From: Deltaproteobacteria bacterium
GTDB taxonomy: Bacteria; Desulfobacterota; Binatia; HRBIN30; JACQVA1
Assembly (NCBI GenBank): GCA_016210005.1
Contig: JACQVA010000176.1
Span: 1-32,393, forward strand
DNA length: 32,393 nt
Direction of reading: 5' to 3'
Under the pieces are notes generated by a model. The model searched no databases. It had not been told where the DNA came from and saw only the letters and a list, made by a program, of their open reading frames with translations. This document shows, in pieces, positions 1 through 32,393 of the stretch (position 1 is its first letter; each line of letters opens with the position of its first letter). Both the position numbers and the translations under genes were made by a program.

Positions 1-144
1 GACGAACGCTCGGTTGAAGTAGGGGCTCCATTTGACCAGGAACAGGCCGATCACCGCGATAATCAAAAGGGTGCCGATTCCGATCAACAGCTGCCGACGC
101 CGTGCGACGCCGACAGCCGAAGAAGAAGTGAACGTCGCTTCCAT
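1..144 (-). CDS. Membrane protein, N-terminal part only (runs off the window)
   Basis: The minus strand encodes 48 residues from an ATG (complement of 142-144) to the window edge without a stop. A short polar N-terminus and an RRR cluster at about residues 15-17 are followed by a hydrophobic segment (about 19-38), giving a typical inside-positive first transmembrane helix. The helix ends in a conserved-looking KWSPY stretch. This resembles the start of a permease-type inner-membrane protein, but too little is visible to name a family. The gene is divergent from a LysR regulator, with the LysR-type palindrome at 349-365 between them, so it was probably that regulator's target. No strong ribosome binding site stands out. 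Confidence 0.6.
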   Translation of the reverse strand, partial: MEATFTSSSAVGVARRRQLLIGIGTLLIIAVIGLFLVKWSPYFNRAFV

Positions 145-348
145 GCCTTCTCCTTAGCAAATCACAGCGAGAATTGAGAAGCGCTGCCAGACTTCCGAAC
201 ACGCAGGCGAATCGATAGGAGTGGGATGGGCTTTCATGGTCGCAGGCGCTGACCTGCGCCAGTAGCCTCCGGTCGGATGACCACCCACTACATATGTGAA
301 GTCCGACGCGTGATCAGTCTACCGAACCCGCATGAAGTGGAATAACAT

Positions 349-365
349 TATGCAGAATCTGCATA
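349..365. promoter_or_regulatory. Perfect 8+1+8 palindrome, LysR-type operator
   Basis: TATGCAGA, one A, then TCTGCATA form a perfect inverted repeat of 17 bp. It contains the T-N11-A signature of LysR regulators (T351 and A363). It ends 11 bases before the first codon of the LysR-like gene at 377 and lies between that gene and the divergent membrane-protein gene. That is the classic place for an autoregulatory LysR site. Binding is inferred from position and symmetry. Confidence 0.6.
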
Positions 366-376
366 GGTGATCTGCC

Positions 377-982
377 GTGGACGTCGAGCAGCTGCGCAGT
401 TTCGTCGCGGTCATCCGACGCGGGAGCTTCAGTCTCGCGGCGCGTGACCTGCACCTCAGCCAGCCGACGGTGAGCCGCCACATTCAGCGATTGGAACGCG
501 AGCTTGGCACCGACCTCGTGTACCGCGGCATCACCGGCGTGACCCTGGGGACAGAACAGGTCAACATCATCGCCCACAACACCTTGCGCATTCCCGGGCA
601 TTTTCACACCACGGTGGCGGGCGGCACCTCGCTGGCGTTCATGGGGCTGTGCTACTACGCCGTGCCGCTGATCTTCCAGCGCGAGTATCCGGCCCGCGCC
701 CTGGTGCGCTGGCAGCCCTATCTGTTCGGCGCCGGCATGGCGCTGATGGCGGTCGGCATGGCGTTCGCCGGCTCGGCGGGCGTGCCGCGCCGGCACTGGG
801 ACATCGAGTTCACCGGCTCGAAGTTCTCCATCGGCTTTGATGCGGCGACCCACGTGTTTTTGGGGCTGCTCGGCTTGGGTGGAGTGCTGGCGTTCACCGG
901 CTTGCTTCTGTTTGTACTGCTAACCGTTAGTGCGGTGTTCTTCGGCCGCCGCTGCATCGGCCGGCCGATGACCGCGTGGTAG
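377..982 (+). CDS. Chimera: LysR DNA-binding domain fused in frame to C-terminal part of ba3-type cytochrome oxidase subunit I
   Basis: Residues 1 to about 50 are a normal LysR winged-helix N-terminus: MDVEQLRSFVAV, then a recognition helix with SQPTVSRHIQRLERELG. From about residue 52 the sequence becomes heme-copper oxidase subunit I, with GVTLG, then HNTLRIPGHFH (the two histidines of the heme a3/heme b region), then membrane helices and VPRRHW. The HNT...PGHFH form and the VPRR segment point to the B (ba3) family. The oxidase part is only about 150 residues, against roughly 550 for an intact subunit, and lacks the CuB HPEVY region. Neither half can do its usual job. The switch falls at GVTL, a stretch that intact LysR proteins and subunit I both carry at this position, so a microhomology join is plausible, either biological or by assembly. 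The start codon is GTG. Confidence 0.85.
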   Translation: MDVEQLRSFVAVIRRGSFSLAARDLHLSQPTVSRHIQRLERELGTDLVYRGITGVTLGTEQVNIIAHNTLRIPGHFHTTVAGGTSLAFMGLCYYAVPLIFQREYPARALVRWQPYLFGAGMALMAVGMAFAGSAGVPRRHWDIEFTGSKFSIGFDAATHVFLGLLGLGGVLAFTGLLLFVLLTVSAVFFGRRCIGRPMTAW

Positions 983-997
983 GAGCGGAGGAACGAT

Positions 998-1168
998 ATG
1001 GCCAATCAACCGAAGGCCGCTGAGCTAATTCGCGACGAGTCACTCCGCCACGACGCCGACCACCACGCCCCCGGCACGCTGGTGTTGGCGCTGGTGTTCT
1101 TGCTGTCGTTCGCGGTCTACTTCTTCGCCAACTGGAAGACGCTCGCCGATGTCTGGCACGTCCGCTAG
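998..1168 (+). CDS. Small single-helix cytochrome oxidase subunit (IIa-like)
   Basis: This 56-residue protein has a polar, His/Asp-rich N-terminus (DADHHAPG at about 19-26), one transmembrane helix (about 27-44) and a short tail ending in DVWHVR. Small one-helix subunits of this kind (IIa, CbaD-like) accompany B-type oxidases. It lies 15 bases after the subunit I fragment, and GGAGG at 987-991 is a good ribosome binding site for the ATG at 998. Its 3' end overlaps the next gene by 20 bases, as in a tightly packed operon. Family assignment rests on size, topology and context, because short sequences carry little signal. The oxidase subunit II gene is not in the window. Confidence 0.7.
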   Translation: MANQPKAAELIRDESLRHDADHHAPGTLVLALVFLLSFAVYFFANWKTLADVWHVR

Positions 1169-2096
1169 TTATCCGGCGCCGCTCGGCGCGGTGCACGAGT
1201 TCTTCGCCGGCTGGCGCTTTCCCGCCTTCCTGCTGTTCGCGGTGTTATTTGCCGGGGTGGGCTTCGCCGTCATGCTCGCCATTCCCGCGGGTGACACCGC
1301 CCTGGCGCAATTCGCCGAGGACTTTCGCATCTGGTGTTTCGGCGCCCAGGGGGCAACCGGAGCGGCGCGCTCGAGTTTCGTGACCGCCTTTGCACTGCAG
1401 CCGATTCTGCTGGCCGCCATCACCCTGGCGGTGTGGTGGACTCCGTTGCGCGAGGTGGCGCGGCGGCCCTGGGCATTACTACCCTGGGCAATCGCCGCGC
1501 TCGTGCTCATCGTCGCACTCGCGCTCGGGTTCACCGCCTCGCGTGAAGCCGAGGCGCCCGGGGCTGAAGAGTTCCCGGCCGAGGACTTGCGCACCGAACA
1601 GCTGGCCGCCGCCTTCGCCCTGATCAATCAGGAGGGGACCCCGACCGGCCTGGCCGACTTGCGCGGCCGCGTCGGTCTGCTGACGGCGGTGTACAGTTCG
1701 TGCGGCTACACCTGCCCGATGATTCTGGCGCAAACCAAGCGCGTGCTCGCTGCGCTCACGCCCGCCGAGCGCGCCGGCTTGACCGTGATGGCCGTCACGC
1801 TCGACCCGGAGCGTGACACCCCGGCCACGCTCGCTGAGATGGCGCAGCTGCAGAAGGTGTCGGCGCCGAGTTTCAACCTCTTGTCGGGTGAGCCGGCGAC
1901 GGTGAATCGAGTGCTGGACAGTTTCGGCTTCGCGCGTACGCGCAACCCCGACACTGGTGTGATAGATCATGCGAACCTCTTCCTCGTCCTCGACCGCGGT
2001 GGCCGCATCGCCTACCGCTTCAGCCTGGGCGAACGACAGGAGCGCTGGCTCTTGTCCGCCATCAGACTCCTCCTGCGCGAAGCCCCGCCCAGCTGA
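1149..2096 (+). CDS. SCO1/SenC copper chaperone with N-terminal three-helix membrane domain
   Basis: SCO proteins deliver copper to, or reduce, the CuA site of cytochrome oxidase subunit II. The thioredoxin-fold part (about 150-315) has the copper ligands: CGYTC with C185 and C189, and H274 in VIDHANLF. Ordinary SCO proteins have one N-terminal anchor. This one has about 135 extra residues with three hydrophobic helices (about 24-45, 77-97 and 108-129), so the SCO domain would hang on the outer face of a polytopic membrane domain. The 315-residue length is therefore long for the family. The start overlaps the previous gene by 20 bases and is preceded only by a weak GGAAG. It sits inside the oxidase cluster, consistent with an assembly role. 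Confidence 0.9.
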   Translation: MSGTSASYPAPLGAVHEFFAGWRFPAFLLFAVLFAGVGFAVMLAIPAGDTALAQFAEDFRIWCFGAQGATGAARSSFVTAFALQPILLAAITLAVWWTPLREVARRPWALLPWAIAALVLIVALALGFTASREAEAPGAEEFPAEDLRTEQLAAAFALINQEGTPTGLADLRGRVGLLTAVYSSCGYTCPMILAQTKRVLAALTPAERAGLTVMAVTLDPERDTPATLAEMAQLQKVSAPSFNLLSGEPATVNRVLDSFGFARTRNPDTGVIDHANLFLVLDRGGRIAYRFSLGERQERWLLSAIRLLLREAPPS

Positions 2097-2139
2097 GCCG
2101 CCGCCCGCGCGCGTCGCTGACGCCGGCCCCGAGCAACCG

Positions 2140-4188
2140 GTGCGGGGCGCGCGCGTGCTGCGGGCAGTCGAAGGCGTGTTCCTGCGCCTCGATCGCCGCG
2201 TCGAGACGTTGCTGCCACACCGGCTCAACCCGCTGGCCCACACCGGCGCCATCGCCTTTCTGACGCTGCTAGTGGCCACGGTCTCGGGCGTGGTCTTGCT
2301 GCTCTGGTACGTGCCGACGCTGCACTCGGCCCACTCGTCGGTGAGCGCGATGAGCCCGCTCAGCCTAGCGGGGCTGATGCGGGCGCTGCACCGCTACAGC
2401 TCCGACGCCTGCATGCTATTCACCCTCGCCCACGGCCTGCGCCTGCTGGCGGCCCGGCGCTTTGCCGGTGCGCGCTGGTTGGCTTGGGTCACGGGCGTCG
2501 GGCTGCTGGGAATACTGTGGCTGGTCGGCTGGAGCGGCTACTGGCTGGTTTGGGACGAGCGCGCGCGGCATGTGGCTGTGGGCACGGCCAAGTTGCTCGA
2601 TCTGGTACCGATCTTCGCCGATCCGCTGTCGCGCTCGTTCTTGGCCGACATCAGCGTCAACCCGCTGTTGTTCTTTATTGTGTTCTTCTTTCACATGTTG
2701 GTGCCACTGGCCGGCGCGGTAGTCCTGTGGCTGCACCTGGCGCGGGTTTCGCGCTCGCAGTGGCTGACCGCACGCTCGGTCATGGGTTGGAGCGCGGCTG
2801 CAATGCTGCTGCTGTCGGCTTTGCTGCCGGCCGACACCGGACCGGCGGCGCACATGACCGCAGCCCCCCGGCCTTTCGCCATGGACGTGTGGTACCTACT
2901 GCCGCTGTGGTTCACCGACCGCTGGTCTGGCGGCGGGCTGTGGCTGTTGACCATCGGCGCCGGGGTGTTGGCGATGAGCCTGCCATGGCTGCTGGCGCGC
3001 GGCGCCGCGGCCGTGGTCACGGTGGACCTGTCGCGCTGCAACGGCTGCACGCTGTGCGAGCAGGACTGCCCCTACGGCGCGATCAACATGGTGGCACGCA
3101 CTGACGGGCGCGCGTTTTCATCGCAGGCCGAGGTCAACCCGGCGCGCTGTGTCGGCTGCGGCATTTGCGCCGGCGCCTGTACCCCGGCCGGAATCTTCCT
3201 GCCCTCGGCGCCGCCGGACGCGGTGCGAGCGTGCATCAACGCCTGGCTGGAGAGTCCGCCGGCTGCGGGCGAGCCGCCACTGGTCGCGTTCCTGTGTGCT
3301 GAATCTGCCGCTGGTGAGCTGACGATTACGGGCAGTGGCGGCGCCTGCCGGCAGTTGCCGGGCTACCACGCCGTCGCCGTGCCGTGCGCGGGGTGGGTAC
3401 ATCCCTTGATGGCGGAGCGGGCGCTGCGCCGCGGCGCCAAAGGTGTACTAATCGTCTCGTGCGCCGGCTCCTGCCGTTATCGCGAGGGCACGCAGTGGAC
3501 CGCGCTGCGCCTGGCCAACCGCCGCAAGCCCGGGTTCCGCTCGCAGAACTTCGATCGCCGCCGCGTGCGCCTGCTGCAACTCGATTTCACCCAAACAGCG
3601 ATGCTGGCGCGGGAAGCGGCCGCGTTCCGCTCTGAGATGGAGGCTTTGCCGCACGCGGCGCCGGTGCCTACGACTGCGGCGGTAGAGCGCCGGCCTTACT
3701 TCAAGCTGACGCTCGCGGGCGCGCTGTTATCGGGACTGTGCACCGCCACGGTGGCTGGGCTCAGTGCCGTGCCCTACGCACCGCCGGCGCGCAGCGTTCC
3801 CGAACTCGTCGTCTCGTTCAAACATCCGGGCAACCGCGAGAGCGCCTGCCACAAGCCTACGGCGGCGGAATTGGAAGCGCTGCCGGTGCACATGCGCCCG
3901 GAAACGATTTGCCCGCGGCGCCGCCCGCCGGTGCGCCTACAGGTGCGCGTAGACGGCCAGCTACTGGTCGATCGTGCCTATCCGCCGCGCGGCCTCTTCG
4001 GCGATGGCAACAGCATCGCCATCGAGCACTTGAAGGTGCCGGCCGGTGTCCACGCCGTCGCTGTCGCCATCGGTGACACCGCCGGCGCGCACGAGTGGAC
4101 CTTCAACGACAGCCGCAGCATCGACTTCGGTAGCCAGGAGCGCCGCGTCTTGCTCTTCGACCGCGTGCTCGGCTTCAGCTGGCACTGA
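2140..4188 (+). CDS. Fusion protein: diheme cytochrome b, 2x[4Fe-4S] ferredoxin, MvhD-like domain, exported C-terminal domain
   Basis: Numbering is from the GTG at 2140 (682 residues). Residues about 25-280 are a cytochrome b/b6-type domain with four heme-ligand histidines in two H-X13-H pairs (H84/H98 and H185/H199). A further helix leads to two [4Fe-4S] motifs (C300, C303, C306, C310 and C337, C340, C343, C347). Residues about 380-505 resemble the MvhD/FlpD subunit, with C386, C416, and C441/C445 in SCAGSCRYREG. One transmembrane helix (about 523-540) then leads to a beta-rich domain of about 130 residues with two cysteines. The likely role is electron transfer between quinone, Fe-S centres and an unknown partner beside the oxidase. 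The reading frame is open upstream to 1969, but that would overlap SCO1 by 128 bases; GTG 2140 is the first usable start after it, and GTG 2155 is an alternative. Confidence 0.8.
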   Translation: MRGARVLRAVEGVFLRLDRRVETLLPHRLNPLAHTGAIAFLTLLVATVSGVVLLLWYVPTLHSAHSSVSAMSPLSLAGLMRALHRYSSDACMLFTLAHGLRLLAARRFAGARWLAWVTGVGLLGILWLVGWSGYWLVWDERARHVAVGTAKLLDLVPIFADPLSRSFLADISVNPLLFFIVFFFHMLVPLAGAVVLWLHLARVSRSQWLTARSVMGWSAAAMLLLSALLPADTGPAAHMTAAPRPFAMDVWYLLPLWFTDRWSGGGLWLLTIGAGVLAMSLPWLLARGAAAVVTVDLSRCNGCTLCEQDCPYGAINMVARTDGRAFSSQAEVNPARCVGCGICAGACTPAGIFLPSAPPDAVRACINAWLESPPAAGEPPLVAFLCAESAAGELTITGSGGACRQLPGYHAVAVPCAGWVHPLMAERALRRGAKGVLIVSCAGSCRYREGTQWTALRLANRRKPGFRSQNFDRRRVRLLQLDFTQTAMLAREAAAFRSEMEALPHAAPVPTTAAVERRPYFKLTLAGALLSGLCTATVAGLSAVPYAPPARSVPELVVSFKHPGNRESACHKPTAAELEALPVHMRPETICPRRRPPVRLQVRVDGQLLVDRAYPPRGLFGDGNSIAIEHLKVPAGVHAVAVAIGDTAGAHEWTFNDSRSIDFGSQERRVLLFDRVLGFSWH

Positions 4189-4199
4189 CCGCCAGTGCC
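4181..4199 (+). terminator. Hairpin at the end of the respiratory cluster
   Basis: GGCACTG and CAGTGCC form a perfect 7-bp stem with a 5-base loop, overlapping the stop codon of the cytochrome b fusion gene. An alternative stem (4190-4195 with 4207-4212) is followed by a short T run at about 4222-4225. The two could be competing structures. The T run is weak, so termination is only suggested. Confidence 0.3.
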
Positions 4200-4352
4200 T
4201 CGGCCGCTGGCGCGTGGCCCCCTTTTGTCGCGGCCCGTCCAGGGGCTTGCACCGCTGGCTCGTGCGCGCCGCTCTCGACGGGGCTCTGGCTGGGACGTAC
4301 CCGTTCTCTGACCGACACGCGAGGCCGCATCGAAGCCCTGCCGGATCAACAA

Positions 4353-5225
4353 TTACACCGAGACGCTGCCAAGCAAGGGAACAGTGCCGAGCGGCACCCG
4401 CGGGATCGCCCGGTCGAGTCGCTCGACCAGCGATGCAAACCGCATAGCTGGGAGGGCACGAACGTCGTGGTCGAGGCCACGCAGGAAGTTGTCCCAGTGA
4501 TGGAACAGGATGGCGGCTGGAGACAGCGCCGAGGCCAGCCGTTCGGGATAGCGGTCGGTCGAGGTCCAGCCGGCCACGCAGGCGAGCGCGAGATCGACAT
4601 TGCGCACGCGCCAACCCTGTTCGACCAGCTCCGCGCTGCCGACGTGAAACAATCGCCGCCCGCCGACCTCGATCTCGGTTCCGAACACGGCACCGCATCG
4701 GTAAGCCTCCGTCCGCAGCGACACGTCGCCACAATCGGTGATGTCTCCCGGAAATGGCACGCGCCCGAAAAGCAACGCGGAGTGGGCGCTCGGCCAAAAG
4801 CGCAAACGAAACGGCCCGACTTCGGCTTCGGCGGGCGCTGCGGTTGATGATCGTTCCACACACTGGAGCGACGCTTCCGGGATACCGTGATTGCGGCACA
4901 GATGGACTGCCGAGCGCGATCCGAAAACGCGCGCCCCGGTGTGCCGAGCGATCTCGGGTGTATCGAGCGCGTGATCGAAGTGCGTGTGCGAGAGGATGAT
5001 GGCGTCGGCACGCGGTATCAGGCGTTGGACCAAAGCCGCATCGCTAGCCAGCGGCGCCGCCACGCAACGCCACAACGAAGGGCGTGTGAGATACGGATCC
5101 AACAGAAGCACGTGGTTGTCGTGATGAACCGCAAAGCCGGCGGTTCCGAGCCAGGTAACCTGCACGGAGCCGGAAGTGCCGAGCGGTGCAGCGCTCGATA
5201 AGTATAGGTCTTCAGGTCGTGACAT
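4353..5225 (-). CDS. Metallo-beta-lactamase-fold hydrolase (UlaG-like)
   Basis: This 290-residue protein carries the binuclear metal site of the metallo-beta-lactamase fold: SHTHFDH (HxHxDH) at about 79-85, PSAHS at about 150-154, a later HVGSAE, and HHWDN near the C-terminus. The early VTWLGTAGF and LLLDPYLTRP strands match the beta-lactamase-like 'L-ascorbate lactonase UlaG' group. These are broad hydrolases and lactonases, so the substrate cannot be read from the sequence. No signal peptide is visible, so it is probably cytosolic. It lies 143 bases downstream of the LysR gene on the same strand and may or may not be co-transcribed. Confidence 0.85.
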   Translation of the reverse strand: MSRPEDLYLSSAAPLGTSGSVQVTWLGTAGFAVHHDNHVLLLDPYLTRPSLWRCVAAPLASDAALVQRLIPRADAIILSHTHFDHALDTPEIARHTGARVFGSRSAVHLCRNHGIPEASLQCVERSSTAAPAEAEVGPFRLRFWPSAHSALLFGRVPFPGDITDCGDVSLRTEAYRCGAVFGTEIEVGGRRLFHVGSAELVEQGWRVRNVDLALACVAGWTSTDRYPERLASALSPAAILFHHWDNFLRGLDHDVRALPAMRFASLVERLDRAIPRVPLGTVPLLGSVSV

Positions 5226-5368
5226 CAGGCGGCCATCATATGCGGAAACCCGTCTTTGGTTCTACCGCAGACAGCAGCGAAGCTGGCAGGTTTGCATCCC
5301 GCGCCTTGCGGAGCCCCGGCCCGTGTGTGGTCGCGGGCGATTGGTCAACGGAGCCGCCGGAGCAAATT

Positions 5369-6358
5369 CTAGCGTGCTGGCAGGCGTTGTCGATGACGCT
5401 TGGAGGTGGCGAGGTGGTTGCGGGCCGGTCGCCGCCGCGCACGCGGAGTGCTCGTGCCCGCACGGCTCTCATCGCGCGCGGCCCGAATCGCCTCGATCAA
5501 CGCGAAGAGCGCCGGGGGATGCACGCCGCCGGCGCGGTAGATGATGCCCTCGGTGACCATCGCGAAGGGGTCGTTGAGCGGATTGGCCTGCAGCGCGCCG
5601 GCAGTCACTTCGGGCTCCACGATGCCGCGCGGCAGCACCGTCACGAACTGCCCCTCCAGCAGCATGGCTTTGATGAACATCATCGAGCCGGACTGTAGCA
5701 CCGGCTTGGGCGGGACCACGCGCGCCCGGCGGAACGCCAGCTTCCACAGGTCGACAATCGCCTGCGGCCGGTTCGGGAGGATCCAACGCGCCTGGCTGAG
5801 CGTGGCCATCGGCACTCCCGCCTGTTGAAACGGGTGATAGTCTGGCCGGCAGACGTGGACGAATTCCGTGGCCGTCAGCTCTTCGTGGACCAAGTCCTCC
5901 GCCTGGTGCAAGGGCGGCAGCCCGCTGACGACCGCATCGAGTGCTCCCTCGCGCACCAACGCCGTGAGCCCCTCGTAGGTGCCGTCCACGATCTCGAACG
6001 ACAGCCCCGGCTTGGAGGAAAGCAGTTTCGCCAGCACGGCGGGGAGGAAGTGAATGGCGAAATTCGCGACCCCGAGGCGCAAGTGGCCGAGGTGCCCGGC
6101 CTTGATCGCTTCGATCTCCGCCGCCGCCTGCGCTCCTTGATTGAGCAGTAACCGGGCGTGTTTGAGCAGCGCGGTGCCGTAGATCGTCGGCGAGACGCCG
6201 CGCGGGCCGCGATCGAGCAGCTGCACCCCCAACTCCGCCTCCAGGTTCTGAATGCTCTTGCTCAGCGCCGGCTGAGAGATGTGAATGGCGCTCGCAGCGC
6301 GCAGCACGTTGCCGTGCTCCGCTACCGCGAGCAGGTGGCGTACCTGCCGCATGTCCAT
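5369..6358 (-). CDS. LysR-family transcriptional regulator, divergent from the CoA-ligase/molybdoenzyme operon
   Basis: The N-terminal winged helix (about 1-62) includes HISQPALSKSIQNLEAELG. The type 2 periplasmic-binding-like effector domain begins at about residue 90 (LRLGVANFAIHFLPAVLAKL). I chose the ATG at 6358 (MDMRQ), which gives 329 residues and the usual distance to the HTH; the frame extends to an ATG at 6409, but that adds an unusual 17-residue leader. The last 35 or so residues are Arg/Thr-rich and extend beyond the normal LysR end. It faces the acyl-CoA ligase gene across about 120 bases holding inverted repeats, so it probably controls that operon in response to a pathway metabolite. 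Confidence 0.9.
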   Translation of the reverse strand: MDMRQVRHLLAVAEHGNVLRAASAIHISQPALSKSIQNLEAELGVQLLDRGPRGVSPTIYGTALLKHARLLLNQGAQAAAEIEAIKAGHLGHLRLGVANFAIHFLPAVLAKLLSSKPGLSFEIVDGTYEGLTALVREGALDAVVSGLPPLHQAEDLVHEELTATEFVHVCRPDYHPFQQAGVPMATLSQARWILPNRPQAIVDLWKLAFRRARVVPPKPVLQSGSMMFIKAMLLEGQFVTVLPRGIVEPEVTAGALQANPLNDPFAMVTEGIIYRAGGVHPPALFALIEAIRAARDESRAGTSTPRARRRPARNHLATSKRHRQRLPAR

Positions 6359-6382
6359 GGCGAAATTCTGCAAGGAAATTCT

Positions 6383-6416
6383 TATAGCCGCAAGGCATAG
6401 CTGTATCAAAAAATAC
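6383..6416. promoter_or_regulatory. Candidate LysR operator region with inverted repeats
   Basis: The gap between the divergent LysR and CoA-ligase genes has GTAT-N6-ATAC at 6403-6416 and an imperfect palindrome TATAGCC-GCA-AGGCATA at 6383-6399. This is the most AT-rich part of the gap. LysR regulators of catabolic operons commonly bind such paired sites. The assignment rests on position and symmetry only. Confidence 0.4.
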
Positions 6417-6480
6417 CATTGGACAGAAATAGCTGCCCGGGGCGATATGCTGCATGGATCGAACAGCGCGAGGAGAAGAC

Positions 6481-8082
6481 GTGCGAGAGCGAAACGAATT
6501 GATTCTGGCGGATCTGATCGCGGTGCGCGCCGAGCAGGCGCCCGACTTCGACGTGGTCACCTTCGACGGCGGCGGGCTGCGGCCGCATGAAGTGCGCACC
6601 TACGCCGACCTGTGGATGAACGGCAATCGCATCGCCGCCGGGCTCATCGCCAAGGGGCTGAACAAGGGTGATCGCTTCGGTTTGATGATGCGCAACCACC
6701 CGGAGTTCATCGAGACGATGGTGGCGGCGTCGCTCACCGGCGCCGTGTTCGTGCCGATCGATCCGCGCACCAAGGGCGAGAAGCTGGCGTATACGCTGCG
6801 CAACTCCGAGTGTCGCGGGATCGTCTGCGCCGACTACACCCTGGCGCAGGTGGCGGCGGTGCGAGGCGATCTGCCGAATCTCGAGTGGGTGATCGTCCTC
6901 GAGTCGGGCGAAGAACCCGACAGCATACCCACGTCCGACGTACCGGGGGCGGCGCCGTTCGCGCCGCTGATCGACACGCCGGAGCGCTACGTCACCCCGC
7001 GCGTCGACGTTCCCGGGGACCCGTTCGAGATCATCTACACGTCCGGGACGACTGGCGATCCGAAGGGCGTGGTGTGTGCCAACGGACGTTACGTCGGAGC
7101 GAGCGCCCTGGGGTATCTGATGGGCTTGCAGCCGGGCGACCGGCCATACAACGGCCTATCGTTGACCCACGGCAACGCCCAGATCGTCACGCTGGCGCCG
7201 TCGCTGGTGATGAAGCTCCGCGCCGTGTTCAGTCGCCGCTTCACCAAGTCGCGCCTGTGGGACGTCTGCCGCGAGCACGGCTGCACCGTCTTCAACCTGC
7301 TCGGCGGCATGGCCACGGCGATTTACAGCGAGCCGCCCAAGCCCAACGACGCCGACAACCCGGTGCGCATGGTGCTCAGCGGCGGCATGCCGGCGGCCTT
7401 GTGGCGCCCCTTCGAGGAGCGTTTCAACGTCAAGATCCTCGAGGCCTACGCGGCGGTCGAGGGTGGGCTCGCCATCAATCCGATCGGAGTCGGCCCGATC
7501 GGCAGTTTTGGAAAGCCACCGCCGACGCTCGAGATGAAGATCGTCGATGAGCAGGGCCACGAGTGCCCGCCCGGTGTCGTCGGCGAACTGATCTCGCGAC
7601 CCAGCACCGGTGAGCGCGTCGAGGTCGAATACTTCAAGAACAAGGAAGCCTCGCAAAAGAAGACCGCGGGCGGCTGGCTGCGCAGCGGCGACATGTGCCA
7701 TTGCGATGCCGACGGCTGGTTCTACTTCGATTTCCGCAAAGGCGGCGGCATTCGCCACAACGGCGACTTCGTCAACCCGGGCTTCGTCGAGAAGGTCATC
7801 GCGGAGCATCCGCAGGTGGATGATGTATTCGTCTACGGCGTGCCGGCGGCCTCCGGGGCCCCGGGCGAACGCGACGTGGTCGCGGCCATCGTGCCCGTCG
7901 ACGTGAAGACCTTCGATCCCACCAGTGTCTTTGTGACCTGTGTGCGAGGTCTGGAGCCGAACTTCGTTCCTTCGTACTTGCAAGTTGTCGACGAAATTCC
8001 GAAGACGGCCTCGGAGAAGCCACAGGAGCGCTTTCTGTCGGATCGTTTTTCGCCCGACGGGCCCGGAATCCATCGTCGATAG
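6481..8082 (+). CDS. Acyl-CoA synthetase (AMP-forming), CaiC-like
   Basis: The enzyme activates a carboxylic acid to its CoA thioester through an acyl-adenylate. The P-loop YTSGTTGDPKG lies at about 186-196, the adenylate-binding region includes ILEAYAAVEGG, WLRSGDMCHCDADGWFYF holds the ribose-binding Asp, and PKTASEKPQ near the C-terminus carries the catalytic lysine. The length (533 residues) is normal. AGGAG at 6471-6475, five bases before the GTG at 6481, makes that start more likely than the upstream ATG at 6454, which has no ribosome binding site. The overall pattern is closest to crotonobetaine/carnitine-CoA-ligase-like enzymes, which cover many substrates. It is first in an operon with the molybdoenzyme subunits and a thiolase, so its acid is probably a substrate or product of that enzyme. 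Confidence 0.9.
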   Translation: MRERNELILADLIAVRAEQAPDFDVVTFDGGGLRPHEVRTYADLWMNGNRIAAGLIAKGLNKGDRFGLMMRNHPEFIETMVAASLTGAVFVPIDPRTKGEKLAYTLRNSECRGIVCADYTLAQVAAVRGDLPNLEWVIVLESGEEPDSIPTSDVPGAAPFAPLIDTPERYVTPRVDVPGDPFEIIYTSGTTGDPKGVVCANGRYVGASALGYLMGLQPGDRPYNGLSLTHGNAQIVTLAPSLVMKLRAVFSRRFTKSRLWDVCREHGCTVFNLLGGMATAIYSEPPKPNDADNPVRMVLSGGMPAALWRPFEERFNVKILEAYAAVEGGLAINPIGVGPIGSFGKPPPTLEMKIVDEQGHECPPGVVGELISRPSTGERVEVEYFKNKEASQKKTAGGWLRSGDMCHCDADGWFYFDFRKGGGIRHNGDFVNPGFVEKVIAEHPQVDDVFVYGVPAASGAPGERDVVAAIVPVDVKTFDPTSVFVTCVRGLEPNFVPSYLQVVDEIPKTASEKPQERFLSDRFSPDGPGIHRR

Positions 8083-8111
8083 CGAATTGCTCGACTACTG
8101 GAGACATCCTT

Positions 8112-9176
8112 ATGACCGCTGCGAAAGAATCGTCCCGCCCCCGCCAGGTGGCCATGGTCTTTGACCTGAACAAGTGCATGGGCTGCCAGAGCTGCTCGGT
8201 CGCCTGCAAGATGCTGTGGACCCGCGGCCCGGGCGAAGCTCAGCAATGGTGGTGCACCACCAACACCATGCCCGGTCGCGGTACCCCGCGCGACTGGGAA
8301 CAGATGGGCGGCGGCTATGATGCCGATGGCAACGTGGTGCTCGGTGAGTTGCCCAGCGCCGAGGACTTCGGCGGGGGCTGGCAGTTCAACAAGGAAGAGG
8401 TCTTCTACGGCGGCAAGGGCCAGTCCGTGCACCTGACCCCGACCACCGCCGAGGGCGCGCCGCCCAACTGGGGACCCAACTGGGACGAGGACCAAGGCGC
8501 CGGCGAGTTTCCGAATGCGTACTACTTCTACCTGCCGCGCATCTGCAATCACTGCACGCGGCCGGCGTGTGTCGAGGCGTGTCCGTCCGGGGCGATGTAC
8601 AAGCGCGCGGCGGACGGCATCGTGCTGCGCGACGAGGACCGCTGCCGCGGATCGCGCCGCTGCATGCAGGCGTGTCCTTACAAGAAGATCTATTTCAACC
8701 ACGTGCGCAACGTCGCGCAGCACTGCAACCTCTGCTTCCCGCGGCTGGAGCAAGGCGTTGCACCGGCGTGCGCGCGGAACTGCCCCGGCCGTCTGATGTT
8801 CGTCGGGATGCTGGACGACACGCAGGATCCCGTCCATCGCTTGGTCTACGAGTGGAAGGTTGCGCTGCCGCTGCATCCCGAGTTCGGGACCGAGCCCAAC
8901 GTGTTCTACGTGCCGCCGCTCTCGCCCCACCGGCTGCGCGACGATCGCTCGATCGACACGGAAGCCATGCGCATCCCGCCCGCGTATCTCGAGTCGCTGT
9001 TCGGGCCGGGCGTGCACGAGGCGTTGGCGACGCTGCGGCGAGAGATCGAGCGGATGCGCACCGGCAGCAGCTCCGATCTGCTCGATACACTGATCGCCTA
9101 TCAGTGGAAGTCACTCTTTGGTCCCTTCGACAAAGAACCCGCGGTCGTGGACGCCGCCAGGGAGGAATCACGATGA
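8112..9176 (+). CDS. Iron-sulfur beta subunit of an ethylbenzene-dehydrogenase-like molybdoenzyme
   Basis: This 354-residue protein carries electrons from the molybdenum subunit through a chain of Fe-S clusters. Fifteen cysteines fall in four groups: C22/C25/C28/C32; C145/C148/C153/C157; C178/C184/C188; and C205/C208/C220/C224. Counted together they suit three [4Fe-4S] and one [3Fe-4S] cluster, as in the EbdB/DdhB/NarH type. Long segments between the clusters (PNWGPNWDEDQGAGEFPN, YYFYLPRICNHC, LPLHPEFGTEPNVFYVPPL) follow the ethylbenzene dehydrogenase beta subunit as I remember it, and the length matches the family. There is no signal peptide; such beta subunits travel with the alpha subunit when exported. 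GGAGA at 8100-8104 is its ribosome binding site. Its stop overlaps the start of the alpha gene (ATGA), implying translational coupling. Confidence 0.93.
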   Translation: MTAAKESSRPRQVAMVFDLNKCMGCQSCSVACKMLWTRGPGEAQQWWCTTNTMPGRGTPRDWEQMGGGYDADGNVVLGELPSAEDFGGGWQFNKEEVFYGGKGQSVHLTPTTAEGAPPNWGPNWDEDQGAGEFPNAYYFYLPRICNHCTRPACVEACPSGAMYKRAADGIVLRDEDRCRGSRRCMQACPYKKIYFNHVRNVAQHCNLCFPRLEQGVAPACARNCPGRLMFVGMLDDTQDPVHRLVYEWKVALPLHPEFGTEPNVFYVPPLSPHRLRDDRSIDTEAMRIPPAYLESLFGPGVHEALATLRREIERMRTGSSSDLLDTLIAYQWKSLFGPFDKEPAVVDAAREESR

Positions 9177-11965
9177 AGCGCCCGAGTCGCACCAACCCGA
9201 GCGAGGAACGCCTGCGCCAACGCATCGCACAGGAGTGGGACGAGGCCCATTTCGGAACCCATTGCGTCAACTGTGTACCCGGCGACTGCCCGGTCTACGT
9301 CCTGGTGAAGAACGGCAAGGTCGTGCGGGAAGAGGCCGCCGGCGTGCGCGAACAGGTCGAGCCCGGCGTCCCCGACATGAATCCGATGATCTGCCAGAAG
9401 GGTCTGGCGTGGAGTCTGGAGATGGAGGCTCCGGAGCGCATCAAGTATCCGCTGCGTCGCGCCGGCGAGCGCGGCGAAGGGCGCTGGGAGCGCATCTCGT
9501 GGGACGAGGCGCTGACCGAGATCGCCGATGCGATGCTCGACGCCATCGTGGAGATCGGTCCCGAGTCGATCGTGCACGAGCTGAGTCCACAGATCGCGGC
9601 CACCGGCGCCAGTTCGCGATTCATGGGCGTCCTCGGCGGGCTCGTCCTCGACGTCAACGCCACCATCAACGACTTCCACACCGGCTACATGCAGACGTTC
9701 GGAAAGTCCTCCTTCGCGCACTCCAACGACGACACCTTCCACTCCGACGTCATTGTGATCTGGCACTCGAACCCAGCGTTCACCAACATCCCGTGGTTCC
9801 ACTACATGACCGAGGCGCGTTATCGCGGGGCCGAGATCTTTCTGGTCTCCACCGACGTCAGCCCAACCCACAGCCACGTCGACTACCACATCCCGGTCCG
9901 CCACGGCACCGACGCCGCGCTGGCGTTGGCCGCCTGCCAGGTGGTCATCGCCGAGGGATTGCTCAACTGGCGGTTCGCGGCCGAACAAACCGATCTCTCG
10001 CTGCTGGTTCGCACCGATACGGGACAGTTCCTACGCCAGAGTCATCTCGAACCAAGCGGGCGTGACGACAGGTTCTTTCACGGTCATCCGGACCAGGGCG
10101 TGGTCCCGGCCGACCCCGCCAATCTGCGGCTCGACTTCGCACCCCTGGCCGAGGCAACGCTGGAGGTCGAGACCCTCGACGCGGGAAGGATTCGTGTCGA
10201 GCCGCTGTTCGCGCGGCTGCGGCGCATGCTCGACGCGCACTACACGCCCGAGCAAGCCAGCAAGATTTGCGAGGCGCACCCCGATGCCATCCGATTGCTA
10301 GCGCGCAAGGTGGCGTCGCGAACAGCTCGCCTGAACACGGGCGTGGGCATCTGCAAGTACTACCACGGCGACCTGATGAGCCGCGCCATCCTGCTGCTGT
10401 TCGCCCTGACCGGCAACTGGGGCCGAAAGGGCGCCGGCATCGGGAGCTGGTGTTCGTTCATGTTCGACGGCAGCTCGATGGCGATGGCCAAGACCGAGGC
10501 CGGCGTCGAGGCCGGACAGCTGCTGCTCGCCGGGGCGCAGATGATGCGCCAGCAACTGATGGAGCAGGACCCGACCTTGACCGGCGAGTTGGCCGACCGC
10601 GAGATCATGCGCAGCATGGGCAGGGGCATGATGGTCCCGCCGGCGTTCTACTGGTACATGCACGCCGGCTATCGCGAGCGCTGGAACAATCCCGCGTGGA
10701 ACGATCCCAGCATGCCGCGCGACTTCGACCAGTACTACCGGGAGGCAGTGAAGTCGGAGTCTTGGAGCACAGCGGCCGAGATCGCTGCCACCACGCCGCC
10801 GCGCGTGCTGCTCGAAGTCGGCGGCAACACGCTGCGGCGGACGCGCGGCGGCAAGAACGCGCTGCTGCGCAATCTCTGGCCGAAGCTCAAGAAGGTCGTG
10901 TGCGTCGACTTCCGTATGTCACAGACGGCGCTGTACGCCGACATCGTGCTACCCGCCACCCAGCACTACGAAAAGACCGGCTTCGGCATGCCGACGCCGT
11001 GGCCATTCATCCTGGCGATGTCGCATGCCGTAGTGCCGCCCTATGGAGAGTCGCGCGACGAGTGGGAATCGCTGGGTGCGTTGCTGAAGAAGATCGGCGA
11101 GCGCGCCAAGGCGCGCGGCCTCGATGGCTTCCAGCACCGCATTGCGGGCTGGCGCCGCTACGACGAGTTGTGGGACATCTTCACCTACAAGGGAGCCCTC
11201 GTTGACGGCGAGAGCGTCGCCCGCGAGATGCTGGCCGACTCGGTTGCCTCGGGCAACTTGCCTCCCGGCACCACCATCGAGACCTTCCGCAAGCAGGGTT
11301 ACAGCCGGTACAATAACTGGGCCTTCATGGCGTTGATGACGGCGAACGCATCGCCGTTCCCGCACAACGAGACGCACGCGCCGCTGCGCAACCACATCGA
11401 GCTCGGACACCCCTATCCGACGCTCACGCGGCGCGCCCAGTTCCTGATCGATCACCCGTGGTACCAGGAAGCAGGCGAAGACTTGCCCGTCCACAAGGAA
11501 CCGCCCGCGATGGGCGGTCACCATCCGTTTCGTCTCTCCGGCGGCCACTCGCGCTGGAGCATCCATGCCATGAACATGACCAACCCGTTGATGATGGAAA
11601 CGCATCGCGGTAAGCCGTTCGTGCTCATCAACGACGCCGTTGCCCGCGCCAAAGGCATCGAGGACGATGCCATGGTGCGCGTCTGGAACGACGTCGGCGA
11701 GTTCGTGGCCCCGGCTCGCACCAGCCCGGCGCAGCGCCCGGACGGTCTCACCATCTACAACGGCTTCGAGGGCTTCCTGTTCCCCGGAGGCAACGGCTCC
11801 AACGAAGTCGAAGTGGGCATGGTGAAGTGGTTGCACCTGGCGGAGTACGGTCACCTTTCCCACAGCCCCGTCGAGTGGCAGCCCGTACCCTTCGACCGCT
11901 GTATCAATGTTGACTGCGCGCGCGTCGAGGGCGATGCGGATTCCGCGAAACACGTTGCAGGTTAG
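9173..11965 (+). CDS. Molybdopterin alpha subunit, type II DMSO reductase family (ethylbenzene-dehydrogenase-like)
   Basis: This is a 930-residue catalytic subunit binding bis-molybdopterin guanine dinucleotide. The N-terminal [4Fe-4S] site is H30-C31-V-N-C34-VPGD-C39 with C74 in PMICQKG, followed by WERISWDEAL, the family signature after the cluster. D167 in ATINDFHTG is the likely aspartate molybdenum ligand of type II enzymes. HGTDAALALAACQVV and, in the C-terminal domain, FRLSGGHSRWSIH are cofactor-binding regions. Most periplasmic relatives begin with a twin-arginine signal; this protein starts with a charged, non-hydrophobic 28 residues, so a cytosolic location is inferred. The ATG at 9173 has GGAGG seven bases upstream and overlaps the beta stop. 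No gamma (heme) or delta (chaperone) gene is adjacent. Substrate is unknown; hydroxylation or dehydrogenation of an alkyl, aromatic or steroid side chain is the best guess. Confidence 0.92.
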   Translation: MKRPSRTNPSEERLRQRIAQEWDEAHFGTHCVNCVPGDCPVYVLVKNGKVVREEAAGVREQVEPGVPDMNPMICQKGLAWSLEMEAPERIKYPLRRAGERGEGRWERISWDEALTEIADAMLDAIVEIGPESIVHELSPQIAATGASSRFMGVLGGLVLDVNATINDFHTGYMQTFGKSSFAHSNDDTFHSDVIVIWHSNPAFTNIPWFHYMTEARYRGAEIFLVSTDVSPTHSHVDYHIPVRHGTDAALALAACQVVIAEGLLNWRFAAEQTDLSLLVRTDTGQFLRQSHLEPSGRDDRFFHGHPDQGVVPADPANLRLDFAPLAEATLEVETLDAGRIRVEPLFARLRRMLDAHYTPEQASKICEAHPDAIRLLARKVASRTARLNTGVGICKYYHGDLMSRAILLLFALTGNWGRKGAGIGSWCSFMFDGSSMAMAKTEAGVEAGQLLLAGAQMMRQQLMEQDPTLTGELADREIMRSMGRGMMVPPAFYWYMHAGYRERWNNPAWNDPSMPRDFDQYYREAVKSESWSTAAEIAATTPPRVLLEVGGNTLRRTRGGKNALLRNLWPKLKKVVCVDFRMSQTALYADIVLPATQHYEKTGFGMPTPWPFILAMSHAVVPPYGESRDEWESLGALLKKIGERAKARGLDGFQHRIAGWRRYDELWDIFTYKGALVDGESVAREMLADSVASGNLPPGTTIETFRKQGYSRYNNWAFMALMTANASPFPHNETHAPLRNHIELGHPYPTLTRRAQFLIDHPWYQEAGEDLPVHKEPPAMGGHHPFRLSGGHSRWSIHAMNMTNPLMMETHRGKPFVLINDAVARAKGIEDDAMVRVWNDVGEFVAPARTSPAQRPDGLTIYNGFEGFLFPGGNGSNEVEVGMVKWLHLAEYGHLSHSPVEWQPVPFDRCINVDCARVEGDADSAKHVAG

Positions 11966-11974
11966 GAGGAACCC

Positions 11975-13207
11975 ATGCGCATGAATGCGATCGTGGCCGG
12001 CGTCGGCATGAGCCGATTCGGAAAGCACGTCGACATCGGGCTCAAGGCGTTGGGCGCGGAAGTGGTTCAGGCCGCACTCGAGGATTCCGGTCTCACCGCG
12101 GCGGATATCGAAGCGGCCTACGTCGGCAACGCAATGGCCGGCATTATTACCGGGCAGGAATGCGTGCGCGGCCAGGTGATCCTGCGTTCGATCGGCATCG
12201 GCCGCATTCCCGTCATCAACGTCGAGAACGCCTGCGGCAGCGGCTCCACTGCGTTTCAGCAGGCATGCGCGATGGTCTCGACCGGTTGCTACGACGTGGT
12301 GCTCGCGGCCGGCGTGGAGAAGCTCTACCATCCCGACAAGCAGCGGACCTTCATGGCGCTGCGCGGCGGAATGGACATCGAGGAGTTGGAGGCGATGCTG
12401 GCCGTTCTGCATGCAAACGCGTCGGGCAGTGGAGCGGCATCCGAGAGCAGCGGCGGCGGTGACAAGCGTTCCGTCGCCATGGACTTCTACGCCGGCGTCG
12501 CGCGCGCCCACATGCATCAATACGGCACGACCGTGCGGCAACTTGCCGGCGTCTCCGCCAAGAATTCTTTCCACGGCAGCCTCAACCCGCGCGCCCAGTT
12601 CCGCGAAGTGTTGACCGTCGATGAGGTGCTCGCCGCACCGATGATCGACGAGCCGCTCACCCGACCGATGTGCTCGCCGATCGGCGACGGTGCCGCGGCC
12701 GCGATAGTGGTGAGCCAGCGCAAGGCGCGCGAGCTCGGTCTCGATCGCCCGGTACGCGTGGCCGCCAGCGTCCTGCATTCCGGGTGGGACCATGAGCCCG
12801 GGGAGCTTGACTCTGCCACGCTCTGCGCGAAAGAAGCCTACGAGGAGGCCGGCCTCGGGCCCGAGGATCTGGGAGCCATCGAGCTCCACGACGCTTCGGC
12901 CATCGGCGAGCTGATCGCCTACGAGTCGCTCGGTCTGTGCAAGAAAGGTGAATCGGGAAAACTGATCGACGACGGCGTCACCAAGCTCGGCGGCCGGCTG
13001 CCGGTGAACACCTCCGGCGGCCTGCTGCGCAAGGGACACCCGGTGGGGGCGACCGGCATCGCCCAGATCGTCGAGCTCACCGAGCAGCTGCAAGGCCGGT
13101 GCGGCAAGCGCCAGGTCGAGGGCGCGAAAGCCGCGTTGGCGCACAACGGCGGCGGGGTCGTGGGAAGAGAAGCAGCCTCGATGTGCGTCACAATTCTCGT
13201 CCGCTAG
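11975..13207 (+). CDS. Thiolase, SCP-x/acetyl-CoA acetyltransferase type
   Basis: This 410-residue protein has a full thiolase active site: C87 in ENACGSGS as nucleophile, H305 in ELHDASAIGEL, H355 in KGHPVGATG, and a C-terminal HNGGG with H390. The HDxxA and GHPVGATG forms place it with SCP2/SCP-x thiolases, which often cleave branched or cyclic 3-ketoacyl-CoAs. A low-complexity Ser/Gly/Ala insert (about 148-164) interrupts the loop domain. The ATG at 11975 is nine bases after the alpha subunit stop, with GGAGGA just upstream, so it belongs to the same operon. In context it would perform thiolytic cleavage of an acyl-CoA formed by the ligase and oxidised upstream, or the reverse Claisen step. 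Confidence 0.92.
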   Translation: MRMNAIVAGVGMSRFGKHVDIGLKALGAEVVQAALEDSGLTAADIEAAYVGNAMAGIITGQECVRGQVILRSIGIGRIPVINVENACGSGSTAFQQACAMVSTGCYDVVLAAGVEKLYHPDKQRTFMALRGGMDIEELEAMLAVLHANASGSGAASESSGGGDKRSVAMDFYAGVARAHMHQYGTTVRQLAGVSAKNSFHGSLNPRAQFREVLTVDEVLAAPMIDEPLTRPMCSPIGDGAAAAIVVSQRKARELGLDRPVRVAASVLHSGWDHEPGELDSATLCAKEAYEEAGLGPEDLGAIELHDASAIGELIAYESLGLCKKGESGKLIDDGVTKLGGRLPVNTSGGLLRKGHPVGATGIAQIVELTEQLQGRCGKRQVEGAKAALAHNGGGVVGREAASMCVTILVR

Positions 13208-13315
13208 AGAACCAACCAGCTCGGGAGCAGCCGGGCCGGCCGAACTGCATCCCGAGTCCGCGTCCGGAGCGTCTCGAAGCATGAGCGGGTTCTTCGACGG
13301 GCGGTTAGCTTCTTC

Positions 13316-13345
13316 TTGCCCGCGGCCGGGGAATCGGCCTAGAAT
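13316..13345 (+). promoter_or_regulatory. Candidate sigma-70-type promoter for the NtrC-type regulator
   Basis: TTGCCC at 13316-13321 and TAGAAT at 13340-13345 are separated by 18 bases. Only seven bases lie between the -10 element and the GTG at 13353, so transcription would begin at or next to the start codon, giving a leaderless mRNA. There is no Shine-Dalgarno sequence, which is consistent. Confidence 0.4.
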
Positions 13346-13352
13346 CCGGGCC

Positions 13353-14702
<1,350 letters not shown>

Positions 14703-14780
14703 TGGGCGTGGAGTGCCCACCTCCGCGACATAGCGCTTCACCAATGAGCTGGTGCCGAGGAAGAAGACCGAGGTGTCACC

Positions 14781-14815
14781 AGCCCGGGAGGGCGCCGCTC
14801 CCTTGGCGCCGGGCT
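14781..14815. repeat. Strong GC hairpin downstream of the NtrC-type gene
   Basis: AGCCC (14781-14785) pairs with GGGCT (14811-14815), and GGCGCC (14791-14796) with GGCGCC (14805-14810), leaving a five-base bulge and an eight-base loop. It starts 79 bases after the stop of the regulator gene. There is no T run, so it may limit 3' decay or act as a weak or factor-dependent terminator. Confidence 0.4.
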
Positions 14816-14844
14816 GCGGTGGCGCGGTCGGAGAGGCGCACTAA

Positions 14845-14899
14845 GGCAGGCTGTGCCTGCCGATTCCGGGTTGGAGAGGGACGGCAGGCACAACCTGCC
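14845..14899. repeat. REP/MITE-like inverted repeat, 18-bp arms
   Basis: The left arm GGCAGGCTGTGCCTGCCG (14845-14862) and right arm CGGCAGGCACAACCTGCC (14882-14899) are reverse complements with one mismatch, separated by 19 bases. Each arm can also fold on itself (GGCAGGC/GCCTGCC). Such nested symmetry is typical of REP-like intergenic elements. It may also serve as a transcription barrier between the NtrC-type and LysR genes. Confidence 0.55.
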
Positions 14900-14948
14900 C
14901 TACGGAGTCGATCGACAACGTCGCGCCCCGCGGGGCTGTTCAGCAGAC

Positions 14949-14980
14949 TTGACGCACCCCCCGGCTCTGATTGATAGGAT
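14949..14980 (+). promoter_or_regulatory. Possible promoter for the LysR gene at 14987
   Basis: A good -35 match, TTGACG (14949-14954), precedes TAGGAT (14975-14980), which lies six bases before the ATG. The 20-base spacing is longer than ideal; TGATAG at 14972 gives 17 bases but is a poorer match. If real, the transcript is nearly leaderless. Confidence 0.25.
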
Positions 14981-14986
14981 GCCGGC

Positions 14987-15874
14987 ATGAACCCGCGCCA
15001 CATCGAGTTTGTCGTTGCGGTTGCCGACCACCGGAGCTTCACGCGGGCAGCTGAGGCCGTGCACGTGTCGCAACCATCACTGTCGCACGCGATCGCCGAG
15101 ATCGAGGAGACGCTCGGCACACCATTGTTCCAGCGCTTGGGACGCTCGGTGTCGCTGACCTCGGCCGGCGAGGCCTTTGTGGAATCGGCGCGGCTGGTGC
15201 TGCGCGACCTGGCCGTGCTCTACGCCTGCGTGAAGTCGGTGGAAGAGCTGCGGGCGGGTACGCTGGAGGTAGCGGCGCCGCATGCCTCGGCCGCGGAACT
15301 GCTGGCGCGCCTGGTGGGCGAGTTCCGCTCTCACCACCCGGGCGTCAAAGTCCGCATCCAGACTTCGGAGAACTTGCACGACATCGAACGCTTCGTTCGC
15401 ACCGGCCGCTGCGAGCTGGCGCTGACGCTGGAGGCAGTGGAACCGCCGTTGCTCGCCGAGGTGATCGGCCGTGAGGAGCACGTCGTCATCTTTCCTCCGG
15501 GCACAAAGCTGAAGCGCCGCCCGCTCAAGCACGCCGACCTCGCCGGCCTGTCGATGATCGTTCCGACCGGCGTCTACGAATACTACGGTGGGCTAGCGCT
15601 GCAGATTGCATCGGCGAGCGAGGCTCCGATGGTTGCGGTCGAGACCGAATCGCGCCAAGCCTTGATTCCGCTGGTGCTGGCGGGTGCCGGCTTTACCTTC
15701 CTGCCGCGGGCACTGGCCGAAGGTGCCACACGCCAGGGCGTGGTCATGGCGGAACTCGATCCGCCCATGCGGCGCGACATCCGGCTCGTCACTCGGCCCG
15801 GCCCGTTGTCGCCGGCAGCCAAGGTGTTCGTCAGCTTGGCCCGCGCCAGCACCACCCCGGGCGCGAGAAAGTGA
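14987..15874 (+). CDS. LysR-family transcriptional regulator
   Basis: This 295-residue protein has the usual LysR layout: an HTH at about 1-60 with HVSQPSLSHAIAEIEETLG, a helical linker, and an effector-binding domain from about residue 88 (GTLEVAAPHASAAELLARL). TESRQALIPLVLAGAGFTFLP is the second lobe of the binding domain. Length and start are normal. The stop overlaps the GTG of the next gene (GTGA), so the two are translated together, and the regulator may govern the flavin/F420-type protein that follows. No effector can be inferred. Confidence 0.93.
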   Translation: MNPRHIEFVVAVADHRSFTRAAEAVHVSQPSLSHAIAEIEETLGTPLFQRLGRSVSLTSAGEAFVESARLVLRDLAVLYACVKSVEELRAGTLEVAAPHASAAELLARLVGEFRSHHPGVKVRIQTSENLHDIERFVRTGRCELALTLEAVEPPLLAEVIGREEHVVIFPPGTKLKRRPLKHADLAGLSMIVPTGVYEYYGGLALQIASASEAPMVAVETESRQALIPLVLAGAGFTFLPRALAEGATRQGVVMAELDPPMRRDIRLVTRPGPLSPAAKVFVSLARASTTPGARK

Positions 15875-16356
15875 GCGACATGGATTCCTCGAAGTCGAAA
15901 AGTGCAGCGCTCATTACCGAGGCTCACAGTGACATCCTGCGCAGCCTGCCGATCGGCCACCTGGCGACTATACGGCCGGATGGCCAGTTGTCGGTCAACC
16001 CGGTGGCAATCATTTGGGACGGCGTTCACGTGCGCGTGAGCACGATCAAGTCGCGCCAGAAATGCCGCAACCTGCGCCGTGATCCGCGCGTGGCGATATC
16101 AATCCCGCACCGGGACGATCCCAGCCGCTACGTTGAAATCCGTGGCACCGCCGAACTCAGCGACGATGCCGATCGGTCGTTTGTGAACTCGGTGGCGAAA
16201 GCCTACCTGGGAGTCGACGAATACCCGTTCGACCGCCCGGGCGAAGAGCGAGTTGTGATCACGATTCATGCCGAGCATGTGTCGGCACCAAAGATCCCAC
16301 TGGCCGGTGTACCGCCCGAGGCGCGCGATGCCGCCCGGCGCGGCGGCGGCAAGTGA
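15871..16356 (+). CDS. Pyridoxamine-phosphate-oxidase-fold protein, PPOX class F420/FMN-dependent
   Basis: This 161-residue protein has the split beta-barrel signature of the family: LATIRPDGQLSVNPV near residues 31-45, STIKSRQKCRNLRRDPRVAI at about 57-76, YVEIRGTAEL at about 88-97, and a C-terminal VVITI strand. The TRPDGxPxxxPV-like start and the K-R-NL-DP segment are typical of PPOX-class F420- or FMN-dependent oxidoreductases; the sequence does not decide between the cofactors. It uses GTG overlapping the LysR stop, with an ATG at 15880 as the alternative. The last dozen residues are a basic Gly-rich tail. Confidence 0.88.
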   Translation: MSDMDSSKSKSAALITEAHSDILRSLPIGHLATIRPDGQLSVNPVAIIWDGVHVRVSTIKSRQKCRNLRRDPRVAISIPHRDDPSRYVEIRGTAELSDDADRSFVNSVAKAYLGVDEYPFDRPGEERVVITIHAEHVSAPKIPLAGVPPEARDAARRGGGK

Positions 16357-16400
16357 CGCGGCCCGTCTGCTGATTGCTACCTGCCAGAGGAATGAAGACC

Positions 16401-16498
16401 AACCACCGCGGACCGCGAGAGCGCGGAGCAGATACTGCCGCGCCCGTTGCCCTTGATTCCGCAGGTTTTCTCTCGGCGTTCTCGGTCTCTCTGTGGCT
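16401..16498. repeat. Degenerate fold-back element related to the ACCACAGAG intergenic repeat
   Basis: AACCACCGCGGACCGCGAGA... (from 16401) and TTTTCTCTCGGCGTTCTCGG... (16466-16498) are imperfect reverse complements about 30 bases long, around a 37-base centre. Read on the minus strand, the right arm begins AGCCACAGAGAGACCGAGAA, resembling the purine-rich 'accacagagacacagag' repeat common between genes of environmental bacteria. A related AACCACAGAGG occurs at 22454-22464. No coding signal covers the element. Confidence 0.45.
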
Positions 16499-16567
16499 GC
16501 TCCGCTTCGTTCGCACAAGGGTCGAGTTTCGATTGCCCACGCAGGCTCCAATATTGCGGCCCACAGC

Positions 16568-17002
16568 ATGGCGCGCCGGCCACGGTCGCAAACGCGGGTG
16601 AAGAGCGGCGGGCAACGGCCCGCGCGGCTGTTCGTTTACGGCACCCTGCGAGACGCCGAGCGGTTGGCGGCGGTCATCGGCGCGGCTTCGGCTTGGCGGC
16701 AGCTCGGAGCGGCCACGATCCGCGGGCGGTTGTACGACCTCGGCCCCTACCCTGCCGCGCGGCCTGGCCGCAATCCGTCGGAGCGGGTCCGCGGCGTGGT
16801 ATTCGAATTCGCCGACGGCGCCGCAGCTCTGCTGCCGCTGGATGAGTACGAGGAAACGGTTGCGACCGGCCTCTACGCCCGCCGGCGCACCCGCGCTCGG
16901 CTGGCGGCCGGCCGCACGCTCGCCGCCTGGTTTTATGTCTACCGCCGCCCCGTACGCGGGCTGCCGCGCATCGCCAGCGGAGATTGGTCGCAGCGCAGAT
17001 GA
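16568..17002 (+). CDS. Gamma-glutamylcyclotransferase-like (AIG2/GGCT fold) protein
   Basis: This 144-residue protein has the GGCT-like hallmark FVYGTLR at about residues 23-29 and the downstream acidic DEYEE (about 93-97), whose glutamate is the general base in this fold. ATIRGRLYDLGPYPA and the AWFYVYRRP strand complete the pattern. Such enzymes cyclise gamma-glutamyl groups to release 5-oxoproline, but many bacterial members are uncharacterised. I chose the ATG at 16568 because it lies just before a basic N-terminus and the first conserved strand; the frame extends further upstream, but into the fold-back repeat. It ends 73 bases before the lipoprotein gene. Confidence 0.82.
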   Translation: MARRPRSQTRVKSGGQRPARLFVYGTLRDAERLAAVIGAASAWRQLGAATIRGRLYDLGPYPAARPGRNPSERVRGVVFEFADGAAALLPLDEYEETVATGLYARRRTRARLAAGRTLAAWFYVYRRPVRGLPRIASGDWSQRR

Positions 17003-17075
17003 AGGTGAAGAGCTGGGCTTGACTCGACCGCCTGCGCCACCTAACGGTGCGCTGTCGCCCGAGAGGAGATCGCCC

Positions 17076-19076
17076 ATGCATCGTCCGCGCGCTTTGATCG
17101 TACTCAGCTTAGTTGCCACGTTGGCCGCGTGCGACAACGGCGACGACGGCGCTCGCCCGACTGCGACTGCTACGCCCTCGGCGATTGCCACAGCTACGCC
17201 GGTACCCTCGGCTTCACCCACGTGCGCGTGCCTCACGCCCACGGCCACGCCGCCACCGTCGCCCACCGTCACCGCCACGGCCAGCGCCACGCCGGTATTC
17301 GAGGGCGCGACCGCGCTGTTCAGCCGCGATCCGCTCAACCCAGCCAACCCCTTCCCCAGCGATCGCCTGCTCGACGAGACCGGGCACGTCCACATCACCG
17401 GCGAACTCCTTGGCGCGGACTTGCCGGCGCAGGCGCAGTACGACAATGCCCGCTCGCTCGCCAACGTCTTCGCCACGCAGGCGGCAACACTCACCGGTTT
17501 CAGCACCTTCGCCCCCATACGGGTGAAACTGGACAAAGCGGTAGTGATACCCGATCCGGTTGCTCACGACGGCGTCATGTTGCTGCGCTACGACGATCCT
17601 GCGGTGACGGCGCCGATCACGGCCACGGCGGTCACGCCGGACGTCAGCGGCGACTACGCCATTGAGATCAGGCCGGTGGTCCCGCTGCGGCCGAAGACGC
17701 GCTACGTCTACGTGGTAACGCGGGCGGTGCAAGATGCGGCCAGCCGGCCGCTGCGGCCGTCAGCGCAACTGAGCGCGGCGTTGCACGACACCGGCGCCTG
17801 GCGCAGCGCGCTCGATCCCGTGCTGCTTTATCTCGACGAGCACCAAGGCATCAGCCTCGATGACATCGCGGCCATCGATTCCTTCACCACTCTGGCCACC
17901 ACCGAGGATCTGGTCGCCATCCGCGATCTCTTCGACAGCGGCACGCTGCCGGCCGCCAGCCCGCTCTTTGACGGCTCGCCGCTGCCCGGGCTCACCACCG
18001 GCATATTCGCCGAGGGTACGCCGGAGTTTACCGACCTGATGGGCTCGGCGACCTCGGCCAATGTCGCCGCGGTCGCCATCGGCGGCTTCGATTCCTTCGA
18101 TTTCCGCACCGGCTCGAACGGCGCCTTCGATCCCGCCCGCGTCAGCGGGTTGGTAACCCCCACGGTCAACCGCCTCGACTTCTACATGACGATTCCGAAG
18201 GCGCCGCCGCCGGCGGGCGGCTACCCGATCACCATCTTCGGGCACGGCCTCGGCGGCAGCGGGCGCGATTGCACTTTCGTGTCACAGCTGGTGGGTGACG
18301 AGCCGATGATGGCCATCGGCATCTCCGACGTCGAGCACGGCCGCCGCGGCAACGTCGCCAACTTCTTCGTCGTCACCAGCGGGCTCATCACCCGCGAGCG
18401 CTTCCGGCAGACGATCGCCGACTACTTGCAGCTCGCACGCATGGTCCGCCATGCCACGGTGGCGCCGTTCGATCAGGTCAACAAGGACCGCGTCAATTAC
18501 ATGGGCGTCTCGCTCGGCGGCATCATGGGCACGCTCTACATGGGGGTGGAGACGCAGGTGCGCGCCGGCGTACTCAGCGTCCCCGGCGGCGGTTTGCCCA
18601 ACATCTTGCAGTCGGAGGCCATCGGCCAGCTGCTGCAACCCCTCATCTCGCTCACCTTCGGTATTCCGCTTGATGATCCGTACTTCGGCGTCTTCCTCTA
18701 TCGCTTCACCCAGGTGTCGCAGTGGCTGCTCGATCCCGCCGACCCGATCAACACGGCGCCCTACCTGCTCGGGCCCGACACGCTGCCGGGCGTACCGCCC
18801 AAGCGCATCCTCATGCACGAGGGCGTGGTCGACAACGTGGTGCCCAACCGGACCACCGATGACCTGGCGTTGGCGATGCGCTTGCCCGATGTCAAAGCCA
18901 GCCACGGCTGCAACTCCGCCGCCGGCTGCAGCGGCATTTGGCGCTATGTGATGACAGATTATGGGCAAGACGAGTTCTCCGGCCACAGCGTTACCGGCAT
19001 CATTGCACAGGCGGGCGCGCAGGCCGCAGGATTCCTAGGCAGCGACGGCACCGAGATCCTCGACGCCGCACCGTGA
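17076..19076 (+). CDS. Secreted lipoprotein alpha/beta-hydrolase, Pla-1/cef (VolA)-like lipase
   Basis: A type II signal peptide ends in the lipobox L16-A-A-C19, so the 666-residue protein is a lipoprotein. Residues about 27-72 are a Thr/Pro/Ala spacer with repeated TATP/PTAT units. Next comes NPANPFPSDRLL and a beta-rich domain (to about 250; KTRYVYVVTRAVQD) that resembles the N-terminal domain of bacterial extracellular lipases, then the catalytic domain: oxyanion GHGLGG, nucleophile elbow GVSLGG, HEGVVDNVVPNRTT near the acid, and a late SGHS that may supply the histidine. The likely role is hydrolysis of lipids or esters at the cell surface. GGAG at 17065-17068 is a good ribosome binding site for the ATG at 17076. 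The next gene is convergent, 14 bases away. Confidence 0.88.
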   Translation: MHRPRALIVLSLVATLAACDNGDDGARPTATATPSAIATATPVPSASPTCACLTPTATPPPSPTVTATASATPVFEGATALFSRDPLNPANPFPSDRLLDETGHVHITGELLGADLPAQAQYDNARSLANVFATQAATLTGFSTFAPIRVKLDKAVVIPDPVAHDGVMLLRYDDPAVTAPITATAVTPDVSGDYAIEIRPVVPLRPKTRYVYVVTRAVQDAASRPLRPSAQLSAALHDTGAWRSALDPVLLYLDEHQGISLDDIAAIDSFTTLATTEDLVAIRDLFDSGTLPAASPLFDGSPLPGLTTGIFAEGTPEFTDLMGSATSANVAAVAIGGFDSFDFRTGSNGAFDPARVSGLVTPTVNRLDFYMTIPKAPPPAGGYPITIFGHGLGGSGRDCTFVSQLVGDEPMMAIGISDVEHGRRGNVANFFVVTSGLITRERFRQTIADYLQLARMVRHATVAPFDQVNKDRVNYMGVSLGGIMGTLYMGVETQVRAGVLSVPGGGLPNILQSEAIGQLLQPLISLTFGIPLDDPYFGVFLYRFTQVSQWLLDPADPINTAPYLLGPDTLPGVPPKRILMHEGVVDNVVPNRTTDDLALAMRLPDVKASHGCNSAAGCSGIWRYVMTDYGQDEFSGHSVTGIIAQAGAQAAGFLGSDGTEILDAAP

Positions 19077-19090
19077 AGCAAGGCTCGCGC

Positions 19091-19852
19091 TCAGGGGCGG
19101 AGCTCGGCTGATGCGCCGCGATGGCGGCGGTACATTTCAAGCACCCACTGGAAGGCGGGGTGCCCAGCGAATCGGTTGCGGTAGTCGACCAGGATCTGGG
19201 GTAGCGGCGGTGGCGGCGCGTATTCCAACTCCGGCGGCAATACCATAGGTGACATGATTGCGGCAGCGGTGAGATCGGCGACGGTGAAGCTGTCGCCCGC
19301 GAGATAGCCGCTGGGTTGCAGCTCGGCGACGATGCGATCCATGCCGGCTTGGATCTTAGCGGGAGCAGCTGCCATGCTGGCGGAGCTGATCTTGTGGCGC
19401 AAGCGGTAGAACGGGTGAAACAGAGGGAACGCGAGACGAATGGCGCGCTGAGCACTCTCGCCCATGCCGGTAGTGAGCACCGCTTGCGCCACGTCGGGCT
19501 CGGTGGCCAGTGCCTGTCCGACGATCGCAGTGCGCAAGGCGGGGCCGACCTCCTCGTCGAAGAAGTCCTCAAGTGCGAGTGCGCGGGCGCGCGCCGCCTC
19601 ATCGTCGGGGTAAAGGGGCGGGTTCGGGTGGCGCTGCTCGAGGGCGGCGATGATCCGGCTGGAGTCACCGATTGCCTTACCGTCGAGAATGAGCACGGGA
19701 AGCGTTGCCCGCCCGGTGGCCCACCAGGCCTTGAACAGGTAGCTCGGCCCGAGCGCCCGTCGCAAGTGCGGCACGCGCTTGAAATCGAGCGCCCAGCGAA
19801 CCTTCTCGTTGAAATGAGAAATCGGGAAATGCCAGAGTATCGGGTAGTTCAT
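19091..19852 (-). CDS. Glutathione S-transferase family protein
   Basis: This 253-residue protein has a thioredoxin-like N-terminal domain (ILWHFPISHFNEKVRWALDF at about 5-24) with the cis-proline at LPVLILDG and the glutathione-contacting DSSRIIAALEQ (about 63-73). It continues into an all-helical C-terminal domain with YLAGDSFTVADLTAAAI at about 183-199, the conserved GST N-capping region. The S/N residues in HFPISHFNEKVRW would contact glutathione. Substrate and reaction are unknown. It is divergent from the haloperoxidase-like gene and convergent with the lipoprotein gene. The 274 bases upstream of it show no gene. Confidence 0.9.
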   Translation of the reverse strand: MNYPILWHFPISHFNEKVRWALDFKRVPHLRRALGPSYLFKAWWATGRATLPVLILDGKAIGDSSRIIAALEQRHPNPPLYPDDEAARARALALEDFFDEEVGPALRTAIVGQALATEPDVAQAVLTTGMGESAQRAIRLAFPLFHPFYRLRHKISSASMAAAPAKIQAGMDRIVAELQPSGYLAGDSFTVADLTAAAIMSPMVLPPELEYAPPPPLPQILVDYRNRFAGHPAFQWVLEMYRRHRGASAELRP

Positions 19853-20126
19853 GGCTCAGAATCCTTACGGCCTTCGCCCGCATCAAGTCCCCAGCCTCGG
19901 AGGAGCTGGGCGCTCTTCGTGGTCGCCGCCCACCAACCTAGGCTCGAACGCGGCGCGACGATAGCAGTTCGATCGCGCGGTTGAGAAGCGCCGGCAGTCG
20001 TCTCGGCAAGCCCGAGCCTGGCCGCGGGAATTCGAGCGCCAGGGCGGGTAAAATGGCCGGCTTAGGTGACTGAGGCGGCCGAACATCATAGACTGGCAAC
20101 TAATGCGTTCTTTGCAGGAGGGAGGC

Positions 20127-21899
20127 ATGGCGATCTCTAAGCTAGAGGGCGGCGCTGGTGTGCGTGCTTATGATGAGGCGGGCGTGGCGAAATCCGAGGG
20201 TGACTTGGATCGCAGAGCTGAAGTGCGGGCGCTCTCACGGCGATCATTCCTCAGTTGTCTCGGCGCCGGTGCCGCAGTTGCCACGGTCGGCGCCGCTGTG
20301 AGCGGTTGCAGCGACGGCGAGGCCAATGCGCAAGCGGTGTTGACCCCGACTCCGACGCCGACACGAACGACGACACCATCGCCGACACCGACCGCGGCCG
20401 CGGCGCGCCAGATCGCAGCGCGCGACGTGCGCAGAGAGGCGGCCGAGATTGCATTTGCTCGCCCACTGCCAAGCCATTCCACCAACGGCGACGAAGCGCG
20501 CTATCCCAACCGCATCGGCAACTACTCTAAGGGCCTGCCGCATAACAGCCTCGGTGAGGTCGATGCGGCAGCCTACGACGCCCTGCTCGCGGCCGCCGCC
20601 AGCGGCAGGCCGGCCGACTTCGAGGCCGTTCCAGTTGCCGGCACGGTGAAGCTGGCGAATCCGCAAGGCGGCTTGGCCTTCGACCTCGAAGGCCCCGACA
20701 GTCTCGCCTGCGCGCAGTCGCCGCCGCCGCGCTTCGATTCCGCGGAAATCGCCGGCGAGATGGTGGAGCTGTACTGGATGGCGCTGACCCGGGACATCAA
20801 CTTTTCCGACTACGCCACCAGTGCAGACATCGCGAGCGCCTGCGATGATCTGTCTCACCTCTCGGATTTCCGTGGCCCGACGGAAGCTGCGGAGGTAACG
20901 CCGGCCACCATCTTTCGCGGCCTAACGCCCGGTGACCTCGTCGGCCCGTTGCTGTCGCAGTTCCTGCTCAAGGACTTCTCTTACGGCTCCTTGCCGGTCA
21001 GTCAGCGGCAGCGCACGCTGGTGCCAGGTGCCGACTACCTGACCGACTTCGCCGCCTGGCTTGCAAATCAGAACGGGACGCCGCCGGCGACAGCGCTGCA
21101 GTTCGACACCACCACCCGCTATATTCGCAACCTGCGCGATCTCGCGCGCTACGTCCAAGCCGACGCGCCGTACGAAGCGTACCTCAATGCGTGCTTCATT
21201 CTCTTCGCTCTGGGCGTACCGGCCAAGGCCGGGAATAACCCGTACAAGGGCTCGCACAGTCAAGCTGGGTTTGTCAGCTTCGGCGGCCCGCACATTCTGG
21301 GGCTGATAGCGGAGGTGGCCACGCGCGCGCTGAAGGCGGTGTGGTACCAGAAGTGGTTCGTGCACCGGCGCCTGCGCCCCGAGGAGTACGCCGGCCGCGT
21401 CCACGTGCACGCAAGCAGTCAGGCCGACTATCCGATCCACGACGACGTGCTGAAGTCGAGCGCGCTGAGCCGCGTGCAAAGCCGCTACGGCACGGCGTTG
21501 CTGCCGATGGCGTATCCCGAAGGTTGCCCGGCGCATCCCGCGTACGGCGCCGGGCACAACGCCATCGCCGGCGCCGGCGTAACGATGTTGAAGGCGTGGT
21601 TTCAGGAAGACTTCGTCGTTCCGAATCCAGTGGTTCCGACCGCTGACGGGACGGCGCTGCAATCGTACTCCGGTTCGGATGCCGGGCAGCTAACCGTCGG
21701 CGGCGAGTTGAACAAGCTGGCGGGCAACATCGCGGCCGGGCGCAACGCCGGCGGCGTGCATTGGCGCAGCGACTACCTGGAGTCGCTCATCCTCGGCGAG
21801 ACGGTCGCGATCGGCATTCTCGAAGAACAGAAGCTGACGTTCAACGAAGCCCACACGTTCACCTTCACCAAGTTCGACGGCACCACGATCACGATCTAG
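20127..21899 (+). CDS. Vanadium-dependent haloperoxidase-like, Tat-exported lipoprotein
   Basis: The 590-residue protein carries a twin-arginine motif SRRSFLS (37-43), a hydrophobic stretch and a lipobox-like SGC ending at C61, then a Thr/Pro spacer (about 72-90). The vanadate-binding residues of the algal bromoperoxidase type are present: K409 and R417 in KWFVHRRLRPEE, H477 in YGAGHN, and R539 and H545 in RNAGGVHWR. In reference enzymes the acid-base histidine sits in SGH; here the serine is alanine (A475). Reaction would be peroxide-dependent halide oxidation, or phosphatase activity if the site is altered. AGGAG at 20116-20120, six bases upstream, favours ATG 20127 over ATG 20103. The 36 residues before the twin arginines are unusually long. 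The next gene follows after 14 bases. Confidence 0.87.
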   Translation: MAISKLEGGAGVRAYDEAGVAKSEGDLDRRAEVRALSRRSFLSCLGAGAAVATVGAAVSGCSDGEANAQAVLTPTPTPTRTTTPSPTPTAAAARQIAARDVRREAAEIAFARPLPSHSTNGDEARYPNRIGNYSKGLPHNSLGEVDAAAYDALLAAAASGRPADFEAVPVAGTVKLANPQGGLAFDLEGPDSLACAQSPPPRFDSAEIAGEMVELYWMALTRDINFSDYATSADIASACDDLSHLSDFRGPTEAAEVTPATIFRGLTPGDLVGPLLSQFLLKDFSYGSLPVSQRQRTLVPGADYLTDFAAWLANQNGTPPATALQFDTTTRYIRNLRDLARYVQADAPYEAYLNACFILFALGVPAKAGNNPYKGSHSQAGFVSFGGPHILGLIAEVATRALKAVWYQKWFVHRRLRPEEYAGRVHVHASSQADYPIHDDVLKSSALSRVQSRYGTALLPMAYPEGCPAHPAYGAGHNAIAGAGVTMLKAWFQEDFVVPNPVVPTADGTALQSYSGSDAGQLTVGGELNKLAGNIAAGRNAGGVHWRSDYLESLILGETVAIGILEEQKLTFNEAHTFTFTKFDGTTITI

Positions 21900-21913
21900 G
21901 AGTATCAGATGTA

Positions 21914-22441
21914 ATGCACAGCTCGGCTGGCGAGCGCCCGTTGCTGTGGCCGCTGATCGGCACGACCGTGTTCGTGCTCTTCGTCGGACCCGGGCCGGTG
22001 ATCGTGCTGGTGCCCTACTTGCTGACGGGCTGGAACTTGGCGCCCGCGTTCTTCGGCTGGGAAACCACGCGCTGGCTCGGTGTGGTGACGTGCCTGGCCG
22101 CCGCGCCGCTGCTCGCCAACGCCTTGGTGGGCTTCGTGCGCCGTGGGCAAGGCACTCCGGCACCGGTGGCGCCGCCGCGGCACCTGGTGGTGGCGGGGGT
22201 TTACCGCTACGTACGCAACCCGATGTACATCGGTGTGCTGGCGATGATCGTGGGCCAGGGCGTGTTCTTAGCCAGCGTTGTTGTGTTGCTCTACGCCGCG
22301 GGCGTAGCGCTCGCCTTTCACCTTTTCGTGGTGCTTTACGAAGAGCCGGCCTTGCGCCGTAAATTCGGCGACAACTACCGCGCCTACTGCAAACAAGTAC
22401 CGCGCTGGTTGCCGCGCTGGCGTGCCGCCGGCCTGCAATAG
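21914..22441 (+). CDS. Isoprenylcysteine carboxyl methyltransferase-like membrane protein
   Basis: This 175-residue integral membrane protein has hydrophobic helices at about 10-32, 48-68, 100-120 and 121-137. GVYRYVRNPMYIGVLAM at about 95-111 is the S-adenosylmethionine-binding signature of the ICMT/PEMT fold, and EEPALRRKFGDNYRAYCKQVPRWLPR near the end (written here only to mark E...F...Y..Y...VPRW) is its usual C-terminal tail. Bacterial members methylate lipids, thiols or unknown substrates. It follows the haloperoxidase-like gene by 14 bases with GGAG at the end of that gene, so they are probably co-transcribed; a functional link is speculative. Confidence 0.85.
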   Translation: MHSSAGERPLLWPLIGTTVFVLFVGPGPVIVLVPYLLTGWNLAPAFFGWETTRWLGVVTCLAAAPLLANALVGFVRRGQGTPAPVAPPRHLVVAGVYRYVRNPMYIGVLAMIVGQGVFLASVVVLLYAAGVALAFHLFVVLYEEPALRRKFGDNYRAYCKQVPRWLPRWRAAGLQ

Positions 22442-22453
22442 ACCTCAACCGTC

Positions 22454-22464
22454 AACCACAGAGG
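22454..22464 (+). repeat. Fragment of the AACCACAGAGG intergenic repeat
   Basis: AACCACAGAGG matches the conserved start of the repeat arms seen at 16401-16498 and the common environmental 'accacagag' repeat. It stands in a 229-base gap that otherwise shows nothing recognisable. Confidence 0.3.
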
Positions 22465-22670
22465 CGCTCTGGCGCCCGCTCGCGCATCCGCAAAGGCCGG
22501 AGCCATTCGCTGCTGGCTACCGGGCGGTCGGCTTCTCAGGGGCGAAAACGGGAGCAACCTACCGCACTCCCCTCCCCACCGGGCGGTTGCCTTACCGTGC
22601 GCCGTCGACTAGAGCCGTGGCGCTTGCAGGCGCCCGACGCCCTGCGGACCACGAGACACGAGAGCTACCA

Positions 22671-24176
22671 ATGGCTGATGACCGGACTCCGATTCTGATT
22701 GGTGCTGGGCAGTTGACCCAGCGCGACGTGGCCCCCACCGAGGCGAAGCACCCGGTGGCAATGATGGCTGAATGCGCTGGGCGGGCGGCGGCTGACGCGG
22801 GTCTGCAAGCGCGCCGGCTGGCGGAGGTGGATCGCTTGGTGGTGGTGAACTTGTTGAGTTGCTCGTACCCAAACGCGCCGCGATTTCTAGCCGAAGAAAT
22901 CGGCGCGCAGCCCGCTGGTGAGCTGTACACGACCATCGGCGGCAACACCCCGCAGTTGCAGGTCAATGAAACCGCCGCGTTGATCGCCGCCGGCGAAGTG
23001 CGTTTGGCGCTACTGGCTGGGGCCGAAGCGGTCTACTCGGTCTCACGCGCGCGCAAAGCCGGAGTGGAACTGAGCTGGCCATCCGGCCCCGCCGGCAGCC
23101 CGGTGGTGACGGGCGACGACCGCCAGGGCATGAGCCACGGCGAAATGACCCACGGCATGTTGCTGCCGGCCTCGGTCTACCCTTTGTTCGAGAACGCCCT
23201 GCGGGTGCACTACGGCCTCGATCTGGCCGGGCAGCAACGTCAACTCGGCGAGCTCTACAGCCGCTTCTCGGCGGTGGCGGCCGAGAATCGCTACGCCTGG
23301 TTCCAGCAGGCGCGCACGCCCGCGGAAATCACCACCGCCAGCGCCCAGAACCGCATGATCGGGTTTCCCTACCTCAAGTTCATGAACGCGATCATCGACG
23401 TCGATCAGGCCGCCGCGCTGTTGCTGACCTCGGTCGGGACCGCGCGCGAGTTGGGCGTTGATCCGTCGCGTTGGGTCTACCTGTGGGGCTGTGCCGACGC
23501 GCACGATCTCTGGTTCGTCTCGCAGCGCCAGAACTATCACAGCTCGCCGGCCATCCGCATGGTCGGCCGGAAGGCACTGGCGATGGCCGGCCTCGGCATC
23601 GACAAGCTCGATTACTTCGATCTTTACAGCTGCTTCCCCTGTGCGGTCGAGATCGGCCGCGACATGCTGGGGATTACCCTCGGCGATCCGCGCTCACTGA
23701 CGGTGACCGGCGGCCTCGCTTACCACGGCGGGCCGGGCAACAACTACACCATGCACGCCATCGCTACGATGATGGACAAGTTGCGTGCGAAGCCGGGAGC
23801 CACGGGCTTGGTCACCGGCCTGGGCTGGTATTTGACCAAGCACTCCGCCGGAGTGTACAGCGCCGCACCCAAGGCCCGGCCGTTCGTGCGTGAAGACCCG
23901 AAGTCGTATCAGGCGGCGCTCGATCGTGAGCCTTATCCGGAACTCGTGGACGAGCCCAGCGGGCGCGGCGTGATCGAGACTTACACCGTGACCCACGACC
24001 GCGACGGCACCCCGAGCCGGGGCATCGTCATCGGCCGGCTGGACGACGGCCGGCGCTTCCTGGCCAATACCCCCGACGACCGCGCAACACTCGAAAGCCT
24101 GATGGCGCACGAAGCAATCGGCGCTCGCGGCACGGTGTCGTCACAGCATGCGTTCAACCGCTTCGAGCCGGCGTGA
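22671..24176 (+). CDS. Thiolase-like protein, TLP1 type (acetyl-CoA acetyltransferase family)
   Basis: This 501-residue protein has a thiolase fold in its first 370 or so residues plus an extra C-terminal domain of about 110 residues (IETYTVTHDRDGTPSRGIVI), a layout matching mycobacterial thiolase-like protein type 1. The usual nucleophile motif (N..C.SG) is replaced by TTIGGNTPQLQ at about 88-98, so no cysteine occupies that position. The distal motif is GGLAYHGGPGNNYTMHA rather than GHPxGxTG with a CxGGG. YSCFPCAVEI carries two cysteines near where SCP2 thiolases have HDxF. Ordinary thiolysis is therefore unlikely; acyl-CoA binding or another acyl transfer is possible. I chose ATG 22671 because the protein then begins MADDRTPILIGAGQ, the expected first strand. 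Confidence 0.88.
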   Translation: MADDRTPILIGAGQLTQRDVAPTEAKHPVAMMAECAGRAAADAGLQARRLAEVDRLVVVNLLSCSYPNAPRFLAEEIGAQPAGELYTTIGGNTPQLQVNETAALIAAGEVRLALLAGAEAVYSVSRARKAGVELSWPSGPAGSPVVTGDDRQGMSHGEMTHGMLLPASVYPLFENALRVHYGLDLAGQQRQLGELYSRFSAVAAENRYAWFQQARTPAEITTASAQNRMIGFPYLKFMNAIIDVDQAAALLLTSVGTARELGVDPSRWVYLWGCADAHDLWFVSQRQNYHSSPAIRMVGRKALAMAGLGIDKLDYFDLYSCFPCAVEIGRDMLGITLGDPRSLTVTGGLAYHGGPGNNYTMHAIATMMDKLRAKPGATGLVTGLGWYLTKHSAGVYSAAPKARPFVREDPKSYQAALDREPYPELVDEPSGRGVIETYTVTHDRDGTPSRGIVIGRLDDGRRFLANTPDDRATLESLMAHEAIGARGTVSSQHAFNRFEPA

Positions 24177-24189
24177 GAGTAACCTGGCG

Positions 24190-24708
24190 ATGCCCCGCCC
24201 CGGTGCACGGAGCACGGCTGCTGGGTCCAGCCAGCGCAGCCCGGACGAGCGGTTCATGCGCCTGGCCATCGCGGCCGCGACCGCCGGCGTCGAGCAGGGC
24301 CAGAGCCCGTTTGGCGCCTGCATCGCCCGCGCCGGGCGCGTGGTCAGTTGCGTTCACAACGTCGTCTGGGCCGACACCGACATCACCGGACACGCCGAGG
24401 TCAACGCCATTCGCAACGCCTGCCGCGCGCTCGGCACCATCGACTTGTCGGGCTGCACGATCTACTCCACCTGTGAGCCCTGTCCGATGTGCTTTGCTGC
24501 TTGTCACTGGGCGCGGCTCGATCGCATCGTGTTCGGCGTCAGCATCGCCGACGCACAGGCGCTCGGTTTCAGGGAGCTGGCAATCTCGAATGTGACGATG
24601 AAGGCGCTCGGCGGTAGTAGCGTAGAGAGCAGCGGCGGCTGCTTGCGCGAGGACAATTTACGCCTGTTCCGGGGCTGGCGCCGGCGCCGAGGGCGGCGCG
24701 CATACTAG
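24190..24708 (+). CDS. Cytidine/guanine deaminase-fold nucleoside deaminase
   Basis: This 172-residue zinc deaminase has HAEVNAIRNA (His ligand and catalytic Glu) at about 77-86 and CEPCPMCFAAC with the two zinc cysteines at about 103-113. RLAIAAATAGVEQGQSPFGA is the first helix and substrate loop. HAEVNAI plus the C-terminal helices point to the guanine deaminase (GuaD)-like branch more than to tRNA adenosine deaminase, but substrate specificity is uncertain. The ATG at 24190 is 13 bases after the previous stop. The first 22 or so residues are basic and low complexity, and ATG 24256 may instead be the functional start. Confidence 0.82.
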   Translation: MPRPGARSTAAGSSQRSPDERFMRLAIAAATAGVEQGQSPFGACIARAGRVVSCVHNVVWADTDITGHAEVNAIRNACRALGTIDLSGCTIYSTCEPCPMCFAACHWARLDRIVFGVSIADAQALGFRELAISNVTMKALGGSSVESSGGCLREDNLRLFRGWRRRRGRRAY

Positions 24709-24756
24709 GCCCGCCGGCTGCGTTGTTTTGCGAGCGAATGTGCTACAGCAGCGGGC

Positions 24757-26001
24757 ATGAGCGCCGTTGCCACGCCAGAGGTGTTCGAGCAATTCGCCCG
24801 CTACGTGTCGCCGTACAAGGCGGCGACGTGGTCGGGCTACGGCATCGACTTCGTCATCGGCCGCCGCGAGGGCGTCTACCTCTGGAATCTCGAAGGCAGC
24901 AAGCGTTTGCTCAACTGCCACGTCAACGGCGGCACCTTCAACCTCGGGCACAGCCATCCGGGTTTGCGCCAGGCATTGCAGCACGCTTGTGATTCGCTCG
25001 ATATCGGCAATCACCACTTCGTCAGCGCGCAACGCGCGGAGCTGGCCGCGCGGCTCGCGGCAATCACCCCAGGTGATATCCAGTACACCATTTTTGGCGT
25101 CGGCGGCGGGGAGGCGGTAGACTGCGCCATAAAGGTTGCGCGCGGTTACACGCGGCGGTCAAAGATAATCAGTGCCGCGGGCGGGTACCACGGCCACACC
25201 GGGTTTGCGCTGGCCGCAGGCGATCAGCAGTACCGCGCCCCGTTCGGACCGATGGCCCCGGGGTTTGTGCAGGTTCCCTTCAACGACGTCGAGGCGCTGG
25301 CTGCCGCTGTCGACCGCGACACCGCGGCGGTGATCTTCGAGACTGTTCCGGCCACCCTCGGGATGCCGCTGCCGGCGCCGGACTTCTACCGGCGCGTCCG
25401 CGAGCTGTGCGACCAAGCGGGGGCGCTGTTCATCGCCGACGAGGTGCAAACCGGGCTCGGCCGCACGGGCAAGATGTGGGGCATCGAGTGGTTCGAGGTG
25501 GTGCCGGATATTCTGGTGACCGGCAAGGGCCTCAGCGGCGGGCTCTACCCGATCACCGCCACCTGCCTGCGCCCGCATTTGATCGAGGTCTTTCGCGATG
25601 ACCCCTTCATTCACGTCAGCACCTTCGGCGGAGCGGAGTTGGGGTGCGTTGTGGCGCTGGCGCTACTCGACGTGATCAATGCACCGGGGTTTCTCGACCG
25701 CGTCAACCGGCTGGCGGCGTGGTATGCCGCCGAACTGGAGGGGCTGCGGCGCAAGCACCCGGGCACGCTGGTCGAGGTGCGCCAGCTCGGGTTGTTCATC
25801 GGTTTGCGCTACGGGCATCCCCAAGGCGGCCCGCTGATGACTAAGCTCTGCTACGACGCCGGCTTATTTGCCCTCTACGCCAACAACGACCGCAGCGTGC
25901 AGCAGTTCCTGCCGCCGTTGATCATCAGCGACAGCGAGGCCCAAGCGACGATCGACATCCTCGATCGCTGCCTCGGGCAACTCCGCGCCATGATCGACTG
26001 A
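24757..26001 (+). CDS. Class III PLP-dependent aminotransferase
   Basis: This 414-residue enzyme transfers amino groups with pyridoxal phosphate. FNLGHSHPGLRQAL at about 70-83, GGYHGHTG at about 141-148, IADEVQTGLGRTG (cofactor ring Asp, at about 225-237) and VTGKGLSGG with the Schiff-base lysine at about 253 are the class III hallmarks, as in ornithine, acetylornithine and GABA aminotransferases. STFGG later in the chain binds the phosphate across the dimer. Substrate is undetermined. No ribosome binding site is clear. The gene follows the deaminase by 48 bases and is followed by a 211-base gap in which I see nothing. Confidence 0.93.
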   Translation: MSAVATPEVFEQFARYVSPYKAATWSGYGIDFVIGRREGVYLWNLEGSKRLLNCHVNGGTFNLGHSHPGLRQALQHACDSLDIGNHHFVSAQRAELAARLAAITPGDIQYTIFGVGGGEAVDCAIKVARGYTRRSKIISAAGGYHGHTGFALAAGDQQYRAPFGPMAPGFVQVPFNDVEALAAAVDRDTAAVIFETVPATLGMPLPAPDFYRRVRELCDQAGALFIADEVQTGLGRTGKMWGIEWFEVVPDILVTGKGLSGGLYPITATCLRPHLIEVFRDDPFIHVSTFGGAELGCVVALALLDVINAPGFLDRVNRLAAWYAAELEGLRRKHPGTLVEVRQLGLFIGLRYGHPQGGPLMTKLCYDAGLFALYANNDRSVQQFLPPLIISDSEAQATIDILDRCLGQLRAMID

Positions 26002-26212
26002 CGGCCGCGGGCGGGGCCGCGCCAGCGCCACTTTCCCACGCGCGTTGCCGCTGTCAATAAGGGAAACCCTTAGTCGCCGTGGATCCGGCTCGCCTTGCGC
26101 GCGGGTCATTTACGAGGTGTCTGCACCGCATGCGAGAACGGCGTTGAAGTCTGGCCCGTCGCTCAGGCTCTTGCATCCGGGCGTGAGATTCAGCCGGCGC
26201 GTGAGAGCACGG

Positions 26213-26638
26213 CTACGCCCCCAACCAGCGGCGGTGACGCCAGACGTAGTGCATCAGGAACGGCCCGAAGCTGAAGCAGGCTAGGTTGATGCCGATCTCC
26301 GCCGCCATCTCTGACCCGATCGCCGCGTACATGCCGTGCTCCAGATTGTACAGCGTATCCATCAGGCCCAAGTAGATGAAGGCGCTGCCGGCGGCGATGC
26401 CAAACACCACGGCATAGGGCTGCCGGCGGCGCAAGCCCACGGCACAGACCACCGCGGCAATGCCGAGCCAGGCATCGGCGGCCGGGAAGGCCCGCTCGAA
26501 AACCAGGTAGCACGGCTCCTGGCTCGATTGCACCGCACCGGTGGTGAAGAACAGTACCCAGTAGAGCAGATTGAGCGCCGCGCTGACCCACAGCGTCACA
26601 ACCACCGCCCGCAATCCTGCCGGTTCAGACGCTAGCAT
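26213..26638 (-). CDS. Small four-helix membrane protein, unknown function
   Basis: A 141-residue protein starts at an ATG (complement of 26636-26638) and has four hydrophobic segments at about 9-31, 50-67, 74-92 and 105-125 with short loops. I recognise no catalytic motif. A basic RHRR tail suggests the C-terminus is cytosolic. The frame runs further upstream, but that part is not hydrophobic and overlaps the promoter-like sequence at 26645-26674, so this start is preferred. It is divergent from the glutaredoxin-like gene. Confidence 0.65.
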   Translation of the reverse strand: MLASEPAGLRAVVVTLWVSAALNLLYWVLFFTTGAVQSSQEPCYLVFERAFPAADAWLGIAAVVCAVGLRRRQPYAVVFGIAAGSAFIYLGLMDTLYNLEHGMYAAIGSEMAAEIGINLACFSFGPFLMHYVWRHRRWLGA

Positions 26639-26644
26639 AGGGGG

Positions 26645-26674
26645 CCTATAGTACGAGGAGCGCCGCCAAGACAA
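26645..26674 (-). promoter_or_regulatory. Candidate promoter for the membrane-protein gene
   Basis: On the minus strand TTGTCT and TATAGG are spaced by 18 bases, and TATAGG ends six bases before the ATG. As with two regulator genes in this window, transcription would start at or near the first codon. Confidence 0.35.
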
Positions 26675-26770
26675 CTGCACTCCGGCTCGGTACTTCCGGC
26701 TCGGTGTGAAACCGGCTACGCTGCCGGCGATGGCCCCGGGCATCGCCCGAGGCCAGACGCCATCTCCGCC

Positions 26771-27034
26771 ATGCTCACCCTGACCATCTACAGCCGCCCC
26801 GCCTGCCACTTGTGCGACGAGATGAAGGCGGTGGTGTTGCCGCTGGCGGCGGAATTCGGCGCCGTCGTGGAGGAGATCGACATCGACACCGACCCGGCGC
26901 TGGCGGCGCAGTACGGCCTCGAGATTCCCGTCCTGTTGCTCAACGGGCGCAAGGCTTTCAAGTATCGCGTGACTGCGGGCGAGCTGCGCGCCCGGCTGCG
27001 CCGGGCGTGCAGCGGGATTATTGCAAGCCGTTGA
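26771..27034 (+). CDS. Glutaredoxin-like protein (DUF836 type)
   Basis: This 87-residue thioredoxin-fold protein has CHLC at residues 12-15 on the first strand-helix turn (IYSRPACHLCDEM) and a cis-proline in EIPVLLLNGR at about 52-61. EIDIDTDPALAAQYG matches the family of small glutaredoxin-like proteins often annotated DUF836. It probably performs thiol-disulfide exchange in the cytosol; partner unknown. No close operon partner; the next gene starts 59 bases later. Confidence 0.88.
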   Translation: MLTLTIYSRPACHLCDEMKAVVLPLAAEFGAVVEEIDIDTDPALAAQYGLEIPVLLLNGRKAFKYRVTAGELRARLRRACSGIIASR

Positions 27035-27093
27035 TTATCCCTGATATGTAGGCGCCAATCGCAAAAGGTCGGGCGCGCAGCCCGAGGGAGGGA

Positions 27094-27852
27094 ATGGCGA
27101 TGGAAACAAACCGTGGCATCGTCGCAGGGACGCTGGTAGCGCTGGCGCTGGTGGCTCGAAGCGCCGCCGCCGAGGTTACCATCGACAACTTCAGCAGCGC
27201 GGTCAGTACCTACTACGTCACCAACACCAATGTGGCGCAAACGGTCGTGGGCAGTACCACGGTGACCGATCCCGGTCGTGCGGGCGTGATCGGCGGCGTC
27301 AGGCAGCTGACGGTCGAGGCACAGTCGCTACTCAATATCCCCGTGCCCGATTACATCGTGTCCGGGGTCGAGCCGATCGGCACCTTCCTCGAATACAATT
27401 CGACCGTCAACGGCGACGGCCGCATCGAGCTACTCTACGACCGCGGCGGCGTGGGGTTGAATGCACACCTGGGTCGCGCTTTCGGGATCTTGGTGGCGAT
27501 TATTAACGCCGACGCGTCGGCACCGCCCTACGATGTAGCCATCACACTGACCGACAATAGCGCCAACTCGGCAACTGTGACTCAGACGGTTCCGGTTCCC
27601 GGCGGCCCATTGTCGCTCTACTTCCGCTTCCAGGATTTCGTCGGTGTGGATGCTAACCGGCTGTATAGTATCCAAGTGGTGTTCGACCCGAACACGGCGG
27701 CCGACTTGCGGATCGGCCGGATCGAGACCTACGGGACGGCGGTAGCCGCGCCGGTGTTGTCCGGCGGGGCATCGCTGCTGCTGATCGGCGGGCTGCTGTT
27801 GGTCGGGCTGCTGGCGCTGGCGCCCGGCGGCGCGCGGCTACACCCACGCTGA
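27094..27852 (+). CDS. Exported protein with C-terminal sorting-like tail, unknown function
   Basis: This 252-residue protein has a signal peptide (hydrophobic about 9-20, likely cut after ARSAAA at about 26). The middle is beta-rich with many Thr/Val/Asn residues and no recognised enzyme motif. The end is AAPVLS, then Gly-Gly and a 19-residue hydrophobic helix, then GGARLHPR with arginines: motif, helix, basic cluster, the layout of C-terminal sorting signals such as IPTL-, PEP- or MYXO-CTERM. The exact motif fits none of them cleanly. Ribosome binding site GGGAGGGA precedes two ATGs six bases apart (27094 and 27100); 27100 has the more normal spacing. Confidence 0.75.
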   Translation: MAMETNRGIVAGTLVALALVARSAAAEVTIDNFSSAVSTYYVTNTNVAQTVVGSTTVTDPGRAGVIGGVRQLTVEAQSLLNIPVPDYIVSGVEPIGTFLEYNSTVNGDGRIELLYDRGGVGLNAHLGRAFGILVAIINADASAPPYDVAITLTDNSANSATVTQTVPVPGGPLSLYFRFQDFVGVDANRLYSIQVVFDPNTAADLRIGRIETYGTAVAAPVLSGGASLLLIGGLLLVGLLALAPGGARLHPR

Positions 27853-27993
27853 CGGCGCGCCTGCTGCTGCCGGCGCCATGCACCACGACTGCCGCAGAGC
27901 GTAGTACCGCCGATCTGCGCCCGCGATGGCTTATCAGCGCCTTTTCCCAGAAAAAGAAGGGGATAGGAGCAATGGCCAAGAGTATTCTGCCGG

Positions 27994-29631
27994 CTAAGTC
28001 TTATCGCTTACGCGGCGGGGTTTCGAGGCCGTTGTTACGGCGACCAGGCCGAGCGCCGCGGCAACCCAACCGGGCCAGTCACCCCAGCGCGTGTAGAGGC
28101 TGCTCTGGTCGAGCAGGCGCACGGTGGCGCGCAGATTCTCGCGCGTGAGCAGACCGGTGCGGGCCACCTCACGGCCTATGGGATCGACCACCGCGCTGAC
28201 ACCGCTGTTGGTGGCTCGCACCAGGTACCTGCGGTGTTCGATCGCGCGCAGCTTGGCCATCGCCAGATGCAGCCACGGCTCCTGCGAATCGCCGAACCAG
28301 GCGTCGTTGGCCAGAGTAACCAGCAGATGGGGCTTGGCCTCCAACGCCATCCGCCGCACGAAGACCGGCCGCACGGCTTCGTAACAGATCGGCGTCGAAA
28401 TCCGCCACGGCCCCAGCAACAGCGGCGGCACCTCGGCGGCGGCGGAGAAGTGCGAGGCGTCCGCGAGCCGTTCAGCGAGTGCGGGAAAGAACTCAGCCAA
28501 CGGAACATATTCGGTAAACGGAATCAGTAGATTCTTGTCGTAGGCCTCTCGAATCACACCGTCAGCTCCGATGAGAAGGGCCGAGTTGAACTTGAGACGC
28601 TGGCCGGTCTCCACGCGCACCGACGAGGCGCCAAAGAGCAGCGGGGCCGAGATATCGCCACGTACCAGCCGGCCTGAGAGCGGCAGCGGCCGCTTGAGAC
28701 CACGCGTGTAGATGGTCTCCGGCCACACCACCAGATCCAACTCCCCGGCGGCCAGCAGCTCGCGGGTCTGTTCGAGATAAAGGCGATGGTCAACCGCCGC
28801 TTGATTGCCCTTCTCATGCACGCCGAGGTTGCCCTGCACCAGACCAACACGCAGAGCCGGCGCGCCGGCGATTGCTTCTTCCATCTGGCGAATGCGCACC
28901 GTACCGTAGCCCCAGGCGAGCGCCACGGCGAGCGCGGCCAGCGCCCATGTCAGCCTCGGGCGCGGGCGGCGGCCGCGCATCCACCGCCAAGTCTCGAAGA
29001 TCGCGACGTTGATCACTGCCAGCAACGCACTCAAGAGCAGCGGCCCACCGAGGTCGCAGATCTGCACCAGGTTGCTGTGCTCAGCCAGGGCGTGGCCAAG
29101 ATAGACGGGGAAGAGCGCCGGGTAGAGCCACTCGAGGACAACCAGCGACGCGACACCCGCGACGCCCACCGGCCCGCCGTTTCGTCGCACTAGCTGGTAG
29201 AGGGCGGCCGAGAGCGCGAAGCGCAGAGCGAACCAGCAGGAGTCGGTAAGCCAGAGCAACGCCCCGAGTAAGACGTTGCCGCCAAGAAAGACCTCGACGA
29301 TGCGCCACAGCCAGAGATAACCGCCGGCATAGGCAACCCACCCGAAGGTCCAGCCGACGAGCGCCGCCGCGCCCAGCCCTCGTGGGCGGGCCTCCTCTAA
29401 CGCTCGCCAAAGGACAGCCAGGCAAACGAGCGCCAGCGGCCAGATGCCAAAGCCGACAAAGCCGAGGCAGCAGAGCGCACCGCCGACGCCGGCGAGCAGG
29501 AACGGGCGGCCGCGCTCCCAGCGCCGGCTCACCAGATTCTCCCTCTCTTCATGAGCCTCGCTTGCTGAGCCAACGATAGCCCCACCCGGCCGGTGTCGAG
29601 CGGGCGGCCGAGAACTAGCGGGCTTCGCCAT
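27994..29631 (-). CDS. lnt: Apolipoprotein N-acyltransferase
   Basis: Lnt adds the third acyl chain to the N-terminal cysteine of lipoproteins in the inner membrane. The 545-residue protein has several transmembrane helices (about 45-240) followed by a nitrilase-like domain with the catalytic triad E305 (VVWPETIY), K366 (YDKNLLIPFTEYVP) and C416 (PICYEAV). FNSALLI and NDAWFG are further family motifs. The ATG (complement of 29629-29631) begins two bases after the stop of the aminotransferase gene, so the two form an operon; a longer frame upstream would run through that gene and is rejected. The N-terminal 35 residues before the first helix are basic and poorly conserved. Its substrates include the two lipoproteins in this window. 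Confidence 0.93.
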   Translation of the reverse strand: MAKPASSRPPARHRPGGAIVGSASEAHEERENLVSRRWERGRPFLLAGVGGALCCLGFVGFGIWPLALVCLAVLWRALEEARPRGLGAAALVGWTFGWVAYAGGYLWLWRIVEVFLGGNVLLGALLWLTDSCWFALRFALSAALYQLVRRNGGPVGVAGVASLVVLEWLYPALFPVYLGHALAEHSNLVQICDLGGPLLLSALLAVINVAIFETWRWMRGRRPRPRLTWALAALAVALAWGYGTVRIRQMEEAIAGAPALRVGLVQGNLGVHEKGNQAAVDHRLYLEQTRELLAAGELDLVVWPETIYTRGLKRPLPLSGRLVRGDISAPLLFGASSVRVETGQRLKFNSALLIGADGVIREAYDKNLLIPFTEYVPLAEFFPALAERLADASHFSAAAEVPPLLLGPWRISTPICYEAVRPVFVRRMALEAKPHLLVTLANDAWFGDSQEPWLHLAMAKLRAIEHRRYLVRATNSGVSAVVDPIGREVARTGLLTRENLRATVRLLDQSSLYTRWGDWPGWVAAALGLVAVTTASKPRRVSDKT

Positions 29632-29633
29632 CT

Positions 29634-30800
29634 TCACCGCATTGCCGTAGAAATCCGCGCCATGGCTTCCGCTAGCCGATCGTCCGATACGGTCAACGAG
29701 AAGCGCACAAACCCTTCCCCATATTGGCCGTAAGCCGGCCCCGAGGCGACGACGACCTGGGCGCGTTCGAACAGCAGCGTAGTGAACTCGAGGCTGGTCA
29801 TGCCCCGCGGCACCGGCACCCACAGGTAGAACGTACCGCGCGCCGGCCGATAATCGATGCCGATGGCGCGCAGCGTGTCGAGCACCAGAGCCCGGCGCCT
29901 GGCGTAGATCGCCAGCATGTGATCGATGTTGCCGGCGCAGTGTTCGAGCGCGGCAATACCGGCATACTGAACGGCGTTGAACACGCCGGAGTCGGTGTTC
30001 TCCTTCACTTGCGAGATGGCCGCGATGAGGTCGCGGTTGCCCACTGCCATGCCCAGCCGCCAGCCGGTCATGTTGAACGGCTTGGAGAGCGAGTTGAGCT
30101 CGACCCCGACATCTCTGGCTCCGGGGACCGACAGGAAGCTCAGCGGCCGCTCGCCGTCAAAGACAATTTCGATATAGGGATTGTCGTAGCACACCGCGAT
30201 GTCGTACTGGCGGGCGAAGTCGACCAACTCGCGCAGGAACGCCGGTGTGGCTACCGCACCGGTGGGGTTGTTCGGGTAGCACACGAACATCGCCGTCGCC
30301 TTGCGAGCTAGATCGGCCGGAACGTCGGCCAGCACCGGCAGGTAGCCGTGCTCGGGCCGGATCGGAATGCTCACCGGCTGGCCGCCGCCGATGAGGATAC
30401 TGGCCCGGTAGGCGGGATAACCCGGGTCGGTCATCAGGACCGTATCGCCGTGGTTTACGCGCGCCAGGACAAAGTGGTGGCAGCCTTCCTTCGATCCGAT
30501 CAGGCCGAGCACCTCGGTAGCCGGATCGAGCGTGACCCGGTAGCGCTTGGCGTACCAGTTCGCGACCGCCTGGCGGAAAGCGAGCATCCCCTTCTCTTCA
30601 TCCGTGGGGTAGCGGTGATTGGCGGGGTCGCCGGCCGCTTGAGTCAGGGCTTGGATCACCGGGCCCGGAGTGGGCTCGACCGGGTCGCCGATGGCGAGGC
30701 TGATGACGTCAATCCCGCTAGCGCGCGCCTGGCCGATCTTCTTGCGCAGCTCCATGAACGGATACGGGGGAATCAGCTTCAGCCGGTCGGCGGGACGCAT
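29634..30800 (-). CDS. dapL: LL-diaminopimelate aminotransferase-like class I/II aminotransferase
   Basis: This 388-residue PLP enzyme starts with LIPPYPFMELRKKI, the N-terminal segment typical of DapL. DVISLAIGDPVEPTP follows, with cofactor motifs CYPNNPTGA at about 173-181 and CYDNPYIEIVFDG at about 204-216, and the Schiff-base lysine in ELNSLSKPFNMTGWRLG. DapL makes LL-diaminopimelate directly from tetrahydrodipicolinate for lysine and peptidoglycan synthesis. Related methionine or aspartate aminotransferases look similar, so the symbol is a best guess. AAGGAG lies eight bases before the ATG. It is co-transcribed with the downstream lnt and divergent from folK. Confidence 0.85.
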   Translation of the reverse strand: MRPADRLKLIPPYPFMELRKKIGQARASGIDVISLAIGDPVEPTPGPVIQALTQAAGDPANHRYPTDEEKGMLAFRQAVANWYAKRYRVTLDPATEVLGLIGSKEGCHHFVLARVNHGDTVLMTDPGYPAYRASILIGGGQPVSIPIRPEHGYLPVLADVPADLARKATAMFVCYPNNPTGAVATPAFLRELVDFARQYDIAVCYDNPYIEIVFDGERPLSFLSVPGARDVGVELNSLSKPFNMTGWRLGMAVGNRDLIAAISQVKENTDSGVFNAVQYAGIAALEHCAGNIDHMLAIYARRRALVLDTLRAIGIDYRPARGTFYLWVPVPRGMTSLEFTTLLFERAQVVVASGPAYGQYGEGFVRFSLTVSDDRLAEAMARISTAMR

Positions 30801-31005
30801 GGCGGGCTCTCCTTGGTCGGACTCAGGTTGGCGCCCGCACTACCACCCAGTGCCGGCCATCGCAACACCTTCAGCCCGCCATTTGTAAATCGCCGCCGAA
30901 GGCGCTATGAGCGCTGGTGCCGCGCTTACGGGCGCGAGTTGTGCCGTCGGATGCGGACGGGGAGCGATGCTCCCCATGGGACAGGGGGGAGGTTTCTACG
31001 GCGCC

Positions 31006-31503
31006 ATGCCCCATCGGGCACTGATCGGAATCGGGTCCAACCTCGGGGACCGTAAAGCGAATTATCGCGAGGCTTGCGATCGCATCGCAGCCTTGCCGGC
31101 CACCCGTACCGTCAAAGCGTCATCGCTCTACGAGAGCGAACCATTGGGCGACGCCAAGACGTGGTTCGTCAACGCGGTCATCGAGATCGAAACCGAGTGC
31201 TCGCCCGCCGAGCTACTCAAGCGGCTACAAGCCATCGAGAAGAGCATGGGCCGCAAGCGGGTGAAGGGCAAACGCTGGGGCTCGCGCATCATCGACCTCG
31301 ATATCCTCTTCTTCGACAAGGAGGTCATCGACAAGCGCAACCTGGTGGTGCCGCACAAGGAGCTCCACAACCGGCGTTTCGTGCTGGTGCCGTTGTGCGA
31401 GCTGGTGCCGCAGATGGTGCACCCGCGGCTCAACCACACCATGTCCGAGCTGCTCGCGGGCCTCAAGGACAAGAAGAAGGTGCACTTGCTGCCCCGTGCG
31501 TAA
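31006..31503 (+). CDS. folK: 2-Amino-4-hydroxy-6-hydroxymethyldihydropteridine pyrophosphokinase
   Basis: FolK transfers pyrophosphate from ATP to 6-hydroxymethyl-7,8-dihydropterin in folate synthesis. The 165-residue protein has GIGSNLGDR at about 7-15, SLYESEPLG at about 40-48, WGSRIIDLDILFF (the metal-binding DxD) at about 87-99 and VPHKELHNRRFVLVPL at about 111-126. I chose ATG 31006 because PHRALIGIGSN then begins the protein as in the family; upstream ATGs at 30907 and 30976 add Gly-rich, non-conserved residues. A 5-bp hairpin (AAGGC/GCCTT) lies directly after the stop at 31502-31515. Confidence 0.93.
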   Translation: MPHRALIGIGSNLGDRKANYREACDRIAALPATRTVKASSLYESEPLGDAKTWFVNAVIEIETECSPAELLKRLQAIEKSMGRKRVKGKRWGSRIIDLDILFFDKEVIDKRNLVVPHKELHNRRFVLVPLCELVPQMVHPRLNHTMSELLAGLKDKKKVHLLPRA

Positions 31504-31557
31504 GGCGACGGCCTTTGCTACCATCACCGCCAGCACCCGCAGGCAAGGAGACGCCGA

Positions 31558-32208
31558 ATGAAGCTGTTCATCGATACCGCGGACGTCAACGAGATCCGCG
31601 AGGCCGCCAGTTGGGGGATCATCGACGGCGCGACCACAAACCCGTCGCTGGTGGCCAAGACCGGCCGCGATTTCGAGTCGGTAATCAAGGAAATTTGCGC
31701 GATTGTGGACGGCCCGATCAGCGCCGAGGTCGTCAGCACCGAGGGGGCCGGGATGGTGGCGGAGGGGGAACGGCTGGCGCGGATGCACCGCAATGTCTGC
31801 GTCAAGGTACCGATGTGCATCGAGGGGTTGAAGGCCACCAAATTGCTCAGCGGCCGGGGCGTCGCGGTCAACATGACGCTGATCTTTTCGGCTGCCCAAG
31901 CGTTGCTGGCGGCCAAAGCCGGCGCCCGCTTCTTGAGCCCATTCGTCGGACGACTCGATGACATCGGCCACGACGGCATGGATCTGATCGGACAGATCGT
32001 CCACATCCTGCACAACTACGATTTCCGCACCGAAGTGATTGTCGCCAGCGTGCGCCATCCCGGGCATGTCGTCCGGGCCGCAGAGATGGGGGCGCATATC
32101 GCCACGGTGCCGTTCTCGGTCATTCAGCAGCTGGTTAAGCACCCGCTGACGGATAGCGGCATCGAGCGGTTCTTGGCCGACTGGAAGAAGGTCCCAGCGC
32201 GAGCCTGA
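31558..32208 (+). CDS. Small (TalC/fructose-6-phosphate aldolase type) transaldolase
   Basis: This 216-residue TIM-barrel enzyme starts [13 protein letters not shown] and has [12 protein letters not shown] at about 24-35, [12 protein letters not shown] with the Schiff-base lysine at about 82, [13 protein letters not shown], and [14 protein letters not shown] at about 122-135. The length fits the short transaldolase (subfamily 3B) and fructose-6-phosphate aldolase group. It transfers a dihydroxyacetone unit in the pentose phosphate pathway; the choice between transaldolase and aldolase is not decided here. AAGGAG seven bases before the ATG is a good ribosome binding site. It is 54 bases downstream of folK, and a hairpin follows the stop. 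Confidence 0.95.
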
Positions 32209-32210
32209 TC

Positions 32211-32242
32211 AGGCAGGTTTCGCCCGTACGGGCAAGATGCCT
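32211..32242. terminator. Hairpin between convergent genes, possible bidirectional terminator
   Basis: AGGCA (32211-32215) pairs with TGCCT (32238-32242), and the core GCCCGTACGGGC (32222-32233) is a perfect 12-bp palindrome. Short T and A runs lie between the two stems. It starts three bases after the transaldolase stop and just before the stop of the convergent gene, where a shared terminator is expected. Confidence 0.5.
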
Positions 32243-32246
32243 GTAC

Positions 32247-32393
32247 CTATTTCCCAGGGTAGAGGCGAAGTCGTCGACGCGACCGCTTGGCCCAGCCCCG
32301 GCCACGCGCAGGCGCAGGCGGGCAGACGGTCAGCACGGCATCGTCGGGCCGCTGCGAAGGCAATCGGTCGAGAAAGATGTGCGATGCTGCGGC
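32247..32393 (-). CDS. Unidentified protein, C-terminal end only (runs off the window)
   Basis: The minus strand is open from the window edge to a TAG (complement of 32247-32249), giving 48 residues. They include HIFLDRLPSQRPDDAV and a basic tail WAKRSRRRLRLYPGK. Placement directly beyond the shared hairpin and third-position composition suit a real gene end, but the segment is too short to identify. Confidence 0.4.
   Translation of the reverse strand, partial: AAASHIFLDRLPSQRPDDAVLTVCPPAPARGRGWAKRSRRRLRLYPGK

Follow-up and report, generated by a model that had tools for sequence, protein, structure and literature searches.

A type II molybdenum enzyme encoded between an acyl-CoA ligase and an SCP2-type thiolase in a member of the Binatia: a candidate catabolic operon

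The characterised type II alkyl hydroxylases of the DMSO-reductase family, EbdA, CmdA and S25dA, are described as periplasmic (PMC10100899); their substrates are free hydrocarbons or sterols. What might such an enzyme do when its subunit genes are located between those for an acyl-CoA ligase and a thiolase? This arrangement occurs in a Deltaproteobacteria bacterium of the Binatia (assembly GCA_016210005.1), on a stretch of 32,393 nucleotides of contig JACQVA010000176.1 that was analysed as a whole and is called the window here. We lean slightly towards a cytoplasmic alpha-beta molybdenum hydroxylase that uses water, resembles EbDH and S25DH and takes part in a route of thiolytic CoA-thioester degradation.

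A preliminary description of this DNA had proposed a four-gene operon on one strand with a divergent LysR gene. It is present, closely packed and with domains and catalytic motifs intact (Table 1). The ligase and beta genes are separated by 29 bp, beta and alpha overlap by 4 bp, a gap of 9 bp precedes the thiolase gene, and 122 bp separate LysR from the ligase start. For the latter, the GTG at 6481 given in that description is upheld over the start of the open reading frame at 6454, because a 91% identical orthologue in locus L242 opens with MRERNEL at this position. Neither a gamma subunit nor a chaperone is encoded in the operon, and neither Rfam families nor tRNA genes were detected when the window was scanned for them.

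Table 1. Positions of the operon genes, the regulator gene and the intergenic element in the window
Feature	Position	Strand	Characteristics
LysR-family regulator	5369-6358	-	HTH_1 and LysR_substrate domains
Candidate LysR-controlled promoter/operator	6404-6431	unspecified	intergenic TATC-A-rich-TTGGACAG-AATA
AMP-forming acyl-CoA ligase	6481-8082	+	PF00501 (3e-61), PF13193; GTG start; ORF from 6454
Beta subunit, iron-sulfur protein	8112-9176	+	TIGR03478, 473.7 bits; four clusters expected
Alpha subunit, Mo-bis-MGD catalytic, DMSO-reductase type II	9173-11965	+	TIGR03479, NF042978, 2IVF
SCP2-type thiolase	11975-13207	+	Thiolase_N and Thiolase_C_1

The gene content, the domains and the match of alpha to EbdA stand far above chance. 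Ethylbenzene dehydrogenase is the best solved relative of alpha (2IVF, about 36% identity, E 7e-187), and the structure comparison yielded a TM score of 0.94 at 36% identity, with Z 52.4 and an rmsd of 2.0 over 902 aligned residues. Asp167 and Lys395 of alpha align with Asp223 and Lys450 of EbdA, the Mo ligand and its partner, and the pair is kept in all 22 aligned alphas, chlorate reductase ClrA included. His192 of EbdA is not conserved in this set, which matches the published description of S25DH (PMC6153880). The Fe-S cluster site His30/Cys34/Cys39/Cys74 is conserved as well. The beta subunit contains 16 cysteines, 15 of them in cluster-like motifs, and would carry four Fe-S clusters. EbdABC of Aromatoleum aromaticum shares with the system studied here the alpha fold (902 residues), the Asp ligand with its Lys partner, the His/Cys Fe-S site and an Fe-S beta subunit. 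It differs from it by the 36% identity, by its TAT signal, by gamma and chaperone genes, by the ligase and thiolase genes added here and by His192, which is Pro139 in our alpha. The fold, the active site and the gene content thus support the proposed EbdBA-like enzyme within an acyl-CoA operon. Counting against our reading, alpha scores below both curated alpha models (TIGR03479, 746.5 bits, cut-off 984.75; NF042978 for EbdA, 668.7 bits, cut-off 2000), and the beta score is slightly under the TIGR03478 cut-off of 480.7.

The family assignment alone also fits a reductase or dehydroxylase, as type II enzymes include perchlorate, chlorate, selenate and nitrate reductases (PMC10100899). The presence of the Asp-Lys pair in ClrA counts against a hydroxylase to this extent, because a residue pair kept there cannot tell hydroxylase from reductase. 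But the sequence of alpha resembles EbdA far more than PcrA, ClrA or NarG, EbdA is its nearest relative among the solved structures, and the surroundings consist of acyl-CoA genes; we consider a reductase very improbable. A PadB-like phenylacetyl-CoA oxidoreductase was rejected as well, judged by models: none of this kind occurred among the 25 of 26 NCBIfam matches listed.

The preliminary description had asked where alpha falls relative to characterised enzymes. Alpha sits in a well-supported clade outside that of EbdA, the sole characterised hydroxylase placed in the trees; S25dA and CmdA were compared by description only. The branch to which alpha belongs is apparently undescribed so far. 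In two trees EbdA lies outside the 55-row and 23-row clades of alpha and inside larger ones of 63 and 30 rows, and it is marked as a long branch in the tree with the 55-row clade. To place S25dA and CmdA, 399 genomes from the order of a betaproteobacterium were searched with EbdA as query. There were no matches at E <= 1e-150, but this result carries no weight, as a positive control was lacking and no more than two candidates were scored per listed genome.

No twin-arginine motif was found near the alpha start. The nearest in-frame upstream RR motif is 78 residues off, within the beta gene, and has no hydrophobic stretch. In the 55-row clade a TAT motif occurs in a single member (doubtful; one row is cut), versus 39 of the 51 alphas outside it. 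This missing signal, an indirect indication of location, is the basis on which alpha seems to work inside the cell, not outside; counting against it, 12 rows outside the clade likewise lack the motif. The genome contains only two EB_dh genes, for the heme-b gamma subunit. Both share their contig with a type II alpha that is longer and only distantly related, and possibly a gamma gene for this operon is hidden in an assembly gap. The preliminary description had overlooked the missing export signal, the missing gamma subunit and the number of such alphas in this genome, which is 23.

Within this genome, export signals and gene neighborhoods go together. A beta gene adjoins 5 of the 6 loci without TAT motif, and acyl-CoA genes likewise occur at 5 of 6. 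The corresponding numbers are 1 of 13 TAT loci for beta (a tail at the end of contig C52) and 1 of 13 for acyl-CoA dehydrogenase. The Fisher values, 0.003 each for beta and for acyl-CoA genes, are descriptive only, because the relatives are not independent. Some of the acyl-CoA probes were derived from the genome's own no-TAT loci, and probes from other genomes alone gave the same acyl-CoA counts. The 13 TAT loci contain 15 of the 16 TAT alphas, the 16th being in the no-TAT locus L079, and flank lengths vary by locus, with less than 10 kb at the TAT loci L266, L267 and L270.

The two genes enclosing beta and alpha belong to acyl-CoA metabolism. The first product, with the P-loop YTSGTTGDPKG and the motif IPKTASEK, is, judged from its AMP-binding domains and P-loop, an AMP-forming acyl-CoA ligase. 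The thiolase matches BbsB (7PXP, 237 bits), type-1 SCP2 thiolase (6HSJ, 220 bits) and the lipid-transfer protein 6OK1 (103 bits), and the catalytic residues Cys87, His305 and His355 are present. A retro-aldolase is less likely than a thiolase because 6OK1, an Ltp2 aldolase, scores far under the other two. Domains and catalytic Cys/His are common to SCP2-type thiolases, BbsB, PRK08256-like lipid-transfer proteins and the thiolase studied here; unlike these families, it scores below the curated NCBIfam cut-offs, and the gene 3′ of it codes for a response regulator.

How far is this arrangement conserved? The preliminary description had named conservation of the four-gene order across genomes as a check and had set its absence beforehand as one of the refuting outcomes. 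The exact order occurs in none of 160 other contexts, although many of these are cut by contig ends and some overlap (for example L120/L277, L129/L279 and L073/L245). This part of the overall interpretation is not supported, and the uniqueness of the order also counts against our reading. The EbdBA-like enzyme in an acyl-CoA operon, the position of alpha outside the EbdA clade and the conserved ligase-thiolase pair stand. Ligase relatives of 54-91% identity occur in 16 of 58 genomes, this one included. Ligase and thiolase are part of a conserved module with an acyl-CoA dehydrogenase and a nitroreductase-family protein; the dehydrogenase was found at 31 of 41 thiolase loci.

One alternative is that beta and alpha were inserted into this module without any common pathway. 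Many genomes have the complete module without molybdenum genes in the stretch fetched, and LysR, beta and alpha recur in two relatives (G012, G023) with neither ligase nor thiolase alongside. These relatives hold the nearest complete alphas (65% identity), which counts against our reading, as does locus L087, where the gene next to an alpha of 71% identity is Coq4-like. Another point against it comes from G028, whose ligase (91%) and thiolase (83%) lie beside another alpha branch (36%); therefore, the module and the molybdenum enzyme get re-paired. The close packing with its 4 bp overlap argues against mere neighborhood, as does the frequency of linkage. An alpha lies within 10 kb of the thiolase at 8 of 41 loci. 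Without L277 and L279, which lie on contigs originally chosen for their alpha, the number is 6 of 39, where about 2 are expected (P 0.008-0.016) if a genome has 15 alphas per 4.5 Mb or 23 per 5.9 Mb; some of the other alpha-linked thiolase loci are in genomes first reached via an alpha locus, on other contigs. Moreover, among the 58 genomes, alpha and ligase occur together in 14, alpha alone in 5, ligase alone in 2 and neither in 37. In L146 (Actinomycetes), genes for alpha, thiolase, ligase, nitroreductase and acyl-CoA dehydrogenase are consecutive. We regard a chance association as quite unlikely, and the pair, proposed before as catabolic, is conserved, and other genomes also show its linkage to alphas of this kind.

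Shared function has a precedent in the ebd-ped and apc-bal genes of Aromatoleum, where EbDH, CoA ligase and thiolase belong to one pathway, as proposed here (PMC4729919). By this analogy, a free hydrocarbon would be hydroxylated and oxidised to a ketone, a carboxylase encoded elsewhere would give a beta-keto acid, and ligase and thiolase would act like benzoylacetate-CoA ligase and beta-ketothiolase. Such a combination of EbDH, Ped, ApcABCDE, Bal and thiolases exists in Aromatoleum (PMC4729919), EbdA is the nearest solved relative of alpha, and in L069 (G050) alpha is followed by a Zn-alcohol dehydrogenase and then the ligase. However, no carboxylase or phenylethanol-type dehydrogenase was noticed in the window, part of whose genes were covered by family searches, EbDH is exported and the clade of alpha apparently not, and the acyl-CoA dehydrogenase that usually accompanies the ligase-thiolase pair is needless for a beta-keto acid. 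We consider this analogy unlikely to hold. The Aromatoleum clusters also differ in gene order, in their carboxylase and alcohol dehydrogenase genes and in two-component regulators instead of LysR. The earlier statement that no described pathway has exactly this gene set needs qualification: Aromatoleum has EbDH, CoA ligase and thiolase (PMC4729919), although its EbDH is exported (periplasmic in PMC10100899) and the pathway also involves an alcohol dehydrogenase and a carboxylase. p-Cymene dehydrogenase CmdAB, grouped with EbdA and S25dA as a hydroxylating type II enzyme and compared by description only, differs from the system studied here in that it is given as periplasmic (PMC10100899). A text search of a Binatota overview (PMC8262859) found no passage on molybd-, ethylbenzene, steroid or DMSO reductase.

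The C25/C26 dehydrogenases of Sterolibacterium denitrificans, compared by description, are class II enzymes with many paralogous alphas and fewer betas, and lack the EbdA-type His, as here (PMC6016249, PMC6153880); S25DH has the Asp-Lys pair (PMC6153880). Alpha could be a steroid dehydrogenase isoenzyme in an O2-free route that degrades sterol side chains, where ligase and SCP2 thiolase would serve the beta-oxidation of the chain. The 23 alphas recall the eight paralogues of S. denitrificans (PMC6016249). A steroid-22-oyl-CoA synthetase model is among the ligase profile matches (168.7 bits, cut-off 900). SCP2 thiolases act on sterol and branched chains, which also favors this route. Nevertheless, S25DH and S26DH have TAT signals (PMC7411048) and S25DH has a heme gamma subunit (PMC6016249), neither of which was found with this operon, and we judge such an isoenzyme improbable.

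In the cytoplasmic hydroxylase we favor, the ligase would load a carboxylic acid on CoA, probably one with a bulky or branched structure similar to terpenoid, steroid or alkyl-aromatic acids. The molybdenum enzyme would then place a hydroxyl group from water onto an unactivated chain carbon, perhaps of the CoA ester itself, and pass two electrons through the Fe-S chain of beta to an acceptor in the cytoplasm or the membrane. The ketone would be formed by an alcohol dehydrogenase whose gene lies elsewhere, and the SCP2-type thiolase would cleave the beta-keto thioester. The more frequent acyl-CoA genes at loci without TAT motif, the linkage counts and the gene rows of L146 and L069 favor this reading. 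As electron-transfer partner, the cytochrome b/ferredoxin protein encoded at 1969-4188 was dropped because a single weak homologue (27%, L094) was found among the 100 contexts L067-L166. More tentatively, and in our view rather unlikely, a cytoplasmic type II branch found across phyla would use water to hydroxylate CoA thioesters on their acyl chains, supplying an SCP2-type thiolase dedicated to this route. If true, this would be an O2-independent alternative to the acyl-CoA dehydrogenase and hydratase steps of beta-oxidation, or a bypass of a branch point. With a signal-less branch that is linked to acyl-CoA genes across several phyla, alkyl hydroxylation would reach the cytoplasm and perhaps CoA thioesters, which would help to account for 23 alphas in one genome. 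The locus offers a concrete operon, regulator and expression system for testing.

The LysR protein may turn the operon on. A simple LysR box was not supported: in the window, a T-N11-A scan found only a single site with 4 of 6 matches, and this site is not part of the conserved element at 6404-6431, a candidate LysR-controlled promoter/operator. LysR genes of 74-79% identity occur in G012, G023 and G028, divergent from beta-alpha in the first two and from the ligase gene in the third, and the element is discernible, by eye only, in all four LysR-linked intergenic regions read (the window, L242, L067 and L068).

Domain searches bore out the operon that the preliminary description had claimed at 6481-13207, with genes for a CoA ligase, the beta and alpha subunits of a molybdenum enzyme and a thiolase, and a divergent LysR gene. 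The window spans an entire contig (C176, 32,393 bases). The source genome, most likely metagenome-assembled, comprises 5.9 Mb in 268 contigs (completeness 97.6%, contamination 4.5%).

Positions of the operon genes and their neighbors in the window
Feature	Position	Remark
LysR	5369-6358	divergent from operon
CoA ligase	6481-8082	operon gene 1
Beta subunit	8112-9176	operon gene 2
Alpha subunit (P0001)	9173-11965	operon gene 3
Thiolase (SCP2-type, P0004)	11975-13207	operon gene 4
NtrC-type response regulator	13281-14702	next gene after operon

The closest solved relative of the alpha subunit is the ethylbenzene dehydrogenase subunit EbdA (2IVF). The AlphaFold2 model of alpha (mean pLDDT 87, pTM 0.90) matches 2IVF at a TM-score of 0.94 and 36% identity (Z 52.4, rmsd 2.0, 902 residues), followed by PcrA (Z 46.8), nitrite oxidoreductase (40.8) and NarG (~36). 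In an alignment of 22 alphas, the molybdenum ligand Asp167 and Lys395 were kept in all 22, the reductase ClrA included, and Pro139 occupies the position of EbdA His192. Steroid C25 dehydrogenase (S25DH) likewise lacks the EbdA-type histidine according to passages of a review (PMC6153880). Neither alpha nor beta scored above the cut-offs of the curated type II (DMSO reductase class II) models in the profile search. Beta contains 16 cysteines, 15 of them within four cluster-like motifs, and the third motif is short of one cysteine, in keeping with a [3Fe-4S] site.

The N-terminal region of alpha shows no twin-arginine (TAT) motif; upstream, the closest RR motif in frame is 78 residues away, falls within the beta gene and has no hydrophobic stretch. 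Passages of PMC10100899 tabulate EbdA, CmdA, S25dA, SerA, ClrA, DdhA and PcrA as periplasmic. The alpha phylogeny relative to EbdA, proposed earlier as a check, placed P0001 in a clade of 55 rows (FastTree, 107 rows, support 100) that excludes EbdA, and a mixture-model tree built with IQ-TREE from 48 rows concurs (23-row clade, support 99, EbdA again excluded). A strict TAT motif test was positive for one of the 55 rows, and that one is doubtful, versus 39/51 rows outside; here EbdA was left out of the 51, L090_3_2609 among the 55 is N-terminally cut, and P0001 was judged by inspection of its own start. Because 12 rows outside the clade also lacked the motif, loss of the TAT signal is not unique to it. 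By record titles, the clade includes MAGs of Binatia, Chloroflexota, Actinomycetota, Acidobacteriota, Myxococcota and Gammaproteobacteria. Its inner group holds P0001 and the alphas of locus L087 (MAG Meg19, 71%), genomes G012 and G023 (65%), loci L088 and L089 (Actinomycetota, 59%) and L146; genome G050 has another 65% orthologue on a cut contig. A second, separate no-TAT branch was also seen (L052, L054, L065, L242; one family, G028, G035, G042; long tree branch).

Just two genes for the heme-binding gamma subunit (EB_dh) occur in the source genome, on contigs with distant, longer, TAT-bearing type II alphas (1154 and 1174 aa), and none stands beside the alpha loci read there. Since export signal and gamma were looked for and not found, the operon is filed as working like ethylbenzene dehydrogenase and S25DH but not as a member.

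Conservation of the four-gene order across genomes, raised in the preliminary description, was not found: it occurred in 0 of 160 other contexts, which partly overlap and of which several (L087, L088, L089 and L069 among them) are cut near alpha. A ligase directly followed by beta was confined to the window as compared with these 160, a ligase directly followed by alpha occurred in L242 and L245, and alpha and thiolase adjoin in the window, L146 and L129 (identical to L279, thiolase first). In G012 and G023, LysR (75% and 74%) diverges from beta-alpha with no adjoining ligase or thiolase, and in G012 an acyl-CoA dehydrogenase gene follows. Alpha is followed by a Zn-alcohol dehydrogenase and the ligase (84%) in G050, by acetoacetate-decarboxylase-like and acyl-CoA dehydrogenase genes in L088, and by thiolase (46%), ligase (36%), nitroreductase-family and acyl-CoA dehydrogenase genes in L146; L087 shows a beta end, alpha and a Coq4-like gene. 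G028 combines LysR (79%), behind which lie a thiolase (83%) and an acyl-CoA dehydrogenase, with a partial Zn-alcohol dehydrogenase (~160 of 355 residues matching), the ligase (91%) and a no-TAT alpha of another branch (36%). The intergenic element on the LysR side is recognizable in the window, G028, G023 and G012.

In relatives, ligase and thiolase are grouped with genes of two further kinds, encoding an acyl-CoA dehydrogenase and a member of the nitroreductase family. Among 41 contexts (44 fetched by ligase or thiolase match, minus three lacking a thiolase of ≥60% identity), the ligase was adjacent on the same strand in 28, acyl-CoA dehydrogenase present in 31, the nitroreductase-family gene in 28, and all three in 18. 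An alpha lay ≤10 kb from the thiolase in 8/41, or in 6/39 without two contigs fetched for alpha (~2 expected, P 0.008-0.016). Across 58 relatives including the source genome, ligase and alpha (each E ≤ 1e-100) co-occurred in 14, with alpha alone in 5, ligase alone in 2 and neither in 37; class-wide, the thiolase (E ≤ 1e-160) was present in 19/148 genomes and alpha (E ≤ 1e-285) in 5/148. The module of acyl-CoA dehydrogenase, nitroreductase-family protein, SCP2-type thiolase and CoA ligase recurs in L244, L245, L246, L249, L254-L257, L260, L261 and others. Other molybdopterin oxidoreductases, PhsA-like (L247:12429-14636) and formate-dehydrogenase/acetylene-hydratase-like (L248:4719-6962), were seen near ligase and acyl-CoA dehydrogenase genes.

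Alpha is linked with acyl-CoA dehydrogenase and alcohol dehydrogenase genes as well as with CoA ligase and thiolase, and it lacks an export signal; both points fit a cytoplasmic enzyme that would hydroxylate a side-chain carbon, letting a beta-keto thioester form and then be cut. The ligase-thiolase pair encloses beta-alpha in the window, whereas in relatives it adjoins genes for acyl-CoA dehydrogenase and the nitroreductase-family protein; this placement suggests that the molybdenum enzyme may replace or assist these proteins. A route from a free hydrocarbon with later carboxylation is possible because the ethylbenzene pathway, in the passages of PMC4729919, joins the same three activities in a different order. 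As for cytoplasmic side-chain hydroxylation, no description of an EbdA-like cytoplasmic enzyme in an acyl-CoA operon was apparent among titles and abstract beginnings of the open-licence literature, and the text of a Binatota overview (PMC8262859) returned no passage for molybd-, ethylbenzene, steroid or DMSO reductase among the terms searched.

The source genome encodes 23 near full-length EbdA-like alphas, 7 without and 16 with TAT motif; for Sterolibacterium denitrificans, eight alphas are given in parts of PMC6016249. Five full-length betas each adjoin a no-TAT alpha, and a further beta tail lies at a contig end beside three TAT alphas. An adjacent beta was found at 5/6 no-TAT loci versus 1/13 TAT loci (the cut tail), and acyl-CoA genes, in the stretch read, at 5/6 versus 1/13 (an acyl-CoA dehydrogenase; Fisher 0.003 for each contrast). 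The 13 TAT loci cover 15/16 TAT alphas; the sixteenth is part of L079, a no-TAT locus. As most of the TAT alphas have no partner genes next to them, the alphas may share subunits. LGT-family (prolipoprotein diacylglyceryl transferase) genes adjoin no-TAT alphas at L078:11824-12810 and L076:9738-10913. At L081 (G000:C216:37000-55400), a no-TAT alpha-beta pair lies near APH-type kinase, penicillin amidase, SDR, sulfotransferase, MaoC and thiolase genes. This set is reminiscent of the cascade of hydroxylation, phosphorylation and elimination that acts on sterol side chains (PMC7411048, PMC8449060), although the kinase of that cascade is described as bearing little resemblance to known phosphotransferases.

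Elsewhere in the window, 22422-24176 encodes a thiolase-like protein with a TLP1 additional C-terminal domain (PRK08257 type), and 1969-4188 a fusion protein with cytochrome b6-like, ferredoxin and HdrA/VhuD-like parts (NCBIfam scores below cut-off), which may be an electron-transfer membrane protein. The product of 20103-21899, without NCBIfam matches, has a twin-arginine-like start and a histidine motif similar to that of vanadium haloperoxidases. The single ORF at 377-982 fuses a LysR-type helix-turn-helix (~60 aa, 45% against the LysR of the window) to a stretch that resembles the C-terminal part of cytochrome oxidase subunit I; it may be a pseudogene, or reflect a chimeric junction close to the end of the contig.
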